From a virus: DNA of 64,000 bases. Shown in pieces: positions 1-64,000 of the stretch. Within the stretch, counting starts at the first letter, position 1, and the number at the start of each line of letters is the position of its first letter. The position numbers were made by a program, and so were the translations under genes. The stretch covers positions 1-64,000 of the IMG/VR virus record IMGVR_UViG_3300008952_003220; one strand, written 5' to 3'. Under the pieces are notes generated by a model. That model made no database searches and was not told the origin of the DNA. It saw only the letters and a program-made list of their open reading frames with translations.

Positions 1-153
1 GATAGATTTAAGGTTCTAATTGATACTACTACTACAACACAGGCTGATATTGAGAATAACACAATTAGAGGAAAGATATTCTTGCAACCTACAAGAACAG
101 CAGAATTTGTTGCACTTGACTTTGTGGTAACAAATGCTGGCACAGAAGTATGA
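1..153 (+). CDS. Tail sheath protein, C-terminal end (partial)
   Basis: An open frame enters from the left edge and stops with TGA at 151-153, giving 50 residues. The segment KIFLQPTRTAEFVALDFVV matches the conserved end of contractile-phage sheath proteins, in which a Q-P-x-R-x-A-E-F strand packs against the neighbouring subunit. The family forms the outer contractile tube of the tail. The tube gene follows 63 bases later, which is the expected order. The rest of the gene lies outside the window, so length and start cannot be judged. Confidence 0.8.
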   Translation, partial: DRFKVLIDTTTTTQADIENNTIRGKIFLQPTRTAEFVALDFVVTNAGTEV

Positions 154-216
154 ATTGGAAGAAAAGTAAAATAACAAGATAGTTATATATGGAAAACACT
201 TTAGGAGAATTAGAAA

Positions 217-708
217 ATGGCTGAAACACTGTCCGTCACAGACATGCTTCCCAATAAATTTGAGCCGAAAAGACAATTTCGGTGGGTTTTTGCTATCGAA
301 GGAATTGATTCATTCCTGATGAAGACAGCAAACAGGCCGCAGATGTCTATTGAATCTCTTGAGATTCCTTTTATCAACTCTAAGAGATATCTGGCAGGTC
401 GAATGACATTTCAGACTATGGGAATAACACTTCACGACCCCATAGCGCCCTCTGGTGCTCAGCAGGTCATGGAGTGGATTAGAACAACTTATGAATCAGT
501 CTCTGGTAGGGCTGGATATGCAGATTTCTATAAAAGAGATTGTCAGATCAAGCTTCTGGATCCAATCGGGACTGTTGTAGAGCTTTGGGATATCAAGGGT
601 GCATTTATTACTGATGCTAACTTTAACTCTCTGACATACGAAAATGATTCTAATCCGGTTGATATCTCTTTGACACTTCGTTTTGACAACTGTGTATTGC
701 AGTACTGA
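217..708 (+). CDS. Tail tube protein (T4 gp19-like)
   Basis: This 163-residue protein is the right size for the major tail tube protein of T4-like phages (gp19 is also about 163 residues), which stacks as hexamers inside the sheath to form the DNA channel. Supporting features are the N-terminal DMLPNKFEPKRQFRW segment, the internal FQTMGITLHDPIAP strand region and the end SLTLRFDNCVL, all typical of tube proteins. It follows the sheath and precedes the assembly chaperone. TAGGAG upstream supports the ATG at 217. Confidence 0.85.
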   Translation: MAETLSVTDMLPNKFEPKRQFRWVFAIEGIDSFLMKTANRPQMSIESLEIPFINSKRYLAGRMTFQTMGITLHDPIAPSGAQQVMEWIRTTYESVSGRAGYADFYKRDCQIKLLDPIGTVVELWDIKGAFITDANFNSLTYENDSNPVDISLTLRFDNCVLQY

Positions 709-734
709 TCACTAGATTATTTATAGAATACATT

Positions 735-766
735 AGCCCACCTAGCGGTGGGCTGATCTATTTCTA
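735..766 (+). terminator. Possible terminator after tail tube gene
   Basis: AGCCCACC at 735-742 pairs with GGTGGGCT at 747-754 around a TAGC loop and is followed by a T-rich but interrupted tract. It sits 27 bases after the tube stop codon in a 124-base gap. A partial terminator here would let tube be made in excess over the chaperone and tape measure. The T tract is weak, so it could instead be a processing hairpin. Confidence 0.5.
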
Positions 767-832
767 ATTTTAGATGATGTATTTACTTCTGTTTGCTGAG
801 AGTTAATATTTAAAAGGACACAGGAGTGTAAG

Positions 833-1684
833 TTGGCTAACAGAAAAAAGAGAAATGAGATCTTTACATCAGACGCTGCGAAGGATATGATTCCAAAAAG
901 CAATGTCATGAAAGATGATTTCAACTGGGAGGTCCCAGTCGAAGCTGTACCACTTCCCTCAGAGGGTAAGATATATCCAAAATCACACCCTCTCCATGGC
1001 AAGAAGCTTGTTGAAATTAAGGCAATGACAGCCAAAGAAGAGGATATTCTTGCATCCAGGGCGTTGATTCAACAGGGAACAGTCATCAGTCATCTAATAG
1101 AGTCATGTGTAATTGACTCTGGGATAGATATAGACAGTATGATTCTGGGAGATAGAAATGCACTTATGGTTGCAATTAGAATTACTGGATACGGTTCAGG
1201 ATATACAGCTGAAGTCTCTTGTCAAGAGTGTTCAAAAAAGTCTGAACAGAGATTTAATCTTGCTGAGCTAGAGATAAATAGGCTTTCTATAAATCCATCT
1301 ACTCCTGGTGCTAATGAATTCTCATTTAAGCTTCCAGTAACAGGAAAGACAGTTAATTTTAAATTTCTAACAGGTCAAGATGATTACGACATGAATGTTG
1401 AGGCAAGCAGAAAAAAGAAGATGATGCCTGGAATGAAGCTTGAATCTAGAATTACATCTAAATTATCAAAGCATATTGTCTCTATCGACGGAATGACAGA
1501 TAGAAACAAGATAGGAATGTTTGCTAGCAACATGCCTGCTCAGGATTCTAGAAAGCTAAGACAGTATATTGGAGAACATGAGCCTGGAATTGACATGTCA
1601 TCATGGATGTCTTGCCCGCATTGCGGCGAGGACACGGAGGTAAACCTGCCCTTAGGGGCCAGCTTTTTTTGGCCATCGGACTAG
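833..1684 (+). CDS. Tail assembly chaperone / T4 gp26-like baseplate protein
   Basis: The 283-residue product resembles the T4 gp26-like baseplate family. It has an N-terminal LPSEGKIYP segment, the EIKAMTAKEEDILASRALI helix, two CxxC pairs (CQEC and CPHC, a possible zinc site) and the typical FFWP end. Its place between tube and tape measure is where contractile phages keep the tail assembly chaperone that coats the tape measure. The start is TTG at 833, preceded by AGGAG at 822-826. The last codons contain a T7 run (1664-1670), and the +1 frame beyond it continues as good protein sequence, so a frameshifted longer form is likely. Confidence 0.75.
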   Translation: MANRKKRNEIFTSDAAKDMIPKSNVMKDDFNWEVPVEAVPLPSEGKIYPKSHPLHGKKLVEIKAMTAKEEDILASRALIQQGTVISHLIESCVIDSGIDIDSMILGDRNALMVAIRITGYGSGYTAEVSCQECSKKSEQRFNLAELEINRLSINPSTPGANEFSFKLPVTGKTVNFKFLTGQDDYDMNVEASRKKKMMPGMKLESRITSKLSKHIVSIDGMTDRNKIGMFASNMPAQDSRKLRQYIGEHEPGIDMSSWMSCPHCGEDTEVNLPLGASFFWPSD

Positions 1685-1721
1685 CTGGAGAGAAGAGTAT
1701 CTTGAGCAGTGTTTCTTTCTT

Positions 1722-1916
1722 ATGAAGAACCTGGGAATGAGAATTGATGAGATATATAGTCTCCCTGTTACCTACAGGCTTTGGTTTATAGATAAGATTA
1801 TTGAAGGCTTCAAATCTAAGGAAAGTGCTTCTAGAAACACAAGCAGAGGCTCTAGAGCTACACAGACCCTTGATGTTCCATTCGGTGAGATGGGCAAGGG
1901 TTTGGGTGGATCTTAG
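1722..1916 (+). CDS. Frameshift extension of the tail assembly chaperone
   Basis: From the first ATG this would be a 64-residue protein. However, the same frame is open back to 1656 with no ATG, GTG or TTG and reads as plausible protein (W-R-E-E-Y-L-E-Q-C-F-F-L-M, then EIYSLPVTYRLWFIDKI). No Shine-Dalgarno precedes the ATG. The frame is entered from the upstream gene by a +1 or -2 slip on the run T7 at 1664-1670. Contractile and siphophage tail chaperones are known to use such frameshifts just before the tape measure gene. I therefore infer it encodes the C-terminal part of a G-GT-type fusion rather than a free protein. Confidence 0.6.
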   Translation: MKNLGMRIDEIYSLPVTYRLWFIDKIIEGFKSKESASRNTSRGSRATQTLDVPFGEMGKGLGGS

Positions 1917-1950
1917 TTAGCGTAATACTTATTCTGAGAGGTCGTGTTTT

Positions 1951-4323
1951 ATGGGTAGTTTTGGTGATCAGTTAAGGATTATTGCGGGAATCGAAGACAG
2001 TCTAGTAAGCATTGCGCAGGCTCTTAGAGAGCAGGCTGGCTTACATGCCCTTATCGCTAATTCGATGCAAGATGTCTCGTCTGATGCAGATGAAACGTCT
2101 GACGGTCTAAGAAGACTAACAGAGCAGAGCGGTAGAGCTGCCAACTCGTGGACACACGATCAGCAAACAATTGTTCGAGCAACTGGCGCAGCAGCAACAG
2201 CAACAACAGCTTCCCAGAGCAAAATGACCAAAGGCCTAGATGACATGATTGACAAGGTCGGAGAGTGGTCTGGCAGGTATCGTGATCTATATAGGGGAAT
2301 TCAAGAGTTCTTCGGCGGCGGAATGCGTCTGACAGGTGAATATTATGATGATATGAACGAGCAGTCGAAACTCCTTATTGATACAACCACATACATGGTT
2401 CAACAGTTTAGCGCCCCACAGGACCAGCTTGAGAAGATGTATGGCGACGATAATAACTTAGGCTTACAGGCGATATTTGAGGATGAGGCTGAGGCCTTGT
2501 CATATTTTGAAGCTGTCCTGCAGAGATCAGTCAATACCTATGCGGCCATCGAGATGACCCGCACAAAAGCTGGTCGTGAACAAGTTCGAGACATGGCTCT
2601 GCTTGCCAAGGGCATGGGCTATTCGGCAGACCAGGCAAGCACGTTTGTTCAAAGGCAGATCTCTCTAACCGGAGAAGCTAACATTGAGATGCTGGAGGAT
2701 GCTGCAACTGCCTCAGCTGCAATAGCCAGAGAGTTTGGGATACCTCAAAAGCAGATCTCTAGGGGTCTTGAGGAGATCATAGCAAGCACAGAGAGATTTG
2801 GAAATGTCATGCCTGAGGAGGCAGCACGAATATCAGCTTCTTTGTATAAGATGGGTCTAGACTTTCAAGATCTAGAGCGGTCTGTTGGTCAGTTTCAAAG
2901 TTTTGAAAGCGCTGCTTCGGCTGTTGGAAATCTAACATCTGTCTTTGGTATCAACATGGATGCCATGGAGATGATGATGCTGGCTAATGAGGATCAGGAG
3001 CAGTTCTTGGGTCGAATGAGGTCATCGTTCCTTGATGCGGGTGTCAGTGTTGACACCCTAAATCTGGCTCAGAAGCAGTTGATTAGAGATCAGCTTGGTC
3101 TTTCATCAGTTGAATCTGTAGAGAGGCTGCTGGGACCGCTTGGTGCTGCCACTGAAGAGATTGACAGAATGCAGCAAGCCCAGGAGGGTGTGGGCCCCGA
3201 AGGTTTCGAAGCTGTCAGGCGAGATGTTCTTCTTCTGGCAGATGCAACAGAGGCTCAAAGTGATGAGATTAGAGATTCCCTTCGCCGAGCATTTGGTGCA
3301 GGCATGGTCCAAGAGCTTGTCGACTTTGATAGACAGATCGGAATCACTGGCCAGGTTATCCGTCAGGAGCTTGGAGAGGAAACTTTTCTTGCTCTTGGTG
3401 CCGGAGCTGAAACGCTTGAGAGACTTCTCGGCGTGTCTCCAGACACCTTCCTTGGGCAGCTAGGCGGTCTTATTGAGGGTCTGGGCAGAGCAATTGCAAC
3501 AGCAATCGAGGCTGGATTCGGTGCAATCAATGATATCATAGGGGGACTGGGATTACCCGCAATCCCAGGTGTCTCTTCTCTTGGCAATGAATACATTGAT
3601 TCACTTGAGCATACACTTGACAGTGCAGACACAGCTATAGCAGATCACTATGATACATGGTCTGAATCTGCTGAGGGTAATCGAGCTACATCACTGACAT
3701 CTCCCTACACAAGGGACCACGGTCAGTATCTAGAATCAATGCTATACATCACTAGAGAAAGCGAGACTGCGACTCAGCAGTTGATGGATCACTTTGCTGA
3801 TGCAGATAGGGGCTTAGGCAGTCTTACACAGAGACAGATGGATGGATCTCTTGCTCGGGGTAGGTGGCTACAACGCACTGCCCAGGAGTACATCAGACTT
3901 GGCGATATAACTGACGAAGGCCTTAGACATCTATTTGGCGGAGCTGCTGTTCGATCGGGATTTGCTCAAGAACAATTTGACCGCATGCTGACTATGGATT
4001 CAGCCCAGGAGCGGGCTACAGCGGTTGCAGATCTTGTAACAAGGAGAACACTGGAAGGATTTAATGGAGGCAGGGCTCTTGTCCCGGAAGGTGGAGATGC
4101 TGTAGCAGGCGGCGAAGGGGGCACAGCTGAAGGCGGAGGTCGCGGTACCGCCGGGTCAGATCGTGATCCATCAGTTCAAGTCAACCTTGTTGTCGATGGT
4201 AATACTCTTGCTAGCGCCCTCTTTACACCCGGGAGCAATGGTCTTTTGCCACGAATCATGGAGGGCATCCTGAGAGAGGGAGCAGGTCCAGACGGTGAGA
4301 CAGTTCAAACGAGAAGATCCTGA
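1951..4323 (+). CDS. Tail tape measure protein
   Basis: A 790-residue, mostly alpha-helical protein lies directly after the tail chaperone, where the tape measure is found. Residues 1-180 are polar and coiled-coil-like. A hydrophobic, glycine-rich stretch (LGQLGGLIEGLGRAIATAI and following, about residues 500-535) looks like the membrane-active segment many tape measures carry. The C-terminus is glycine-rich with a VNLVVDGNTLASALF strand typical of tape measure ends. In this family length sets tail length; at about 1.5 angstroms per residue the tail would be near 120 nm. RBS-like GAGAGG precedes the ATG. Confidence 0.75.
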   Translation: MGSFGDQLRIIAGIEDSLVSIAQALREQAGLHALIANSMQDVSSDADETSDGLRRLTEQSGRAANSWTHDQQTIVRATGAAATATTASQSKMTKGLDDMIDKVGEWSGRYRDLYRGIQEFFGGGMRLTGEYYDDMNEQSKLLIDTTTYMVQQFSAPQDQLEKMYGDDNNLGLQAIFEDEAEALSYFEAVLQRSVNTYAAIEMTRTKAGREQVRDMALLAKGMGYSADQASTFVQRQISLTGEANIEMLEDAATASAAIAREFGIPQKQISRGLEEIIASTERFGNVMPEEAARISASLYKMGLDFQDLERSVGQFQSFESAASAVGNLTSVFGINMDAMEMMMLANEDQEQFLGRMRSSFLDAGVSVDTLNLAQKQLIRDQLGLSSVESVERLLGPLGAATEEIDRMQQAQEGVGPEGFEAVRRDVLLLADATEAQSDEIRDSLRRAFGAGMVQELVDFDRQIGITGQVIRQELGEETFLALGAGAETLERLLGVSPDTFLGQLGGLIEGLGRAIATAIEAGFGAINDIIGGLGLPAIPGVSSLGNEYIDSLEHTLDSADTAIADHYDTWSESAEGNRATSLTSPYTRDHGQYLESMLYITRESETATQQLMDHFADADRGLGSLTQRQMDGSLARGRWLQRTAQEYIRLGDITDEGLRHLFGGAAVRSGFAQEQFDRMLTMDSAQERATAVADLVTRRTLEGFNGGRALVPEGGDAVAGGEGGTAEGGGRGTAGSDRDPSVQVNLVVDGNTLASALFTPGSNGLLPRIMEGILREGAGPDGETVQTRRS

Positions 4324-4339
4324 TAATGGAATATAGCCA

Positions 4340-4564
4340 ATGAGTTTAAAAGATAAGACACTTTCTAGCCAGACATTTTTAGACTCTCTGGGCTCTCTTA
4401 GCGAAGAAGAGTCACAGTTTGTCCAAAAGGATGTTGGAGTATTTGCTGATGATCTACAGGAGATGATTTTTTTATTATCTTCTCACATTAGATCTCAACA
4501 CGGTTCAGAAAGTCTAATTGAAGCTTTAAATGAACTTCTTTCTTCGAGGAGTGAAAATGTCTAG
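4340..4564 (+). CDS. Small acidic protein of unknown function
   Basis: This 74-residue helical, acidic protein is not recognised. It lies between tape measure and the giant baseplate protein, and its stop codon overlaps the next start (ATGTCTAG at 4557-4564), implying translational coupling. Its position in the tail operon suggests a role in tail assembly. Nothing in the sequence indicates a catalytic function. Confidence 0.6.
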   Translation: MSLKDKTLSSQTFLDSLGSLSEEESQFVQKDVGVFADDLQEMIFLLSSHIRSQHGSESLIEALNELLSSRSENV

Positions 4565-7500
4565 AGAAAAACTAAAGGACTTTCTTACCTCTGGAGGCGT
4601 GAGCTCAACTTCTGATAGATTGACATTTACATTGACAGATAGAGATGGCGACGGTATGATTGGCTATCGTGATGATCTTGCTGTTGATCCAGGAACAGGT
4701 GATAAGCTTCTAGATCTTGACAGTAGTTCTACTGGTCTATTGGGAGATTTTTTAAAGTTTATTGTTGATGATGCTAAGAATAACTTTAAGATCAATGGTG
4801 GAAATTTTGAAGCGCCTTCATCCAATCGTGGTGATTCACTGACACCTGCTGAGGTTCAAGGATCTGAAGATATTTTCGTTAGAGCTGGGACAGATATCGG
4901 TAGTGAGTTTAGTAGATACTCTAACAGCGGAAAGTTTGACGATACTTCAAAGACGCTGTCACAGATTATCAATAAGACAGGTCCTGACGACCAGAGCTCT
5001 CATCGATTGCTTTCCAGCATTCAGGGATCAGAAATTGATGAAACTGGAAAAACGCTAGCAGACACTTCTGATGAAGGGCAGAGTGATGCAACTAGGTCCG
5101 CGCAGCAGATCCTTATGAACTATAACAGATTCAATCCAGCTCCCAGCGGTAAGGCATACTCTCAGATCCCGATACATGAGGAGGATTTTGAGTCAGGCGT
5201 GAATGATTCAGGAACAGCAACATCTCAGCGTGACTTTGGAAGTTTTGATCCTGCAGGTGTTCAGATTGTTATGGATAAACTTAAAAGTGTTGGATCTTCA
5301 CTTCTTTTAAAGGCTGCTGGATGGGATTCAGCTATAAACCCAGCTATGAGTGCTGATCCTGGTAATTTTGATTTTGACTCTGCTTCAAATCCTGATCCGG
5401 CTGATGGATCTAGAGGCATTGATTCCGAGACTTTGCGATCTAAAAACGCAGCCGGTGCACCTGAGATGCCGCTTGGAACTTCAACAAGAACTGGTCGGGG
5501 GGAATTCCTAAGCCTTTCTGACCTTTCACAGTCAACACCTTCGTATGGAACAACAACAACTTACGGAACACAGTTTAGCTCAGCTAATAATTCGATTCTT
5601 AGGGCACAGGCAGTGGGAGCCATCATAGCTATGATGGAAGCATGCCAGACTTTATTTGGACTAGTAGATGAGCTTGTAAAAAATAAAGAAGGTAGTGGAC
5701 CGATTGCTGAGCTAGGTCGAGGCCCATACGCAATGGGAGAGTCAAATCCCTCACTAACAGCAAGATTTACACTGCTTCAAAGGCTTGTCCTTGTCAAGAC
5801 AGAACATGACTATGTGAAATGTGCTAAAGCGGGTGTTAAGATATTCTTTTCTGATGGCGCTAAGTTTCAAGGAGGATCAACAGATACAAAAATATCAGAT
5901 TATCAGCATGTGCAAGAGGCTCCTGGATTCTGGCTAGCGATTGCTCGTACAGTCATAAGATCAACTAGTACAATTAGGTCTGGAATTGATTCTGCACTTT
6001 CTAACTCGTTTGACTCTAGCTCAATTTCAAACTTAATAATGTCTTTGGGAAAATCTAAGATTATTGGATTTATGAATGTAGCAGCAACTGTAGGCGATTC
6101 AATGCTTAAGCTTACAGGAGGAAATCCTGATATCATGAACATAGCAGAGACATCAGGACCAAGAGATGTTGACTCTCTTCCTAACTCTCCTGCTACGAGA
6201 ATAGCCAAGAGCAGAGCTGGCGATGGGGCGTCTGCTGTGTCGCTAGCGTGGAGAGGATCTTCAGTTCCTAGTATGTATACTCTTCCGACAAATGTTATAA
6301 ATGCTGCAACCAAGATGGGAACAGTCTTTGCTGGTACAAATCCAGCTCGAGGAATGCTAGGTTCCAGACTCGTTACAAAGACTTATGTAGATCCAAATGC
6401 TGAAGGATACAATGCAAGAATAAGGGGAGACATAGTTGAAAGAATGGAAAACACACTTGATGCTGAGTATGTTCCATTTTATTTTCATGACCTAAGGACT
6501 AATGAGATAGTTGCTTTTCACGCATTTCTTAAAAATCTTACTGAAAGCTATTCAGCTCAGTACGGAGAGACAACAGGGTATGGTAGAATAGACCCAGTCC
6601 TGACGTATAATTCAACTAAGCGGTCTCTTAGCTTGACATTTGCTGTTGCTGCAACTTCTAAAGATGATTTTGATGAGATGTGGTGGAAGATTAATAAAAT
6701 TATTACACTTATCTATCCACAGTGGACAGAGGGAATGAGAGTAGCAAACCCAAGCAATGATTCTACTTTTATTGTTCCATTTAGCCAGGTCTTAGGCGCT
6801 TCTCCGATGATAAGACTAAGAATCGGAGACGTTATTAAGAGCAACTATTCTAAGTTTAATCTAGCTAGACTTTTTGGAGTGGGAAATACAGACATTAATC
6901 CCAAGCCTATAAGCGAGAGTGATTCTCTTTTTTCTTCTGGTCTGGGATCTGGAAATGTCATGTCAGCTATTGATGGATTTTTAAATACATTATTCTATCT
7001 TAGCTTTGGAAGCCCAGTTTCACTTATTGACGGTTCAGGATTTTTAGCATCAGCTGGTCAGGCACTTCTATCAGAGATCTCTGTTAACGGGTTTGCCAAT
7101 CCTGCGGGGGTAGCACTTACACTGAGAGCTCAGACAGATCCAGACACTGTGATAAATTCAAGTGCTGGTGCCAGCTCTCTTTCAGGCCAGATTACAGCAA
7201 CTGCGCTTAATACTCTTGGAAGCAATACAGATCTATTTGGGTATAGGACATTTGGAATCCATTATCTTAAACCAAATCAGAATAAGGGCTATACACTTGT
7301 TGATGATGATTCTAGGTCTCCAGTCGGGACACGCTTTCACACTATGAGATCAGTCAGGGTGATGGTGATTGGTCGAGAGAAAGCAGCTAGCATGAAGTGG
7401 GATAGAGAAAAATCTATTCTTGAAAACAAAAGTGATGCTAACGCAAATTCATCTTTCAAGGGTCCAGCCCGATCTGGTCAGGCTTCTCAAAAAACGTATT

Positions 7501-8093
7501 ACAAGGTTATGGTTATTGATCTAAACGCACCTATTGACATGTTTGGATCTGTTTTTAAGGTCACACACACTGATATAACAACAAACTATTCATCAATCTT
7601 TGCAACGTCAGCTGGGCCTCTTCTTGCAGGTGTAGGGGGTACAGCTGATGCAGCCGCTGAAGCTCTTACAAGAGCAGCTGCATCATCAATTGGAATTCCA
7701 GCTGATGAGATAAATTTCTTTCAGTCTGATACAGAAAAGTTTATGAGCTCTGAAAATAATGCTATCGTTCGTGCATTTGAATCTACAAGGGGACGAGGGC
7801 TGCCTGGGTTTGTTAGAAGCATACAGCTAGACTGGCTTAAGGGAACGTGGGAGACAGATTGGAATTCTCGAGCACCAAAGTACGCTGAGATCACTATTCA
7901 GTTTGATGTTGTTCATGATATTCCGCCCGGAATCGACTATAGCGGATATAATAGGGCACCTAACTATAATGTTGGAGATATTATGAGATCTGTTGCAGGT
8001 GATTCGTATGACGACGATGGCGCTGCTTCAGAGGATACCTGGAGAGCAGCTGGAACTTCTGGATTTAGATCAACAAGAGAGACAGATAATTAA
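4557..8093 (+). CDS. Large baseplate / tail-tube-associated protein with EF-hand-like loop
   Basis: This protein has 1178 residues from the ATG at 4557, chosen because GAGGAG lies just upstream; an ATG at 4530 is in frame but lacks an RBS. Residues 28-39 (DRDGDGMIGYRD) form a complete EF-hand or dockerin-type calcium loop. The region around residues 630-720 (HAFLKNLTESYSAQYGE, YGRIDPVLTY, SLTFAVAATS) and the end with DIPPGIDYSGYNRAPNYNVG are patterns I associate with tail and baseplate proteins of marine myophages. It precedes the LysM-like baseplate gene. The exact role, such as tube initiator or wedge, is unknown. Confidence 0.65.
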   Translation: MSREKLKDFLTSGGVSSTSDRLTFTLTDRDGDGMIGYRDDLAVDPGTGDKLLDLDSSSTGLLGDFLKFIVDDAKNNFKINGGNFEAPSSNRGDSLTPAEVQGSEDIFVRAGTDIGSEFSRYSNSGKFDDTSKTLSQIINKTGPDDQSSHRLLSSIQGSEIDETGKTLADTSDEGQSDATRSAQQILMNYNRFNPAPSGKAYSQIPIHEEDFESGVNDSGTATSQRDFGSFDPAGVQIVMDKLKSVGSSLLLKAAGWDSAINPAMSADPGNFDFDSASNPDPADGSRGIDSETLRSKNAAGAPEMPLGTSTRTGRGEFLSLSDLSQSTPSYGTTTTYGTQFSSANNSILRAQAVGAIIAMMEACQTLFGLVDELVKNKEGSGPIAELGRGPYAMGESNPSLTARFTLLQRLVLVKTEHDYVKCAKAGVKIFFSDGAKFQGGSTDTKISDYQHVQEAPGFWLAIARTVIRSTSTIRSGIDSALSNSFDSSSISNLIMSLGKSKIIGFMNVAATVGDSMLKLTGGNPDIMNIAETSGPRDVDSLPNSPATRIAKSRAGDGASAVSLAWRGSSVPSMYTLPTNVINAATKMGTVFAGTNPARGMLGSRLVTKTYVDPNAEGYNARIRGDIVERMENTLDAEYVPFYFHDLRTNEIVAFHAFLKNLTESYSAQYGETTGYGRIDPVLTYNSTKRSLSLTFAVAATSKDDFDEMWWKINKIITLIYPQWTEGMRVANPSNDSTFIVPFSQVLGASPMIRLRIGDVIKSNYSKFNLARLFGVGNTDINPKPISESDSLFSSGLGSGNVMSAIDGFLNTLFYLSFGSPVSLIDGSGFLASAGQALLSEISVNGFANPAGVALTLRAQTDPDTVINSSAGASSLSGQITATALNTLGSNTDLFGYRTFGIHYLKPNQNKGYTLVDDDSRSPVGTRFHTMRSVRVMVIGREKAASMKWDREKSILENKSDANANSSFKGPARSGQASQKTYYKVMVIDLNAPIDMFGSVFKVTHTDITTNYSSIFATSAGPLLAGVGGTADAAAEALTRAAASSIGIPADEINFFQSDTEKFMSSENNAIVRAFESTRGRGLPGFVRSIQLDWLKGTWETDWNSRAPKYAEITIQFDVVHDIPPGIDYSGYNRAPNYNVGDIMRSVAGDSYDDDGAASEDTWRAAGTSGFRSTRETDN

Positions 8094-8104
8094 GGTGGAT
8101 AAAA

Positions 8105-8401
8105 ATGGCAACAAGCAGATATGAGTTTACACGTCGAATTAAGGGCGGCCGTGCTATTGGGACCATTAAGGGTCTAAGAAAGCTATATTTTGGAGTTAAT
8201 AGGGGAGTTATTCCTAGCAGATCTGTTACAATTAAAGAAGGACAGCGTCTTGATCATATTGCTGGAAGAGCGTACGGAGACTCAGGACTTTGGTGGGTAA
8301 TAGCAGCTGCATCTGGAATAGGGTGGGGATTGCAAGTTCCACCCGGAACTATACTTAAGATCCCAATTGATTTATCAAAAGTATTTTCACTAGTCAGGTG
8401 A
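8105..8401 (+). CDS. LysM-like baseplate protein (T4 gp53 / P2 gpX type)
   Basis: This 98-residue protein carries a LysM-like module at residues 40-90: SVTIKEGQRLDHIAGRAYGD, then LWWVIAAASGI, and PPGTILKIPID. Small LysM-containing proteins in contractile phages join hub and wedge in the baseplate (T4 gp53, P2 gpX). It lies between two very large tail proteins, where such genes are usually found. GGTGGA precedes the ATG by a good distance. Confidence 0.75.
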   Translation: MATSRYEFTRRIKGGRAIGTIKGLRKLYFGVNRGVIPSRSVTIKEGQRLDHIAGRAYGDSGLWWVIAAASGIGWGLQVPPGTILKIPIDLSKVFSLVR

Positions 8402-8410
8402 GGCAAGATA

Positions 8411-11400
8411 TTGGCTAAAAAACACAGCTCTTCAACAATACACCAGTCAGCTCTTGGTGAGCTTCGCGGTTTTTTCGGATTTCAGTCGAATTCTGATTTA
8501 ATTAGTCTTGCGACAGGCATTCAGGCAGGTGGTGATGAATCAGCAGTCTCTCAGGCCCAGGTCGGGCTTGTTGGAAACTTAGGAGGCCAGGGAAATACAG
8601 TTGTTCAAGATGGGTACTCAGACGAAGTACAGGCAATTATGAGCCTTCTTCTTGATGTAACAGAAGGTGCTTACTACACTTATAACTTTACCACAGAGAC
8701 TGAATTAAAGCAGACTTTAGCTGAAATTCCACAAGGTGGAGTTGAAGAGGGCACACACGCCTTCGGCATACAGAGTTTTGTTCAAATAGTACACGAAGGT
8801 CCTTTAACTATTGATGCTTTTCATGTCATAAAACATGAACGCCAGGATGATGAAGGTAGGACTGTCAGTCAGAAAATGAGCAGGATAGTTGCACCTGCAA
8901 AACAAGGCACAGCTGGGAGCTATGACGGTCTTTGTTCAGAAGAAGAAGTCGGTATAAATATTGGATCTGCAACAAGACCTAACAAAATTTCTTCTCCTTC
9001 TCTTTCAGCTTATCTATTTCCAAGTCTTAGAATTGGACCCCAGACACGTGATACGGATTCGGTTGGAATCTTTGCTAATTCAATTCCCAATGTAGAGCTA
9101 AGCAGATGTGTTCCGTATATTAATATGACATTTTATACCGATCTTCCGGGTGAAAATGTCCAGGCTGATAAGAACGGCCAGATGGGAATTTTAAGATTCT
9201 TGGGTGCTGTTGACCACGGCCCAACACCAACTAGTCTTGACAATACCGGTCTGGCAAACGTTACTCCAGATATTGTTTTTCAACAAATTGAAGGAGATGA
9301 CCTTGCAGGTGATATTCTAGACAGCGCGGGAATGGATACCGGCGATCAGACTAGAGTTGGATTTGCAGGAATGGAGATGTTCACAGCACCAATGACGCTT
9401 GCTAATGCCGATATGAATGCTAGTGGCTATGTGGCTTCTCACTATGGAAACAAAGAGATCCTGGATCCCCTTAGGCCTCTCCTTTCACTCACATCATTGA
9501 CTGTTAGAATAGATGGAACTGGTCATGCAGCGCTTGCTTCAAAAAAAGCTTCAGTTAGCATGAAGCTCCACGATAGATCTAGAATGTCTGATATAGCACC
9601 CATGATATCTGCAGATAGATTTGCAAATACACACGTTATTGTTGAGTACGGGTGGAAGCATCCTGACGGAGGATTTAATAGTAACAATGTATACGGTAGG
9701 TTTCTGGATAGTCTTAAGCTTAAAGATGCTTTCAACATCACACACACGAATATGTCTATTAATAATACCGGTGAAGTTGATATTACAATGGAGCTGGCAA
9801 ACTTAGGAACTTTTGCAGCTGTTACAGCTCCAATTGTAGCAGGAAGATTTATTCCTCTTTCAATTGCTAAGTCGTTAATAGACAGATATATTTCAGGGTT
9901 AATGAGCATTAATAATTCGCAGGTAGGCTCAGTTTTAACAGATATTAGAAATAAGTTTGAGGTGGGCGTCGGCGATGCTGCTGGATCCTCTGCAATTGTT
10001 AGGAGGTCAATAGTATCAGATATAGTTCAAAATGTTAGAAGTGGCAATATTTCTGAGCTATCACAGATCATAGAAGATCTCGTAGGTGAAGACGGAACAG
10101 GCGGAGCACTGTCTGACTCTGCAGACTCTATTGGATCAGAAATAGGTAATAAGCTTGCCGCCCTAGACATCAACATCGGCGGAGATATAGATGTGTTTTG
10201 GCATCAGGGCATGTTTCAAAGGCTTATTAACTTTACATATGGATCGGAAGATTCATCAGCACACTCTGAAGCTAACAGCGATGTTTATGTATCTCTTGGA
10301 AGAGTTGTTTGTAGCTTTATAGGTTACCCTATTGCTTCTTGCCTTGCTTTTGATGAAGTTCAGGTTATGTTTTATTCTTTCAATAGTCAGGCCGGTTCTA
10401 TGAGACCTTATTCTACATGCCACTTTCCAATTAAAATTGCGAAGCTCACAGGGCTTATAGATCAGATGGCTTACGGGTCAGATGGAGGTGAGCTAGGTCG
10501 AACACCAACGACAGCAGATATGATGTCTATTCTTACAGAGCTGGTTTCAAATCCAAACGATCTTGCGTATGGGATGTCAAATCTATATGAAGAGTATAGG
10601 AGCGGAGAGCAAGAGTCAGAAGCTGTTAACAAAATGTCAGAAGCTGAGCGAGAGGCATATAATGAGAGCCGACAGGTAGCTGAGGATCTGCTGTCGAGCA
10701 GTCAGTCTAGCAAGCTAGAGTCAATTTATCTTGATGACGGTCTCGGAGGTACAGGAGATTTTAAACAGCCCCAGCTGGAATTTTATCTTGAGGCAGTTCC
10801 CGCTCTAACACTAGACGATGAAGGGACAAGAGGTGTCGTAGAGGGCTCTACGATTCTTAGGATTCATGTCTTTGATAAGTCTGCATCTCCTCACGTATCT
10901 GAGCTCTTTATGTTAAGAATGGCAAATGATTCAGAGATTGCCTCAAGGTATAATCAGGTAGCCGCTTCTGAAGAGAGACTTTCTTCTTCTGAAGAATCTC
11001 TTTCTAGAGCCGAAGGTGATCCTGCACGACAACTCACACTCTCCAATCTAAGAGATATAGATGAGGAAGCTTATACTGCTGCCAGCAGTAATTTTACATC
11101 ATACGTTAATTCGTTACCGTCCTGGGTTATAAAAGAGGCGATAAAGACAACTGTGCCTAGCATAACTATGGGATCAATGTTTAATGCAATAAAAAATGTA
11201 TCTGTTAACTCAACAACAAGCGGAGCTGTCGGGAGAGAAAGGCTTATAACAGCAACATTAGATCGGGCGGATAATCAAGAGATGCAAGGTGCTGGCAGTA
11301 ATGTTGATGATATATTTGTCATTCCTGCTACGCTTGATATAAAGATGTTTGGAATGCCGCTTCTTAACTATTCTCAGCAGTTTTTTATTGATCTAGGGAC

Positions 11401-11581
11401 CGGTACAACACTTGATAACATATATGCTGCAACAGTCATTAGTCATACACTCAATTCATCCGGGTTTGAGACAAGCTTTAAGGGCACTTTTCAGGGAAGC
11501 GGCACGACTAGAAACCTAAGGAACACACTTATAGCTGTCCAGCCTGTTCTTAAAGAAGCTGAAGAAGAAAATGAACAGTAG
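8411..11581 (+). CDS. Large baseplate hub-like structural protein
   Basis: The 1056-residue product starts at TTG (8411) nine bases after the LysM gene. The central part has KLHDRSRMSDIAPMIS (about residues 390-405) and VIVEYGWKHPDG (about 412-423). I know that combination from hub-type proteins of large myophages, which resemble the T4 gp27/P2 gpD ring that plugs the tube. The N-terminal part reads as a beta-rich domain and a helical region lies near residues 860-900. It closes the tail operon. Assignment as hub is from position and these motifs. Confidence 0.65.
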   Translation: MAKKHSSSTIHQSALGELRGFFGFQSNSDLISLATGIQAGGDESAVSQAQVGLVGNLGGQGNTVVQDGYSDEVQAIMSLLLDVTEGAYYTYNFTTETELKQTLAEIPQGGVEEGTHAFGIQSFVQIVHEGPLTIDAFHVIKHERQDDEGRTVSQKMSRIVAPAKQGTAGSYDGLCSEEEVGINIGSATRPNKISSPSLSAYLFPSLRIGPQTRDTDSVGIFANSIPNVELSRCVPYINMTFYTDLPGENVQADKNGQMGILRFLGAVDHGPTPTSLDNTGLANVTPDIVFQQIEGDDLAGDILDSAGMDTGDQTRVGFAGMEMFTAPMTLANADMNASGYVASHYGNKEILDPLRPLLSLTSLTVRIDGTGHAALASKKASVSMKLHDRSRMSDIAPMISADRFANTHVIVEYGWKHPDGGFNSNNVYGRFLDSLKLKDAFNITHTNMSINNTGEVDITMELANLGTFAAVTAPIVAGRFIPLSIAKSLIDRYISGLMSINNSQVGSVLTDIRNKFEVGVGDAAGSSAIVRRSIVSDIVQNVRSGNISELSQIIEDLVGEDGTGGALSDSADSIGSEIGNKLAALDINIGGDIDVFWHQGMFQRLINFTYGSEDSSAHSEANSDVYVSLGRVVCSFIGYPIASCLAFDEVQVMFYSFNSQAGSMRPYSTCHFPIKIAKLTGLIDQMAYGSDGGELGRTPTTADMMSILTELVSNPNDLAYGMSNLYEEYRSGEQESEAVNKMSEAEREAYNESRQVAEDLLSSSQSSKLESIYLDDGLGGTGDFKQPQLEFYLEAVPALTLDDEGTRGVVEGSTILRIHVFDKSASPHVSELFMLRMANDSEIASRYNQVAASEERLSSSEESLSRAEGDPARQLTLSNLRDIDEEAYTAASSNFTSYVNSLPSWVIKEAIKTTVPSITMGSMFNAIKNVSVNSTTSGAVGRERLITATLDRADNQEMQGAGSNVDDIFVIPATLDIKMFGMPLLNYSQQFFIDLGTGTTLDNIYAATVISHTLNSSGFETSFKGTFQGSGTTRNLRNTLIAVQPVLKEAEEENEQ

Positions 11582-11604
11582 AAAAGTCTGTGTTAATATG
11601 ATAT

Positions 11605-12804
11605 GTGAATCTTGTAATTTCAAAAGAAATTTTAGGATCTGAACATCACCTAATTTGTGATCAAGGTCTTAGAACATTCAAGTGGTCTGATATCATTCCT
11701 AGAGATGGCTGGATTTATTCTGACTGTAGGCGTCTTAGGGATCTTGGAACAATTCTAGGTGCAAAAGGTATGTCTGTTTGTGACATATTTGATGAATCAA
11801 ATGTGAGAGCGTGGGATGCTCTAAGGGACTGTGGGACAAAGGGCGTCCCTGCCCATAGTGCTCTTCCCACAAGCATCTTTAAAAAGCGGCTTTCTATGCT
11901 TCTAGATCAGCTCTGGTTGTTCTTAGTAGATAATCAAGGTAATTACTACATGAATGAGTTTCTAGAGGGACGTAAGCTGCTTATGAGCCTCGAGCGGCCC
12001 AAGATTGATTATCAATCCTATAGCAATGAAATTAAGCTGTCATCATCTGGGTCTATAGCCAATCTTGAAAAATTCCAGCCAGACAGCTCTGGATATTCAA
12101 AGAAGACTAATTATAGCCAGATAGGATCGGTAACAGGAAGGGTAACAGCGACAGGGCCAAACATACTGACTCTAAAGAAATCTCATAGAAAGATTTTTAC
12201 TTCTAGATTTCCCAAAGGAAGAGTCTTGCAAATTGATTTAGTCTCACTTGAGCCCCGAGTTGCTCTTTTAATTTTAAATAAGCTCCCACCTGATGACATC
12301 TACGACCATGTTAGCGATCGAATATTTAAAAGAAAGATCGATAGAGATACAGTAAAAATAATTACGCTGTGCTGTTTGTACGGTGCCTCAGCTCATAGCA
12401 TTGCACCCAAGGTGGGTGGGTTGCAAAAAGCCAAAGACTGTCTAAGCCAGATTGAGAGATTTTTTCAGATAGATCAGATAGATCAAAGTCTAAGATCTGA
12501 GGTTTCTCGACATGGATTTTTTAAAAACTATTACGGTAGAGAGCTTTTAGATAGCGAGTCTAGAGTAAATCACTTTATTCAATCTTCAAGTGTTGATGTT
12601 GCTCTTCTTGGCTTTTCAGGGCTTATGAGAGAGTGCAAAGCACAGATGCTGAATGTTATTCCTTTGTTTGTTATTCACGATGCTTTGATTGTAGATGTTG
12701 ATAGTGAATCTATTTCTAAGTTTAAAGAACTAGTAAGTTCTGGATTAAAGGTTCCAAAGATAGGACCTCAGCTACCGATAAAAATTAAAAACACACATAA
12801 CTAA
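11605..12804 (+). CDS. Family A DNA polymerase, polymerase domain only
   Basis: This 399-residue protein covers only the palm and fingers of a PolI-type polymerase. Motif A is IDLVSLEPR (catalytic Asp211, Glu216, Arg218). Motif B is RDTVKIITLCCLYG (Arg247, Lys251, Tyr259), with Leu255 where E. coli PolI has Phe762. Motif C is VIHDALIVDVD, with Ala replacing the usual Glu after HD. No 3'-5' exonuclease domain is present and none lies beside it. The start is GTG. Leu at position 762 is a recognised class in phage PolA. The phage also encodes a DnaE polymerase at 40.8 kb, so this enzyme may be for repair, primer extension or lagging-strand work. Confidence 0.85.
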   Translation: MNLVISKEILGSEHHLICDQGLRTFKWSDIIPRDGWIYSDCRRLRDLGTILGAKGMSVCDIFDESNVRAWDALRDCGTKGVPAHSALPTSIFKKRLSMLLDQLWLFLVDNQGNYYMNEFLEGRKLLMSLERPKIDYQSYSNEIKLSSSGSIANLEKFQPDSSGYSKKTNYSQIGSVTGRVTATGPNILTLKKSHRKIFTSRFPKGRVLQIDLVSLEPRVALLILNKLPPDDIYDHVSDRIFKRKIDRDTVKIITLCCLYGASAHSIAPKVGGLQKAKDCLSQIERFFQIDQIDQSLRSEVSRHGFFKNYYGRELLDSESRVNHFIQSSSVDVALLGFSGLMRECKAQMLNVIPLFVIHDALIVDVDSESISKFKELVSSGLKVPKIGPQLPIKIKNTHN

Positions 12805-12821
12805 ATTAATAAGGAGATGCT

Positions 12822-13400
12822 ATGAAAAGTGAATTTGAGAATGTAAAGTCAAATTGGGAAACGTTTGAAAAGCTTTGCGGGAGGCTATCAGATGATAGGC
12901 TTAATAAACTATTGGATGACTTAGGAGAGAGAATCTGTCTGTGCCCTGCAAGCACAAGAAAGGATGAAGCAGGATGCTATCCTGGTGGATTAGTTGATAA
13001 TTCTCTAAAGATAACTGCAGCTATGAGAAACTTAAATGATACTTTTGATCTAGGTGTCCCAGTTAGCTCAATTATTAAGACAGGTCTTTTTCATGATATT
13101 GGTAAAATAGGTGATCTTAACACACCCATGTTCATTGAGCAAGATTCCGACTGGCATAGAGAAAAGCTTGGACAGATTTACAAGTTCAATGAGGAGCTTA
13201 AAAGGGCTTCATTTACCCACCTCTCACTCTTTATTCTTCAAAGCTTCAATATCACTTTAACAAAAGATGAGTGGATTGCAATTCAAATATCATCAGGTCC
13301 ACAATTAGAAGAAAATAAATTCTATGTGGGCCATGAGCCTTCACTTGCAATTCTTCTTCAGTCAGCAAAGAGGTTTGTAATTCATAAAGATAGTGAATAA
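12822..13400 (+). CDS. HD-domain phosphohydrolase
   Basis: The 192-residue protein has an HD metal-binding signature: CYPGGLVDNSLKI around residues 52-65 and TGLFHDIGKIGD around 87-98, with His-Asp as metal ligands. Related phage HD proteins act as nucleotide or deoxynucleotide phosphohydrolases. Lying between the polymerase and SSB modules fits a nucleotide-pool role, but the substrate cannot be read from sequence. AAGGAG precedes the ATG. Confidence 0.7.
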   Translation: MKSEFENVKSNWETFEKLCGRLSDDRLNKLLDDLGERICLCPASTRKDEAGCYPGGLVDNSLKITAAMRNLNDTFDLGVPVSSIIKTGLFHDIGKIGDLNTPMFIEQDSDWHREKLGQIYKFNEELKRASFTHLSLFILQSFNITLTKDEWIAIQISSGPQLEENKFYVGHEPSLAILLQSAKRFVIHKDSE

Positions 13401-13408
13401 TTATCTTT

Positions 13409-15148
13409 ATGACTAAGAAAATTAAAGAAGCCGCGGGACCGTCTGGAGGTGTCTATGGAATGACAGGAATTCCTGTGCTAGGCGCCATCGGTGGAGGTGA
13501 TGGGTATAAAGATAAGATTGGTAAAAATAGAAGACCTCCTTTTCATGGCGACACTGGATCTCCTAGCCATTCTGCTGATGCAGGCTGGTCCTCACAGGGG
13601 CTGTCAAGAGTGAATAAGGGCTATGCGGAAGACGTAGATTTGTTTTATGATGTTATGTTTCCAGAGCAAGAAGATGAAGAGATAATCCCCGATGAAGAGA
13701 ATATCTATTATATGTACGATGATTCACCCTTAGTAACGAGAAAGTTACCGCAGCATTCCCTTAAATTAAGGCCTCATTCAAAATATATCAAAAGCCCTTC
13801 GGAGCTTGCAGAGATCAAGGAATCTTACATGACAAAAAAGCAATACAGTCTTAAGCCTCTTTTTGAAGATACATCACACATAAGATTGGATGAATTTGAT
13901 TTATCTAGTATCGGCCTTCCCGATATTGATATGCCTGATATCGATCTTGACTTTGATTTTTCTGAAATACCGGGAATGCAGTTTCTTCAAGATATTGCAT
14001 CTAAGCCGGCTGAGATTATAGCTGATGAGCTAGGCCCAATTGCTGATCTCATCATTCCTGCCCTAGATTCAGTTACTGATATAGCGGGTGACTTACTGGC
14101 AGCTGGAATGGGGTTTGTTCCCATTGCCGGAGATGCTGTTGCTCTTGGGCTTGTAGCGTTTAACATTGCTCAGCTTCAAGGTGACCTAGCAAAGGCAGAT
14201 GCAGCCATAGCTGCATTTCAAAGAAATCCCTCTGATGAGGGTCGAAATTTGCTGGCAAAAATATTAAATGATATGAACACTAACGTTCTTGATGTCATGC
14301 AGAGAGCTCTTGAAGCTGTTCCCGACCCAGGTGTCTCTGAGGCTACGTCACTAATGCTTTCAGTAAAGCAGAATGCTTTTAGGCTTAGATCATTGCTAAG
14401 TAGTATTGGCATGAGACACAGTAGAGATCGTATAGGGCTGACCCAGCGCGTGAGAGAAAAAGCGCAAATAACTTTAGTTATTAAGCCTGCCCTAGCGTCA
14501 CTTATTGGCCTTATTAATAGTGGATACGCTCCCGCCGCACTGGTTGAAAATAAGAATGATATCCTCAGACTTCCCAAGATGATGGCAGCTCTTTACGATC
14601 TAATTACTGTTTGGGATGCTCACGGCGAGGTTGCTGATATCTTAGGACTTGATGATGAAGTAGAGCCCGAGGCTACAGACCCGGAAGACGACATTCTTCT
14701 TCCAGATTTTGAATATTCAGAGGCTATGCCTGACGCGGTGGCAGAGTCTTCTATGCGGGATTACATTAAAGAGATTATGCTCCGTGAGTATGCAAAGAGG
14801 TATGCTGTAAATCTTAGAGGGCCCAGCCCAGAGGGGTACCTTAGTTTTGATCCAAAAGAATTGGGAGAACAGCCAGAGGTCTTTTCTGATGATGATGTAA
14901 CAGACTTTAATCTGAACTCAGTTCTATATCCAAATGATGGTGGGTATTCTGCATATAGCCCTAAGTCTTTAAGTGAGTCAAACATAAAAGATTTCATAAG
15001 AGAGATGGCTCTTGAAGTTCTTACTGGTGATGAAGAAGACGACGACGAAGATGAAGATAGAAGATCTGATGAGATTTCATCTGGCGGAGTCCCAGGTGCT
15101 GCAATGCCAATGCAGACTGGCTCAAAAAAAAATACAAGAAACGGCTAG
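13409..15148 (+). CDS. Large acidic protein with tag-like repeats; probable -1 frameshift at its end
   Basis: This 579-residue protein of unknown function starts with a flexible polar region (residues 1-150). It continues through an Asp-rich DIDMPDIDLDFDF stretch and a hydrophobic helical core near residues 195-275 (DLLAAGMGFVPIAGDAVALG). Two related helices near the end, SMRDYIKEIMLREYAKRY and SNIKDFIREMALEVL, resemble the N-terminal tags found on other proteins in this window. The reading frame ends in an A9 run (15124-15132); the -1 frame continues to 15243 with plausible sequence. It is likely a virion or cargo protein. Confidence 0.6.
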   Translation: MTKKIKEAAGPSGGVYGMTGIPVLGAIGGGDGYKDKIGKNRRPPFHGDTGSPSHSADAGWSSQGLSRVNKGYAEDVDLFYDVMFPEQEDEEIIPDEENIYYMYDDSPLVTRKLPQHSLKLRPHSKYIKSPSELAEIKESYMTKKQYSLKPLFEDTSHIRLDEFDLSSIGLPDIDMPDIDLDFDFSEIPGMQFLQDIASKPAEIIADELGPIADLIIPALDSVTDIAGDLLAAGMGFVPIAGDAVALGLVAFNIAQLQGDLAKADAAIAAFQRNPSDEGRNLLAKILNDMNTNVLDVMQRALEAVPDPGVSEATSLMLSVKQNAFRLRSLLSSIGMRHSRDRIGLTQRVREKAQITLVIKPALASLIGLINSGYAPAALVENKNDILRLPKMMAALYDLITVWDAHGEVADILGLDDEVEPEATDPEDDILLPDFEYSEAMPDAVAESSMRDYIKEIMLREYAKRYAVNLRGPSPEGYLSFDPKELGEQPEVFSDDDVTDFNLNSVLYPNDGGYSAYSPKSLSESNIKDFIREMALEVLTGDEEDDDEDEDRRSDEISSGGVPGAAMPMQTGSKKNTRNG

Positions 15149-15243
15149 AAAAAGCAGCTCAGGCTCAAGGGGGATCTCTGGTCGATCCTGATCTAGCTAT
15201 GTCTTATTACGACACCGCAGCCGGGTTTGCTAGGGGTAATTAG
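15121..15243 (+). other. -1 frame C-terminal extension of the preceding protein
   Basis: After the A9 run at 15124-15132 the -1 frame reads KYKKRLEKAAQAQ, then GSLVDPDLAMSYYDTAAGF, and stops at TAG 15241-15243. It has no start codon or RBS of its own and looks protein-like. Either ribosomes slip on A_AAA_AAA to make a longer form, or the assembly has one base wrong in a homopolymer. The longer C-terminus resembles ends seen in similar phage proteins, so I believe the extension is real in some form. Confidence 0.55.
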
Positions 15244-15256
15244 TTTTTAATAATTT

Positions 15257-15286
15257 TTGAACATTATTTCAATCCTGGTGTAGTAT
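15257..15286 (+). promoter_or_regulatory. Candidate promoter for SSB gene
   Basis: TTGAAC at 15257-15262 is followed after 18 bases by TAGTAT at 15281-15286, close to a sigma-70-type -35/-10 pair. It lies about 70 bases upstream of the SSB start codon in a gap of about 115 bases after the A9 extension. An abundant SSB would need a strong promoter. The -10 matches only four of six consensus bases. Confidence 0.4.
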
Positions 15287-15358
15287 GAAAGTGCAGATAG
15301 ATTTATCTGTTATTAGATACTAAATTTTGCAAATTAGACATTGCAAACAGGAGAAAAA

Positions 15359-16132
15359 ATGTCACTTGATTTTGACGCTATTAGAAATAAGCTTGAGCGT
15401 CTTAGCGGAAATTCTAAGAATAGATCAAGCACCTGGCGACCAACAGAGGGAGAAGAGCATACAGTTCGTCTGCTTTCCTTTCCCAATAACGACGGTCAGC
15501 CTTTTAAGGAGCTTTGGTTTTATTACAATATCGGAAACAATAGGGGACTTCTTGCCCCGTATCAGTTTGACGATCCAGACCCTATTCAGGAGCTGATTAC
15601 TAAGCTTCGTGATGAGGGAACAAAGGAGTCTTATGAGCTAGCCAAGAAGCTTTACCCAAAAATGAGAACCTACGCTCCGGTTATTGTTCGTGGTGAAGAA
15701 GACAAAGGCGTTCAGATCTGGGGCTTCGGAAAGACTGTCTATCAGACACTTTTGGGACTAATGCTTGACGAGGACTACGGGGATATTACAGATCCCACTG
15801 ACGGGCGTGATGTCAAGGTCGTCTGTACGAAACAGCCAGGTAAGAAATGGGCCATGACTGAAGTTCGACCCAGAGGAAAATCTTCTAGTCTTTCTAACAA
15901 CACCAAGCAAACGCAAGAGTGGATGAATAGCATTCCAGATGTCATGAATCTTTTTCAGATGAAGTCGTATGATGAGCTAAGCAAGATCATTAACGACTGG
16001 ATCAATGAGGACGCTTTTGATGGAATGGGAACTGAAACTACAAAATCAACAAGTACATCTGCCTCTAGTCAGACTAAGAGCTCTGGCTACCAAAGTCTTG
16101 ATGACGCTTTTGCTGATCTTGTAGATAGCTAG
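15359..16132 (+). CDS. Single-stranded DNA-binding protein (gp32-like)
   Basis: The 257-residue protein begins at ATG 15359, seven bases after AGGAG; an upstream in-frame ATG at 15341 lacks an RBS. Its composition follows phage gp32-like SSBs: a basic N-terminus with an LERLSG helix, an OB-fold-like middle (EHTVRLLSFP, ELWFYYNIG, TYAPVIVRGEEDKGVQIWGF), then a Ser/Thr-rich linker and an acidic tail (YQSLDDAFADLVD) expected to dock partners. It starts the replication-recombination operon and has its own terminator, so it can be expressed independently at high level. Confidence 0.75.
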   Translation: MSLDFDAIRNKLERLSGNSKNRSSTWRPTEGEEHTVRLLSFPNNDGQPFKELWFYYNIGNNRGLLAPYQFDDPDPIQELITKLRDEGTKESYELAKKLYPKMRTYAPVIVRGEEDKGVQIWGFGKTVYQTLLGLMLDEDYGDITDPTDGRDVKVVCTKQPGKKWAMTEVRPRGKSSSLSNNTKQTQEWMNSIPDVMNLFQMKSYDELSKIINDWINEDAFDGMGTETTKSTSTSASSQTKSSGYQSLDDAFADLVDS

Positions 16133-16152
16133 AAGTCGCACACCTTGTTCTT

Positions 16153-16184
16153 ATGGTGCCCAAAAATGGGCACCATTTTTTTTT
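16153..16184 (+). terminator. Rho-independent terminator after SSB
   Basis: ATGGTGCCCA (16153-16162) pairs perfectly with TGGGCACCAT (16167-16176) around an AAAA loop and runs into nine T residues. This is a textbook intrinsic terminator 20 bases after the SSB stop codon. Confidence 0.92.
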
Positions 16185-16243
16185 GGCTATTAATGAGTTG
16201 AACATTTTTGGTATCTATGATACTTTTACCTAATGGAGGAATT

Positions 16244-17407
16244 GTGAAAAAGAATCAAGACTTTACGTCAGATTTAATTAAATCACTTAACAAGGAGCAT
16301 GGAAGTAGAGTTGCCTATAACCTCTCTGAAGACGACTCGCCAACACATGTAAATAGGTGGATAAGCACAGGATCTAAGCTGCTTGACTATATCTGCTCTA
16401 ACAGAAGAGATGGTGGTCTTCCTGAGGGAAGAATTGTTGAGATATTTGGCCCACCTTCTATTGGAAAGTCTCACATAGCCACACAGATCGCTCGAACAAC
16501 TCAAATAATGGGCGGAATTGTAGTCTATATTGATACAGAAAATGCTACATCTGTAGAAAATTTACACATGCTTGGTGTTGACGTTTCTACTAGATTCGTC
16601 TATGTTGATACACATTGTACTGAAGAAGTTCTTTCAATTGCTGAAGCGACTATAATGAAAGCAAAAGCAATGGATAAGAATATTCCTGTAACAATAGTCT
16701 GGGACTCAGTTGCTGCATCATCTCCAAAGGCTGAGCTTTTAGGTGACTATGATAAAGATTCTATTGGGCTTCAAGCAAGAGCTATTTCCAAGGGAATGAG
16801 AAAAATTACAGGTGTGATTTCTAATCAAAACGTCCTGTTTGTTATCTTAAATCAGACTAGAATGAAAATTGGAGTTATGTTTGGTGACCCTGTGACAACC
16901 CCCGGGGGAAAGGCAATTCCCTTTCATGCATCAACTAGAATTAAACTAGGTGCTGGTCAACAGATCAAGGATGGAGATGATGTTATTGGCATTCATGTCT
17001 CTGCAAAGACTATTAAGAATAAGGTTGCACCTCCTTTTAGAAAAATTGATTTTGAAATTCACTTTGGAGTTGGTATCAAAGAGCATCAGCAGATATTTGA
17101 TATACTTAGAAAAAATGGATCTGAGATTATTAACGGAAAAGAGATATCTGTATCTGGAACTGGCTCTTGGAAATGTCTTAGCGTTATAAATGTTAGCACA
17201 GGTGAGTCTATTGTTGAAAAGAAATTTCATAAGCCAAAGTTTGATGAAATTATGAAAGACAAAGAATACTCATCGTATATTGATGATCTAATAGAGAGAG
17301 TTATGATAAAAAAGCTCAATAATGATGAACCTGATATAGACTTAGACTCATATGAAGAAGTTAAGTCTCTATCTGATAATCACTTAGATGATATTACAAT
17401 TGAATAG
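16244..17407 (+). CDS. RecA/UvsX-like recombinase
   Basis: I place the start at GTG 16244 because TGGAGGA lies just upstream; a longer frame begins at TTG 16208 without an RBS. The 387-residue protein has Walker A GPPSIGKS (residues 69-76), a Walker B-like VTIVWDSVAA, and ILNQTRMKIGVMFGDPVTTPGGKAIPFHAS. That last segment is the RecA-family L2/ATP-sensing region. The family forms filaments on ssDNA and drives strand exchange for recombination-dependent replication. It sits with SSB, exonuclease and helicase as expected. Confidence 0.88.
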   Translation: MKKNQDFTSDLIKSLNKEHGSRVAYNLSEDDSPTHVNRWISTGSKLLDYICSNRRDGGLPEGRIVEIFGPPSIGKSHIATQIARTTQIMGGIVVYIDTENATSVENLHMLGVDVSTRFVYVDTHCTEEVLSIAEATIMKAKAMDKNIPVTIVWDSVAASSPKAELLGDYDKDSIGLQARAISKGMRKITGVISNQNVLFVILNQTRMKIGVMFGDPVTTPGGKAIPFHASTRIKLGAGQQIKDGDDVIGIHVSAKTIKNKVAPPFRKIDFEIHFGVGIKEHQQIFDILRKNGSEIINGKEISVSGTGSWKCLSVINVSTGESIVEKKFHKPKFDEIMKDKEYSSYIDDLIERVMIKKLNNDEPDIDLDSYEEVKSLSDNHLDDITIE

Positions 17408-17415
17408 GCTGTCAT

Positions 17416-18378
17416 TTGAAAGATTCGGATTCACAAGATCTTATATTTCTAGTAGATGCTCTCAATCTATTTACTCAGCATTACGTTGCTCACCCAGCTG
17501 TTGGATCAGATGGTCAGCATGTAGGTGGGATTGTTGGGTTTCTTTACGCAATTGTTAACTTTGTGGAACAGTATCAGCCCAAGAGAGTTATAATTGTCTG
17601 GGAAGGCGGAGGTTCTTCAAGAAGAAGATCTCTTTATAGTGACTATAAGCAAAAAAGAAGGGCAGCTAAGCTTAACAGGTTTTATGAAGATGATCTTCCC
17701 GATACAGTTCAAAATAGAAATCACCAACTAAGCGTCTTGGTTGAGATATTTAAATGCCTCCCTATAAATCAGATATATGTTCCTGACTGTGAAGCTGATG
17801 ACGTTATTGGATATTTGTGCAAATATACGTTTAGAAACGATAGAAAGCTAATCATGTCTTCTGATAGGGATTATTATCAGCTACTAGATAATAAAACAAT
17901 TATCTACTCTCCAACGTGGAAGAAGCTTGTGACAAAAAAAGAGGTCAAGGAAAAGTTTAAAATATCCCCTTCAAACTTTTGTTTAGCAAAATCTATTGTA
18001 GGAGACGCTTCTGACAATATTCAAGGTGTCAGAGGAGCTGGATTCAAGACGCTTGCCAATAGATTTCCTCAGCTTAAAAGCGATGATGATATTACAATAC
18101 AAGAAATTATTCAAGTTTCAAAGACATGCCTCACTGAAGGGAGCAAGCTAAAGATTTATGAGAGAATCACATCTTCAGAGGATCTCATAAGAAGAAACTG
18201 GAAGCTTATCTATCTCGATAGCAAAAATCTATCACCATTTCAGATTGATAAGATTAATAATTCTATTGATACTTTTAGCCCTGTTAGAAATAAGATGAAT
18301 GTATTAAGGATTCTCTTAAAAGAGGGAATTCAAACTTTTAATGTAGATCGGCTTTTTCTTTCTACGCGCTACATTTAA
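17416..18378 (+). CDS. 5'-3' exonuclease / FEN-type nuclease (T4 RNase H-like)
   Basis: The 320-residue protein starts at TTG, eight bases after the recombinase. It contains the FEN/5'-exonuclease pattern: LVDALNLF near the N-terminus, RSLYSDYKQKRR, CEADDVIGYL, MSSDRDYYQLL and IVGDASDNIQGVRGAGFKTA-like helix-hairpin motif (GDASDNIQGVRGAG). Acidic residues for two metal ions are all present. It would remove RNA primers and flaps during replication, as T4 Rnh does. Confidence 0.85.
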   Translation: MKDSDSQDLIFLVDALNLFTQHYVAHPAVGSDGQHVGGIVGFLYAIVNFVEQYQPKRVIIVWEGGGSSRRRSLYSDYKQKRRAAKLNRFYEDDLPDTVQNRNHQLSVLVEIFKCLPINQIYVPDCEADDVIGYLCKYTFRNDRKLIMSSDRDYYQLLDNKTIIYSPTWKKLVTKKEVKEKFKISPSNFCLAKSIVGDASDNIQGVRGAGFKTLANRFPQLKSDDDITIQEIIQVSKTCLTEGSKLKIYERITSSEDLIRRNWKLIYLDSKNLSPFQIDKINNSIDTFSPVRNKMNVLRILLKEGIQTFNVDRLFLSTRYI

Positions 18379-18396
18379 AATAAAGGAAATTATTTA

Positions 18397-19767
18397 ATGG
18401 ATCCATACTTTAAGAGATACGGTAAGTCATTTCAAGAAAAGATTTTTCAATCTTTCTTGACAGATAGTAACTGGGCTACTCAGATGACTGATGTGATGAC
18501 ACCTGAATATTTTGATTTAAAGTATCTCACCTATTTGACACAGAAGTATTTTTCTTATTTTGAAAAGTATAAGTGCTTTCCAACGCTATCGATACTGGTC
18601 ACGATTATCAAGGATGAGCTAAAGGAAGGAACAGATGCAATTCTTCGAGATCAGATAGTTGAATTTCTTCATAGAGTAAGAATGAATCCAGATGCAGGAG
18701 ATTTAAAGTATGTCAAAGAAAAGTCTCTTGATTTTTGTAGAAAGCAGGCATTAAAAGATGCCCTGGAAAAGTCTGTTGAATTGATTGAGTCTGAGAAGTA
18801 TGAGTCAGTTGTTGATTTAATGAAGCATGCGATATCTGTTGGAACGCCTTCTACTACTGGTCATGATTTTTTTGAAGACACAGAAGCCAGATTTGCTAAG
18901 ATTAGCAGGATTACATGCCCGACTGGTATTCCACAAATTGACAAAAAGGACATATTAAACGGAGGGCTTGGACGAGGAGAGATTGGTGTAATCACAGCTC
19001 CCACGGGTGTTGGAAAATCTCACTTTTTAGTACACGTCGGTGCAGCAGCACTCAGGGTTGGAAAAAATGTTGTTCATTATACTTTTGAACTAACAGAGAC
19101 ATCTGTCGGGATTAGATACGATAGCAATCTATGTAATATTCCAAGTAATGAAGTAAGGGATAGAAAGAAAGAGGTACTTTCTAAATACGATAATATGGAC
19201 TTAGGAAGGTTAATAATCAAGGAGTACCCAACAGGATCTGCAACAGTCAATACTATTAGAGCACATCTTGAAAAACTTTCTCTTAAATCTTTTGTTCCAA
19301 GTCTGATAATTATTGATTATGCAGACATCATGAGATCATCTAGAAAGTATGATTCTCTTAGGCATGAGCTTAAATTAATATATGAAGAGCTTAGAAATCT
19401 GGCGATGGATATGAAAATTCCTATATGGACAGCCAGTCAGGCCAATAGAGATGCGTCTAACGCTTCAGTTGTCGGATTAGAAAATATGTCTGAGGCCTAT
19501 GGAAAGGCTATGGTTTCTGACGTTGTTGTCTCAATATCAAGAAAGCCTATGGAAAAATCTAGCGGTGTAGGTAGAATGTTTATAGCTAAAAATAGAGCAG
19601 GTCGTGATGGAATTCTTTTTCCGATTATGCTGGATACTTCTACCAGCCGTATTAATATAATTGACAATGCAGATGAGCTCTCTTTAAGTGAAGTCGTAAA
19701 GTCTGACAAAGATCTTATGAAAAACTTATTAAAATCTAAGTGGAATGAATTACAAAGCGGTGATTAA
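18397..19767 (+). CDS. DnaB-like replicative helicase
   Basis: The 456-residue protein has an N-terminal DnaB-type helical region and a RecA-like C-terminal ATPase. The Walker A is APTGVGKSHFL (about residues 202-212), followed by VVHYTFELTETSVGIRYDS, the Walker B-like LIIIDYADIM and PIWTASQANRDA with the sensor Gln. It most resembles T4 gp41-type helicases and should unwind DNA as a hexameric ring. No primase domain is fused to it and no primase gene was recognised in the window. Confidence 0.85.
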   Translation: MDPYFKRYGKSFQEKIFQSFLTDSNWATQMTDVMTPEYFDLKYLTYLTQKYFSYFEKYKCFPTLSILVTIIKDELKEGTDAILRDQIVEFLHRVRMNPDAGDLKYVKEKSLDFCRKQALKDALEKSVELIESEKYESVVDLMKHAISVGTPSTTGHDFFEDTEARFAKISRITCPTGIPQIDKKDILNGGLGRGEIGVITAPTGVGKSHFLVHVGAAALRVGKNVVHYTFELTETSVGIRYDSNLCNIPSNEVRDRKKEVLSKYDNMDLGRLIIKEYPTGSATVNTIRAHLEKLSLKSFVPSLIIIDYADIMRSSRKYDSLRHELKLIYEELRNLAMDMKIPIWTASQANRDASNASVVGLENMSEAYGKAMVSDVVVSISRKPMEKSSGVGRMFIAKNRAGRDGILFPIMLDTSTSRINIIDNADELSLSEVVKSDKDLMKNLLKSKWNELQSGD

Positions 19768-19813
19768 CTTATCGCAAATATTTGTTTAAAAAGAAAGTGG
19801 GAGGCTAACTTTA

Positions 19814-22270
19814 GTGGTAAGTTTTAATGATGCTATGAAGAGTAGCAAAGTGTATTTTGGAGGAGATGAGCTTTCAGCAAATGTTTTTGTTACGAAGTAT
19901 GCGCTTTCAACAAAAGATGGTGATTTATTAGAAAGAACACCAGATGATATGCACAGAAGAATGGCACAAGAGTTTTCTAGAATAGAGGAAAAGTACCCAA
20001 GCCCAATGTCTGAAGATGAGATTTATAATTTATTTAAAGATTTTAAATATGTTATTCCTCAAGGCTCTCCGATGGCGGGTATTGGAAATGATCATAGAAT
20101 TCAGTCACTTTCTAATTGCTTTGTTATTGAATCACCTTATGATTCGTATGGTGGAATTCTAAAAACTGATCAAGAACTTGTCCAGATCGCAAAGAGAAGA
20201 GGCGGCGTGGGATTTGATATTTCTACGATTAGGCCCAAGGGTCTTTCTACGGGTAACGCTGCAAAGACGACTGATGGAATTGAAGTTTTTATGGATAGGT
20301 TTTCTAATTCCTGTCGAGAAGTAGCCCAGGGCGGCCGCAGAGGCGCATTGATGTTGACAATATCTGTCCATCACCCACAGATTAAAGACTTTGTAAAGAT
20401 CAAACGAGAGCTAACCAGGGTCACCGGAGCAAATATATCAGTTAAGCTCACTGATGAATTTTTAAACGCTGTTGAGAAAAAGACAGATTTTGAACTTAGA
20501 TTTCCAGTTGATTCTGAGTCTGATCACCTTGTTAAGGGCAGAATGGATGCTTGTGATCTCTGGGACGAAATTATAAAGTGCGCACATGACTGTGCTGAGC
20601 CTGGTCTTCTTTTTTGGGACACAGCGAAAAATTTAACACCTTCTGATGTATACGACTCCGATGGATTCGGATCTACTTCTACAAATCCATGCGGGGAAAT
20701 TATTTTATCTCCTTTTGATAGTTGTAGATTAATGGTTATTAATCTTTTTAGCTTTGTTAAGAATCCGTTTACTAAAGATGCAGAATTTGACTATCAAAAA
20801 ATGTCTACCATTGTTCAGAAGGCTCAGCGCCTGATGGATGACATGGTTGATCTTGAAGTTGAACAAATTGAAAAAATTATTAAAAAAATAAATGATGATC
20901 CTGAACCTGAGAACGTTAAAGAAATTGAAAAAGACCTTTGGATGAATATTAAAAAGGCTGCTGAGCTTGGCAGGAGAACTGGTCTGGGTGTGACTGCAGT
21001 CGGAGATACATTGGCATCTCTAGGCATCAGGTATGGTTCAAAAAAATCTATTGAGATCACAGAAGAGCTATATAAGACACTTGCAGTTAACGCTTACAGA
21101 TCTTCTTGTATTATGGCAAAAGAAAGAGGTGCTTTTCCTATTCACAATCATGATAAAGAGAGGGGTCACGAATTCCTTGAAAGAGTTTGGGGTTCTGCTG
21201 CTGACGTCCATGAGATGAGCAAAAAATACGGTCGCAGAAATATAGCTCTAACGACTACAGCGCCTGCTGGGTCTGTATCAACTCTCACGCAAACGACTAG
21301 CGGAATAGAGCCTGCATATCTTCTTAAGTACACAAGAAGAAAAAAGCTCACAGAAAATGATCTAGATGGAAGAGTGGACTTTATTGATGATTCAGGAGAT
21401 CGGTGGCAAGAGTATGATGTCTACCACCACGGATTTAAAAAATGGATGGATATATCTGGACTAACAGATATTAAAAAATCTCCTTATTATAATGCTACTT
21501 CAAATGATATTGACTGGATAAACAAAGTAAATGTTCAAGCTTCTGCACAAAAATGGATTTGTCATGCAATTTCAAATACTACAAATGTACCATCAGACAC
21601 AGACATAGAGACCATCAAGAAGATCTACATGACAGGGTGGAAGTCAGGGTGCAAAGGTGTTACTGTTTATAGGGACGGCTGCCGTAGCGGAGTTCTAGTA
21701 AGCTCTATAAAGGAAAATAAGTTTAAAACATATGAAGCACCTTTAAGGCCAGAAGAGCTTGAGTGCCATATTCATCACGCAACAATTAAGGGTGAAGCCT
21801 GGACGGTAATGGTAGGACTTTTGGATGGCAGGCCATACGAAGTCATGGGCGGACTACAGAAGTACATAGAGATACCTCGAAAATATAAGAAAGGAATCAT
21901 TATAAAGCATGCGTATAAGTCTAAGAATTCTAGATACGATCTTCAGATTGGCAAAAATGGTGACGGATTTCTTATAAAGGATATTGTTTCAGTTTTTGAC
22001 AACCCTAACCACGCTGGACATACTAGGACAATCTCTCTTGCACTTCGTCATGGAGCACCTATTCAATATGTCGTCGAACAGCTTTTAAAAGATCGAGAGA
22101 TGGATATGTTTTCTTTTTCAAAGGTTATAGCAAGAGTTCTTAAAACATATATTAAAGACGGAACTGTCCCAGGAAAGACGGGATGTGAAAATTGCGGAGC
22201 AGAAGACTCTTTGAGATATCAAGAGGGGTGTGTGGGTTGTGTGTCATGTGGATATGCTAAGTGCGGATAA
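19814..22270 (+). CDS. nrdJ: Adenosylcobalamin-dependent (class II) ribonucleotide reductase
   Basis: The 818-residue enzyme would reduce ribonucleotides to deoxyribonucleotides. Seen in the sequence are SNCFVI (redox Cys), KRRGGVGFDISTIRP, NPCGEI (radical Cys and Glu), a second redox Cys shortly after (SPFDSCRL), and PAGSVSTLTQTTSGIEPAY. A Cys-rich C-terminus (CENCGAED, CVGCVSCGYAKC) is the usual class II shuttle/zinc tail. Class II requires B12 but not oxygen and needs no NrdB, consistent with none being found nearby. The start is GTG after GGGAGG. No cobalamin riboswitch fits in the 46-base upstream gap. Confidence 0.9.
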   Translation: MVSFNDAMKSSKVYFGGDELSANVFVTKYALSTKDGDLLERTPDDMHRRMAQEFSRIEEKYPSPMSEDEIYNLFKDFKYVIPQGSPMAGIGNDHRIQSLSNCFVIESPYDSYGGILKTDQELVQIAKRRGGVGFDISTIRPKGLSTGNAAKTTDGIEVFMDRFSNSCREVAQGGRRGALMLTISVHHPQIKDFVKIKRELTRVTGANISVKLTDEFLNAVEKKTDFELRFPVDSESDHLVKGRMDACDLWDEIIKCAHDCAEPGLLFWDTAKNLTPSDVYDSDGFGSTSTNPCGEIILSPFDSCRLMVINLFSFVKNPFTKDAEFDYQKMSTIVQKAQRLMDDMVDLEVEQIEKIIKKINDDPEPENVKEIEKDLWMNIKKAAELGRRTGLGVTAVGDTLASLGIRYGSKKSIEITEELYKTLAVNAYRSSCIMAKERGAFPIHNHDKERGHEFLERVWGSAADVHEMSKKYGRRNIALTTTAPAGSVSTLTQTTSGIEPAYLLKYTRRKKLTENDLDGRVDFIDDSGDRWQEYDVYHHGFKKWMDISGLTDIKKSPYYNATSNDIDWINKVNVQASAQKWICHAISNTTNVPSDTDIETIKKIYMTGWKSGCKGVTVYRDGCRSGVLVSSIKENKFKTYEAPLRPEELECHIHHATIKGEAWTVMVGLLDGRPYEVMGGLQKYIEIPRKYKKGIIIKHAYKSKNSRYDLQIGKNGDGFLIKDIVSVFDNPNHAGHTRTISLALRHGAPIQYVVEQLLKDREMDMFSFSKVIARVLKTYIKDGTVPGKTGCENCGAEDSLRYQEGCVGCVSCGYAKCG

Positions 22271-22288
22271 GGAAATTAAGGTAAAAAG

Positions 22289-22891
22289 ATGAAATGGACA
22301 AGCAGTGTTTCTCCTTTGATAAAGGAAGTTGAGCTAAGAAAGAGCCCAGTAATAATAAGAGTCAATAAATTTGACGAAGATTCAGCAAAAAAGTTTTCAG
22401 AACAGATGGCGCTGGCCCACAATACAGGACAGAAGGTAATTCCTGTTGTAATTGACTCGTATGGCGGTCAGGTTTATTCACTGATGTCAATGATTAGTGA
22501 GATTAAGCACGCTGAGATTCCAGTTGCAACTATAGTAGAAGGAAAGGCAATGTCGTGTGGAGCCATTCTTTTTTCATTTGGGACACAGGGATACAGATTT
22601 ATGGATCCAGATGCAACTGTTATGATTCATGATGTTTCTTCTATGGATATGGGAAAAGTAGAAGAGCTAAAAGCAGGTGCAGCTGAAGCAGACCGTCTAA
22701 ATAATATAGTTTACACAATGATGGCGCAAAATTGTGGTAAGAAAGACGACTATTTTTTAAAGATTGTTGACAAGAAGAAGCATGCTGATTGGTTTCTAGA
22801 TTCAGCTGAGACAAAAAAGCACGGTCTTGCTAACCATCTTCGAGTTCCCAATATAAGAATTAGCGTTTCAGTTGATATAGACTTTGAATAG
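22289..22891 (+). CDS. ClpP-like serine protease
   Basis: The 200-residue protein has the ClpP fold and an apparently intact triad: Ser89 in GKAMSCGAILF, His114 in TVMIHDVSS and Asp167 in ADWFLDSAET. IDSYGGQVYS supplies the oxyanion loop. Host ClpP degrades proteins with a Clp ATPase. Phage ClpP-like enzymes also serve as prohead proteases, but here it sits far from any head gene, between RNR and endolysin. It could redirect host proteolysis or process phage proteins; the sequence does not decide between these. Confidence 0.8.
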   Translation: MKWTSSVSPLIKEVELRKSPVIIRVNKFDEDSAKKFSEQMALAHNTGQKVIPVVIDSYGGQVYSLMSMISEIKHAEIPVATIVEGKAMSCGAILFSFGTQGYRFMDPDATVMIHDVSSMDMGKVEELKAGAAEADRLNNIVYTMMAQNCGKKDDYFLKIVDKKKHADWFLDSAETKKHGLANHLRVPNIRISVSVDIDFE

Positions 22892-22899
22892 GTGTTTAA

Positions 22900-23838
22900 A
22901 TGGCAATAGACAAAGAATTCTACAATAAGAGCTCAGCAGATTCTCTTGGATGGGAACCTAGTTGGTTTGGATGTGACTATTTTGATAGTACATTAACCTC
23001 AGCCATTAGAAAGTGGCAAAGAAAAAACAACCTTACAGCAGACGGGCTATGCGGACCTGCAACGTACAGAAGAGTCTGGACAGATCGAGAGGCTAGAATA
23101 TCTGACTACAAGCCGAATAGAATAAGTAGAAATTTTGATGCTAACAGATGGATTGTTCATAATGGAAAATTCATTCCCATTGAGTGGAAAAGAGTAGTTC
23201 TTTGGGATGAAAATGGCGGACTTGATACGAAGAAAGGCAATTACTACGACTACTCAGGAAAAGAAGAAAGGAATCCTTCATTTTTTGTTAACCACTGGGA
23301 TGTCTGTCTGTCTTCCGAGTCGTGTGCAAGTGTATTAAAGCGAAGAGGAGCCTCTGTTCACTTTTGTATTGATAATGATGGAACAATTTATCAGCTCTTA
23401 GACACACAGCACGGCGCCTGGCACGCTGGTGGTCAAAAGTGGAATCAAAAATCTATTGGTGTGGAGATATCAAATGCGTATTATACAAAATATCAAGACT
23501 GGTATGAGAAAAACGGTTTCGATGCTAGACCGACTTTGGAGGATTCATGGGCCCATGGGCGTAAGCTTGATCCTCATCTTGGATTTTATCCAGTACAGAT
23601 TGAGGCAGCCCGAGCACTCTGGAAGGCAGTCCACATTAGATTTGGAATCCCGCTAGCATGTCCCCTTCGAAACAGTCAAATGACTACAACTGTTTCATCT
23701 GACGCAGCTAAGGGAAGATTTGAGGGATTTATCCACCATTACCATCTAACAAAGAGGAAAATTGACTGTGCAGGGTTTGATTTAGAGTCAAATCTTCAAA
23801 TTGTTAGACAGTCACCTATGTATTGTTTAGATAGATGA
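22900..23838 (+). CDS. N-acetylmuramoyl-L-alanine amidase endolysin with peptidoglycan-binding domain
   Basis: The 312-residue enzyme has an N-terminal peptidoglycan-binding repeat (AIRKWQRKNNLTADGLCGPATYRRVW, residues about 32-57) and an amidase_2-type catalytic domain. Zinc ligands are suggested by FFVNHWDVC, DTQHGAWHAGG and the later HHYHLTKRKIDCAGFD. It should cleave the lactyl-alanine bond of peptidoglycan at lysis. There is no signal peptide, so it needs a holin; a candidate holin and spanin pair lie 31 kb away at 54.3-55.3 kb. Confidence 0.85.
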   Translation: MAIDKEFYNKSSADSLGWEPSWFGCDYFDSTLTSAIRKWQRKNNLTADGLCGPATYRRVWTDREARISDYKPNRISRNFDANRWIVHNGKFIPIEWKRVVLWDENGGLDTKKGNYYDYSGKEERNPSFFVNHWDVCLSSESCASVLKRRGASVHFCIDNDGTIYQLLDTQHGAWHAGGQKWNQKSIGVEISNAYYTKYQDWYEKNGFDARPTLEDSWAHGRKLDPHLGFYPVQIEAARALWKAVHIRFGIPLACPLRNSQMTTTVSSDAAKGRFEGFIHHYHLTKRKIDCAGFDLESNLQIVRQSPMYCLDR

Positions 23839-23847
23839 GGTATTTAA

Positions 23848-24276
23848 ATGGAGCTCATATCTACTCATGTGTGTAAGGGCCAGAATATCGGAATTCACGG
23901 TAATCTTTTCGGCGGTGTAATGCTATCCTGGCTTGATGAAGCAGGGGCCGTCTTTGCTGCCCAGGTTTGCGGCACACCTCGAATGGTTACAAAGTCTATC
24001 TCTGAGGTTGTATTTGAAAAGCCGGTTAGACCAGGACAAATAATAAAGATATACGGTGATGTTATCAAGATTGGTGCGACTTCAATCACAGTCAGGCTCG
24101 AAGCTCGTCGTCACAGCGTCTACAACGGATCACAAAAGAGCGTTTGCTCTATAGATACAGTCTTTGTTAGAATTGATGGTGACGGAGAGTCAGTTCCAAT
24201 TAGAACAGTTATGGGCAAGTATGTTGATAAAAGACCTGAGCCTCTGCGTAAAAAGTTCTCCAATGCACCTGAATAA
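23848..24276 (+). CDS. YciA-like acyl-CoA thioesterase (hotdog fold)
   Basis: The 142-residue protein fits the hotdog thioesterase family in length and pattern: IHGNLFGGVMLSWLDEAGAV gives the central helix with its catalytic acidic residue, and SISEVVFEKPVRPGQIIKIY and ITVRLEARRHSVYNG give the strands. YciA-type enzymes hydrolyse acyl-CoA to free fatty acid and CoA in the cytoplasm. It lies nine bases after the endolysin gene in the same direction. A metabolic or membrane-lipid role during infection is inferred; it is an unusual phage gene. Confidence 0.8.
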   Translation: MELISTHVCKGQNIGIHGNLFGGVMLSWLDEAGAVFAAQVCGTPRMVTKSISEVVFEKPVRPGQIIKIYGDVIKIGATSITVRLEARRHSVYNGSQKSVCSIDTVFVRIDGDGESVPIRTVMGKYVDKRPEPLRKKFSNAPE

Positions 24277-24279
24277 GAC

Positions 24280-24792
24280 ATGGGTGACTTAATTGACATC
24301 ACCCAGATGCTTAAAGATAAAGAACTAGAAAAGTCCCGAGAGCTTAGTGAGAAGGAGCATAATGACAAGCTCAGCCAGAATGGCTTGATCTCCTTTGGCA
24401 GGTTTAATGAGTTTCTAGATAGTAGAAAAGCTAACGTTGTTGGTAAAAGATATAAGTTTATATCAGATGAGTTTATGGATCAGTATAAAGGAGGGATTTT
24501 TGAATTAAACACACCGCTATCTGCAATGGCAGGTGAGCTAACATCAATCTATACAGACAACAAAACAAAAAAGATCATAATAGATTCGATTAAGCCCAAT
24601 CTCACTGAGATCATTGATGCACTTCAGGAAGACCTCCTCGACCTTTCTCTCTTAATATACGAGATAGAGTCACTGAACCCAGTTCCTAGCATAATACTTG
24701 ATAAAGCAGAGAATCTATATCAGATACAAAAAGATGTTATTGAGCTATATGAGATAATTGCTATTAGTGCAGGATGTAAAATTAGAAGCTAG
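24280..24792 (+). CDS. Hypothetical helical protein
   Basis: This 170-residue protein of unknown function starts four bases after the thioesterase stop. It is mostly helical and charged, with a coiled-coil-like first 35 residues and a hydrophobic helix near residues 105-130 (LQEDLLDLSLLIYEIE). There is no recognisable catalytic motif, signal peptide or membrane segment. Tight packing suggests co-transcription with thioesterase and glycosylase. Confidence 0.55.
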   Translation: MGDLIDITQMLKDKELEKSRELSEKEHNDKLSQNGLISFGRFNEFLDSRKANVVGKRYKFISDEFMDQYKGGIFELNTPLSAMAGELTSIYTDNKTKKIIIDSIKPNLTEIIDALQEDLLDLSLLIYEIESLNPVPSIILDKAENLYQIQKDVIELYEIIAISAGCKIRS

Positions 24793-24819
24793 GTGTTATT
24801 GTTTCTTATTGGAGGAAAG

Positions 24820-25245
24820 ATGTGGAAGCCGCCTAAGTCACCCTATAATTTAATTCAAGAACATCTTTGGGAAGACCCATGGAAAATCTTTGTTGCATGC
24901 ATCTTTTGTAACCTGACTAGAAGAGTAGACGCTGAGCCCTATATCTGGAAGTTTTTTGAAAGATACCCAAATCCAGAGTCAGCTGCAAGTGCAGATCCAG
25001 CTGAAATACAAAAGATGATATCAAGGCTCGGATTGTCTGAGAGACGATCTAGAGCACTTGTTAAAATGTCTGATGATTACCTCAATAAGGACTGGAAAGA
25101 TGATCCAAAGTCTCTCTACGGGATTGGAGAGTATGCTTCTGATGCATATCAGATATTCTGTGCTGGAAATTGGAAAAGCGTGACCCCGAAAGATCACGCC
25201 TTAAATGACTATCACGATTTTTTAAAGAGCCAAGCAGCTGCTTAG
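24820..25245 (+). CDS. MBD4-like DNA glycosylase (HhH-GPD family)
   Basis: Starting at ATG 24820 (GGAGG just upstream; an earlier in-frame GTG at 24793 lacks one), the 141-residue protein matches the glycosylase domain of eukaryotic MBD4 along most of its length: PYNLIQEHLWEDPWKIFVAC, WKFFERYPNPESAASAD, LGLSERRSRALVKMSDDYL, LYGIGEYASDAYQIFC. The catalytic Asp is Asp125 in TPKDHALNDYH. MBD4 removes T or U from G:T and G:U mismatches caused by cytosine deamination. Substrate in this phage is inferred. The gene ends head-to-head with a minus-strand gene. Confidence 0.82.
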   Translation: MWKPPKSPYNLIQEHLWEDPWKIFVACIFCNLTRRVDAEPYIWKFFERYPNPESAASADPAEIQKMISRLGLSERRSRALVKMSDDYLNKDWKDDPKSLYGIGEYASDAYQIFCAGNWKSVTPKDHALNDYHDFLKSQAAA

Positions 25246-25264
25246 TTAGACTGCTCTTTTTTAA
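25224..25264. terminator. Bidirectional terminator between convergent genes
   Basis: AAAGAGC (25224-25230) pairs with GCTCTTT (25253-25259), flanked by T runs on both strands, with an inner AAGCAGCTGCTT palindrome in the loop. It overlaps the ends of the glycosylase (+) and the secreted-protein gene (-), which converge here with a 4-base overlap. The structure can serve both directions. Confidence 0.6.
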
Positions 25265-25646
25265 ACACCTGAATCCCACCGACCCGACACACAGGGTCAA
25301 ACTCTTCTCCAAGGATTATATCCATGTTCATTCCTGTATCAGAGCGGGTGAAGACAAATGAGGTATCACCGCCGCTTCTGCTGCAGTTAATAAAATATAA
25401 CCACTCATCTGTCGCAGGAAACGTTTGTGACCTGATGTTCGCAGAGCACCGGGAGGCTGCAACCAGCCGATAGCACAGCTTTCTCTCCACATAGTTTCTA
25501 ACTACAGTCGCTCTTTGAGAAATTTCTTGAGCAGCTAGATTTTGCCCGCCTGAAGCTTCAATTCTACCAGACGATATGGAGATATTTTCAACATCAGTAG
25601 CCGGAGTGCTGGCTAGGATTGATAAAGATAGTATAATAGAAAACAA
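25242..25646 (-). CDS. Small exported protein, unknown function
   Basis: The 134-residue protein starts at TTG (complement of 25644-25646) behind a strong AAGGAGG, so the gene is real although it faces the opposite way to its neighbours. The first 17 residues (MFSIILSLSILASTPAT) form a signal peptide ending in a small-residue site. The mature part has four cysteines (in RKLCYRL, SRCSAN, FINCSR, DPVCRV), suggesting two disulfides and a periplasmic or outer-membrane location. I do not recognise a family. Its own promoter suggests moron-like autonomous expression. Confidence 0.65.
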   Translation of the reverse strand: MFSIILSLSILASTPATDVENISISSGRIEASGGQNLAAQEISQRATVVRNYVERKLCYRLVAASRCSANIRSQTFPATDEWLYFINCSRSGGDTSFVFTRSDTGMNMDIILGEEFDPVCRVGGIQVFKKEQSN

Positions 25647-25663
25647 ATTAACCTCCTTGTTTA

Positions 25664-25690
25664 ATACAATTGTATCACAAGGGTTGCGTG
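25664..25690 (-). promoter_or_regulatory. Candidate extended -10 promoter with perfect palindrome
   Basis: Reading the minus strand, TGATACAAT forms an extended -10 element about 20 bases before the AAGGAGG of the exported-protein gene. The overlapping ATACAATTGTAT (25664-25675) is a perfect 12-base palindrome that could bind a dimeric regulator. No good -35 is visible, as is common for extended -10 promoters. Confidence 0.4.
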
Positions 25691-25719
25691 TTTACATGAT
25701 TCTAGGGATGGGTGAAAAG

Positions 25720-26493
25720 CTATTCTTCTTCTACTGATTCATCATCTAGCATAGCTTCTAGATCTCTTATCATGTCTCTAGCCATCTCATCCTCTTCAAC
25801 AGCGCGTTCAACACTTTCTCTCTCTTCTGGGGTCTGCCTTGCTAGAGCTAGATCACCCGAGACTTCATCTTCAATTCCATACTCGTCTTCAAGGTAGGTG
25901 AAGGGTCTATATCTTCCAAGAGCAACTCTGTATCTATTTTTAAGATCCCATTTTCGACCGTCTGGGAGATCCAGCAGATCTTCGGGAATAAGCTGATGGC
26001 TTCCAGCTAGAAGATTAATTACACCCGGGTAGCCCTCGTCTCCAGCTTCTGGGTCTGCATCACGAGACTGAAGCCATTCGTAGCCAGAAATGGCATCTAC
26101 ATACCCTAGGACATTCGTCTCAGCCTTATCTAGGTCTCTCATTACAGAGTTAGGGTTTAACCTCATTACTCTAAAGAATAGAGATGCCGGTGAGCCAGGA
26201 GTTAGTTCTTCTCTTTCTACAGGCTCAAAGACAAGATTGTTGTTTTGAAATACAGGGAGCCTTCTTCTGTTTATAGTGGGAACTAAGACTCGTATCCGCA
26301 TTTTCGTGTAATCCTCAGGAATATCAACCTGAACAGGCACCTCACCCATTTCGCTTCTTACTCTTTTTGCTATGTCAAAAATAAGGCTGTCTAGGTCGGG
26401 AAGGCTGTCTCTCCCACCGCCTTCCTGTTCATTAATTGCTCTTTTAATTTCACTTAGTATCATCTTACGAAGTGCTGTTCTGCTGAGTTTCAT
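25720..26493 (-). CDS. Acidic protein with cargo-tag-like N-terminus
   Basis: The start is ATG at 26493 (minus), preceded by GGAG; a frame four codons longer lacks an RBS. The 257-residue protein begins MKLSRTALRKMILSEIK, followed by INEQE, one of several basic amphipathic N-termini in this window ending near [IL]-x-E. The remainder is acidic, with no known domain, and ends in a charged helix (DMIRDLEAMLDDESVEEE). It may be a capsid-internal or otherwise targeted protein; this is inferred only from the shared tag. Confidence 0.6.
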   Translation of the reverse strand: MKLSRTALRKMILSEIKRAINEQEGGGRDSLPDLDSLIFDIAKRVRSEMGEVPVQVDIPEDYTKMRIRVLVPTINRRRLPVFQNNNLVFEPVEREELTPGSPASLFFRVMRLNPNSVMRDLDKAETNVLGYVDAISGYEWLQSRDADPEAGDEGYPGVINLLAGSHQLIPEDLLDLPDGRKWDLKNRYRVALGRYRPFTYLEDEYGIEDEVSGDLALARQTPEERESVERAVEEDEMARDMIRDLEAMLDDESVEEE

Positions 26494-26574
26494 TAAAATC
26501 TCCAATAATCTTAATTAATTATCTGCTCTGATTTGAAAATATAATAAGTTATTCAAAGATAGGGGTCTATAGCC

Positions 26575-26602
26575 TTTAACTTCTTTTCATTAAGAATATA
26601 AA
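26575..26602 (+). promoter_or_regulatory. Candidate promoter for first fibre gene
   Basis: TTTAAC (26575-26580), a 16-base spacer and TATAAA (26597-26602) lie 22 bases before the ATG at 26625. The site is in the 131-base divergent gap between the minus-strand tagged gene and the first fibre gene, where a promoter is required. Another TATAAT at 26540-26545 has no good -35. Confidence 0.4.
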
Positions 26603-26624
26603 ATAGTCTAGTCTTTGGTGAGCT

Positions 26625-27932
26625 ATGACAGCAATTGCAGTATATGGGCCCTCTGGGTCTAGTGGAGAACTACAGTTCGCTAACAGTTCAGGTCGTCTTG
26701 ATGCAGCGCAGGCATTTTGGGACTCGACTGCTGGCAAGCTTTTTATATCTGGCAATCTCGAGGTTCTTGGAACAGAGACTGTAGTTGATACACAACATCT
26801 AAATGTTGAAGATGGCATAATCGGTCTTGGGACTGGATCAGCTGGAGAGGGAGCTGCAGGTGATAGAGGTTTTATATTTCTAGTCTCAGGAGAGACAAAT
26901 CCGTCATTTTATTGGGATGACTCAGCAGACGAGTTTAGGGCTGCAAGAGTCACAACAACACCTGGAAATACTACCTTCGAAGATCCGACAGGTGTTGGGG
27001 CAGGAGGATACCAGAACTTAAAGATTAAGACTCTGAATGCAGTCTCAGGTGCTATTCTCGATTCAGATCAGAGATCTTTAGCTACGATAGGTACAGATGT
27101 ATTTGCCTATATATCTGGTTCTGATGTGAAGAGAGCAGTCTTTGGTGGAGATGTCGTAGTTAGCGGAACTCTTTACGGAGGTTCACCTCTTAAGCTCGGC
27201 GGAGAGGTGGAGTTCGTTACATCAGACGGTGAAACAACTGATCTAAAAAATCCCTCAGGAAGCGTTAAGATGTTTGCAAGGGATGAGGTAAAAATAGGAT
27301 CAGACGATGGTCTTATTAGATTTATTGATCTTGGTGGATCAACAGCTGGAAAGATCTTTGTAACGGGTTCATCAACAACGGTAAATAGAAGGTTTAAGTT
27401 TTTATCAAAGGGTCAAATCCAATTTCACGGAAGTAATCCAAATGCTGTATCTCCTGGTACAGATGTATTTGTATTTGTTTCTGGAGCAATAGGGTCCACT
27501 AGTTTATCACTTTCTCGAGGAGCAACGCTGTTTGGGGGTGACATAGTTGCTTCGGGCTCTGCTAAGGTATATGACGGAATTTCTGGATCGATTACTCATC
27601 TATACGACGGCTCTTCTTATCTAATGTCTGACACAGATATAACAATAACTACTGGCTCTAACGGATCAGTTAGTGTTAAGTCAAATGCGCAAGATCAAAG
27701 AAAGAAATTTGTTTATGAGATAACTGGTGCACATTCATCTGAAAGCGGATTAATAATACCCTCTCTTGATCTTTCTAGTGTGTCTCACGATCCAAACAGA
27801 ATAGATGTTTTTGTTAATGGTCAGCTAATGTCTTCAGGAAGCACAAGAGACTATACAGTTCCTCAAAACAACTCAGTTTTATTTTATTTTAACTTAATTC
27901 CAGATGATATTGTGACGATCAGAACGTATTGA
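26625..27932 (+). CDS. Tail fibre-like / receptor-contact structural protein
   Basis: The 435-residue protein is rich in Gly, Ser, Thr and Val and reads as short beta-strands and turns typical of fibrous phage proteins. Residues about 45-68 (GNLEVLGTETVVDTQHLNVE and DGIIGLG) match a module common in phage fibres and are repeated in the larger protein downstream. The C-terminus (IDVFVNGQLMSSGSTRDYTV, then DDIVTIRTY) is shared in style with that protein (VYVNGQLLTAG, DDIVTFVVWG). It likely forms part of a side fibre or virion decoration. No chaperone gene is evident. Confidence 0.65.
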   Translation: MTAIAVYGPSGSSGELQFANSSGRLDAAQAFWDSTAGKLFISGNLEVLGTETVVDTQHLNVEDGIIGLGTGSAGEGAAGDRGFIFLVSGETNPSFYWDDSADEFRAARVTTTPGNTTFEDPTGVGAGGYQNLKIKTLNAVSGAILDSDQRSLATIGTDVFAYISGSDVKRAVFGGDVVVSGTLYGGSPLKLGGEVEFVTSDGETTDLKNPSGSVKMFARDEVKIGSDDGLIRFIDLGGSTAGKIFVTGSSTTVNRRFKFLSKGQIQFHGSNPNAVSPGTDVFVFVSGAIGSTSLSLSRGATLFGGDIVASGSAKVYDGISGSITHLYDGSSYLMSDTDITITTGSNGSVSVKSNAQDQRKKFVYEITGAHSSESGLIIPSLDLSSVSHDPNRIDVFVNGQLMSSGSTRDYTVPQNNSVLFYFNLIPDDIVTIRTY

Positions 27933-28018
27933 TCACAGAATAAAAGGCACACCCTGTTAATAAACTATCGTGATGTTGTCGAAATAATAGATACTTATGA
28001 TTGAAGTAAACATTATTT

Positions 28019-28255
28019 ATGGGATCAGCATATATGAAAGAATATCAAACGCCCGATCTATCACTTGCTGCATTTTTGTTGATGAAGGGTGTTAAGCTTA
28101 TATCAGCTGAAAAAACTTTGACTGGAAAATTTAATTTTTCATTCAATGATAGTGATGATAGATGTAAGAAACTCGCTGTAGAATTTCTTAATTCTGAGTT
28201 TTCTAATTACGATAATCATGTAAGAAACCTGAAGAAGATCATATATAGTAGGTGA
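28019..28255 (+). CDS. Small DUF5659-like protein
   Basis: The 78-residue protein has the pattern DLSLAAFLLMKGVKLISAEK, gKFNFSFND, then KKLAVEFLNSEFSNYDNHVR, which I know from a small phage/bacterial domain of unknown function (DUF5659 type). It may start at ATG 28034 (MKEYQTPDL) rather than 28019; neither has a strong RBS. It stands alone between the two fibre genes. Function unknown. Confidence 0.6.
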   Translation: MGSAYMKEYQTPDLSLAAFLLMKGVKLISAEKTLTGKFNFSFNDSDDRCKKLAVEFLNSEFSNYDNHVRNLKKIIYSR

Positions 28256-28264
28256 GAGATTTCT
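28249..28264 (+). terminator. Short hairpin after DUF5659-like gene
   Basis: TGAGAGA and TCTCTCA form a 7-base-pair hairpin with a 2-base loop overlapping the stop codon, followed by an interrupted T-rich stretch. It may act as a weak terminator before the fibre promoter region. The tight loop and poor T run make this uncertain. Confidence 0.3.
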
Positions 28265-28344
28265 CTCAGTTAAATTTGTTTCTTTGTTATCTTAGATTGA
28301 CTTGACTTAAAGATAGTGTTAAAGAGTCTTTTTGTTAGATTGCG

Positions 28345-28375
28345 TGCTAAGCAATTCGTTTTGCTTTGCTTAGCA
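28345..28375 (+). promoter_or_regulatory. Strong leader hairpin upstream of the large fibre gene
   Basis: TGCTAAGCAA (28345-28354) pairs perfectly with TTGCTTAGCA (28366-28375) across an 11-base loop. It lies 38 bases before the fibre start, after a possible -35 TTGACT near 28308, and has no T run, so it is not a terminator. It may stabilise the mRNA or bind a regulator; its role is inferred from position. Confidence 0.4.
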
Positions 28376-28412
28376 AATGCCAATAATCTATATAAAACAA
28401 AGGAAAAATATT

Positions 28413-31019
28413 ATGGCTATTAAAACAAAGGTTAGGTTGGCCCAAGTTTCTGGGTCAATGCCTTCAGACGGTGAGTCAGCCGCAGCTAGTAGCGCTATTG
28501 CTGCTAGCGATTTAGGTGACATTCTTGATCACATGGCATCAGCTATTAAGAGAATCCACGGAAACTCTTCATTCACTGAGGGTGCTGCTGGTACTTTTTA
28601 TCAGGATCTTGTCATCGGCGGAACGACTCCAACGTTAACAATTGGTGATGCCGGTGCAGAAGACACGATGATTGTCTTCGACGGTAACGCTCAGGACTAT
28701 CGTATCGGTCTCGACGATGGAACAGACATTCTTGAAATTGGTGTCGGTTCAGCTCATGGTACAACAACTGCAATGACGATTGACGCTTCACAGCAGGTTG
28801 TTGTTAAGGCAACAACAGCTGCATCAAGCACAACAGATGGAGCACTGGCAGTTGCCGGTGGACTAAGTGTTGCTGCTGACGCTATCGTTGGTGATGACGT
28901 GAAGCTTCTTTCTGACTCTGCTGTTCTTTCACTGGGTGCAGGTAGCGATGCTACACTTACTCACGATGGCACAACTGGTCTGGTAATTGCTGCTGAACCA
29001 ATCTCAATCAACTCAACTGGTGATCTGACTCTAGATTCTACTACTGATATCGTCATTGACGCTGCCGGCGGAAATGTTGAATTCAAGGATGATGGAACAC
29101 TTCAGCTTACTCTTGACATGGACACAACTGCTGGTGCACAGATCTTAAAGCTCGGTGTGAATGGTGATCGACTTGCTTTTCAGCAGTTCGACGGAACTGA
29201 AGTTCTTGGTATTGAAGATGATGCTTCTCTCAAGATCGCAGGTGGTTTAGGTTCTGGTGGTGTTACAGTTACAGCTGCTGGTGCGCTTGCTGCTGATGGA
29301 GTTATCAAAACTGATGACACAACAGAAGCAACTTCAACAACTGATGGTTCTTTACAGACTGACGGTGGTTTGAGTGTCGCTAAGAGCGCTGTCATTGGTG
29401 ATGATCTTGATCTTCTATCTGATTCTGCAATTATGAATTTTGGTGCAGGAAAAGACATCACGTTCACACATGATGGCGGCACAGGAATGGATGTTGTAGC
29501 TGCTGGTGCTTTTGATATCTCTGCTGGAGCTGCTTCCACATGGAAGACAACTGCTGGAGCGCTTACTGTTAGTGCTGAGGCAGATGCAGCCGCTTCACTT
29601 GTTATCACAGGCTCTGGTATTAAGATTGATGGTTCTGCAGGTCGAGGAATCACCATTGGTGATACAGCTGGCTGTGCAGTCTCACTTGGTAACGCTGTGT
29701 CAGAAGTTACAGTTAATGATAATTTGACTGTAACTGGTGATCTTACTGTTAATGGTGCTACAGTCACAGTTGATACAACAAACTTAACTGTTCAAGATCC
29801 TGTCATTACTCTTAATGAGGGAGGCCAGGCATCCAACGCCAACCAAGGTCTTCTCTTCACTTCCGGTTCTTCTTCTGCTACTAAGCCAGGAGTTGCATTC
29901 GGTCGTGTTGCTAATGACACATGGGGCCTTGGAACTATCGCTGTTCCATCTAGTGGTACCATGACTACAGTCGCTGGTATGACCACATCTGATATGGCAC
30001 TTAGAGCTGGTAAGTTTGAGCTTGACTCATCTTCTGACTATATTGAGCTTGATACTAACGTTAAGATTGTAGCTGCTGCTGATATCATTCTCGATCCAGC
30101 TGGTAACAACGTTCTTCCGGGCGGTGACTCAGCTGACTCACTCGGTGCCTCTGGTACAGCTTGGGCTGCACTCTATGTTGATAACATTGATCTAAACGGT
30201 CAGGGTTCAATCAGTGTGGGTGGTACAGGTCGTATTGATCTAGATGGAGATGACGATACCTCAATCCGAGCTTCTGCTGATGATATTATAACATTCGAGG
30301 CAGGTGGTTCTGATAGGCTTCATGTTGGTGCTGCAGCAATTTATCCAGAAACAACTGATGAAATTTCACTAGGTACTTCATCTAAGAACTTTAGTGATCT
30401 ATTCCTTGACAGTGGTGCTGTTATCAACTTCGACGGTGGTGATGTTACACTTACACACTCAGCTGGTGCACTTACAGTTGGTGGCGACGGTACCGTCGGT
30501 ATCAATCTTGCAAATCACGAGATGACAAACGTTGATATTGACTCTGGTGCTATTGATGGAACAACAGTCGGTGCGGCTTCTGCTGCTGCTGGTACATTCA
30601 CAACTCTTGACTGTACTGATGGCGCTTTTGCTATTGTCAACCTTGACATCGATGGTGGAACAGACATCGGCGCTGCTCTCGCAGATGCTGATCTAATCAT
30701 GGTCGACGACGGTGCTGGCGGTACAAACCGAAAGTCAGCTGTAAGTAGAGTTGCTACTTATGTCATTAGTAAAAGATCTAAGGCAATTCTATCTGGAACT
30801 GCCTATAGTGCTGATGCTGATGTTAACACAGGGCTTGGTTCAACTTGGACAGATGCTGGTGTAGCTGCCAAAGAAGTTTATGTCAATGGTCAGCTTTTAA
30901 CTGCTGGTAATGATGCTGCTTCAAATGGTGACTGGTATCCAGGAGGCTCTGCAGGTAGAGTTAAGTTTGAGTTTGCTCTTCTGGTTGATGATATTGTAAC
31001 GTTTGTTGTCTGGGGCTAA
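28413..31019 (+). CDS. Large repetitive fibre / virion structural protein
   Basis: I start at ATG 28413 (AAAGGA upstream), giving 868 residues; an in-frame start at 28377 lacks an RBS and overlaps the leader hairpin region. The protein is made of short beta-strand repeats. A unit with STTDGALAVAGGLSVA and LLSDSAVLSLGAGSDATLTH recurs about 510 bases later as STTDGSLQTDGGLSVA and LLSDSAIMNFGAGKDITFTH. The VTVDTTNLTVQDPVITLNEG module is shared with the smaller fibre gene. Composition (Ala, Gly, Asp, Thr) and the strong terminator afterwards fit an abundant virion fibre or decoration protein. Confidence 0.7.
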   Translation: MAIKTKVRLAQVSGSMPSDGESAAASSAIAASDLGDILDHMASAIKRIHGNSSFTEGAAGTFYQDLVIGGTTPTLTIGDAGAEDTMIVFDGNAQDYRIGLDDGTDILEIGVGSAHGTTTAMTIDASQQVVVKATTAASSTTDGALAVAGGLSVAADAIVGDDVKLLSDSAVLSLGAGSDATLTHDGTTGLVIAAEPISINSTGDLTLDSTTDIVIDAAGGNVEFKDDGTLQLTLDMDTTAGAQILKLGVNGDRLAFQQFDGTEVLGIEDDASLKIAGGLGSGGVTVTAAGALAADGVIKTDDTTEATSTTDGSLQTDGGLSVAKSAVIGDDLDLLSDSAIMNFGAGKDITFTHDGGTGMDVVAAGAFDISAGAASTWKTTAGALTVSAEADAAASLVITGSGIKIDGSAGRGITIGDTAGCAVSLGNAVSEVTVNDNLTVTGDLTVNGATVTVDTTNLTVQDPVITLNEGGQASNANQGLLFTSGSSSATKPGVAFGRVANDTWGLGTIAVPSSGTMTTVAGMTTSDMALRAGKFELDSSSDYIELDTNVKIVAAADIILDPAGNNVLPGGDSADSLGASGTAWAALYVDNIDLNGQGSISVGGTGRIDLDGDDDTSIRASADDIITFEAGGSDRLHVGAAAIYPETTDEISLGTSSKNFSDLFLDSGAVINFDGGDVTLTHSAGALTVGGDGTVGINLANHEMTNVDIDSGAIDGTTVGAASAAAGTFTTLDCTDGAFAIVNLDIDGGTDIGAALADADLIMVDDGAGGTNRKSAVSRVATYVISKRSKAILSGTAYSADADVNTGLGSTWTDAGVAAKEVYVNGQLLTAGNDAASNGDWYPGGSAGRVKFEFALLVDDIVTFVVWG

Positions 31020-31049
31020 TCTAGCTTTTTAGACAAGGTGACATTTTTT

Positions 31050-31083
31050 GGGGGACCCTTCTTCGGGGTCCCCCATTTTTTTA
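31050..31083 (+). terminator. Strong rho-independent terminator after fibre gene
   Basis: GGGGGACCC (31050-31058) pairs with GGGTCCCCC (31066-31074) around a 7-base loop and is followed by ATTTTTTTT. It is 30 bases after the fibre stop and is the most stable hairpin I saw in the window. Confidence 0.93.
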
Positions 31084-31154
31084 AAATTACAAATCACTTC
31101 TCTTATAAACGATTTTTCTATTGATGATATTATTTTTTTATTTGAGAGGTTATA

Positions 31155-31610
31155 GTGAGTTCTGGCTTTAGAAATTTTGAAAATTTAATTGAAGATCTTT
31201 TTGATCTGAAATCGTCACATCAGCCCGATCGTGATGAAAGAAGTTTTGATATGGGAATGGCCCTTGCTTTTAAGTGTGTGAGACAAATGTGCATCGATGA
31301 GATTAACAGAATAAAAGATGACAACACAGAGCTGGCAAGATATGTTGAGAATTTATCAAATAGGTTAATTAACGGGATATCTATTGTTAGAGAGAAAAAT
31401 ATGATGGAAGCTAAAAGTTCTCAAAGTAAGACTGAGATCTTGGATGATATAATTGACTTAGTTTCTGGGTATAGGGATCAGGTTAAAAAAGATTTAGAAA
31501 AAATTCAATCTATTGAATCAGGCGACGCCCTGAAGACACCTATTAGAAAAGTTGGTGAGAGACCTGTGAAACTAAAAGATCAGAGAAATAAACAGGCAGA
31601 CGAGGATTAA
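31155..31610 (+). CDS. Hypothetical coiled-coil protein
   Basis: The 151-residue protein starts at GTG behind GAGAGG. It is helical and charged, with likely coiled-coil stretches (residues 45-75 and 95-120) and a basic C-terminus. No domain is recognised. It begins a compact run of five small genes after the fibre terminator that reads as minor virion or assembly proteins, which is inference from context. Confidence 0.55.
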   Translation: MSSGFRNFENLIEDLFDLKSSHQPDRDERSFDMGMALAFKCVRQMCIDEINRIKDDNTELARYVENLSNRLINGISIVREKNMMEAKSSQSKTEILDDIIDLVSGYRDQVKKDLEKIQSIESGDALKTPIRKVGERPVKLKDQRNKQADED

Positions 31611-31616
31611 TTTAAA

Positions 31617-32066
31617 ATGGCAATTAATATTGTCAAAACTGTAAACTTTGGAGTTTCAAAAACTGGGCTAAGCGGTCCGGGATACAGGATCTATAATACG
31701 AGCGGCGCTTCAAGTGGTAGTAGAGTCACTAGCGGAGTCGGAGAAGTATATGCCGGATCTGGTATTTACTCTGCTAGTGTTCATGTTGCTGATAACTTTA
31801 CTGGATATGTTCTTTGGGATACCGGTGAGGGAACACCGGTCTTCGCATCAGAAGATATAGATAATACAATTAGCACGCTAACAATGATTTCCTCGAGTGT
31901 TGATTTTACAAGAGATATGACCGCGGGCAGGTGGAAACTTGATGACAGCCTGAATCAAATGATATTTTATAAGGATGATAATTCAACTGTTGTTGCAAGA
32001 TTTGGAATGTCAGGAAGCGACGGTTCTCCCACAGTCTCTGAGGTCCATGAGAGAAGAAGACTCTAA
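31617..32066 (+). CDS. Probable small virion protein
   Basis: The 149-residue protein is beta-rich and Gly/Ser-rich (TGLSGPGYRIYNTSGASSGS, then GSGIYSASVHVADNFTGYVL), resembling small structural modules near phage fibres. It ends with HERRRL and overlaps the following ATG by one base (TAATG). No enzymatic motif is seen. Assignment as virion protein rests on composition and neighbourhood. Confidence 0.55.
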   Translation: MAINIVKTVNFGVSKTGLSGPGYRIYNTSGASSGSRVTSGVGEVYAGSGIYSASVHVADNFTGYVLWDTGEGTPVFASEDIDNTISTLTMISSSVDFTRDMTAGRWKLDDSLNQMIFYKDDNSTVVARFGMSGSDGSPTVSEVHERRRL

Positions 32067-32422
32067 TGACAATTATTTCAAGAGGCTTTGGGTCAACAAG
32101 CTCTAACATTATTGGGCACGGCTTCGGGCCAGATCCCGTGACTGTGGCTGCTGTTGAAGAAGAGCTTAGAAGGACAGGAAGATCAAGCAGAAGATTTGAA
32201 CCACTATTTCAGCCTCCAAAGTTTGATGTCTATAAGCTCACAGCAATTTTATCATCTGTAAATGATTTAAAAATAGATCCTCCAATTAAATCTACAATTA
32301 GCACAATAGTTGATGATAGTGATGAGTTTACTGTAAGTCACAAGGGTCAGATTAGAATTACAAAGACAAAGCCAAAAGAGGGAATATTTATTAAAGTTAT
32401 CAAACTCTTTAAGAGAGAATAA
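32066..32422 (+). CDS. Probable small virion protein with Gly-rich N-terminus
   Basis: The 118-residue protein begins MTIISRGFGSTSSNIIGHGF; repeats of a hydrophobic-x-x-G-aromatic-G pattern are known from small structural proteins in large phages. The middle is basic and proline-rich and the end (KEGIFIKVIKLFKRE) is basic. Translationally coupled to the preceding gene. Function unknown. Confidence 0.5.
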   Translation: MTIISRGFGSTSSNIIGHGFGPDPVTVAAVEEELRRTGRSSRRFEPLFQPPKFDVYKLTAILSSVNDLKIDPPIKSTISTIVDDSDEFTVSHKGQIRITKTKPKEGIFIKVIKLFKRE

Positions 32423-32425
32423 AAA

Positions 32426-33052
32426 ATGCAAAAAATAGACTTAGATCTTGACAAAGAAAACGAACTTGTCTTTAGACTAGCAATAGAGGGAACAAAGCCT
32501 GCATCACCAAAAAGTAGATTTATGCTTGAAACAGAAGATTTTTCTCTATCATTCCCGTCTCAGCGCCATAGTGGCGGAGAAGTAACTATATTAATACCAT
32601 CTCTTCAAAATGTTATAAAAGAGGGAGTTTATTCAGGTTCGCTTGAAGTGATCATAGATGATAGAGTTTTTACTCCAATTAAAATTGACACAAATTTTAA
32701 AAAATCTGTTAGCGTAGTTGCTGAAGCTGTTATACCTAAGAAAAGAGAGACTCAGGTATCTGTCTCTTCAGTAGTGGCTGTAAACAGACAAGAATCACAA
32801 GTCTTGAATAGAAATTCAGGATCACAAAAGAAAGAAAATAAAAAGAATCAAATCAATGAGTCTTTACCTTCTAGGGCCGGACCTCCCCAGAGAACAAGGG
32901 CTCGTCCACCGCAAAATCTAAGAAGAAAGACAAATGATGAAAATAGAATGCTAGAGTCAAAGATTAGAATGCTTGCTAAAAAGAAGAAAATTTCCCTATC
33001 ATCAGAACAGGTTATGGAAATAATTAAAAAATATAAAACTACTAACAGCTAG
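32426..33052 (+). CDS. Hypothetical protein, possible capsid/assembly component
   Basis: The 208-residue protein has a beta-rich N-terminal domain (ENELVFRLAIEGTKPASPKS, RFMLETEDFSLSF, LQNVIKEGVYSGSLEVIIDD). I associate that pattern with a conserved but uncharacterised protein of T4-like marine phages. A long basic, Gln/Lys/Arg-rich linker follows (residues 110-175), then a helical tail. The basic half could bind nucleic acid or an acidic capsid core. No firm assignment. Confidence 0.5.
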   Translation: MQKIDLDLDKENELVFRLAIEGTKPASPKSRFMLETEDFSLSFPSQRHSGGEVTILIPSLQNVIKEGVYSGSLEVIIDDRVFTPIKIDTNFKKSVSVVAEAVIPKKRETQVSVSSVVAVNRQESQVLNRNSGSQKKENKKNQINESLPSRAGPPQRTRARPPQNLRRKTNDENRMLESKIRMLAKKKKISLSSEQVMEIIKKYKTTNS

Positions 33053-33063
33053 AGGATTTTCTC

Positions 33064-33297
33064 ATGATATTATATTGTTATCTTGCAGTAGCTTTTATTC
33101 TTTTAGTCTCTTACCTTCTTAGAATTGAATCTTGTCAATTTGATCTAAGAATTTCGAGATCAAGAGAAACAAAGGCTCTTATGAAGAGAAAGATTGATAA
33201 AAGTATTCAAGATATTAAACTAGTTCTTATTTGGCCATTATTACTATACAGACTTGTTATTGAGTCTATCAACGCAATTAAAGATTCAAAGTTATAA
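33064..33297 (+). CDS. Small membrane protein
   Basis: The 77-residue protein has an N-terminal transmembrane segment (LYCYLAVAFILLVSYLL) and a second hydrophobic stretch near residues 51-65 (LVLIWPLLLYRLVI) separated by a basic loop. It may sit in the inner membrane with a basic cytoplasmic loop. GAGGATTTT precedes ATG. It overlaps the next gene by one base. Function unknown; a holin role is possible but nothing specific supports it. Confidence 0.5.
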   Translation: MILYCYLAVAFILLVSYLLRIESCQFDLRISRSRETKALMKRKIDKSIQDIKLVLIWPLLLYRLVIESINAIKDSKL

Positions 33298-34028
33298 TGA
33301 CTAATGTGAGAGTCTCAAATAGATCTCTCCTCTTAATAAAATATCTCGATGAAGAGCTTAGAGAGTGTCAAGCTTCTTGTGAAGTCGCTCGACAAGAAAT
33401 GGAATCTAGAATAAGACAGCTTCATTTTGATCTTAACGTTTTTGATTCCGACTTAGATAAGGGCTACCAAGAATTAGACTCTAATAGTCATAAACAGACA
33501 TTAGAAGATGGGTCAGGATGCTCTGATAATAGTCTAGGTGAAGATTGTGAAATTTCTAAAAAATCTAAATCTCACCCACCCTGGGCTAAAAAACTATTCA
33601 AGAAAATTGTCTTTTTAACACACCCAGATAAGATTCCATCCGCCCTAAATAGTGACATGAAGGATAGACTTGTTAGCCAATATCAGCTAGCAAAAGAATC
33701 AATAGACAGCTATGAATATGTTTCTGTGGCTATTATAGCATTTGATTTAGATATTTCTCCAATTGAGATTGACTTTAGCGATTCTGATATATTTAAGAAA
33801 AAAGAGAAAGAGATTTCAAATAAGATAGCTTCACTTAAGCGTACGATTTATTGGACTTGGTCAAACTCTAGTGATAGTCAAAGAGAACAAATAATGAACC
33901 AGTTTTTAAAGTCTAGAGGGTGGGACACTTCTGAAAGCATGAGAAAAAAATCTAGAAAGGGATCCGGAAACCATCCTGGAAAATCTATTTCATGGATAAG
34001 AAAGCTAGAAAAAACAACAGATTCTTAG
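33297..34028 (+). CDS. Divergent J-domain-like protein
   Basis: The 243-residue protein has a coiled-coil N-terminus and, around residues 95-135, PWAKKLFKKIVFLTHPDKIP followed by a helix LVSQYQLAKESIDSYEYVSV. That is the helix II-HPD-helix III arrangement of J-domains. A J-domain recruits DnaK/Hsp70 and stimulates its ATPase. The usual flanking helices I and IV are not obvious. The C-terminus is basic and Ser-rich. It lies far from the complete DnaJ at 39.7 kb, so the phage has two potential Hsp70 partners. Confidence 0.6.
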   Translation: MTNVRVSNRSLLLIKYLDEELRECQASCEVARQEMESRIRQLHFDLNVFDSDLDKGYQELDSNSHKQTLEDGSGCSDNSLGEDCEISKKSKSHPPWAKKLFKKIVFLTHPDKIPSALNSDMKDRLVSQYQLAKESIDSYEYVSVAIIAFDLDISPIEIDFSDSDIFKKKEKEISNKIASLKRTIYWTWSNSSDSQREQIMNQFLKSRGWDTSESMRKKSRKGSGNHPGKSISWIRKLEKTTDS

Positions 34029-34047
34029 TAAGTAGATTTGGTATCCG

Positions 34048-34707
34048 CTAGCTATTAAACTTCCGCAGCCTAGCAACACCGTCAGTCACAGTCACATATG
34101 TCTGATGTGTGACCCAGTCACCTGCATTAATATAGGTCTTAATATTTTGATCTTCATCAACCCAGATTAAAGCCTCTGGTATGTGCGTATGACCCATAAT
34201 GAATACATCAATCTTCGGATGATGTCGAAGAATATTGATAATGCTTCTTAGCTTATGCTTTTTAATTTGAATCTCTGTCCACCACGTTGTGAAGTCAAAG
34301 TTGAAAGTGAATTCTAGCATGTTTTGAACTATAGAAAGAAATTTAACAAACACTCTATTTGCAAGAGCTCCTTTTTCATATATGTCACCATGCTCAACTC
34401 TAAACTTTCTGTTGCCTTCCTCGAAGTCATATCTTTTCACGAATGTGACATTAAAGAATGTCTTTCCGATAACATTGACTAAGCTTTCATCGTGATTTCC
34501 TACGACGTATATTATTCTTTTATTGTAGTCTATTGCCTCTATGATTTCCATACATCGTTCTGTAAATACTGGTATCTTAATAAAGTCAATAATGTCACCA
34601 GCTAAAATCAGCTGATCGTAGTCTTCGGATTTAAGAAAGCTGAGAAGAGAATTAGACTTATAGAACTTTGTTCCAATATGAGTGTCTGATATGATTACTC
34701 TCTTCAT
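34048..34707 (-). CDS. Calcineurin-like metallophosphoesterase
   Basis: The 219-residue protein carries all metallophosphoesterase motifs: ISDTHIG (residues 6-12), LAGDIIDF (about 35-42), VVGNHDES (about 67-74), VEHGDIY and IMGHTHIPE. Spacing resembles the LpxH/UDP-diacylglucosamine hydrolase-like branch, but a phage enzyme could act on nucleotides or cyclic nucleotides instead. It is one of only three minus-strand genes and ends 20 bases from a convergent + gene. No clear RBS precedes its ATG. Confidence 0.8.
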   Translation of the reverse strand: MKRVIISDTHIGTKFYKSNSLLSFLKSEDYDQLILAGDIIDFIKIPVFTERCMEIIEAIDYNKRIIYVVGNHDESLVNVIGKTFFNVTFVKRYDFEEGNRKFRVEHGDIYEKGALANRVFVKFLSIVQNMLEFTFNFDFTTWWTEIQIKKHKLRSIINILRHHPKIDVFIMGHTHIPEALIWVDEDQNIKTYINAGDWVTHQTYVTVTDGVARLRKFNS

Positions 34708-34735
34708 GTTTTAGATATGCCCTAAGAATATTTAT

Positions 34736-34741
34736 ATTATA
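34736..34741 (-). promoter_or_regulatory. Candidate -10 element for the phosphoesterase gene
   Basis: ATTATA at 34736-34741 is TATAAT on the minus strand, about 30 bases upstream of the phosphoesterase ATG in the 187-base divergent gap. A -35 match is poor. The consensus -10 and the need for a promoter here support it. Confidence 0.4.
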
Positions 34742-34766
34742 CACCAGGCGCATTGAATTAAAAACA

Positions 34767-34797
34767 TTAATACAGTTTTAGATTTGATGTTTATAAT
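34767..34797 (+). promoter_or_regulatory. Candidate promoter for the dUTPase operon
   Basis: TATAAT at 34792-34797 lies about 100 bases before the gene at 34895 in the divergent gap. TTAATACAG at 34767-34775 precedes it by 16 bases; the same nonamer precedes another TATAAT at 37350 by 15 bases, so it may be a shared upstream element. A perfect 18-base palindrome follows at 34805-34822. Confidence 0.45.
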
Positions 34798-34804
34798 CAA
34801 AAAG

Positions 34805-34822
34805 TCAATTCAATTGAATTGA
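34805..34822. repeat. Perfect 18-base palindrome, possible operator
   Basis: TCAATTCAATTGAATTGA reads identically on both strands. It lies just downstream of a candidate -10 (34792-34797) in the divergent gap between phosphoesterase and the dUTPase operon, the position of an operator. Because it is AT-rich, chance occurrence is possible. Confidence 0.4.
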
Positions 34823-34894
34823 AAAAGCTAGATAGAAATAAGAGATAGAAGAATTATATTTTTGTCTAGTGAGTTCAAAAAATAGGGAGAAACA

Positions 34895-35158
34895 ATGAAC
34901 GAATATAGACTTTCTGATGAAGTGATTGCACAGATCGCCAAGATTATCCAGGTTGCAATCTTGACAGGCACAGACGTCGTTGATAATCTTAGAATGATGA
35001 GAGTTACAAACTCAAGTGATGAAGAAAGCGTCCTTACACTTACAGACGGGTACAAAGACATGAGTGAAAGCCAGATAGCTGATTTGCTTGAAAAGGCTTC
35101 TCAAGCCTCTGAAATGACTATGGCAGACGCGCTTGAGATCGAGGGAGATCTAAATTGA
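34895..35158 (+). CDS. Conserved small phage protein, unknown function
   Basis: The 87-residue acidic, helical protein starts with NEYRLSDEVIAQIAKIIQVA and ILTGTDVVDNLRMMRV, a pattern I have seen repeatedly in marine myophages without known function. GGGAG precedes the ATG. Its stop codon overlaps the TTG start of the dUTPase gene, so the two are coupled. Confidence 0.6.
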   Translation: MNEYRLSDEVIAQIAKIIQVAILTGTDVVDNLRMMRVTNSSDEESVLTLTDGYKDMSESQIADLLEKASQASEMTMADALEIEGDLN

Positions 35159-35532
35159 ATGACGACAGGCTTCGAGTCATGTTTGATCTAAGAGAGAGGT
35201 TTATGCTATCGCTTAAGGAGAAGTTCCCCGACGCTTACCCAGCTTGGCCGCTTGACCTAAGTAAGAAAAGTGATCAACAGCTTTGTAGAGATATGGCACT
35301 AAGAGGAGTTGAAGAGATGTTTGAAGCATTACAGCACCTTAAGAACTGGAAGCCTCATCGACAGACAGAAGTTAGTGAGTTTGATCATGATGCTTTTTTA
35401 GAAGAGGTAGTCGATGCATTTAATTACTTTTTTTCTTTGATCATTTTATCAGGAAGCTCAGCAGATGACCTATATAATTCTTATATAAAGAAGGACTTCA
35501 TTATACATGAGCGCCTCGATAAAGGATACTAG
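35155..35532 (+). CDS. Dimeric dUTPase-like protein
   Basis: The 125-residue protein starts at TTG overlapping the upstream TGA. It has the all-alpha dUTPase/MazG-like metal pattern: LRGVEEMFEALQHLKNWKPH (Glu pair, residues about 47-66) and DAFLEEVVDAFNYFFSLIIL (Glu and Asp, about 80-99). Enzymes of this type hydrolyse dUTP to dUMP, keeping uracil out of DNA and supplying thymidylate synthesis. The deoxynucleotidase fusion and ThyX follow closely. Confidence 0.75.
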   Translation: MNDDRLRVMFDLRERFMLSLKEKFPDAYPAWPLDLSKKSDQQLCRDMALRGVEEMFEALQHLKNWKPHRQTEVSEFDHDAFLEEVVDAFNYFFSLIILSGSSADDLYNSYIKKDFIIHERLDKGY

Positions 35533-35830
35533 CTTTGCAAAGATAAAGCTAGAAACATGCCATCAAGACCCTATCTGTTTTTCTTCCCCCAAAGAGCTTA
35601 AAAAAATATTAAGTGAAACTAATGAAAAAATACATACCGGTGTGATAGAATTTACATGTAATGAGGGGTCTAGGCCTCTTGTTGATGAACGTGGATATAC
35701 ACAAATGTCTTCTTTGGTCTTTGATCAGACGCATTCAGATGCTATTATATCCGCTTTTAAAGATGTTTTTCTGAGGGGGAAAAATGAAAACCAATCTATC
35801 GAGCCTGTTTCAGACACAAAAGCAGTTTAA
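35507..35830 (+). CDS. Hypothetical protein
   Basis: The 107-residue protein overlaps the dUTPase gene by 26 bases and the next gene by 47 bases. It is mixed alpha/beta with two cysteines near residue 20 and no recognised motif. The large overlap at its end, where the next gene has its own GAGGGGG ribosome site, suggests its C-terminus is unconstrained or coupling is used. Function unknown. Confidence 0.5.
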   Translation: MSASIKDTSFAKIKLETCHQDPICFSSPKELKKILSETNEKIHTGVIEFTCNEGSRPLVDERGYTQMSSLVFDQTHSDAIISAFKDVFLRGKNENQSIEPVSDTKAV

Positions 35831-36731
35831 TGATCTATTTTTCAATAGAGATAACTTAAGTCAAATTGAAAAAGAGGAGATTACTAAGTCGCTATCTTTG
35901 GCATTGCACTCTGAGATATCTTCAATGATATCTGGAATTAACTTTAAGGATCATAAGTGCAGCCGAATCGAGATAGACGTCAATAAGATTCTTTACGAGT
36001 CGGTCGATGCATTCAGATATATCATAGCAATTATGAACCTTTGGGGAATATCTCATGATCAATTTACTGATGCATTTGATGATAAGGATCTCTACCTCAA
36101 GACCTGTCACAAGATAGAAAGAAATACCTGGGACGGTCGACCTGTCTTGATAGTCGACATGGATGATGTCATCGTTGGATTTAGAGATGGATTTATTGGA
36201 TGGCTTCGAGATAGATACGCTGTTCATGTGGATCCAGAATGTCCAGAGTACTATACTACCACCGCAGTGAAGGAAAAGGGTCTTAATCCGGAGTCAGTTT
36301 TCTTTAGCTTTATTTCTGAAAGAAAACTTCGAGATCTAGAGCCGATCGGAAACATGATTCAAATTTTAAATAAGCTTCACGATTTAGGATACTGGATTCA
36401 GCTGCTTACAGCTCGACCTGAGGAGAATCTTCTCTGTTGTTATGATACATACAGATGGCTTGAGTCATCTGGCCTAAAGTATGATAGGCTTAACTTTAGC
36501 GGAGAAAAATATCGATGGCTTGCTCAGTCAGAATATTATGATACTGGGTCAATCGTTTGTGCCATTGATGATTCGCCTAAGCACTCTGCAGAGTATGCCA
36601 AGCATGGTATCAACGTTATCTCCCCTTTGACATCTTATAATAGAGAGCTTGAAACTGTTGATAGGGTCAGGTTTTATGCTGATGATTCAGATGTTTTAGA
36701 GATGATAAGGGAATTATCAAAAAACGTGTAG
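35784..36731 (+). CDS. Fusion: dUTPase/MazG-like domain plus 5'(3')-deoxyribonucleotidase
   Basis: Residues 1-110 resemble the all-alpha NTP pyrophosphohydrolase fold (LALHSEISSMISGINF, then KILYESVDAFRYIIAIMNLW, with paired acidic residues). From about residue 118 follows a HAD nucleotidase: VLIVDMDDVIVGFRDGF (nucleophile Asp at about 124), LLTARPEEN and IDDSPKHSAEYAKHG. The fused protein could take a dNTP to the dNMP and then to the nucleoside. It lies between dUTPase and ThyX, so a pyrimidine pool role is likely. The fusion is unusual. Confidence 0.75.
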   Translation: MKTNLSSLFQTQKQFNDLFFNRDNLSQIEKEEITKSLSLALHSEISSMISGINFKDHKCSRIEIDVNKILYESVDAFRYIIAIMNLWGISHDQFTDAFDDKDLYLKTCHKIERNTWDGRPVLIVDMDDVIVGFRDGFIGWLRDRYAVHVDPECPEYYTTTAVKEKGLNPESVFFSFISERKLRDLEPIGNMIQILNKLHDLGYWIQLLTARPEENLLCCYDTYRWLESSGLKYDRLNFSGEKYRWLAQSEYYDTGSIVCAIDDSPKHSAEYAKHGINVISPLTSYNRELETVDRVRFYADDSDVLEMIRELSKNV

Positions 36732-36746
36732 CTTTGGCTTATGTTT

Positions 36747-36754
36747 GGTATAAT
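36747..36754 (+). promoter_or_regulatory. Extended -10 promoter for exported protein gene
   Basis: TGGTATAATG contains a consensus extended -10 (TGnTATAAT) ending at 36754, 41 bases before the ATG at 36796. The gap after the nucleotidase gene is otherwise empty. The same TATAATGTAG string appears at 46539-46548. Confidence 0.55.
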
Positions 36755-36795
36755 GTAGTTGTGGAAATTATTTCACTTTTTAGGAGAATATAGTA

Positions 36796-37266
36796 ATGCG
36801 TAAATTGTTTTTTGGTAGTCTTGTTCTATCTTTTCTTGTTGCAGGGTCATCTTTTGCAGACAGCCCGACAGCACCTACAGAAAAAAAGACAGTAGTTTCT
36901 GAAAAGTCGACAGAGCTGCCTTCAACTCGACTAGATCGTTCAGAGTTTACAATGTGTCGATCTGAAATCGAAAATGAATCGACAAAGTTTTATAATATTG
37001 GCAGCATGTGTGCTGATGGCCTTTTCGCTCTGATGGAGGGGCGGGGCTGTGAGAATATCGTTCACGAAACTGCAGCCGGTGGATGGACATATCACTACTG
37101 CGCAGAGGCGGATACATGCGACCGTCTACACAACAGCGTGTTTGTAGTTGCTTCTGTTGATCTTAACATTCCAGAAATTTTCCCTGTAGAAGATTATGAA
37201 ATGTGGTGTATGGATAACAATTATGCAATTCTTCGTCAGCCCATTGAGAGTGATCTTGAAGAATAG
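36796..37266 (+). CDS. Exported cysteine-rich protein, unknown function
   Basis: The 156-residue protein has a clear Sec signal peptide (MRKLFFGSLVLSFLVAGSSF then A-D cleavage region, residues 1-22). The mature region has seven cysteines (TMCRSE, SMCADG, RGCENI, HYCAEA, DTCDRL and WCMDNN among them), pointing to a disulfide-bonded periplasmic or secreted protein. It has its own promoter and terminator. It could modify the host envelope or exclude other phages, but no family is recognised. Confidence 0.65.
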   Translation: MRKLFFGSLVLSFLVAGSSFADSPTAPTEKKTVVSEKSTELPSTRLDRSEFTMCRSEIENESTKFYNIGSMCADGLFALMEGRGCENIVHETAAGGWTYHYCAEADTCDRLHNSVFVVASVDLNIPEIFPVEDYEMWCMDNNYAILRQPIESDLEE

Positions 37267-37291
37267 ATACATTTTATAAAACCTAATAATT

Positions 37292-37317
37292 GAGCTGGCT
37301 TTGCCAGCTCTTTTTTT
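37292..37317 (+). terminator. Rho-independent terminator
   Basis: GAGCTGGC (37292-37299) pairs with GCCAGCTC (37303-37310) around a TTT loop, followed by seven T. It ends transcription of the exported-protein gene 25 bases after its stop codon. Confidence 0.93.
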
Positions 37318-37324
37318 ATTTATC

Positions 37325-37355
37325 TTTAATACAGATTCGATGTCTTTGTTATAAT
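37325..37355 (+). promoter_or_regulatory. Candidate promoter for thyX operon
   Basis: TATAAT at 37350-37355 lies 25 bases before the thyX ATG, directly after a terminator. TTAATACAG starts 25 bases before it, the same nonamer seen upstream of the TATAAT at 34792. No classical -35 is visible. Confidence 0.5.
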
Positions 37356-37380
37356 ATTTTATTACCACATGAGGAGAAAA

Positions 37381-38355
37381 ATGCCCCAAAATAAAAATCT
37401 AGAACCCGTTAATCTTCCAATGACACTAAGATTTGATGAGGAGCCTACTACAGAGTTTCTTAATGATCTAGATGCCTTAACCATTGAGCTAGTAGATCAT
37501 CCTACAGCTGAGCAGATGAGAGACGTTGCTTGGAGGTACGTGAAGGCAACCTGGGCAGATGACCCAGACTTTACAAATCCATCAGGTGTATCACAGGAGG
37601 ACCTAAGTGAAAATCTTGAGGACGTTCTTTGTTTTCGAGCCTTACCGACCCCGATGGAGATTTTTAGCTTTACATTTAAGTTTGCAGGAATTGATCTCCA
37701 GACAGTGACTCATCTTATTCGTCACCGAGCAGGCTCGTGGGCAGCACAGTGCACAGGGGACAGGTTTCTTCATCACGAGCCCTGTCTCGTTCCAAGCGCT
37801 GTCGAGAACAGTCCAGACCTTTATCGTCGATGGAAGCGTCATGTAGAGGATGCTAAGCAGCTTTACGCAGACATGGTTGATACCCGTCAGATCTCAATGA
37901 TGGATGCAAGAACCATTCTTCCCAAGTGTCTCTCAACATTCTACTACGGTCGCTTCAATCTCAAGGACATCATCGGCTTTGTCAAGCAGCGCTCAGACAA
38001 GCAGATCCAACCTTCAGTTGATAATCTTATTGCTGCTAAGATGGCTGCAGAGATTATCAAGGTTCTTCCTGAGGCAAGTGCTGTAATTGGAACAAGGACA
38101 CTCACAAGCCCGGCATGGCACTATATCAAGAATGTTCGTGCTGGAACCGGAACTAATCTTTACTGGCCAGATGATGACAGTGATGAGCACATTGAATATC
38201 ATCCAAATGATACAATCTATCAGGCTCATCGATATGATCTAAATGGAACAAATCCATCTGATGATGAGGCTGATGGAAACACTAAGTTTAGACAGATGTG
38301 GAACAGTCTAATAGAAGAAATCTCTATACTTGAAGCGATGTACAGGGATTCTTAA
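37381..38355 (+). CDS. thyX: Divergent flavin-dependent thymidylate synthase (ThyX-like)
   Basis: The start at ATG 37381 follows GAGGAG with good spacing; an in-frame ATG at 37369 overlaps that site. The 324-residue protein carries the ThyX signature in altered form: RHRAGSWAAQC at 37720-37752 (RHR plus seven residues, then Cys124 where the family has Ser), followed by TGDRF instead of the usual ARY. SMMDARTILPKCLSTFYYGR matches the ThyX region around the dUMP site. ThyX methylates dUMP using FAD, NADPH and methylenetetrahydrofolate. The changed motif raises the chance of a different nucleotide product. Confidence 0.78.
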   Translation: MPQNKNLEPVNLPMTLRFDEEPTTEFLNDLDALTIELVDHPTAEQMRDVAWRYVKATWADDPDFTNPSGVSQEDLSENLEDVLCFRALPTPMEIFSFTFKFAGIDLQTVTHLIRHRAGSWAAQCTGDRFLHHEPCLVPSAVENSPDLYRRWKRHVEDAKQLYADMVDTRQISMMDARTILPKCLSTFYYGRFNLKDIIGFVKQRSDKQIQPSVDNLIAAKMAAEIIKVLPEASAVIGTRTLTSPAWHYIKNVRAGTGTNLYWPDDDSDEHIEYHPNDTIYQAHRYDLNGTNPSDDEADGNTKFRQMWNSLIEEISILEAMYRDS

Positions 38356-38356
38356 A

Positions 38357-39160
38357 TTGAATCAAGACAACTTCCAGATCGGGAGCTGGCTCCGTGTTAA
38401 GGACGGAAGTGTTCTTACAAAGACGCTTCCCAGTGTCTTAGATTGCTTTTGTGAAAAACATCCCATGACGAGTGGTCCAGTAATAGATAGATTTGAAGAG
38501 GGAGAAGTTAGAAATATTGCCTTGTTTGGTCTTCCGGGATCTGGAACAACAGTCGTCTTACAAGTCGTTAATCACCTTGCTCCTAACAGAGCTGTAAGAT
38601 CTCATGAGTTCAAAGACACATGTCCTATGATTTTTAAGTTTAATAAAATATTTTATACAATTAGAAATCCATTTGATGTTTTTTCTTCTATGGCGAGAAG
38701 ATTTGTAGAAAACGATCCCTTAGTTGACTTTGATCGAGCAATGAAAGACTCACTTAGATTTATGAGATTTAATAAATATATTACCTCTATGAAAGGAATT
38801 ATAGATACACCTGATGTTGAAGTTTGCTTTTTAAGATACGAAGACTATTTTGACAATGAAGCAAAAAGGATAGAGGCCTTATCTAATTTTTTAAATCTTG
38901 ATTTAGACAATAATGAGATCTTAGAGATTGCCAGATTTTTTTCTGTAAACGAAAATATTAAAAGAGTGGAAAAAATATTTGGCAATCTAAATAGCACGGG
39001 TCCCAGACTTAAAGACAAAGAAAGTCAATTAAATTCAAATCACATAGGTCCATCAAGAGGCGCACCGGGTTCAGGGCAGAATCTAAGCAAAGAGATTCGA
39101 TCCATGATTTATGCAAAGCACCGGTGGTACTTTGATACCTTTAACTATGAAAATTTATAA
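38357..39160 (+). CDS. Sulfotransferase-like protein (first copy)
   Basis: The frame could start at TTG 38330, but TTG 38357 just after the thyX stop, with AGGGA upstream, fits better and gives 267 residues. It has the PAPS-binding loop NIALFGLPGSGTTVVLQVVN and the 3'-phosphate segment YTIRNPFDVFSSMARRF, as in sulfotransferases, plus FLRYEDYF and the late GPSRGAPGSG. Such enzymes move sulfate from PAPS to sugars or small molecules. The acceptor is unknown. A second related gene lies at 50539. Confidence 0.7.
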   Translation: MNQDNFQIGSWLRVKDGSVLTKTLPSVLDCFCEKHPMTSGPVIDRFEEGEVRNIALFGLPGSGTTVVLQVVNHLAPNRAVRSHEFKDTCPMIFKFNKIFYTIRNPFDVFSSMARRFVENDPLVDFDRAMKDSLRFMRFNKYITSMKGIIDTPDVEVCFLRYEDYFDNEAKRIEALSNFLNLDLDNNEILEIARFFSVNENIKRVEKIFGNLNSTGPRLKDKESQLNSNHIGPSRGAPGSGQNLSKEIRSMIYAKHRWYFDTFNYENL

Positions 39161-39207
39161 TACACATATCTTAAAGATGATATGATTTTTTGAAAAGGAG
39201 AACTTAG

Positions 39208-39660
39208 ATGTTTAAGAAAAAAATATACCTTGCAGCGGGCTGGTTTAACCCAATTCAAGCTCTAGAGTTAACTCAGCTTGAAGAGGTTTGTGACAATAGA
39301 GACTGGATTGATCTTGCTAGTCCGAGGCGAATTTTTGTTTGTCCGCCAAATGCTCCAAAGCACGTTCAAGATGAAACGTTTGACGGAAACTTGCATCACA
39401 TTGAGACAGCAGATTTTCTTATTGTCAATACACGTGATAAAGATATTGGGACGATCTGGGAAGCAGGATATGCTTTTGCAAACAAGGTTCCGATCGTCTA
39501 TTTTTGCAATGGCCTTCCTGAAGGTGCTAAGTTTAATCTAATGCTTGCGAGAAGCGGTGTCAAGGTTTGCACTTCTTTTGAGCAGCTTGAAGATTATCTG
39601 GATCGATGTTTTGCTGATGGTGATCTTATCTGTGAGCCATACGACCAAGAAATTGAATAA
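39208..39660 (+). CDS. Nucleoside 2-deoxyribosyltransferase-like protein
   Basis: The 150-residue protein matches this family: IYLAAGWFNPIQALELTQLE, SPRRIFVCPPNA, TFDGNLHHIETADFLIVNTR, then GTIWEAGYAFANKVPIVYFC with the catalytic Glu in WEAGYA. Family members exchange or hydrolyse the base on deoxynucleosides or deoxynucleotides, for salvage or for making modified nucleotides. AAAGGAG precedes the ATG. It belongs to the nucleotide-metabolism cluster. Confidence 0.78.
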   Translation: MFKKKIYLAAGWFNPIQALELTQLEEVCDNRDWIDLASPRRIFVCPPNAPKHVQDETFDGNLHHIETADFLIVNTRDKDIGTIWEAGYAFANKVPIVYFCNGLPEGAKFNLMLARSGVKVCTSFEQLEDYLDRCFADGDLICEPYDQEIE

Positions 39661-39673
39661 ATTATAAAGATTT

Positions 39674-39679
39674 TATAAT
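39674..39679 (+). promoter_or_regulatory. Candidate -10 element before dnaJ
   Basis: TATAAT at 39674-39679 lies 11 bases before the dnaJ ATG at 39691. If used, the mRNA would have a leader of only a few bases. No Shine-Dalgarno is visible before this ATG, which fits a leaderless or near-leaderless message. The region is very AT-rich, so chance is possible. Confidence 0.3.
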
Positions 39680-39690
39680 TAATTTTTAGA

Positions 39691-40749
39691 ATGTCTAATG
39701 ATTATTATCATGTTCTAGGGGTCTCAAAAGAGGCGACAGAAAAGGAGATAAAGGCGGCTTATAGAAAGCTAGCTATGAAATATCATCCTGATAAAAATCC
39801 AGACAATCCAAGTGCTGAGTCTAGATTTAAGGAAGTATCTGAAGCATATTCAGTTCTTTCAGATTCAGAAAAAAGATCTAACTATGACAGATTCGGGACA
39901 GCAAGTCCACATCACGGACACGGATTTTCTCATGAAGATATATTTAGCAGATTTTCTGACTTCTTTGGGGGTGATGGGTTTAGTGACTTCTTCGACGGAG
40001 GTCGGAGGCCAGCACATCGAAAGGGGTCAGATCTCCTTATCAGAGTTAGAGTTTCTCTTGATGAAGTCTTGGGTGGTTTAAAGAAAGAGATAAAACTCAA
40101 AAGAAGAGAAAATTGTGAACCCTGCAGCGCACAGGGCTTTAGGTCTGAAAGCGACGTTGCAAGGTGCTCAGATTGTGGTGGCTCCGGAGCTGTAACTCAG
40201 AATATGGGGTTTATGTCTTTTTCCTCAACCTGCGAGAGGTGCAACGGTCGCGGAGTGACAATCAAGAATAGATGCCAGACATGCGGTGGATCTGGAGAGG
40301 TTGTTGAGTCTAGAAGCATAAGCGTCAACATTCCACCCGGTGTGAGTTCAGGCACTAGAATGAAGCTATCTGGGCTAGGCCACCGTGATGCCGGAACAGA
40401 TATTCCAGGTGACGCCTATCTTGAGATTCTTGTTGATTCTCGTCCTGGATTAGAAAGAAAGGGATCAGATGTGCATAGCAAGATTACGATCTCATTTGGT
40501 GAGGCGGCTCTGGGCTGTGAGAAGAAGATAGCGACAGTTGAAGGTGACAGGGTTGTGATAATCAAGCCAGGGCTTCAGCCTGGATCAATGCTGTCTTTAA
40601 GTGGTCAGGGCTTACCTACTGAGATAGGCTCTCCTGTTAGGGGATCTCACATTCTTCACGTTAGTGTTTCTGTACCGTCTCAGCTTGATGCTGAGGAGCA
40701 AGCTCTAATTCAGCGCCTAGAAGAGATTAGAAAGTCTAAAGACGTGTAA
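39691..40749 (+). CDS. dnaJ: DnaJ (Hsp40) chaperone, full length
   Basis: The 352-residue protein has the whole DnaJ layout: J-domain ([26 protein letters not shown], residues 4-68), Gly/Phe region (about 75-110), four zinc-binding CxxC repeats ([32 protein letters not shown]) and the C-terminal substrate-binding domains ([23 protein letters not shown]). The first zinc repeat is slightly degenerate. It should deliver clients to host DnaK. Complete DnaJ genes are uncommon in phages; it may assist virion folding or control host heat-shock proteins. Confidence 0.93.
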
Positions 40750-40766
40750 ACCTCTCTAATCTGTGT

Positions 40767-40772
40767 TACAAT
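40767..40772 (+). promoter_or_regulatory. Candidate -10 element before dnaE
   Basis: TACAAT at 40767-40772 lies 26 bases before the dnaE ATG in a 48-base gap, and GAAAGGA supplies the ribosome site. No convincing -35 is seen, and read-through from dnaJ is also possible. Confidence 0.3.
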
Positions 40773-40797
40773 TATAGCAACATAAGAAAGGATAAGA

Positions 40798-43700
40798 ATG
40801 TCTAAATTTAGTCAATTTTCTGTGCCTAAGCACTTTGCAGGCCTTCACGCTCATGATGGTAGTTCTGTCTATGATGGATTGGGATATCCAGATGAGCACA
40901 TCGATTTTGTGTTGCAAAATGAGATGAATGCCTTTGCTCTGACAAACCACGGCCACATGAATTCAGCTGCTCACGCACACAACTACTCAAAAAAGCTTAA
41001 GAATAAAGGTGTCAATTACAGGCATATCTACGGCTGTGAGTGCTACTTTGTTGACTCACTTGATGAGTGGAGTCAGGACTATCACGAGCACAGAGAGGCA
41101 GTGCGCCTGGAGCGAGAGGCTAAGAAGAAGGTTGCGCTTGTTGACACAGGCGATGAGAATGAGGGCCTTGTCATCGAGAATGAGGCAGAGTCAAAGAATG
41201 AGAGGGGCTCTTATCCTGCATGGAAGCGTCGGTATCACCTTGTCGTGCTGGCAAAGAACTACAAGGGGCTGCAGAATCTCTTTAGATTGGTCAAGAGATC
41301 ATACAAGGAGGGGTTCTATAGGTTTCCTCGTATCGACTATAAGATGCTTAAGGAGCACTCTGAGGGGCTTATTGTCTCAACAGCGTGCGTCGGAGGTAGG
41401 CCCTCAGGTCATATCTACCAGAGCTTCGAGGGTAAGAAGTTTGATGAGTTGACACCTGACCTTGTTGATGACCCAGCAGTTCTCAATTCTATCATGAGAA
41501 AGCTTGAGAACATGACAGATAGATTTGTTGACGCTGTTGGTGAGGAGAATTTTTTCTTAGAGGTACAATTCAACGACCTTGTTGCACAAAATCTTACAAA
41601 TAGGTGTCTAATTGAGCTTTCAAAGAGAACTGGGATTCCACTTCTTGCAACAGCTGACTCTCACTACTGTAATCCAGACATGTGGGAGGCACGTGAGATG
41701 TATAAACTTCTTGGAAGAATGGGGTCTCGTGGAGCTGAGATGCCCAAGATTCCTAAAAAGGAAGATTTAAAGTGTGAGCTCTATCCTAAAAATGCTAAGC
41801 AGATGTGGGATGAATTTGGAAAGAGTTATGGCAAATATGACTTCTACAAGGGAAGTGAAGATGTCGTTCGTGAAGCAATTGAGAGATCTCACGGAATTGC
41901 TTGGGACATGTGCGAAGAGGTCTGGTTTGACGGATCAGCAAAGCTTCCAAACTTCGGAACACCTGAGAAGCCCGCGTTTACGCAGCTTGTTGAACAGGTA
42001 AAGCAAGGGATGATCAAGGAAGAGCTTCATGATAAGCCTGAATACATTGAGCGAATCAGAGAGGAGATGTCTGTTATCAAGCAGCTTGGGTTTGAAAATT
42101 ACTTTTTGACCCTTACCAAGGTCTTTGAGAAGTCGCAGCACAGAACACTTCTAGGCCCCGGTCGTGGCTCCGGTGGCGGTAGCTTGGTCAACTACGTCCT
42201 AGGGATTACACACATTGATCCAATTAAATACGGGCTTCTGTTTGAGAGGTTCCTTGGCATTCACAAGGCAAGCTGGCCTGATATTGATTCTGATGTAGGT
42301 GACAGAGATGTTCTTATTGATGTCTCTAGAGATCTGTTTGGTGACGATGCTGTTATACCTGTTTCTAACTTTAATACCCTTAAGCTTAAGTCTCTTATCA
42401 AGGACATCGGCAAGTTTTATGGTATTCCGTTTGATGAGATCAATGCCCTAACAGGCCCGCTTGAAAGAGAGGTGATGCACCGAGCGATGGGTGATCACGA
42501 GGAGCGGTCAACTTATGTCTTGACCCACGAGGATTGTCTTAAGTATAGTGATGCCTATCTTGAATTTATGTCAAAGTATCCCAAGATTGCTGAGCACGTT
42601 CAGACACTTTTTATGGAGCCTCGGTCTATCGGCAGACATGCTGGCGGAGTCCTAGTTTGCCCTGATATTGAAAGTCACATGCCTGTCATCAAAGTGAGAG
42701 GTGAGCTCCAGACGCCATGGTCAGAGGGCATGAACTGGCGACATCTTGAGGAGAATGGGTTTCTTAAGTTTGACTTTCTCGGTCTGGCAACGCTGAAGAT
42801 GGTCGAGGATTCAATCCGTCTAATTTTAAGAAACCAGGGTGTTGAGAATCCTACCTTCGATCAGATCAATGAGTTCTTTGACGCTCATCTAAATAGTAGA
42901 TTTAATGCTATGGACGACCAGAAGGTGTGGAAGTATGTCTATCACGGTGGCAGGTTTGTTCAAATCTTTCAGTTTACCAACACCGGTGCTAGAAAGTTCT
43001 GCGTGGCAGCCAAACCTACATCTATTGAGGACCTTGCTACAATCACAGCAATCTATCGACCTGGCCCGCTGGCTGCAAATGTCCATAGGAAATACGTCAA
43101 GGCAGGCCTAAATCTAGATGAGATCACATACGACCACCCAGTTCTTGAAGAGCTGCTTAGCGAAAGTCGTGGGTTCGTTGTCTTTCAGGAGCAGTTCATG
43201 CTCATCGCTCAGAAGCTCTGTGGTTTTGACAAGGGTGCATCTGACAAGATGAGAAAGACGCTAGTCAAGAAGTCACTTGACATGAATGCTAAGAAGGCGC
43301 AGGAAAGGACAGATCTTAGGAAGAAGTTTATTACCGGTGCAGTTGAGCTATCTGACATGGATGAGAACAAGGCAGTTAAGCTTTATGAGACCATTGAGGC
43401 TTTCTCTGCCTACGGCTTCAACAAGTCACACGCTGTCGCCTATGCTGTTGACTCATACTACTCTGCCTGGTTGCACACTTACTATGAGAAGGAGTGGCTG
43501 GCAACGTGCCTGCAAACTTGGAATGGATCCAATAAGTTCGGCAAACTGATAAGTGAGATTAAGACTCTAGGATATAAGATCCTAAAGCCTGACATCAATT
43601 ACTCCTCAGATGTCTGGGTCTACAGTGAGGAGCGTGAAGGATTTGTTCCACCCTTGACAGCTATCAAGGGTGTTGGAAGCTCCGCAGTTGAGGAGATTAT

Positions 43701-44385
43701 GAGAAATCGCCCTTTTGCTAATTTTGATCAGATGCTCTTCACAGAGGATGGCAAGTGGAAGCCCTCTAAGATGAATAAGACCTGTTTTGACTCTCTTTGC
43801 AAGGTCGAGGCTTTTGGCTCTTTAGATGAGGTCTCTGGTGGTGCTGTAAGGAATCATCATCAAATCTATGAGATCATCGTTGGAAATTATGACCTGCTTA
43901 AGAAAGGTCGCCACGGTATGACAAAAACAGCGGCAAAGAAGCTAATGAAGTCGCAGGGCTTTGTTCCTAACTTTATCGAGGAAAAAATCATAGAAAACTA
44001 CGACCTTGAGGATTGGCCGCGTGCTGTTAAGATTGGCAACAGTGTTGACCTAATGGCAGGGGCAGACGAGGAGCTGGTCTTTCCGCCGCGGATCATGAAG
44101 AAGATAGAAAAGGCTCAGGTGCCTGCAATCACAGCACTGAGCGGCAAAGACAAGGGAATAGTCTGGTTCTGCATTCAGGAGATCCAGGAGAAGAAGACAA
44201 AGAACGGTAAGGTCTTCTATCGGATGCGAGTCTGTGATAATAACTCAGAAAGTGTCTGGCTACGTGTCTGGACCAAGTTTAAAAAGACCCCTGAGCCATA
44301 CACCATGTGGCTGTCTGAGGTGGCCTCTACTGAAAACTGGGGTTGCTCTACATCTTCCTACAAGATGAAGCAGTTAAGTGTATAA
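40798..44385 (+). CDS. dnaE: DNA polymerase III alpha subunit (DnaE-type, family C)
   Basis: The 1195-residue enzyme has an N-terminal PHP domain (GLHAHDGSS; ALTNHGHMN with Asn where DH is usual; GCECYFVD; TADSHYC) and a family C polymerase core: GPGRGSGGGSLVNYVLGIT, WPDIDSDVGDRD with two catalytic Asp residues, GRHAGGVLVCPD, LKFDFLGLATLKM with the third Asp, and YRPGPLA. A helix-hairpin-helix/OB-like C-terminus follows. It is full-size for DnaE. No exonuclease or clamp gene was recognised. The gene uses noticeably more CGN arginine codons and G/C-ending codons than its neighbours. Confidence 0.93.
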   Translation: MSKFSQFSVPKHFAGLHAHDGSSVYDGLGYPDEHIDFVLQNEMNAFALTNHGHMNSAAHAHNYSKKLKNKGVNYRHIYGCECYFVDSLDEWSQDYHEHREAVRLEREAKKKVALVDTGDENEGLVIENEAESKNERGSYPAWKRRYHLVVLAKNYKGLQNLFRLVKRSYKEGFYRFPRIDYKMLKEHSEGLIVSTACVGGRPSGHIYQSFEGKKFDELTPDLVDDPAVLNSIMRKLENMTDRFVDAVGEENFFLEVQFNDLVAQNLTNRCLIELSKRTGIPLLATADSHYCNPDMWEAREMYKLLGRMGSRGAEMPKIPKKEDLKCELYPKNAKQMWDEFGKSYGKYDFYKGSEDVVREAIERSHGIAWDMCEEVWFDGSAKLPNFGTPEKPAFTQLVEQVKQGMIKEELHDKPEYIERIREEMSVIKQLGFENYFLTLTKVFEKSQHRTLLGPGRGSGGGSLVNYVLGITHIDPIKYGLLFERFLGIHKASWPDIDSDVGDRDVLIDVSRDLFGDDAVIPVSNFNTLKLKSLIKDIGKFYGIPFDEINALTGPLEREVMHRAMGDHEERSTYVLTHEDCLKYSDAYLEFMSKYPKIAEHVQTLFMEPRSIGRHAGGVLVCPDIESHMPVIKVRGELQTPWSEGMNWRHLEENGFLKFDFLGLATLKMVEDSIRLILRNQGVENPTFDQINEFFDAHLNSRFNAMDDQKVWKYVYHGGRFVQIFQFTNTGARKFCVAAKPTSIEDLATITAIYRPGPLAANVHRKYVKAGLNLDEITYDHPVLEELLSESRGFVVFQEQFMLIAQKLCGFDKGASDKMRKTLVKKSLDMNAKKAQERTDLRKKFITGAVELSDMDENKAVKLYETIEAFSAYGFNKSHAVAYAVDSYYSAWLHTYYEKEWLATCLQTWNGSNKFGKLISEIKTLGYKILKPDINYSSDVWVYSEEREGFVPPLTAIKGVGSSAVEEIMRNRPFANFDQMLFTEDGKWKPSKMNKTCFDSLCKVEAFGSLDEVSGGAVRNHHQIYEIIVGNYDLLKKGRHGMTKTAAKKLMKSQGFVPNFIEEKIIENYDLEDWPRAVKIGNSVDLMAGADEELVFPPRIMKKIEKAQVPAITALSGKDKGIVWFCIQEIQEKKTKNGKVFYRMRVCDNNSESVWLRVWTKFKKTPEPYTMWLSEVASTENWGCSTSSYKMKQLSV

Positions 44386-44416
44386 GGAGATACTTATTAT
44401 CTGAGTGTGCTACAGC

Positions 44417-46513
44417 ATGAAGATAACAAGAAGACATTTAAGAAGAATCATAAGAGAAGAGCTTCTTAGTGAGCAGTTTGCACAAGGCCTTGGGCACGAA
44501 CCTGGTGCAGAGCAGTATGCTTCTGATCCTGATCCCGAGACAGAAGCAGGGTGGATAGATAAGTGTTGTCACACATGGACACAGATAGATCCCCCGCCGG
44601 GTAAGATGGCACCATACTATGTTGATGCTTGTGGTAACCCAAGAGGTGAGCCCTACGTTGTGGGAGGAGAGCGCAAGTATTCATGCACATGGTCACGGGG
44701 TCCTGATGTTGACCTGGTCGATCGAATTGTAGACTTTGCTGCAGAAGAGGTCTTTCCAGATTTTATGGAAATTGCCATCGCAACACCGAAGTGGTTGTTG
44801 GACACCACAGTAGACATGGTTGTTGAAACAAGCAAGGATCTGCTAATCGTAGGAACAGTCATGACTACAAAGGGTGCTGTTCTTAAGACTGGAGTCATTA
44901 CACCAGAACAGTATGTGCAATCTCTTCTTAATCTTGCAGTCTTTGTCTTGCTGTGGTATGGCGGTCCAGTTGCATTCAGGGCTGCTGGCAATGTCCTTTT
45001 TTCTGCTCCGTCGACTGCTACAAACAGAATGGCTGGCGAGGCGGTAGAGAATTTAGTGTGGGCGAGAGCAAATACTTATTCTGATGACGTAGTAAGAGGG
45101 TCGTCAGATGCAGTGAAGTATACTGCTAAGACTATGGACGATGCGATTACTGCCTCTAGAAGCCCAGCTGCAGCCAGCCCGTCACAAAGAACAACGGCAT
45201 CACCTGATAAACCTGCAGCTTCTGTAGAGAGCCAGGCAGTAGATGAAATAATCCAGTCTCAGAAAGCAGCAGCAAGACAGGAGGCGAAATCTGAGCTTGC
45301 GAGAAGGAGCCAGGAAGCTCGAGCTGAATTAGGGACGGACGTCCCGCAACCTGTCGGAGAACCGGTTCCCCTGATTCTTAGAAGGCCCAGCTCGACGCAG
45401 CGGTCTGGGTGGGAAGACACTGTTAGAGTTGCTATGGGCGCATCTAAAAATCTTCCTGATATTGCATATACAACCTTTGCAAAAAAGCTTCTAGTTCGCA
45501 TAGCCCAAGGCTTGGAACGATCGTCCGCCGATGACATCATGGTCATATATCCAGATAACATCCCGACCAGGCCTCCCTGGCTCAGCAGCGAGCCGCCCCC
45601 ACTCAACCAGGTGTCGATCAGGCAGTTCACACTTAGTGATGTGATATCTTCTTGGGAGAGAATTCCCGGAAACCCTGCTGGAAAAGGGTTTAAGGATTTT
45701 GAGCCTGAATTGATTGCATTTAACATTAGGAATGTGCTGGCAAGAGAAGAGGCAGAGCAGCTGGCAGCACAGATGTTTGATCAGTTTCCAGTTATGTCAA
45801 GTGTATACGGGAAGCCATCTCGTTTTATTGATGAATTTTATAATAATTTTGCTATCAGAGTGGGACGCACTTCAATCAACAGACTTGGAGCTCAGTACCC
45901 AAATCATATCGAAATAACACCCTTTAGAAGTGGAAATGCTCTTTTAGATAAGTGGGTAGGAGGTAGACCGGGATCTAGGCCCCCTCCGCTACTCGGTGGG
46001 ACAAGACAGTTTATAGCCAATACCCTAGACGATAATTCTCGTGTCTATACACATGAGCTTGATCACTGGTTTAGAACAAAAGTAATCGAAAAGACAGGCG
46101 CAGACCCGAGCCGACAATACAGGGATGTCTACGACGCAGAAGGGATGGTCATCCGCGAGAACTGGCTAAAAAAATGGTGGGAGTTTGAGGCTGAGTTCAC
46201 AACAGTTCAGTTCAGGCTTTTAGACCAGATTGGATCAAAAGGTGCCACACCTGATGTCGTTAGAATACTCGAGAACCCAGTTGAATTTGAGAAATATTTT
46301 CTTGCAAATCTCAAAGGCATCACTGTAGATTGGGAAGAGCCTATCTATAATCAATTGATGCAGCGGATAAGGGGAAGGCTGTTTGATACTGAGAGAGGTC
46401 TTTACTGGGCTCTTAGAAGGGCTCTTGAAATTCCAGACCCACCAAGGAAGCCTCTTCCAGAAAATATCCAGATAAATTTGAGAAGATGGTCGACGTTAGC
46501 AGGCATAATTTAG
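44417..46513 (+). CDS. Tagged protein with HExxH zinc metalloprotease motif
   Basis: I choose ATG 44417 because it opens with MKITRRHLRRIIREELLSE, matching the tag on other proteins here; an in-frame GTG at 44405 is also possible. The 698-residue protein has hydrophobic helices near residues 125-200 and a charged linker (about 245-305). The C-terminal domain has THELDHWF with His546-Glu547-x-x-His550 at 46052-46066, followed by the acidic KWWEFEAEF about 40 residues later as a possible third zinc ligand. A packaged, injected protease is an attractive inference. Confidence 0.6.
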   Translation: MKITRRHLRRIIREELLSEQFAQGLGHEPGAEQYASDPDPETEAGWIDKCCHTWTQIDPPPGKMAPYYVDACGNPRGEPYVVGGERKYSCTWSRGPDVDLVDRIVDFAAEEVFPDFMEIAIATPKWLLDTTVDMVVETSKDLLIVGTVMTTKGAVLKTGVITPEQYVQSLLNLAVFVLLWYGGPVAFRAAGNVLFSAPSTATNRMAGEAVENLVWARANTYSDDVVRGSSDAVKYTAKTMDDAITASRSPAAASPSQRTTASPDKPAASVESQAVDEIIQSQKAAARQEAKSELARRSQEARAELGTDVPQPVGEPVPLILRRPSSTQRSGWEDTVRVAMGASKNLPDIAYTTFAKKLLVRIAQGLERSSADDIMVIYPDNIPTRPPWLSSEPPPLNQVSIRQFTLSDVISSWERIPGNPAGKGFKDFEPELIAFNIRNVLAREEAEQLAAQMFDQFPVMSSVYGKPSRFIDEFYNNFAIRVGRTSINRLGAQYPNHIEITPFRSGNALLDKWVGGRPGSRPPPLLGGTRQFIANTLDDNSRVYTHELDHWFRTKVIEKTGADPSRQYRDVYDAEGMVIRENWLKKWWEFEAEFTTVQFRLLDQIGSKGATPDVVRILENPVEFEKYFLANLKGITVDWEEPIYNQLMQRIRGRLFDTERGLYWALRRALEIPDPPRKPLPENIQINLRRWSTLAGII

Positions 46514-46514
46514 C

Positions 46515-46544
46515 TTGAAAATTTAGCTGTCTATATGTTATAAT
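46515..46544 (+). promoter_or_regulatory. Strong sigma-70-type promoter giving a near-leaderless mRNA
   Basis: TTGAAA (46515-46520), an 18-base spacer and perfect TATAAT (46539-46544) precede ATG 46550 by only five bases. Transcription would start at or very near the ATG, and no Shine-Dalgarno exists, so the message is probably leaderless. Confidence 0.6.
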
Positions 46545-46549
46545 GTAGC

Positions 46550-47455
46550 ATGCTTAGATTTCCTACCGCTACGTTGTTCATTGAAGGCCCAGATTGTTCT
46601 GGTAAAACAAGTCTCATCAATCAGATTCACGCTGAGACAAAGTACTCGTGGCACATAATGGATCGGTCTCAGTTCTCTAGGAAGCTTTTCTGCGATCTTT
46701 ACAATAGAGTTGTACCTACAGCTAGCGATGATCTTTACTTTGAGATGGGAAATCTTAATAATCGATATGTCTTTTTGCTTCCACCGCTTGATGCGATCTT
46801 AAGTAGATTTGAAGACAGGGGTGATGAGTTACATGATAAAAAGTCTCTGATCCAGGTCTACAAGACATTTGGAAAGCATGTTGAGAGAATTAGGACTTTT
46901 CCAAACGTTACTGTGATATACGATGAGCCTTCGGTTAAAGATCTCTCGAAAAGGGTGTGTACATCGCTGCACTTCACTGAGAAGCCGCAGCTAAGAGAGG
47001 TATCAGATCAGGTCATTGATCTTGTAGCTGTTAGAGGCGATGAGTCATATCCTGTAAAGTTTACCCTATACGATGATGGCAAGTTTGAAGAAGCAGACCC
47101 AGAAATTTTAAATTATAAGCCTGAGTCAGAATATTATCAGAGAATATTTTCTGAGCTGCACAATAAGATCACTGATGAGCTAGCTGGAAAGAATGAGTAT
47201 GACAGAGTTGAGGATCACACCTCAAGAAGGTTTGTCTACTCTGATAGCACCTGTATCTCTTTTATTCAGGTGGGAATTAGAGATAGAATTATGGACTTTC
47301 ACGTTGTGATCCGTTCTACAGATGTTAAAGAGATTTTTCCCTATGATTTAAAGTTTTTGTACTATCTTGCTTCAACGTGTTTTAATAGGTTTAATGACGT
47401 GTGCAATGGTGTTAGATTGAGATTTGACTTAAACTCTGCGCACATTATAAGATAA
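46550..47455 (+). CDS. Fusion: thymidylate kinase-like domain plus ThyA-like C-terminal domain
   Basis: Residues 1-140 are a P-loop kinase like thymidylate kinase (LFIEGPDCSGKTSLINQ, and a lid-like region near residues 80-100). The C-terminal part resembles the C-terminal half of thymidylate synthase ThyA: Cys235 in STCISFIQVG sits where ThyA has its catalytic PPCH cysteine, then FHVVIRSTDVKE (ThyA R-S-x-D), PYDLKFLYYLA and FDLNSAHII (like GDAHLY). The N-terminal half of ThyA is missing or replaced. It could couple dUMP/dCMP modification with phosphorylation. No RBS is seen. Confidence 0.65.
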   Translation: MLRFPTATLFIEGPDCSGKTSLINQIHAETKYSWHIMDRSQFSRKLFCDLYNRVVPTASDDLYFEMGNLNNRYVFLLPPLDAILSRFEDRGDELHDKKSLIQVYKTFGKHVERIRTFPNVTVIYDEPSVKDLSKRVCTSLHFTEKPQLREVSDQVIDLVAVRGDESYPVKFTLYDDGKFEEADPEILNYKPESEYYQRIFSELHNKITDELAGKNEYDRVEDHTSRRFVYSDSTCISFIQVGIRDRIMDFHVVIRSTDVKEIFPYDLKFLYYLASTCFNRFNDVCNGVRLRFDLNSAHIIR

Positions 47456-47477
47456 AATTACATAAAGGAGCGCTATT

Positions 47478-48494
47478 ATGAAAAAGAAAGCATTGGTGAC
47501 AGGCGGCTGCGGATTTATTGGATCAAATCTATCAAAGAGTCTTGTAGAAGATGGGTGGACTGTTGATATAGTCGATGACATGTCATCAGGAGATCTAAAC
47601 CTTCTCTCAGGGACCAGCATGCGCGTTGTTCCTATTGATCTATTGAGAAACTATTTTGAATCCCCGGCAGCAGAAAAGAGAGAGACTGACCAGCTTTTAG
47701 TCATCCAGGGTGATTTCTCTCACCAAAATACGCTGACGCTAATCAGGGAGGGCAGATATGACGTTGTCTTTCACCAAGCAGCTATTCCAAGAGTTTCATT
47801 TTCTGTTGAGAATCCATCAGCTACGACAGATGTCAACGTAGCTTCTACAGTTAGATTGTTTGAAGCCTGCATAGACAATGTCAAGAGGATTGTTTGGGCA
47901 TCTTCCTCTTCTGTTTACGGTGGAGCTGATGTCATGCCAACGCCGACTACTGCACCAAGAAATCCCAAGTCACCATATGCTTGGCAAAAATCTACCATAG
48001 AAGATCTATCTAAGATGTTTTGTAATCTTTATGATATCGATATCGTCTGTCTGCGCTATTTTAATGTCTTTGGTCCGGGACAGCTAGCTGGAAGCCCCTA
48101 TTCCACAGCAGTTTCTGCTTGGTGTCACGCAATTAAGAATGATCTTCCCCTAAGAAGCGATGGAGACGGAACACAAAGCCGTGATCTGTGCTACGTTGAT
48201 AATGTTGTCAGTGCTAACATTCTTGCTGCTATTTCTGATACTGTTTTTTCCGGAAAGGCATACAATGTTTGTTGTGGAGATAGAACAAGCAATCGTGAGA
48301 TTCTGAACTTTTTAACTGAGAGATTTCCTGGTATAGATATAGAGGATGCCCCTTGGCGAACAGGAGATGTCATGCACACACAAGGTGATTGGTCTGCAGC
48401 AAACATTGATTTTGGATATGAACCTTTGGTAAAGTTTTGGCAAGGGATAGAGAGAACATTAGAGTGGTGGGAATTAAAAGAAGATGAGTTATGA
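47478..48494 (+). CDS. NAD-dependent sugar epimerase/dehydratase (extended SDR)
   Basis: The 338-residue protein has the NAD-binding GGCGFIGSNL (residues about 8-17), VDDMSSG, FHQAAIPRVSFS, the active-site ASSSSVYG and SPYAWQKS (Tyr and Lys of YxxxK), and RYFNVFGPGQ. These are typical of UDP-glucose 4-epimerase-like enzymes acting on nucleotide sugars. AAGGAG precedes the ATG. Together with the cupin isomerase next to it and two sulfotransferases it suggests glycan remodelling or decoration. Confidence 0.85.
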   Translation: MKKKALVTGGCGFIGSNLSKSLVEDGWTVDIVDDMSSGDLNLLSGTSMRVVPIDLLRNYFESPAAEKRETDQLLVIQGDFSHQNTLTLIREGRYDVVFHQAAIPRVSFSVENPSATTDVNVASTVRLFEACIDNVKRIVWASSSSVYGGADVMPTPTTAPRNPKSPYAWQKSTIEDLSKMFCNLYDIDIVCLRYFNVFGPGQLAGSPYSTAVSAWCHAIKNDLPLRSDGDGTQSRDLCYVDNVVSANILAAISDTVFSGKAYNVCCGDRTSNREILNFLTERFPGIDIEDAPWRTGDVMHTQGDWSAANIDFGYEPLVKFWQGIERTLEWWELKEDEL

Positions 48495-48912
48495 TACTAA
48501 AAAACATGTTAAGTCTTCATGGGTTTCAAGTGGAAACAATGGTCGGATTACTGAGAAACCCTGGGGATATGAGACATCTTGGGCTGGATTCGATGGAATT
48601 CATGGAAAGACTCTTTTTATATGTGAGGGAAAGAGAACCAGCCTAAAGTATCACACATTAAAATCAGAGGTGCTTTTTGTTAGATCTGGTCGTGCTGAGG
48701 TTGAATTCGGAGATGAGCTTTCTTTAACAGACCCAGTGGGACATCCTTTTAAAAAGGAAACTGTAACGCCAGGAAGCTGCTTACTAGCTCAAAGCGGATC
48801 ACCCTATAGAATAAAAGCTTTAACAGATTGTGAGATAATAGAAATAGGAAATCACCTTAGTGACAAACCTATTAGAATAGAGGATGACTATGGCAGAGCT
48901 AACTCAGAATAA
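48484..48912 (+). CDS. Cupin-type phosphomannose isomerase-like protein
   Basis: The 142-residue protein overlaps the epimerase end by 11 bases. TEKPWGYETSWAGFDGIHG and LKYHTLKSEVLFVRSGRAEV give the cupin metal region of type II mannose-6-phosphate isomerases and ManC C-termini, and TPGSCLLAQSGSPYRIKAL gives the second cupin motif. It would interconvert a sugar phosphate or bind a nucleotide sugar. It has only the cupin domain, without the guanylyltransferase part. Confidence 0.75.
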   Translation: MSYDTKKHVKSSWVSSGNNGRITEKPWGYETSWAGFDGIHGKTLFICEGKRTSLKYHTLKSEVLFVRSGRAEVEFGDELSLTDPVGHPFKKETVTPGSCLLAQSGSPYRIKALTDCEIIEIGNHLSDKPIRIEDDYGRANSE

Positions 48913-49471
48913 AAGGCAACCTGAATTTATTATATTTACGGGTCCGATGTTCGGGTCTAAGACAACTAAACTGCTGGCAGTTGTAGATAGATTTAGATAT
49001 CAGAAAAGAAAGGTCTTTGCATTTAAGCCCAAGATGGACGACAGGTATTCAAATACTGAGATAGTTACCCACTCTGGGGGAAAGATCGAAGCTGTCGGCA
49101 TCAGCACGGGAAATGAGGTTATATCGTTTTTACAGGATCTAGATGAGATGCCAGATGTGATTGCTGTGGACGAAGCTTTTATGATAGATGACATTTCTGA
49201 AGTTTTAGTCTATCTATTCAGGGGCGGAATTACTATCGTTGTTTCTTCATTGCAGCTGTCAGCAACAGGAAAGCCTTTTGAGGAGGTTAGGGATATGATG
49301 CCGTATGCTACAAAGATTGAAATCTGCCCAGCAGTTTGTACAATTTCAGGAGATGATGCATACTATACACATCGAAAGCTTGAAACTATTGATGAAATTA
49401 TTGTTGGGGGCGAAGAGCTATATGAGCCTAGATGTTGGAAGTATCACAGTTTCTTTAATATAGAGGGATAA
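48884..49471 (+). CDS. tk: Thymidine kinase (type II)
   Basis: The 195-residue enzyme has the P-loop TGPMFGSKTTKLL, with G-S order instead of the usual S-G before the Lys, DEAFMID as Walker B-like segment, and a lasso/zinc region with cysteines in CPAVCT and PRCWK. RKL and VGGEELYEPRCW match the substrate loop of type II thymidine kinases. It phosphorylates thymidine to dTMP for salvage. The start overlaps the cupin gene by 29 bases; a second ATG at 48890 is equally possible. Confidence 0.85.
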   Translation: MTMAELTQNKRQPEFIIFTGPMFGSKTTKLLAVVDRFRYQKRKVFAFKPKMDDRYSNTEIVTHSGGKIEAVGISTGNEVISFLQDLDEMPDVIAVDEAFMIDDISEVLVYLFRGGITIVVSSLQLSATGKPFEEVRDMMPYATKIEICPAVCTISGDDAYYTHRKLETIDEIIVGGEELYEPRCWKYHSFFNIEG

Positions 49472-49472
49472 T

Positions 49473-50510
49473 ATGACTCATGTTAAGCCAGGTAATGTTG
49501 ACTGTGTAATATACCACGCTGATTGTACAGACGGTTTTGGTGCTGCATATTCTGCTTGGAAGCTATTGGGAAATCGTTCTGAATATTACCCCTGTAAGCA
49601 TGGAACAGCTCCGCCAGATATTAAAGGAAAGACAGTTGCTATTCTTGATTTTTCTTTTGATAATGCAACTATTAAAAAGATGATTAAAGATGCTGAAGGG
49701 CTTATAGTGATTGATCATCATAAATCTGCAATGGTCGAGCTTCATGATATATCTAACACTCACTTTGATATGACCAAGAGCGGTGCAATGCTAGCATGGG
49801 AATTCTTCCACCCCGGAAAAGAATCACCAAAGTTTATTCAATATATTCAAGATAGAGATCTCTGGAAATGGGAGCTTCCATATTCTAAAGAATTTGCTGC
49901 AGCTTTTGATATGGTTCCTTTTGAGTTTGAAGAATTTGAGAAGTTCGAGGATGACTCTGTGTTTGATGATGCCATTAAGAGAGGATCGTATATACTGGCC
50001 TATAGTAAGACAGTTGTGAAGAAGGTTTGTGAAAAGGCAGTTTCTAGAAAGTACAAAGGAATGGATGTTTTAATTGTTAATTCATCACACTGGATGTCTG
50101 AGATTGGTGCACGACTATCACCTGATTGTGACTTTGCTGTAATTTGGTACTATGATCATAATGATAGAATCAATAAGATAAGTCTTAGATCTTTTCATGA
50201 TCATGTTGATGTTTCTGAGATTGCTAAGGATTTTGGAGGCGGCGGCCATAGAAAAGCTGGAGGCTTTCAAATAAGTGGAGAGCTTTGTGTCGATGATATA
50301 TTTGACATTGAAGAAGAGCAAGAAGAAGACGTAGTTGACACTTCTCAGGTTAAGGAAGAGATTAAAAAGCTAAAAGAGGAGTTACAGGAGAAAGGCGGTG
50401 ACGTCAAGGAAGAAGAATTTGAAAAGCTCGAAGAGCAGATAGAAAAGATTGCTAGTGGTAAATCTCTAGAAAGTGAAAATCACGATAGCCAGCAAGCAGA
50501 AGATAGATGA
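49473..50510 (+). CDS. DHH/DHHA1 phosphoesterase with acidic coiled-coil tail
   Basis: The 345-residue protein has the DHH family set: VIYHADCTDGFGAAYSAW, AILDFSFD, LIVIDHHKSA, and the DHHA1 loop DFGGGGHRKAGGFQ at about residues 250-263. Relatives include NrnA-type nano-RNases and other phosphoesterases that degrade short oligonucleotides or cyclic dinucleotides. Residues 275-345 form a highly charged coiled coil not usual for the family. Degrading oligonucleotides or cyclic-dinucleotide alarm signals are both possible; sequence does not decide. Confidence 0.8.
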   Translation: MTHVKPGNVDCVIYHADCTDGFGAAYSAWKLLGNRSEYYPCKHGTAPPDIKGKTVAILDFSFDNATIKKMIKDAEGLIVIDHHKSAMVELHDISNTHFDMTKSGAMLAWEFFHPGKESPKFIQYIQDRDLWKWELPYSKEFAAAFDMVPFEFEEFEKFEDDSVFDDAIKRGSYILAYSKTVVKKVCEKAVSRKYKGMDVLIVNSSHWMSEIGARLSPDCDFAVIWYYDHNDRINKISLRSFHDHVDVSEIAKDFGGGGHRKAGGFQISGELCVDDIFDIEEEQEEDVVDTSQVKEEIKKLKEELQEKGGDVKEEEFEKLEEQIEKIASGKSLESENHDSQQAEDR

Positions 50511-50538
50511 GACCAGAATGGGATGATCACATAATAAA

Positions 50539-51630
50539 ATGAATGATGATAAATTAAAAGATATTTTAAGAATAGCAAGAGACTATGGGTTTTGTATTGT
50601 TCCTGATGACAATGAAGTTCTTGCTATTAATCATCACACTGTTGGAGGCAGTTTTAGCCAGAAACTAGGCTATCTTGAAATAGATCCAGTTTCATTTTTT
50701 TCATCATTACAAGTATTGGGCACTGTATCATCTTGTCTCGAAAAAAAGAAAGAAGTATTTATTCATTCTCTACCTAGATCAGGAGGAAACCACCTACATG
50801 CCACACTTCATTATCATCCTGAAGTTTTTTGTCTTTCTGAAAGAGAAGATCCCAGAAACAATAGTGCACAAGATGTCTTTGGAAAATTTAGTCCTATAAC
50901 ATTCTATAAGATGATTAGCTCAAAATGTCTTGTCTGGAAAGTTACTGGTGTCAGAGATCCATCTTTGATTATTTACTTTGACAAAGTGTGTAAAGATCAT
51001 GTTTCTATTTTTAATTTTAGGCACCCTTACTTGGTATTTTTATCAGCTAAGCGGGAAGAACTAAAGGGAAATAGCTCATATCACTGGCTCAAAGAAAGCT
51101 GGCCTAATCGTCCCAATTTGCTAAGCATAGTTTGTGATTATTTTAAAAATATAAAACAGTCACATTTAATCAATCCTGATCGAAAAATAACCTATCAAGA
51201 GATATGTGCTGCGCAGGCACTACAGCTAAGTCACATATCTTATGCAATAAATAGAGGAATTACTTCTACTATAGCATTTCATGAAGAATTGCTAGCTAAT
51301 AAAGATAAAATGGAATCAATTTATAATACTCTAGGGCTAGCTTGTGACTCTCAGGTTTATTCTTTTAAAGCATTTATTAGTGATATGCAGGAGAAGAATA
51401 GTGATGACTATGATATCTCTGATGGACTTATAGGATTTGGAGGCTACAATCCCGAACGTAAGATTTTGCTTAAAGATGAGATTAACATTTTAAATGAGAA
51501 TCGGCATGATGCGGAAATGATGATTGATCTTGTTTGTGAATTTTCAAAAAAAAATAATGTTGATGAAGAGGTTATTTTTAAATTTAGAGAATTTTATCTG
51601 GAAAAGATTAATAACTTGGAACAAAGATGA
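50539..51630 (+). CDS. Sulfotransferase-like protein (second copy)
   Basis: The 363-residue protein has the P-loop-type PAPS site FIHSLPRSGGNHLHATLHYH (residues about 75-94) and VSIFNFRHPYLVFLSAKREE as the 3'-phosphate segment. It differs from the gene at 38357 in length and detail, so the pair are not a recent duplication. The acceptor is unknown. The gene ends in a four-base ATGA overlap with dCMP deaminase. No clear RBS is seen before ATG 50539. Confidence 0.65.
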   Translation: MNDDKLKDILRIARDYGFCIVPDDNEVLAINHHTVGGSFSQKLGYLEIDPVSFFSSLQVLGTVSSCLEKKKEVFIHSLPRSGGNHLHATLHYHPEVFCLSEREDPRNNSAQDVFGKFSPITFYKMISSKCLVWKVTGVRDPSLIIYFDKVCKDHVSIFNFRHPYLVFLSAKREELKGNSSYHWLKESWPNRPNLLSIVCDYFKNIKQSHLINPDRKITYQEICAAQALQLSHISYAINRGITSTIAFHEELLANKDKMESIYNTLGLACDSQVYSFKAFISDMQEKNSDDYDISDGLIGFGGYNPERKILLKDEINILNENRHDAEMMIDLVCEFSKKNNVDEEVIFKFREFYLEKINNLEQR

Positions 51631-52037
51631 GACTACATCGACCTAGCTGGGATAAAATTTGGATGCAATTTGCTCAGTCAATATCAACAAGATCCTGTGA
51701 TCCGCGTCATCAGGTTGGGGCAATCATAGTGACAGATGATAATACTCAAGTCCTGGCTATCGGATACAATGGAGATCAAAAAGGAGGATCTAATGCAATA
51801 GAGTCATTGGAGCCCGGTCAGTCAGGCTTTATTCATGCTGAAATTAACGCTCTAATAAAGTGTGACTACAACAACCCTAAGAGAAAGATTATGTATGTAA
51901 CACTTTCACCCTGTAAGATGTGTGCAAAGTCAATTGTAAATTCTGGTATTAGTGAGGTTATCTACTTTGAAGATTACAGATCTGATGAGGGAGTTCGACT
52001 TTTATCTGAATTGGGGATTCTTGTTAGAAAATTCTAA
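51627..52037 (+). CDS. Deoxycytidylate (dCMP) deaminase
   Basis: The 136-residue enzyme has the zinc-dependent cytidine deaminase signature: FIHAEINALIKC (His ligand and catalytic Glu) and LSPCKMCAKSIVNSGI (two Cys ligands), with STRSCDPRHQVGAII near the N-terminus typical of phage dCMP deaminases. It converts dCMP to dUMP for thymidylate synthesis. It belongs functionally with ThyX, Tk and the Tmk/ThyA-like fusion. Confidence 0.88.
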   Translation: MRLHRPSWDKIWMQFAQSISTRSCDPRHQVGAIIVTDDNTQVLAIGYNGDQKGGSNAIESLEPGQSGFIHAEINALIKCDYNNPKRKIMYVTLSPCKMCAKSIVNSGISEVIYFEDYRSDEGVRLLSELGILVRKF

Positions 52038-52082
52038 AACTTGTTAGATAATTAATATTGTCTTTAACTGACAGTTGTGATA

Positions 52083-52364
52083 ATGAGAGTTAAAAAGAAA
52101 AAGCTTTTAGATTTGATTTCACTTCTTATTGAAGGAAATCAAGATGCTATTGAAGAGAAGCTTAGTGTATTTGCAGGTCCAAAGGATTCTAGAAGTATTA
52201 TAATAAGTAACGGCTTAAAGATAAGACATACAGATTCTGGCCTTGTTTACACAGTTGATAGGGTTTTATTTACACCCGGTGGAAATCCAGAAATAAGATG
52301 CACTCGTCCTGGGTGGTCCATAGTTATTACAGCAGATGAATTCAAGGATTATGAGAGGCACTAA
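52083..52364 (+). CDS. Small protein with tag-like N-terminus
   Basis: Starting at ATG 52083 (a GTG two codons earlier is also in frame), the 93-residue protein opens with MRVKKKKLLDLISLLIEG, a basic amphipathic helix like the tags elsewhere in the window. The rest is a small beta-rich domain (GLKIRHTDSGLVYTVDRVLF, then RCTRPGWSIVITADEF). Function unknown. It overlaps the SOD-like gene by one base. Confidence 0.5.
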   Translation: MRVKKKKLLDLISLLIEGNQDAIEEKLSVFAGPKDSRSIIISNGLKIRHTDSGLVYTVDRVLFTPGGNPEIRCTRPGWSIVITADEFKDYERH

Positions 52365-53056
52365 TGTCATTTACCAATAAAGATCTTAAAGAAAACATAA
52401 GAAAGTCTTTAAGCTTTGATCAAGATAAAGAGCAGCTTGCTGAAGCCTACGTTGCCCAACAGAAACAGTTTAATCTTTCAACTGAGCTTTTAAGCCAGGC
52501 TAACAAAGATAATCATATTGAGCTTTATCAGAAGTACATTGAGAATTTTAATAGAATAAGTGCTGAGCTAGACACAGCAGATAGATCTGATGTTAATTCA
52601 AATAATTCTCAATATAGATCTCTTAAGATAGATGAGACATATAACATGAATGCTGCTTATCTTCATGAGCTCTATTTTGCTAACATTAGTGATCTTCACA
52701 GTGAGATAGCAATGGACTCTTTATCATATATGAGACTCTCTAGAGATTTTGGAACTTTTGATGCTTGGCAGAAGGACTTTATAGCGTGCTGCTCAGCATC
52801 CCGATGTGGCTGGGCTATGACATATCTAAATACATACACACAGAGCTATATGAATGTTCCAGTTGATCTTCATAGTCTTGAGGTTCCAGTCGGATGCTAT
52901 CCGATCATTGTTATGGATGTATGGCAGCATGCATATTATAAAGACTATTTAAAGGATGTTAAGACATATACTTATGCAATGATGAAACAGCTAAATTGGC
53001 ATGTCATAGAGTCAAGATTTAGAAAGGCTGAGAACGTCTTGTTGGCATTGAGGTAA
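52364..53056 (+). CDS. Fe/Mn superoxide dismutase-like protein
   Basis: The 230-residue protein keeps the SOD metal-site pattern: His51 in NHIELYQKYIENFN, His101 in AAYLHELYFANIS, then CGWAMTYLN, and Asp185 and His189 in MDVWQHAYYKDY. The usual DVWEHAYY has Gln for Glu here. Enzymatic SOD removes superoxide; phage relatives may instead be virion proteins. About 45 extra residues at the N-terminus precede the SOD part. It overlaps both neighbours by one base and lies among tagged proteins. Confidence 0.75.
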   Translation: MSFTNKDLKENIRKSLSFDQDKEQLAEAYVAQQKQFNLSTELLSQANKDNHIELYQKYIENFNRISAELDTADRSDVNSNNSQYRSLKIDETYNMNAAYLHELYFANISDLHSEIAMDSLSYMRLSRDFGTFDAWQKDFIACCSASRCGWAMTYLNTYTQSYMNVPVDLHSLEVPVGCYPIIVMDVWQHAYYKDYLKDVKTYTYAMMKQLNWHVIESRFRKAENVLLALR

Positions 53057-53685
53057 TGATGAAAGTCAATAGTCGTAAATTTAAAGGTCTTATCCTATCT
53101 GAGCTAAAGAGAATAATTTCTGAGCAAGATGTTGATATTGATACAGATGTTAGTGAAGATCAACCAGAGCCTACATTTTCATCAGCGGATGACCAGATAG
53201 ATAGCTTTATTATTAAATTTGAAAATGAATCAATTAAAAGAGAGGGAGATGTCATTTCTGTCTCTCTAGATGAGTCTTTAGGATCACTCACACTTAGAGC
53301 TCTCCTAGAGCAGGAAGAAGCAGAGGAAGGGGCACCAGTAGAAGATGATGCAGATGTTGCTGTCGACGACGAATCAGAAGAGATGGGTTCATCTCCGTCG
53401 ATAGAAGCAGAAGAGCTCCCTAAACCTGAAATTGATATTGATTCATTTAGTAAGAGAGTAGCGAGACTTGCTTTGAATTACGAGACACTTCTTAATATAC
53501 CAGCAGTTATAATCAATAGAACAGTTGACTTTCTTAGAGAAAACTATGAAGAGTCAGACGTTGAAAGGCTTAAGCAAATTCTTGAAACTGAATATGACTT
53601 TGAGATAGACGGTAAAGAAAAGGAAACTCAAATTCCGTATGCTGTGGGGGCATGGGCTGGAGGCACAGGAGCAGGCGGTGCTTAA
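53056..53685 (+). CDS. Acidic tagged protein of a conserved phage family
   Basis: The 209-residue protein begins MMKVNSRKFKGLILSELKR, then IISEQD: a basic amphipathic helix ending in I-S-E. A very acidic linker (residues 25-130) leads to a conserved-looking helical domain (SFSKRVARLALNYETLLNIP, AVIINRTVDFLRENYEESD) and a Gly/Ala-rich end. I have seen this domain in marine phage proteins with similar N-termini. Function unknown; candidate packaged protein. Its stop overlaps the next ATG. Confidence 0.6.
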   Translation: MMKVNSRKFKGLILSELKRIISEQDVDIDTDVSEDQPEPTFSSADDQIDSFIIKFENESIKREGDVISVSLDESLGSLTLRALLEQEEAEEGAPVEDDADVAVDDESEEMGSSPSIEAEELPKPEIDIDSFSKRVARLALNYETLLNIPAVIINRTVDFLRENYEESDVERLKQILETEYDFEIDGKEKETQIPYAVGAWAGGTGAGGA

Positions 53686-53984
53686 TGAAAAAGCCCGAAG
53701 AAAAATATATCGACTTTGAAACAAAGAAGACACTTCATTTCAATATAACAAGAGAGTCTCATAGCAGCCTAAGAATAGCATGCTTTCAGCGAAGACTTTC
53801 TATGCAGGAGGTCTTTGAAGAGCTTGCAATTTTAGTATCTGAGGAGTCACCAGTTCTGATAAAGATTCTTGATGATCTTTCTGAAAAGAAACGTCAAAAA
53901 ATTATTAAAAAATTATCGGAAACAGATGCAGAATCTTTGTTTAATATTATAGAAAAAGAAAACCCATTAGTGAGTTCTGAATGA
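53685..53984 (+). CDS. Ribbon-helix-helix-like small protein
   Basis: The start is ATG 53685 in a TAATG overlap with the preceding stop; a longer frame from 53652 only rereads the upstream gene. The 99-residue protein has TLHFNITRESHSSLRIACFQ followed by RRLSMQEVFEELAILV. This strand-helix-helix arrangement resembles Arc/MetJ-type DNA-binding proteins. It may be a phage regulator. The C-terminal half is a charged helix. Confidence 0.55.
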   Translation: MKKPEEKYIDFETKKTLHFNITRESHSSLRIACFQRRLSMQEVFEELAILVSEESPVLIKILDDLSEKKRQKIIKKLSETDAESLFNIIEKENPLVSSE

Positions 53985-54256
53985 TAAATTGGCTTAAGAA
54001 TATATTTAAAAGAGATTCTGTTACTAGAGTTAAAAATCTAGAGATACAGTGTCTTTACTTGCATACTAGACTTCACGATGTTGAAAAATTAATATCCAAG
54101 CAGTCTGAGATACTTGCTAACATTGCTCATGTGCAATCTGAGATATCTAATATTATCTGGTCGGAGGGAACTAGGTCAGGAGATGGGTCTTCTGAAAGTA
54201 AGTCAATGTTTTCACAAAAATTTACTATATCGAAAGATGATGATTTTTTAAACTAG
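53981..54256 (+). CDS. Small coiled-coil protein
   Basis: The 91-residue protein has a basic, hydrophobic start (MINWLKNIFKRDS) and a coiled coil through residues 18-55, then a polar tail. ATGA-type overlap links it to the previous gene. It directly precedes the holin-like gene and could be an accessory lysis protein, but nothing specific supports this. Confidence 0.5.
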   Translation: MINWLKNIFKRDSVTRVKNLEIQCLYLHTRLHDVEKLISKQSEILANIAHVQSEISNIIWSEGTRSGDGSSESKSMFSQKFTISKDDDFLN

Positions 54257-54265
54257 GAATGAAAG

Positions 54266-54460
54266 ATGAAGGTAGGAATTTTAGATAGAATATTAGAGAA
54301 GGCAATCTCTAGAAAGCTTCTTGTTTTTTGTACAGCAACCGGATTGATGGCATGGGACGGACTAGATTCTGAGACATGGGGAATGGTAGCAATAGTCTAT
54401 ATCGGAGGCCAGGCAGTTGTTGATACTATGAAAGCCTACCGGTTTGGTGATAGGGAATGA
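54266..54460 (+). CDS. Candidate holin
   Basis: The 64-residue protein has a short basic N-terminus and two hydrophobic segments (LLVFCTATGLMAW, and WGMVAIVYIGGQAVVDT) with a short acidic turn. It ends with a charged tail: small size and topology of a class II-type holin. The next two genes look like a spanin pair. A holin would release the amidase encoded at 22.9 kb. The family is not recognised with certainty. Confidence 0.6.
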   Translation: MKVGILDRILEKAISRKLLVFCTATGLMAWDGLDSETWGMVAIVYIGGQAVVDTMKAYRFGDRE

Positions 54461-54861
54461 CCCTATCAGCTTTTAAGCTGGCATTGAAAAAAGCAATAGC
54501 CTGGTGCAAGCACCATTGGAAGATTTTGCTTTTGATGGCTTGGTCTGTTGTTATATGGGTCGTAGCTAGAAGATCACTGAATAGTCATAAAAAAGCCCTA
54601 GATTTAACAATTAAAAGCTATAAAGCTGAGATCGACGCCATCCAGAGCACTCATGAGAAAGAAATAGAGAAAAGAAACAGGGCAATTGAAACTTATCGGG
54701 TTGTGATACAGGAAGCAGAAAAGGCATACTCTGAATCTCAAGAGGAGCTTGGAGTTCTAAAGAGAGAGAGGCTAAAGGATCTTGTTAATCAATATGCTGA
54801 TGACCCCGAAAGCTTAAATAACATTATTGAATCTGAATTTGGATTTACCTATGTTAAGTAA
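54457..54861 (+). CDS. Candidate inner-membrane spanin (Rz-like)
   Basis: The 134-residue protein has a single transmembrane segment (ILLLMAWSVVIWVVARR, residues about 23-39) and then a long coiled coil (residues 45-115). This is the layout of i-spanins, which link to an outer-membrane partner and disrupt the outer membrane at the end of lysis. It overlaps the holin candidate by four bases and the next exported protein by about ten. Confidence 0.6.
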   Translation: MTLSAFKLALKKAIAWCKHHWKILLLMAWSVVIWVVARRSLNSHKKALDLTIKSYKAEIDAIQSTHEKEIEKRNRAIETYRVVIQEAEKAYSESQEELGVLKRERLKDLVNQYADDPESLNNIIESEFGFTYVK

Positions 54862-55315
54862 GGCTTTTATTATATTGCTTCCGATTCTTTTTTCTCAGAA
54901 CGTTCTTGCAGATGACGAGGTGGAGCAGCCCAAGTATGCTCACCTTGAAGTGGGAGAGACAGCTCCTTTTAATGGAACACTCTTTAATGGGCCTGCACTT
55001 TCTCAGATCTTGGTTGAAAGCCAGTACTCATTTGATGAGTGTGATTTAAGAGTTGAATTTGAGAAGAACTTGATTGCTGCTGATTATCAATTAAGACTAG
55101 ACACATTGCAAGCCGGATATGATTCTCTAAGTGAGAGGCACGATCTTTTAATGTCCATTAAAAATGATGAGATTGAGACATACAGAAGTCTGGCTCTTGA
55201 AATGCCGAACAAAAATAATCAATGGTGGCTTGCCGGCGGTGTTGTCGTGGGTGTTGCCATAACAGTTTCAGCTGCGTGGGCTATGGGACAAGTTTCTGCT
55301 ATATCAGCAAATTAA
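54851..55315 (+). CDS. Exported membrane protein, lysis-associated
   Basis: From ATG 54851 the 154-residue protein starts with a signal sequence (MLSKAFIILLPILFSQNVLA). A periplasmic region with a coiled coil (EFEKNLIAADYQLRLDTLQA) follows, and a C-terminal transmembrane segment (WWLAGGVVVGVAITVSAAW) ends it. There is no lipobox, so it is not a classical o-spanin. I infer a partner in the lysis complex because it overlaps the spanin-like gene. A longer frame from TTG 54827 exists. Confidence 0.5.
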   Translation: MLSKAFIILLPILFSQNVLADDEVEQPKYAHLEVGETAPFNGTLFNGPALSQILVESQYSFDECDLRVEFEKNLIAADYQLRLDTLQAGYDSLSERHDLLMSIKNDEIETYRSLALEMPNKNNQWWLAGGVVVGVAITVSAAWAMGQVSAISAN

Positions 55316-55351
55316 GAATTTGTCTTCATAATTAATCTTGAGGTCGAAGTT

Positions 55352-57469
55352 ATGAAAGTAAAAGTAAAGAAATCTGCTTTAGTTGACTTTTTAAAAAGTA
55401 AGATTAATGAAGATATCAGCTCAGCTGAGCACAACACAGTTTTAGGAATTGATATAGAGGACGAGGGTCCTATTGAACCAGTTGAGATGATGGCAACACA
55501 GCTTGCAGTTGAAAGACCCCCAGTTGATGACCCTGAGTTTATTCCCGCTTCTATCTCTGAGCTAGCAAACTCTGCGTCTGCAATAGCCCAGGAGTGCCCA
55601 GGGCCTCAGCTTGAGTGGTTTTACAGAAAGCTTCATGAGCTACTTGATGTTGCTCTTGATAGGCAGGATGCAGCAGAAAGAGATGACTCTGTGCTTCATA
55701 GTGAAGAAGAGGAGCTTAAGGATCTTAAGAACGGCGACCTGGCCGAGACTATTGTAAGAAAGTTTCTTAGGGGAAAAATTTTACCAGAGGGTCTAAATAC
55801 AGATCAGCAGGATCTTGTTAATCGGGCTTCAGCCAGGATGCAAAGCATAGAAGATGCAGGCATCATGGCACAGCGGCTAGCAGATTTTTCTGAATTTGAA
55901 GGCATGGATGAGTGGGAGATAAGTACAGAGCTCGAGGATGCCTTTACCTTTGGTGACACACCTCTTAGCCAGCCCAAAGCTGAGCCGAAAATTCAGCCAG
56001 AGCCAGAGCCACAGCCTGAAGAAGCAGAAGATGAAGATATTGATGACGACGGCTATGAAGACCCGCGTGGGCTTGAAGAGCCAATAACGAAGAGCACGAA
56101 AAAATCTAGGGCTATCGAGGATGCTACAGAATTCTTTTTAAAAAATAAGGACAAGTATGTTTTAGATCTATTTCAAATTAGGCTAGGGTCTGGAAGAGAT
56201 GTTGTACCATTTGACGTCAGATTTGCTAAAAACTCGGATGAATCCGAGTCTGTAGTAGATGGTGTTATGCATGATCTTAAAAATACTGGAGCATTTGGAG
56301 ACGATATTGATGATATAAGAGATCACTTAGAGAATTACGTCTTGTCATTCCTCAAGGATCCAGAGAAGGTATTACCACAAGATATACAAATTGGAGATGC
56401 TAACGCAATTGTCGATGCTCTTATTAAAAAGCATGGGGATGCTGATGATCTTGATAAGTTTCTCCAAGACGCAGAGGACGCTGCAGCTCAAGCAGAAGAT
56501 TTTGGGTATACTCCATTTTACATCCGTCTCATAGCTTCAGACTATTATCTTACACGTGACGAACCTGTTGAAGACACAGATGAATATTTTGGTGAAGAGG
56601 GTGAGGAGCTTAGTGATGAAGAGGTGGCTGAGATTAGAAAGAAATTTAGAGAGGAATCTCGACAACAGGCGCTTGATCTTGAATTTAGTCCGGGATCTCT
56701 AGTATTGAGTAACAAAGCTCTGCGGGCTTTAATGGAAGAAATTGCTTCTGATATGGGAACCGGTCTCGGAAACGTCAGAAATGTCGTATATGACGATCTT
56801 AAGATGATGGGAATGGACATGGATATTCTTAAGAAGCGCATGCGCGCCGCGAAGCTTCCGGGAGGTAGAGAGGCAATTCCATCTGTATACGACCCACTTC
56901 TTGTTACAGCAGCAGAGGACATTATAGACAAATCATACGAATTGTTTAGATATAGTCTTGATAGGTATGTTGAAGCTCTTGATCCTGATGAGGCAGCTGA
57001 GTTTGCAAGTGTTTTCAGCAGGGCATATGAACCAGGAATTGAGGGATACATGAGATTGCAAGATATATCCGGCGGTGAAAAGATAGATGATCCTGAGAAC
57101 TTTAGAAGGACGCGAAAGGCTTTTGAGGCAATTCAGATATTTTTAGATGAACTAGCTAAAGAGATGGTTCCAGACTCTCAAAAAGAAGCGAAAGAAGGCG
57201 GAATCAGAGCATTTATGCTTGATATTAAGGACTCTGGCGCACTGGAAGAGGATAGAAGAGATGACTTTGATGAATTCTTGGCAAGGAAAATTAAAAGATT
57301 TGACAGCTTTAAGAGGGATGAAGACTTCTTAATGTCAGCAATTGATACAGCACTTGCCAAGTCAGAAAAGCGTGCAGCAAGATACATTAAACAGCTAGAG
57401 AAAGAAAGGGTCGGCAGAGAGAAAAAACAGATGTCAGAACTTTCTCGATTAATTGATAGTGTTATTTAA
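55352..57469 (+). CDS. Large acidic tagged protein
   Basis: The 705-residue protein begins MKVKVKKSALVDFLKSKINE, a tag of the shared type, and is otherwise strongly acidic. It has a Pro/Glu-rich linker (residues about 205-250) and several helical domains, one beginning ATEFFLKNKDKYVLDLFQIR. No catalytic motif is recognised. AGGTCGAAGTT upstream is a weak RBS. Size and charge would suit an internal capsid or core protein; this is inference. Confidence 0.6.
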   Translation: MKVKVKKSALVDFLKSKINEDISSAEHNTVLGIDIEDEGPIEPVEMMATQLAVERPPVDDPEFIPASISELANSASAIAQECPGPQLEWFYRKLHELLDVALDRQDAAERDDSVLHSEEEELKDLKNGDLAETIVRKFLRGKILPEGLNTDQQDLVNRASARMQSIEDAGIMAQRLADFSEFEGMDEWEISTELEDAFTFGDTPLSQPKAEPKIQPEPEPQPEEAEDEDIDDDGYEDPRGLEEPITKSTKKSRAIEDATEFFLKNKDKYVLDLFQIRLGSGRDVVPFDVRFAKNSDESESVVDGVMHDLKNTGAFGDDIDDIRDHLENYVLSFLKDPEKVLPQDIQIGDANAIVDALIKKHGDADDLDKFLQDAEDAAAQAEDFGYTPFYIRLIASDYYLTRDEPVEDTDEYFGEEGEELSDEEVAEIRKKFREESRQQALDLEFSPGSLVLSNKALRALMEEIASDMGTGLGNVRNVVYDDLKMMGMDMDILKKRMRAAKLPGGREAIPSVYDPLLVTAAEDIIDKSYELFRYSLDRYVEALDPDEAAEFASVFSRAYEPGIEGYMRLQDISGGEKIDDPENFRRTRKAFEAIQIFLDELAKEMVPDSQKEAKEGGIRAFMLDIKDSGALEEDRRDDFDEFLARKIKRFDSFKRDEDFLMSAIDTALAKSEKRAARYIKQLEKERVGREKKQMSELSRLIDSVI

Positions 57470-57473
57470 TAAT

Positions 57474-57920
57474 ATGAAAAGCTTACTAAATTTCATTGAT
57501 GACAGATTTATTGAAGAGGGTGTAAATAGAGACCCAGGCACATCATCTGTCAGAGGTGTTCTTGGAAGTCTTGTTGAAAGTACAATGCCCCGAGGCTTGC
57601 CGATAGAAGTGGAGACATCTAAGTGGGTGACAAAGTCTAATCCAGAAAGGCTTGTTAGAAGATTTTCATTTGAAAGCTTCGACTCTCTAATGTTTTTTCT
57701 CAATGAGCTATTGGGATATCAAGAAGAAAAGATGCATCACGCTGATATAACTGTTTCTAATAGAGAGATTACAGTGTCTTCATACACACATGATATTGAT
57801 AAGGTAACAGATCTAGATTTATCACTTTCTGGATTTTGCGATGAAATATATGAAGATTTACAGTTTATGAAACTATCAAGAAGACAGGCGCATGAAAGAG
57901 AAATCAACAGTCTTAGTTAG
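57474..57920 (+). CDS. Hypothetical protein
   Basis: From ATG 57474, five bases after the previous stop, the protein has 148 residues and begins MKSLLNFIDDRFIEEG, a possible but less basic version of the tag. The rest is mixed alpha/beta with no recognised motif. It overlaps the next gene by 29 bases. Function unknown. Confidence 0.55.
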   Translation: MKSLLNFIDDRFIEEGVNRDPGTSSVRGVLGSLVESTMPRGLPIEVETSKWVTKSNPERLVRRFSFESFDSLMFFLNELLGYQEEKMHHADITVSNREITVSSYTHDIDKVTDLDLSLSGFCDEIYEDLQFMKLSRRQAHEREINSLS

Positions 57921-58269
57921 TGATTCTATATCTGAAAAAGTTGACTTTAATCAATTTTACGATGAAGATCACGAGACGCCTACAGCTATGTGCAGCATAG
58001 AAACTAAGCACTTCGCTATGTCATTTCCAGTTCTTGAGATTATTAAAACACCGGATACTTTAGAAATTTCATTTACACTAAATGTATCTCAGATTAATAG
58101 TATTATTCTTTTAAAAGATGCTGAAAAGATATGCTTAGATGTGGGAAATTCAAAGATAGTCTTTGAAAATTGCAAGATTAATTTATTTTCTTCTTCTGTT
58201 TATCAGGCTAGTGAGCATCTATGTAGGCTAATTGTTGAATCTGATAATATTTATAGCAAAGGAGCTTGA
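57892..58269 (+). CDS. Hypothetical beta-rich protein
   Basis: The 125-residue protein is mostly short beta-strands (HFAMSFPVLEIIKTPDTLEI, SKIVFENCKINLFSSSVY) with no signal peptide, membrane segment or recognised domain. Overlap with both neighbours indicates it is part of the same operon. Function unknown. Confidence 0.5.
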   Translation: MKEKSTVLVSDSISEKVDFNQFYDEDHETPTAMCSIETKHFAMSFPVLEIIKTPDTLEISFTLNVSQINSIILLKDAEKICLDVGNSKIVFENCKINLFSSSVYQASEHLCRLIVESDNIYSKGA

Positions 58270-58274
58270 GTCAA

Positions 58275-58454
58275 ATGAATTTTAAAAAGTTTATGAACGA
58301 TATTTTAAAAAGAGAGACAGAGCATAAGACAGTTATGAAGGAAAGAATTCTGGAAGAAGAAGAGCTTCCTCAAAGAAGGTATAACAAGTTATATCGAGAA
58401 CACTGGCAAAACTCTGTCTATTTTAGGAGAAAAAATGAGCGACATAAGAATTAA
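58275..58454 (+). CDS. Small basic protein
   Basis: From ATG 58275 (GGAG at about 58261, an in-frame TTG at 58266 is too close to it) the protein has 59 residues: MNFKKFMNDILKRETEH, then a basic, Arg/Lys-rich tail ending ERHKN. The N-terminal helix resembles the tags on neighbouring proteins. It overlaps the next gene by 20 bases. Function unknown. Confidence 0.45.
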   Translation: MNFKKFMNDILKRETEHKTVMKERILEEEELPQRRYNKLYREHWQNSVYFRRKNERHKN

Positions 58455-59181
58455 TACATCAAGAGATCTTGAGAGCTTTCTTAGAATACTAGCTGAAGAG
58501 AGTGTTTCTAACGCTCACAGCGTTATAAAAGAAGATAGATCTCGTGACCCAGCACAAGATCGATATTCAAGAAAGTTGCAAAATAAAGAGATAAAGCATC
58601 TGTCCATGGTAGAACAGGAGGAAGAAGAACTAGAAGACCTTCCAGATCCACAGCGTCAAGAAGGTGAAGAACTACTGCAGCCAGGCTCTGAAGAGAGGGG
58701 AGCTGCTTCCGATGATTCTGATGATCCTGAAGAGGAAAAGACTGCTTCTAGGGCTGCAATACCAGATGATATCAATGATCTCAGACAGGGATATTCAGTT
58801 AAAGATCCAGATGTTAGACCAGAGCTTCAGGCCTATCTTGAAGCACTTGATGATATTGAGATTAAAATTCTTGATAAGTTTTTAGGTGCACTTTCTGGAA
58901 TATTAAACAAGAGAATTAAGGCATCAGCAGCTTCAGATCCGAGTGAGGATTTAGATCTTGACTATGTTGAAAAATCTAAAGAAGGGGAAGGTCCTTCTGA
59001 TGAGCCTGTTGGTGTTTCTGGCCCGGGTGATGCTCCTTCACCCTCACCGCCCGGAATGCCAATGATGGGACCTGGGGATGAAGAAGAAGAGTTTGAAGAC
59101 GTATCTCCACCAGTTAGAGTTGGTTCACCTCAGCAGCTTGCAGAGATTAGAAGAAAAGTTAGAAAGCTTATGAAAATGTAA
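58435..59181 (+). CDS. Acidic protein with tag-like helix
   Basis: The 248-residue protein has INTSRDLESFLRILAEES near its N-terminus, similar in pattern to the tag. A very acidic region (residues 55-105), a helical part (PELQAYLEALDDIEIKILDK) and a Pro/Gly/Met-rich stretch follow, and a basic helix (LAEIRRKVRKLMKM) ends it. The basic-acidic-basic layout resembles scaffold or cargo proteins. No enzyme motif is seen. Confidence 0.55.
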   Translation: MSDIRINTSRDLESFLRILAEESVSNAHSVIKEDRSRDPAQDRYSRKLQNKEIKHLSMVEQEEEELEDLPDPQRQEGEELLQPGSEERGAASDDSDDPEEEKTASRAAIPDDINDLRQGYSVKDPDVRPELQAYLEALDDIEIKILDKFLGALSGILNKRIKASAASDPSEDLDLDYVEKSKEGEGPSDEPVGVSGPGDAPSPSPPGMPMMGPGDEEEEFEDVSPPVRVGSPQQLAEIRRKVRKLMKM

Positions 59182-59189
59182 ATTTACCT

Positions 59190-59219
59190 TTGTCATAATA
59201 TGATTATCCTAAATATAAT
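59190..59219 (+). promoter_or_regulatory. Candidate sigma-70-type promoter
   Basis: TTGTCA (59190-59195), an 18-base spacer and TATAAT (59214-59219) lie 17 bases before the ATG at 59237, in a 55-base gap. Both hexamers are close to consensus. Confidence 0.6.
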
Positions 59220-59236
59220 TTAATATAGGATTCAAT

Positions 59237-59455
59237 ATGACATCGGAAAATAAATTTAAAGATAAGTCTACAACATACAATATTTTGCTTCCTAACGGTG
59301 AATCCATGGAGCTCAAAGCTACTCCTGAATTTTTTGAAGTCGTAAGAAAGACAATGAATTTATCAATTTTTGAACCTGTAACTGACTCTCATATTAGAAG
59401 ATTTATTTGGGAAAGTTGCAATGAAGCCTTTGACAAACATGAAGGAGCATCCTAA
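59237..59455 (+). CDS. Small conserved-looking protein
   Basis: The 72-residue protein has a strand-rich start (TTYNILLPNGESMELKATPE) and a helical end (ESCNEAFDKHEGAS). It is expressed from its own promoter. I do not recognise a family; its size and layout could fit a small regulator or inhibitor. Function unknown. Confidence 0.5.
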   Translation: MTSENKFKDKSTTYNILLPNGESMELKATPEFFEVVRKTMNLSIFEPVTDSHIRRFIWESCNEAFDKHEGAS

Positions 59456-59477
59456 TTAGTTAAAAGGTAATCTTGAT

Positions 59478-59759
59478 ATGAATCCTGGCAAATTAATTAG
59501 ACAGCTCATTAGAGAGTCAATTGCTTCCATGACTGTTTCTCTGTCAGACGGCACAGAAGTTGAGTATGGATCTGAGTCCCACATACAAGAATACGATAGA
59601 ATGATAGGAGATCTTCAGAATATCAAGAAGTCTCTAAGGTCTAGGAAGAATAAAGAGAGTAGAAAAGAAGCAGCTGGCCTACAGAATGCTATTGGGTCAC
59701 TTCGTCATCTTAGAGCTAAGGCTCTTAGAGCTTATACAAAAAGAAATCTTTTAGATTGA
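59478..59759 (+). CDS. Small tagged basic protein
   Basis: The 93-residue protein begins MNPGKLIRQLIRESIAS, again a basic amphipathic helix like the shared tag. It continues as a basic helical protein (LQNIKKSLRSRKNKESRKEA, LRHLRAKALRAYTKRNLLD). High positive charge suggests nucleic-acid binding, perhaps a DNA-associated capsid protein. AAAGGTAA is a weak RBS. Confidence 0.55.
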   Translation: MNPGKLIRQLIRESIASMTVSLSDGTEVEYGSESHIQEYDRMIGDLQNIKKSLRSRKNKESRKEAAGLQNAIGSLRHLRAKALRAYTKRNLLD

Positions 59760-59799
59760 TCTATTTTTCATTTACATTCATGTAATTAGCCTTCTTTTA

Positions 59800-59808
59800 T
59801 GGTATAAT
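59800..59808 (+). promoter_or_regulatory. Extended -10 promoter for the NMNAT-ligase operon
   Basis: TGGTATAAT at 59800-59808 is a consensus extended -10 element, 16 bases before the TTG start at 59825, with AGGAGGT (59814-59820) as ribosome site in between. It is the same form as the element at 36747. Confidence 0.6.
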
Positions 59809-59824
59809 ATACCAGGAGGTAACA

Positions 59825-61549
59825 TTGAATGTAGGAATTTTTGCAGGTGGCTTTAAGCCGTTTCATGTCGGTCACTTTTCAAGGCTGTGTCAGTCTGTTA
59901 GAGAGTGTGATAAGACATACATTTTCTATGGTGTTTCGCCTAGAAAGAAGGGATCTGAAGTAACATTCTCTGAGAAGAATGCTCTTCAGGTATTTAATAT
60001 TACAAAACGAGCAATCAATAAAAAATATGGTGACCGGGTCGAGGTCATCAAGTCTACAAATCCAGTCACATCTGTCTATGAGACAATTATTGAAAATCAC
60101 GGTAGTAAAAATACTGTCAGACTATTTGGTAGAGAATCTGACCTTAAGAAATACTATAAGTCTTACATCGGAACTCAAAAAGAAAAAAAGTATTTTGGAA
60201 ACATGCTTTCTGAGAACAGGCTGATCTTTATTGATGATGCTAGCCCGACAATTATTTCAGAATACTTTCCAGATAAAAGTAGCACGCAGCTGAGCCAGTT
60301 AATAGAACTTAGCGGAAGTCAGTTTAGAAAGAATATTGAAGATGCTAAGATTAATGATCTTTTTGACTCTTTGCCTCCAATTCTGTCGCTTAGGGACAAG
60401 ATTGACATCTTGCTAGGTCTTAATCTTTCACTTTCAAATTCTAATACAGTTAGTCACATAGACCACCTTTATGAAATGATTGATCTAACAGTCAACGAAT
60501 TTCATGATCTTATTAACGATGTTGCTAACGGCAGTGTCCAGGACATGCAAGAGAAAATGGATGGTCAAAATCTTACATTTACTTTCTACAATGACCAGAT
60601 CCGATTCCTTACCAAGGGACCAAATATTACGCGTATTTTAAATTCTGCCAAGGGAAGGTCTGAGATCATTGAAGACTATGGTCACATGCCTGAAATAAGA
60701 GATGCTTTTCTTTGGGCAATGGACCTTATTGAGCCTGTGGCTTTAAGTTATTCTCATCTATTTAAAGGGGGTCTTGTCGTCGTTGAAGCAGCTCTTCTTC
60801 ACCATAAGTCTTCTAATACAATTGCTTATGATAAAGATCAGATAAGGATTATTGGACCGAGCACGCCAATTGGAGGTGTTCTATACAACGAAGTCGGGTT
60901 TAAAGAGCTTTTTAAAGATTTAGAAATTAAGACCCAGGGTACAGTCTCAATGGTTCCTGTTATTGATAAGCTTGGAGAGTGTGATTCTCAGTTTTTACAA
61001 TGTATACATGATGAGTTTAGAGATGCTGTCTTTAAAGATGACAAAACAATTCAGGATGTTCTTGTTTCACATGCTGTACAGCACATAAAAAGAGAAACAG
61101 CCTTAAATGACTGTCTGTTGTATCCAGGGGCACTTCGTCTTGTAACAGGTAGTAAATGTCATCTAACTAGGAAAATGTGTAACCAGATAGGCCCAGAGCA
61201 ATGGAAAGTATATAAAGAGATTGAAGCAGATAGAAAGATTCACATGATGATAATTCGAGAGCCGATTGAGTCTTTATTGGTTAAGTTGCATAATAACATT
61301 CAATCCAGAATTACTAGAAATCTAAATTGCACTAATATTAATGAAATTAATTCCTTTATAGATAGAGACATTCATGATCTATCTTGTGAAGAAGAGAAGC
61401 AATGTATTCTCTTTATTAAGAATAGAATTGAAATGCTAGACCATACTGAAGGTATTGTGTTTAAATGGAGAGGAAGGTTGACTAAGCTGACTGGTCATTT
61501 TACCAGGCTAAACAGGGCACGCTGGATTGCCAGGAGAAATCAAAATTGA
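59825..61549 (+). CDS. Fusion: NMNAT-like nucleotidyltransferase plus ligase-like domain
   Basis: Starting at TTG behind AGGAGGT, the 574-residue protein opens with a cytidylyltransferase/NMNAT fold: GIFAGGFKPFHVGHFSRL (the GxFxPxHxGH nucleotide site) and LSGSQFRKNI (ISGSxxR-type motif, about residue 160). The remaining 380 residues contain EKMDGQNLTFTF, with Lys244 in a KxDG motif like the nucleotidyl-lysine of DNA/RNA ligases. Later EGIVFKWRG (Glu542) and LTKLTG resemble ligase motifs IV and V. The C-terminal part resembles an uncharacterised T4-like cyanophage family. NAD synthesis and RNA/DNA end repair are both possible. Confidence 0.65.
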   Translation: MNVGIFAGGFKPFHVGHFSRLCQSVRECDKTYIFYGVSPRKKGSEVTFSEKNALQVFNITKRAINKKYGDRVEVIKSTNPVTSVYETIIENHGSKNTVRLFGRESDLKKYYKSYIGTQKEKKYFGNMLSENRLIFIDDASPTIISEYFPDKSSTQLSQLIELSGSQFRKNIEDAKINDLFDSLPPILSLRDKIDILLGLNLSLSNSNTVSHIDHLYEMIDLTVNEFHDLINDVANGSVQDMQEKMDGQNLTFTFYNDQIRFLTKGPNITRILNSAKGRSEIIEDYGHMPEIRDAFLWAMDLIEPVALSYSHLFKGGLVVVEAALLHHKSSNTIAYDKDQIRIIGPSTPIGGVLYNEVGFKELFKDLEIKTQGTVSMVPVIDKLGECDSQFLQCIHDEFRDAVFKDDKTIQDVLVSHAVQHIKRETALNDCLLYPGALRLVTGSKCHLTRKMCNQIGPEQWKVYKEIEADRKIHMMIIREPIESLLVKLHNNIQSRITRNLNCTNINEINSFIDRDIHDLSCEEEKQCILFIKNRIEMLDHTEGIVFKWRGRLTKLTGHFTRLNRARWIARRNQN

Positions 61550-62223
61550 GTAACAATGTATTTAAGCATCTAGAAGTTGATTTAGTTACGAGGACATCTA
61601 AAAAAGACTGTAACCTAATTGTTAATAATCTAAAAGAGATTCTTGGAGCAAGGGTAATTCCATTTGGGTCTACATGTGAGTGGGAATGGTCTGGAGATGT
61701 CGATGCTGTCGTTGAGTGTAAAAATAAGATGATGCTATGGAATAAGCTTCGTAATAGCTTTAAAGAGGTTAAGAAGTGCGGCAGCCTTTTTTCAATCTTA
61801 TACCATCACAAGCCCACAGGATTTGTTCAGGTTGATCTATTGCCTTCTTCAAATCCAGAGCATGATGCCTGGAGTCTCTCAGGCGGGCTGCCCGGTGGTG
61901 TCAAGGGAAAGTACAGGAACATGGCTCTTTGTTACCTTGCCAAGAAGATGAGCGCTGAGGCTGGGTTTAAGATTACGTTTGCATCTCCCGGGGGTCTTGG
62001 GCAACCAGGAAATAGAATTACAGATCCTCAGTCTATTTTGAACTATCTAAAAGTTCCCTGCGACCCAGAGACAGCAATGTCGCTAGAGGGAATTGTTGAA
62101 TCTCTTGCTAGGGACAATCAGTCTGATCGTCTTGTAGGATTTGATAGCTATATTAGAGGGCCAAAGAATCAAACATCAGAGCAGATAGAGCGTGCAATTA
62201 AATATATAAATGCAATGATCTGA
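61546..62223 (+). CDS. Pol-beta-type nucleotidyltransferase
   Basis: The 225-residue protein overlaps the NMNAT-ligase gene by four bases. PFGSTCEWEWSGDVDAVVE holds the GS motif and the Asp-x-Asp pair, and GFVQVDLLP supplies the third acidic residue of Pol-beta superfamily enzymes such as CCA-adding and minimal nucleotidyltransferases. It would transfer a nucleotide to RNA, protein or a small molecule. Tight coupling to the upstream fusion suggests they act in one pathway. The exact substrate is unknown. Confidence 0.7.
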   Translation: MSNNVFKHLEVDLVTRTSKKDCNLIVNNLKEILGARVIPFGSTCEWEWSGDVDAVVECKNKMMLWNKLRNSFKEVKKCGSLFSILYHHKPTGFVQVDLLPSSNPEHDAWSLSGGLPGGVKGKYRNMALCYLAKKMSAEAGFKITFASPGGLGQPGNRITDPQSILNYLKVPCDPETAMSLEGIVESLARDNQSDRLVGFDSYIRGPKNQTSEQIERAIKYINAMI

Positions 62224-62245
62224 GATAATTAATCTAGAGGCCTGC

Positions 62246-63736
62246 ATGAAAGTAAGTGAACTTTATCTACGCCAGCTTGTAAGAGATAGTCTTTTCAAAA
62301 GACTCGTCACTGAAGCTGATGCCGAAGAAGAAGATTTTGAGAGGGAGATGCCTGAAATACTCCCCCCGGAAATATATGAGCCTAGTGAGTCTGTTCAAGG
62401 CGAACCCGACGAGCCAGAGCCTGAAGAAGATTCTAGTGAGGCTGATAAGGTAGTTGTTAATCTATCTACAGCAGCAGGCATGGAGGTTGCAACAGCATTA
62501 ATATCTGCAAATCCAGATAGAGTAAAATATGGTAGAAGGCTAGACAGAGTAGATAGGCTTTATCCTGTAAAGGATCCAGAAAATCCTGTGACGCAGGCTG
62601 AGTTTATTGAGATGATAAAGCGTGCTTTCAAGCCTGAAGCGGGTCACATCTGGACCATTTCAAAAAGAAGCGAGATGTTTGGGTTGCAAAATAAAAGCGG
62701 AAAATTTCCTATCACAGTATTTATTCCACACCCTGACCAAATTGCAAGTGCTAATCCTGGCGAAGCCATTCCGACCATGCTAACTCAGGGAAGGAACGAG
62801 GGTGATGAGTATGAGGAGGCTGCATACACTGAGTTTTCTGAAGCGTCTAAGGGAAGCAAAGTGTCTCCATTGGTTAAGTCTGTAATTGATGGAATATCAA
62901 AAGACAGAGTCAAGAGAGACCTTGACCCTATCGACATCGTGAAATGGAATGTTCGGAGTACAGGAACTGAGAGTACAAAGCTCCCTTTTACAGACGAGGT
63001 CAGGGATGTTGGAGAAACAATATCAGACATAACACTTGAGCGAGGAGATGATAAAGTCTATATCTCGCTTAAGAACAAGAAAGGGTCTACAATAGCTAAC
63101 AGGGGCTATTCAGGAAAGTTTTCATTTAGTGATGATGATTCTGTTGTTTTTAATGTGGATGGCGGTGCAAAGAGGTCGCAGCCTGCTCTTAAGAAAATTG
63201 ATGAATTTTTAAAAGCTCTCGGTGTCAACACAGGTATTGCTGCTAAAGGGTTCCAGGATTACGCTAAGTATAGCACATTAGATGATGAGCAAAAGCTTGA
63301 TCTTGGTAGCGTTGACTATAAATTTAATACACAGCCCGAACTTTTAAAGCTCTTTAAAGACAAGCTGCAAGTAGATGAAGAGAAGGTTAATAATTTTCTT
63401 AGAGCCTCAGTTGGAATGGGATACTACTACGTTAGAGAAGTTTCACCAGGTAAAGCAAAAGTTATTCCGCTATTGACTAGAGAAGAGCTTGATGACTTTG
63501 TCGGTAAGATAGATGTTAACAGCCTTGAGATCTTATACCCAGAGGCAAACAATGATAGACAGTCGAAAGGTATAGAGCTTAAGGTTAAAACGAAGGGCAA
63601 GGAAGATAGACCGTATAAAGCTTTTAAAGTCAGAGTGAGAAATACAGATGGTGAGATTCTTCCCAATAAGATGCAAGTCGATGTTGTCAAAGAGGAGTTC
63701 ATGAGAAAATGGGTCAAGAAATTCCTAAAAAAATAG
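62246..63736 (+). CDS. Tagged protein with nuclease-like domain
   Basis: The 496-residue protein begins MKVSELYLRQLVRDSLFKRL then VTEA, the shared tag ending in V-T-E, followed by an acidic linker to about residue 75. The middle has GDEYEEAAYTEF and, later, ISDITLERGDDKVYISLKNK, compatible with a PD-(D/E)xK-like nuclease (acidic residues, then Asp and x-L-K), followed by G-rich strands. I infer a possible endonuclease carried in the capsid; the catalytic assignment is tentative. It overlaps the next gene by 28 bases. Confidence 0.55.
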   Translation: MKVSELYLRQLVRDSLFKRLVTEADAEEEDFEREMPEILPPEIYEPSESVQGEPDEPEPEEDSSEADKVVVNLSTAAGMEVATALISANPDRVKYGRRLDRVDRLYPVKDPENPVTQAEFIEMIKRAFKPEAGHIWTISKRSEMFGLQNKSGKFPITVFIPHPDQIASANPGEAIPTMLTQGRNEGDEYEEAAYTEFSEASKGSKVSPLVKSVIDGISKDRVKRDLDPIDIVKWNVRSTGTESTKLPFTDEVRDVGETISDITLERGDDKVYISLKNKKGSTIANRGYSGKFSFSDDDSVVFNVDGGAKRSQPALKKIDEFLKALGVNTGIAAKGFQDYAKYSTLDDEQKLDLGSVDYKFNTQPELLKLFKDKLQVDEEKVNNFLRASVGMGYYYVREVSPGKAKVIPLLTREELDDFVGKIDVNSLEILYPEANNDRQSKGIELKVKTKGKEDRPYKAFKVRVRNTDGEILPNKMQVDVVKEEFMRKWVKKFLKK

Positions 63737-63984
63737 AGGAGCAGCTTGAGATTGTTGCTTCCTACGCTGGTGATTGTGATGACTGGGTAACCATTAAGAA
63801 AGAAGTGATGCGTGCTCTCCCGCCCACCCTAAGAAAATTTTTTTCCACCAGGGATCCCAGGACAAAGGAGCAGTGGTTAAACCCATTTGAAATGAAGCTC
63901 ATTGAAGCCTATCGAGATATAACTGATACAGTTCTTATTCTTAGAACGCTAGAAGAAAGAAGAGAATTATTTGGTCCACTTTGA
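63709..63984 (+). CDS. Hypothetical helical protein
   Basis: The 91-residue protein overlaps the tagged nuclease-like gene by 28 bases and ends 16 bases before the window edge. It is helical with charged residues (EIVASYAGDCDDWVTIKKEV, EMKLIEAYRDITDTVLILRT). No recognised domain, signal or membrane segment. Nothing else is visible after it. Confidence 0.5.
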   Translation: MGQEIPKKIEEQLEIVASYAGDCDDWVTIKKEVMRALPPTLRKFFSTRDPRTKEQWLNPFEMKLIEAYRDITDTVLILRTLEERRELFGPL

Positions 63985-64000
63985 TTTAACTTTCTTAAGA

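Follow-up and report, generated by a model that had tools for sequence, protein, structure and literature searches.

Frameshifting in tail assembly chaperone genes, exemplified by the G/GT pairs (Xu et al. 2004, as cited in PMC9024508), is widely conserved, with T4 named as an exception (PMC5009743). In phage lambda, the tape measure protein is bound by gpG, gpGT brings in the tail tube protein through its T part, and both products leave the finished tail (PMC5009743). For T4, the list of hub assembly chaperones includes both gp26 and gp51; gp51 is essential, is absent from the virion and is of unknown function (PMC3004832). Here, we report on a locus from an uncultured virus in which a gp26-like gene very probably yields a short and a long form of a tail chaperone by a programmed +1 ribosomal frameshift.

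The window, i.e., the whole stretch of 64,000 nucleotides that was analyzed, lies within a 134,713-base virus record (IMGVR_UViG_3300008952_003220), and its first 4.3 kb hold tail genes in the order sheath, tube, gp26-like chaperone gene and tape measure. Their features are the following:

1-153, plus strand: C-terminal part of a tail sheath gene truncated at the edge of the window (phrog_23 tail sheath, E 2e-6)
217-708, plus strand: tail tube protein, gp19-like (phrog_4542 tail tube, E 1.1e-25; PF06841, E 1.1e-5, slightly below the Pfam cut-off)
822-826, plus strand: Shine-Dalgarno sequence AGGAG, 6 nt before a TTG start (read from the sequence)
833-1684, plus strand: 0-frame gene for the short form of the predicted tail assembly chaperone, 283 aa, gp26-like (PF12322, 59.5 bits, curated cut-off 24.5; phrog_150, E 5.9e-19; AlphaFold2 model, pLDDT 90.5)
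1664-1672, plus strand: predicted frameshift site TTT TTT TGG, next +1 codon GGC (TTTTTTTGG in 64 of the 82 sequences compared below, YTT-TGG in nearly all; re-pairing table)
1682-1684, plus strand: 0-frame stop TAG, end of the short form (read from the sequence)
1671-1916, plus strand: +1-frame extension, 81 codons and a stop, three predicted helices, putative counterpart of the T4 gp51 C-terminus (alignment of 40 relatives; purifying selection; HHalign against the cyanophage extension, E 4.6e-7; model)
join(833..1669,1671..1916), plus strand: predicted frameshift fusion, long chaperone form, 360 aa (translation skipping one base; arrangement conserved in relatives)
1951-4323, plus strand: tape measure protein, 790 aa (PF10145 PhageMin_Tail, E 0.0012, under the Pfam cut-off; placed after the chaperone as in relatives)

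The 0-frame gene ends in AGC TTT TTT TGG CCA TCG GAC TAG. The first four of these codons (1661-1672) are in frame with TTG 833 and contain a run of seven T at 1664-1670, and the slip motif ends 9 bases before the stop. The +1 frame is open from 1656 to its stop at 1914-1916, and the first ATG, GTG or TTG that it contains is the ATG at 1722, which has no Shine-Dalgarno-like sequence, in contrast to TTG 833 with its AGGAG. A preliminary description of this DNA had already given the position of the T run, the stop, the open +1 frame and the lack of any start until ATG 1722, all of which are present. At the junction, the predicted +1 fusion protein of the window reads ...VNLPLGASFFGHR...

Regarding the short form, PF12322 (T4_baseplate) covers the product of 833-1684 over profile positions 11-219 of 219, and phrog_150, to which the 283-residue product also matches, is a baseplate hub family. 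Together with the gene order, these two matches bear out the earlier reading of a gp26-like gene upstream of the tape measure. The virus record contains one PF12322 match and T4 two; T4 gp26 and T4 gp51 both belong to PF12322 and phrog_150. The short form and the +1 extension were modelled as separate chains. When the AlphaFold2 model of the short form was realigned to 663 PDB chains, the best two were YqbN (Z 5.3), which we take to be an XkdN-type phage chaperone, and the HK97 tail assembly chaperone (Z 4.7), both weak by the standard of the tool (Z under 8). Since Foldseek alone finds no significant match for this model in the PDB, the likeness to a chaperone fold is suggestive only.

This organization resembles that of lambda gpG/gpGT, in that a short and a C-terminally extended form would be produced from one gene located just before the tape measure gene. 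As in G/GT-type pairs, the gene lies between tube (217-708) and tape measure (1951-4323), the second reading frame begins within the 3' end of the first without a start of its own, and the arrangement is conserved, being found in all 82 sequences compared and in distant phages. Unlike the lambda G/GT shift, which is -1, the shift proposed here is +1, and the gene is a member of the T4 gp26 family, with no sequence homology to the lambda genes shown. The order sheath, tube, chaperone and tape measure is also that of the P2 E/E+E' region, whose frameshift is annotated as -1, unlike the +1 shift of this locus. P2 E' was considered as a homologue of the extension, to which it is alike by eye, and was rejected, its hmmsearch scores lying within those of shuffles.

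A scan of viral contigs provided 80 relatives, to which Flavobacterium phage immuto, Microcystis phage Mel-JY01, one uncultured huge phage and the window were added. Two loci ending before the 0-frame stop were left out, and 82 sequences (window included) were scored, three of them being partial contigs that end within the extension; clustering reduces them to 60 groups at 70% identity and to 20 at 50%. In all 82, which is far beyond chance, a slip motif lies 15-24 nt ahead of the 0-frame stop, and the +1 frame runs open through and past it. Besides the 64 copies of TTTTTTTGG, the slip sites are TTTCTTTGG (11), TTTTTTTAC (3), TTCTTTTGG (2), TTTTTATGG (1) and TTTCTATTC (1), and the T run is interrupted in the 15 that carry TTTCTTTGG, TTCTTTTGG, TTTTTATGG or TTTCTATTC. 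Relatives had been expected to keep both the run and the two frames: the frames proved invariable, whereas the homopolymer did not, and it is dispensable since these 15 sequences interrupt it. YTT occupies the second slip position in 80 of the 82, and among the 60 representatives (less than 70% identical) 58 have TTT as the first slip codon and 58 have TGG as the A-site codon. Moreover, wherever the second slip codon of these representatives encodes Phe, it is TTT (52/52), the share of TTT in the rest of these genes being 71% (P about 8e-9). The constraint on the slip site is one on nucleotides and not on the protein alone. The programmed frameshift in the tail chaperone gene put forward in the preliminary description is thus supported by gene order, by the gp26/PF12322 assignment, by the conserved frames and slip site and by the missing start codons.

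The same arrangement extends to distant phages. RM378 (Rhodothermus) has the identical TTT TTT TGG followed by a +1 extension, and +1 extensions are also found in SP-15 (TTT TTT CAC), LIS04 (TTT TTT AGT), GXN1 (TTC TTT CGT) and BRock (CTG TTT CGC). A scan of genome contigs added a single new relative, an Erysipelotrichaceae contig (L240) with a +1 extension at TTT TTT CGT. In the jumbo phages 121Q (L107), PA5oct (L112) and Atu_ph07 (L111), with T_TTT_TTC, and XacN1 (L109), with T_TTT_TTT, the extension is in the -1 frame after the gp26-like gene. An Alishewanella phage (L106:2851-3800) on a very long branch has a gp26-like gene that ends past the usual Phe-Phe and a +1 frame resembling the gp51 C-terminus.

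The direction of the shift, which had been left as +1 or -2, was addressed by a simple re-pairing table of 88 sites, i.e., the 82 sequences plus GXN1, LIS04, SP-15, RM378, BRock and L240. The same frames would be joined, with one extra Phe added, if ribosomes shifted by -2 on the T run, and a -2 shift is known in phage Mu (PMC5009743). Re-pairing of tRNA-Phe in the -2 direction is allowed at 83 of the 88 sites, including the T7 of the window, which alone cannot separate +1 from -2. However, it is barred at L044 and L063 (TTC TTT TGG), L084 (TTT CTA TTC), GXN1 and BRock, all of which allow +1, and no site among the 88 allows -2 without allowing +1. With P-site tRNA re-pairing possible in the +1 direction at 88/88 sites and -2 excluded at five, the shift is most likely +1, and a -2 shift is improbable. 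A -2 re-pairing of the phage Mu type is hence not possible throughout the family, 5 lineages excluding it.

It is highly improbable that the extension is an independent gene, translated from an internal start or by re-initiation at the 0-frame stop, as this would leave the codon constraint on the slip site unexplained. An ATG, GTG or TTG of some kind does exist in the +1 frame at 47 of the 82 loci, and two cultured relatives are annotated with the extension as a separate gene; in L105, a very distant 595-kb phage, an ATG overlaps the stop of the gp26-like gene (TAATG; L105:3769 onwards), maybe marking a translationally coupled separate gene. Against this, no ATG, GTG or TTG precedes extension codon 12 in the +1 frame at 35 loci, window included, 64 loci have no start within extension codons 1-12, 16 have one at most 15 nt from the 0-frame stop, and a start with a Shine-Dalgarno-like sequence is found at only 8. 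With 35 loci devoid of a start there and 64 lacking one in codons 1-12, the relatives as a group do not display the ribosome binding site and ATG of a separate gene, which the preliminary description had named as evidence that would refute frameshifting. Slippage of RNA polymerase on the T run, leaving some transcripts one base short, is hardly credible: the T7 of the window is uninterrupted, but interrupted runs remove the homopolymer that this process needs, and the 15 relatives with a broken run (e.g., TTTCTTTGG) retain both frames. Homopolymers being error-prone in sequencing, the window alone would also admit a sequencing or assembly error that split one gene, but the same break recurs in 82 sequences that stem from many projects and include isolates whose run is interrupted (Flavobacterium phage immuto, L082, TTTCTTTGG), which refutes the sequencing correction envisaged earlier and makes this explanation negligible.

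In the programmed +1 frameshift that we favour, most ribosomes would stop at 1682 and release the 283-residue short form, counterpart of lambda gpG and T4 gp26. In a minority, the peptidyl-tRNA would be on UUU (1667-1669, or 1664-1666) while UGG, a codon read by a single tRNA, awaits decoding in the A site; the P-site tRNA would then slip one base forward onto UUU, translation would continue in the +1 frame, and the 360-residue long form, counterpart of lambda gpGT, would be made. By analogy with lambda, the short form may coat the tape measure and the extension may recruit tail tube subunits, both forms presumably leaving before tail completion. The sequences themselves show both frames, the slip site with its conservation, selection on the extension, the gene order and homology to gp26 and, via cyanophages, to gp51; the ribosome slip, its rate and the assembly role of the two products are what we infer.

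Upstream of the +1 slip sites, Shine-Dalgarno-like sequences are depleted (6% vs 19% background), and downstream there is no extra structure (mean z -0.24). Since neither is present, the +1 signal seems to comprise hardly anything beyond a P-site YUU, an A-site UGG and a following C; no known stimulator being found, the efficiency of the shift may be low. In bacterial prfB, a P-site YUU likewise slips onto UUU, and the CUU variant found here resembles the prfB CUU U (PMC10885494). Unlike in prfB, the A site is occupied by TGG, TAC or TTC and in no case by a stop codon, and there is no upstream Shine-Dalgarno-like stimulator. The influenza PA-X +1 site, UUU CGU (PMC5009743), similarly places a P-site UUU before a sense codon with no obvious stimulator, and resembles the UUU CGU C of GXN1 and L240 and the UUU CGC G of BRock; virus and gene are unrelated, though, and the A-site codon here is mostly UGG.

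Regarding the extension itself, substitutions in 68 close pairs number 406/144/1098 at +1-frame codon positions 1/2/3, which points to purifying selection on the +1 frame. Its core consensus, GL...Y.E..YE..F.L.Y.GGWSF.E.YNLP...R.WF..RL, is conserved over 40 diverse members, and three helices are predicted in its model. Judged from these sequence data, the extension appears to be translated in the +1 frame, and the protein coding that had been claimed ahead of ATG 1722 is substantiated by purifying selection and by conservation of the extension in relatives. Searched alone against Pfam and PHROGs, the +1 extension of the window has no match. Among 40 single extensions, hmmscan gave weak hits to DUF6760 in 18 (best E 2.6e-4), to phrog_20255 in 21 (best E 3.8e-5) and to phrog_634 in 4 (best E 0.18). 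DUF6760 and phrog_20255 are families without known function; DUF6760 may represent this module in contractile injection systems.

In the cyanophage Syn9 (gp26/gp51 region at L157:2979-3892), a gene annotated as 'T4 gp51-like' stands directly after gp26 as a separate gene, and the match to phrog_634 (E 1.2e-31) traces the gp51 frame farther upstream, where it overlaps the last part of gp26 as its -1 frame. In 81/81 cyanophage-type loci (Syn9 and 80 contigs, L158-L237), gp26 has an in-frame T_TTT_TTC ahead of its stop, and the -1 frame runs on into the extension; a Shine-Dalgarno-like 4-mer lies upstream of this heptamer at all loci tested, against a background of 16%. The cyanophage gp26/'gp51-like' pair has the same two parts as the window locus, and its junction lies at the same point, after a conserved Phe-Phe. 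Unlike the +1 extension of the window, the cyanophage one would be reached by a canonical -1 heptamer with its upstream 4-mer; the window and its relatives are not of this -1 class, their extension being in the +1 frame.

By profile comparison (HHalign), the window-type extension matches the cyanophage-type extension with a score above all 200 column shuffles, and the cyanophage extension matches the C-terminus of T4-type gp51 (E 1.6e-10), again above all 200 shuffles. Compared directly with the gp51 C-terminus, the window-type extension gives a weak match in the same register (E 0.014, 2/200 shuffles as high). When only a shallow set of T4 gp51 C-termini was used, the +1 extension scored no better than shuffles in HHalign, and it took cyanophage intermediates and a wider range of gp51 sequences to make the comparison informative. 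These profiles argue that the +1 extension is homologous to the gp51 C-terminus via the cyanophage extension, a larger result that is absent from the preliminary description.

In T4, gp26 matches the short form, and gp51 consists of the same domain followed by a C-terminal segment matching the extension via cyanophages; unlike the window, T4 and other Straboviridae have two separate genes and no frameshift. Because the extension appears homologous to the cyanophage frame and thence to the gp51 C-terminus, T4 gp26 and gp51 look like short and long chaperone forms made from two paralogous genes, which seem to have replaced the shift. On the simplest account, a single gene with a frameshift would serve most of the superfamily, and two genes would do so in T4 and its close kin. 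In a tree of the shared domain, T4-type gp26 and gp51 form one clade (98/89) beside the cyanophages (100/100), and the jumbo phages with a -1 extension lie opposite, in the midst of the +1 phages. At least four changes between the four states are required on this tree, in which several end branches are long, so that the exact placement of RM378, BRock and the Alishewanella phage is uncertain. It is probable that T4 is no exception and that two chaperone forms are obtained by a -1 shift in cyanophages and some jumbo phages, by a +1 shift lacking recognizable stimulators at YUU-UGG-C in a large uncultured group including the window, and by gene duplication in Straboviridae. The fusion, and not the mechanism, would be what is selected, since the direction of the shift changed more than once on the tree. 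In the literature, no paper was found that proposes a gp26-gp51 frameshift, most subscription papers lying outside the scope of this search.

If this reading is true, cyanophage 'gp51' is an extension of gp26 and not a gene of its own, and the annotation of many marine phages would be corrected. Considering gp26 and gp51 as two chaperone forms makes the role of gp51 directly testable. Moreover, phages with a -1 shift, a +1 shift or none would form a natural series showing how the direction of a frameshift changes while the fused product is kept, and YUU-UGG-C would be a widespread +1 site in phages of bacteria, without recognizable stimulator.

Finally, between the tape measure and the replication genes, the window contains two very long open reading frames, at 4530-8093 (1187 aa) and 8411-11581 (1056 aa), which have no PHROG or Pfam match and whose position suggests baseplate or fibre proteins. 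The phage encodes a DnaB-like helicase (18397-19767), the large subunit of a ribonucleotide reductase (19814-22270) and a bacterial-type DNA polymerase III alpha subunit (40798-44385; phrog_405, E 7e-231), a set unlike the T4 replisome.

What the first reader, a model, noticed from the sequence alone, without database searches (positions are those of the whole stretch)
46550..47455. Thymidylate kinase fused to half of a ThyA-like domain
The N-terminus is a Tmk-like P-loop kinase, whereas residues about 225-301 follow the C-terminal half of ThyA: Cys235, R-S-x-D, N-S-A-H. ThyA-family proteins in phages include dUMP and dCMP hydroxymethylases. A kinase fused to a ThyA-like domain could make and phosphorylate a modified pyrimidine. 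The phage also has a divergent ThyX, so the ThyA-like domain is probably not a plain duplicate.
Basis: partly seen in the sequence, partly recalled or inferred. Interest (0 to 1): 0.72.

Follow-up and report, generated by a model that had tools for sequence, protein, structure and literature searches.

The report
Phage kinase fused to mini-ThyA domain
A marine phage gene, kept in a whole group of large phages, joins a small nucleotide kinase to a cut-down thymidylate-synthase-type domain that keeps its catalytic cysteine and nucleotide-binding residues but has lost the part that holds the folate cofactor; the best guess is that it makes and activates an altered cytosine building block for phage DNA, which is unproven.

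Summary
ORF 46550-47455 (301 aa) is a P-loop kinase of phage family phrog_761 (residues 1-139) fused to a ThyA-superfamily domain (about 145-301). Twenty non-redundant marine-virus homologs (35-59% identity) share the architecture and gene neighbourhood; Cys235 is invariant. The ThyA link is supported by profile comparison (E 6e-7; score 50.7 against at most 22.6 in 150 shuffles) and by a confident fold (pLDDT 92-93). Corrections: the domain is not half of ThyA but its whole core, trimmed. It lacks the small cofactor subdomain (E58 and W80 region) and the C-terminal tail. The kinase has also lost 22-36 residues between P-loop and DR motif, where dNMP kinases bind the acceptor. The ThyA Asn177 position is invariantly Asp (D266), the dCMP type. 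The nearest structure is not a hydroxymethylase but the flavin-dependent phage dCMP 5-hydroxylase AfhB. Related kinases and ThyA-type enzymes lie side by side in Pelagibacter phages and near each other in AfhB phages. Best explanation (about 0.4): a two-domain enzyme that changes C5 of dCMP and phosphorylates the product. Main rival: the ThyA pocket only holds the acceptor nucleotide for the kinase. No activity or modified base is shown. New variant of a known kind.

The parts
46550..47455 (+). Kinase-mini-ThyA fusion gene, 301 aa
   Evidence: 20 non-redundant full-length homologs, same length and ends
46550..46966 (+). N-terminal P-loop kinase domain (residues 1-139), phrog_761 type
   Evidence: 20/20 members; hhalign E 6e-16 to kinases of AfhB-bearing T4-like phages and Pelagibacter phages; YorR E 4e-6
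46580..46609 (+). P-loop IEGPDCSGKT (residues 11-20)
   Evidence: G13, D15, G18, K19 invariant
46661..46669 (+). DRS motif (residues 38-40), 19 residues after the P-loop Lys; 41 in HTVC119P and 55 in the Mosigvirus kinase, so the NMP-binding segment is deleted
46982..47452 (+). Mini-ThyA domain (residues 145-301): ThyA core without small cofactor subdomain and without C-terminal tail
   Evidence: fold; profiles
47186..47230 (+). G-x-N-x-Y-x-R-x-E-x3-S-R-R (residues 213-227): lineage-specific invariant insertion ending in the ThyA-type double Arg
   Evidence: model confidence there falls from about 92 to about 71 when the kinase is left out
47252..47254 (+). Cys235, counterpart of ThyA Cys146
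   Evidence: invariant 20/20; 20 residues before the Arg, as in ThyA, dCMP hydroxymethylase and AfhB
47312..47317 (+). R255-S256, counterparts of ThyA R166-S167
   Evidence: invariant
47345..47347 (+). D266 at the ThyA N177 position (Asp = cytosine type)
   Evidence: invariant 20/20; same 11-residue spacing from R255; N177/D rule in PMC8670742
47432..47443 (+). N-S-A-H (295-298); H298 = ThyA H207; the protein ends 2-3 residues later in every member
47478..48494 (+). NAD-dependent nucleotide-sugar epimerase, downstream of the fusion in every locus read (20/20, some with 1-2 genes between)
   Evidence: Pfam Epimerase E 5.9e-45
48484..48912 (+). Cupin, possibly a sugar isomerase
   Evidence: weak matches only
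48884..49471 (+). Thymidine kinase
51627..52037 (+). dCMP deaminase
   Evidence: phrog_174 E 1.6e-43
37369..38355 (+). Divergent ThyX (flavin-dependent dTMP synthase)
   Evidence: Thy1 E 3.8e-17
35784..36731 (+). dUTPase_2 plus NT5C deoxynucleotidase fusion (possible removal of dUTP/dCTP)

Best explanation
A two-domain enzyme of pyrimidine deoxynucleotide metabolism. Shown: a kinase domain fused to a trimmed ThyA-superfamily domain whose nucleotide-binding and nucleophile positions are invariant. Inferred: the mini-ThyA domain binds dCMP (phosphate by R226/R227/R255, base by D266, sugar by H298). Cys235 adds to C6, which activates C5 for attack on an electrophile other than methylene-tetrahydrofolate, most likely an oxidised flavin, giving 5-hydroxy-dCMP as in AfhB. 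The adjoining kinase phosphorylates the product, so that the host finishes the triphosphate and the phage polymerase incorporates it. The neighbouring sugar-nucleotide genes might supply a later decoration.
For: Invariant C235, R226-R227, R255-S256, D266, H298 in 20/20 at ThyA-type spacings. Asp at position 177 marks cytosine substrates (PMC8670742). The nearest PDB structures to the whole protein and to the domain alone are 9iqu and 9iqc, phage dCMP hydroxylase AfhB (E 7e-7 and 2.6e-7). The only PDB sequences the domain profile reaches at E<10 are the AfhB structures (E 0.37-0.39, not significant alone). The profile score is higher to AfhB (43.9) than to dCMP hydroxymethylase (34.2) or ThyA (31.9). 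The core tree separates AfhB plus this family from the rest with 85% support. Kinases of the same phrog_761 lie two genes from AfhB in Mosigvirus and Lazarusvirus and overlap a ThyA-like gene in Pelagibacter phages. ThyX is present. An epimerase follows in all loci; AfhB phages also carry a cluster of sugar-modifying genes (PMC13390438).
Against: The subdomain and tail that hold the cofactor in ThyA, and the conserved E..W helix that AfhB keeps, are absent, so no flavin or folate site can be pointed to. The kinase lacks the usual acceptor-binding segment. No glycosyltransferase of PF00534 or PF00535 in the 134.7-kb record, and no relative of the gene next to AfhB (without a positive control). 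AfhB, hydroxymethylase and ThyA differ only moderately in score, the comparison profiles hold just 2-4 sequences each, and 85% bootstrap on 70 sites is suggestive only. No modified base or activity shown.
Confidence: 0.4

Rival explanations
1. Composite kinase: the mini-ThyA domain has lost its own chemistry and serves as the acceptor-nucleotide pocket of a dNMP kinase that lost its own NMP-binding segment. It would be the phage's dTMP/dCMP-type monophosphate kinase.
For: The losses are complementary: kinase without acceptor segment, ThyA domain without cofactor segment. The surviving ThyA residues are mostly nucleotide-binding ones. No other Tmk-family gene passes in this record, although ThyX, TK and dCMP deaminase are present. 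The invariant insertion 213-227 is modelled confidently only with the kinase present, suggesting a tight interface.
Against: Invariant Cys235 is not needed for binding alone. In ThyA the nucleotide phosphate is buried by arginines. Asp266 predicts cytosine binding, not dTMP.
Confidence: 0.3
2. Folate-dependent dCMP (or dUMP) hydroxymethylase fused to its product kinase.
For: ThyA superfamily membership; Cys and Asp as in T4 dCMP hydroxymethylase.
Against: The region with E60/E58 and W80 and the C-terminal tail are missing in all 20 members; no PF00303 match passes.
Confidence: 0.1
3. The ThyA-like part is a regulatory dNMP sensor that tunes an ordinary dNMP kinase.
For: Retained nucleotide-binding residues without a cofactor site.
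Against: Conservation of the nucleophile; the domain (165-300) is at least as conserved as the kinase (51.7-52.3% against 45.5% mean pairwise identity).
Confidence: 0.12
4. A decaying, non-functional fusion or chance resemblance.
For: None beyond the trimmed outlines.
Against: 54 invariant residues over 20 members; shuffles never reach the score; conserved neighbourhood.
Confidence: 0.02

Closest known systems
AfhB / 5-hydroxy-dCMP synthase of Mosigvirus-type phages (PDB 9iqu, 9iqc)
   Same: Best fold match; Cys, double Arg, RS, Asp at position 177 and S-A-H-V/I motif without the ThyA 'LG'; phrog_761 kinase and sugar genes nearby
   Different: AfhB is a stand-alone protein of about 235 aa with the N-terminal subdomain (Y-A-E-x-F-W helix); here that is absent and the kinase is fused in front
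T4 dCMP hydroxymethylase (gp42)
   Same: Cys148 and Asp179 counterparts, RS motif
   Different: Keeps folate subdomain, E60 and C-terminal part; no kinase; lower profile score
Thymidylate synthase ThyA (PF00303)
   Same: Fold core, Cys146, R126/R127, R166, S167, H207 counterparts
   Different: Asp instead of Asn177; no E58/W80 subdomain; no C-terminal tail; below PF00303 threshold
phrog_761 phage 'thymidylate kinases' (HTVC119P gp15, Mosigvirus kinase; distantly B. subtilis SPbeta YorR)
   Same: P-loop, DR motif, lid region; E 6e-16 by profile (E 4e-6 to YorR)
   Different: 22-36 residues of the acceptor-binding segment deleted; fused to the ThyA-type domain
Kinase and ThyA-like gene pair of Pelagibacter phages HTVC119P and HTVC200P
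   Same: Same two families, adjacent and overlapping genes, Asp at position 177
   Different: Separate full-length proteins

Membership tests
ThyA-superfamily (by descent and fold) | ThyA core fold with significant profile similarity | tested here: met
Thymidylate synthase (PF00303) as enzyme family | Match above family cut-off | tested here: not met
   (control genomes ring in 9 of 14)
Thymidylate synthase (PF00303) as enzyme family | Catalytic Cys and the phosphate arginines | tested here: met
   C235, R226, R227, R255 invariant
Thymidylate synthase (PF00303) as enzyme family | Asn177 (uracil specificity) | tested here: not met
   D266 in 20/20
Thymidylate synthase (PF00303) as enzyme family | Folate-site subdomain (E58, W80) and C-terminal tail | tested here: not met
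   no such segment in sequence or model; protein ends 3 residues after H298
dCMP hydroxymethylase | Cys148 and Asp179 counterparts | tested here: met
dCMP hydroxymethylase | Glu60 and folate site | tested here: not met
   segment absent; an unrecognised substitute Glu cannot be excluded
AfhB 5-hydroxy-dCMP synthase | Closest fold and core motif | tested here: met
   (specificity over hydroxymethylase only suggestive)
AfhB 5-hydroxy-dCMP synthase | N-terminal subdomain of AfhB | tested here: not met
AfhB 5-hydroxy-dCMP synthase | FAD-dependent dCMP 5-hydroxylation | not testable with these tools
   no assay; AfhB-flavin contacts could not be read here
phrog_761 / dNMP kinase | P-loop and DR motif | tested here: met
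phrog_761 / dNMP kinase | NMP-binding segment between helix 1 and the DR strand | tested here: not met
   19 residues against 41 and 55
phrog_761 / dNMP kinase | dNMP kinase activity | not testable with these tools
   needs an enzyme assay

The most novel reading that the evidence does not exclude
A new kind of composite enzyme: a ThyA-fold pocket stripped of its cofactor site and a P-loop kinase stripped of its acceptor site complete each other, so that a pyrimidine nucleotide held covalently or tightly by the ThyA-type domain is phosphorylated (on its 5'-phosphate or on a C5 substituent) by the fused kinase.
Probability: 0.2. Interest if true: 0.78.

Novelty: new variant of a known kind. Interest (0 to 1): 0.52.

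Why it matters
If bifunctional, it would be the first ThyA-superfamily enzyme fused to a kinase that I could find, and an unusually small ThyA-type catalyst, showing which parts of the fold suffice for C5 chemistry without the folate site. It would also name a cytosine modification to look for in a group of large marine phages with no cultured member found here. If the ThyA part only binds, it shows an enzyme fold reused as the substrate pocket of another enzyme. Either way a single recombinant protein and a dCMP assay decides.

Tried and rejected
Plain ThyA and dCMP/dUMP hydroxymethylase (missing cofactor parts). Chance resemblance (shuffle and reversed controls; negative control of the kinase half against ThyA profiles). 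Weak Pfam hits to the window protein (Reov_VP3_GTase, tRNA_lig_kinase, Bul1_C) were either found in single members or not repeated across the family: dismissed. Bacterial genomes: the scan of 84,980 species gave no relative of the mini-ThyA domain. Cultured phages: no full-length match. Glycosyltransferase in the own record: none for PF00534/PF00535; some relatives have several, far from the fusion. Defence systems: nothing for the fusion. Literature: no description of such a fusion found in the held library; the preprint on 5-hydroxycytosine biosynthesis is not held.

Full report
What is there. The ORF at 46550-47455 (+) encodes 301 aa. Close and distant homologs occur in IMG/VR contigs; 20 non-redundant full-length members (the window protein included) align, with 36-59% identity to the window protein over the alignment and 54 invariant positions. 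All have both domains, the same start region (conserved Pro5) and end 2-3 residues after H298. One further member is intact (L069) and one is interrupted by a frameshift (L039). No relative of the C-terminal domain was found in one genome for each of 84,980 bacterial and archaeal species, and cultured phages hold only separate kinases. The family looks restricted to a group of large phages; two records reach 235.7 kb.

Kinase half. Residues 1-139 match phrog_761 'thymidylate kinase' in all 20 members. A profile comparison with the kinases of Mosigvirus, Lazarusvirus and Pelagibacter phages gives E 6e-16. P-loop (G13, D15, G18, K19), D38-R39-S40 and R86 are invariant, so the ATP site looks intact. 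The stretch between P-loop Lys and the DR motif is 19 residues, against 41 in HTVC119P and 55 in the Mosigvirus kinase (counted on the sequences). From general knowledge of this kinase class, that stretch carries much of the acceptor-nucleotide site. All members lack it.

ThyA half. Profile comparison to a mixed ThyA/hydroxymethylase/AfhB set gives E 6e-7 over 78 columns. The observed scores (31.9 to 50.7, depending on the comparison set) exceed 150 column shuffles (maximum 22.6) and the reversed profile; the kinase half gives nothing. AlphaFold models are confident (full length pLDDT 93.3, pTM 0.88; domain alone 91.6). Foldseek matches are led by AfhB, then MilA, ThyA and T4 dCMP hydroxymethylase. 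The order of elements (helix 148-161, strand 169-175, helix 193-212, strands 228-231, 236-244, 247-254, helix 263-280, strand 287-294) fits the ThyA core without its small subdomain and without the C-terminal tail. Assignment of the first helix and strand to ThyA is by order and by the span of the structural alignments, since coordinates could not be inspected. It is therefore a trimmed core rather than a half.

Active-site mapping. R226-R227, C235, R255-S256, D266 and H298 fall on ThyA R126-R127, C146, R166-S167, N177 and H207, with identical spacing C-to-R (20) and R-to-N/D (11). Aspartate at 177 marks cytosine-using members, as established for ThyA variants and found across modified-DNA contigs (PMC8670742). 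The ThyA 'L-G' after R-S-x-D is missing, as in AfhB. The folate side (E58, W80, tail) is missing. A lineage-specific insertion G213-x-N215-x-Y217-x-R219-x-E221 precedes the double Arg. It is modelled confidently in the full protein (about 92) but less so when the kinase is left out (about 71), which suggests that it packs on the kinase.

Context. In every locus examined an NDP-sugar epimerase lies downstream (adjacent, or one to two genes away), DNA polymerase III alpha lies upstream (adjacent, or with intervening genes), and thymidine kinase, DHH phosphoesterase and dCMP deaminase follow in most. ThyX is present in the window and in all five related records tested; no other ThyA or Tmk-family gene passes in the own record. 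In jumbo phages ThyA-type synthases and ThyX are normally anticorrelated (PMC7824862), so having both fits a ThyA-type domain with another job. Kinases of the same phrog_761 lie two genes from the 5-hydroxy-dCMP synthase in Mosigvirus and Lazarusvirus; these phages carry sugar-modifying gene clusters (PMC13390438). In Pelagibacter phages a phrog_761 kinase overlaps a ThyA-like gene with Asp177. The fusion thus joins two families that keep company elsewhere.

Mechanism. The preferred reading is dCMP binding, Cys adduct at C6, C5 modification (5-hydroxylation by analogy with AfhB) and phosphorylation of the product by the fused kinase. Binding residues and nucleophile are shown as conserved; the chemistry, cofactor and kinase substrate are inferred. 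The chief difficulty is the absent cofactor subdomain. That makes the rival attractive in which the ThyA pocket replaces the lost acceptor site of the kinase. The invariant Cys speaks against a purely binding role; no result here decides. The closeness to AfhB rather than to hydroxymethylases rests on fold ranking, the only PDB sequence hits (E 0.37-0.39), profile score and an 85% split on 70 sites: consistent but individually weak.

Verdict. New variant of a known kind.

Noticed in passing
window 44405 (N-terminus of the 702-aa ORF); many ORFs in L052-L054 (G000:C1 about 93-134 kb): Many otherwise unrelated proteins begin with nearly the same peptide of about 16-18 aa, MKITRRQLRRLIKEEL; it looks like a shared targeting tag, perhaps for packaging into the virion.
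   Followed up: no
window 35784-36731: Fusion of a dUTPase_2 domain with an NT5C-type deoxynucleotidase; might clear dUTP/dCTP before replication.
   Followed up: no
window 46515-46549: Promoter-like site TTGAAA-18-TATAAT with TG in front ends 5 bases before the ATG of the fusion, with no obvious ribosome site: possibly a leaderless transcript. Consensus matches in the region are only slightly above chance.
   Followed up: no
window 52364-53056: Superoxide dismutase C-terminal domain (PF02777, E 3.1e-16) in a phage protein, conserved close to dCMP deaminase in most relatives.
   Followed up: no
window 38330-39160 and 50539-51630: Sulfotransferase domain protein and a second weak sulfotransferase match.
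   Followed up: no
L039:8922-9350: A gene that by eye resembles a cytidylyltransferase stands between the fusion and the epimerase in one relative; supports a sugar-nucleotide context.
   Followed up: no
L051:2231-3832 (G000:C1 about 65730-67331); IMPDH genes in L018:12511-13536, L025:5105-6127, L029:9921-10979: Phage-encoded Cpn60 chaperonin, and IMP dehydrogenase genes near the fusion in several relatives.
   Followed up: no
L098 and L103 (record of L029): Two ThyX genes in one 235.7-kb relative.
   Followed up: no
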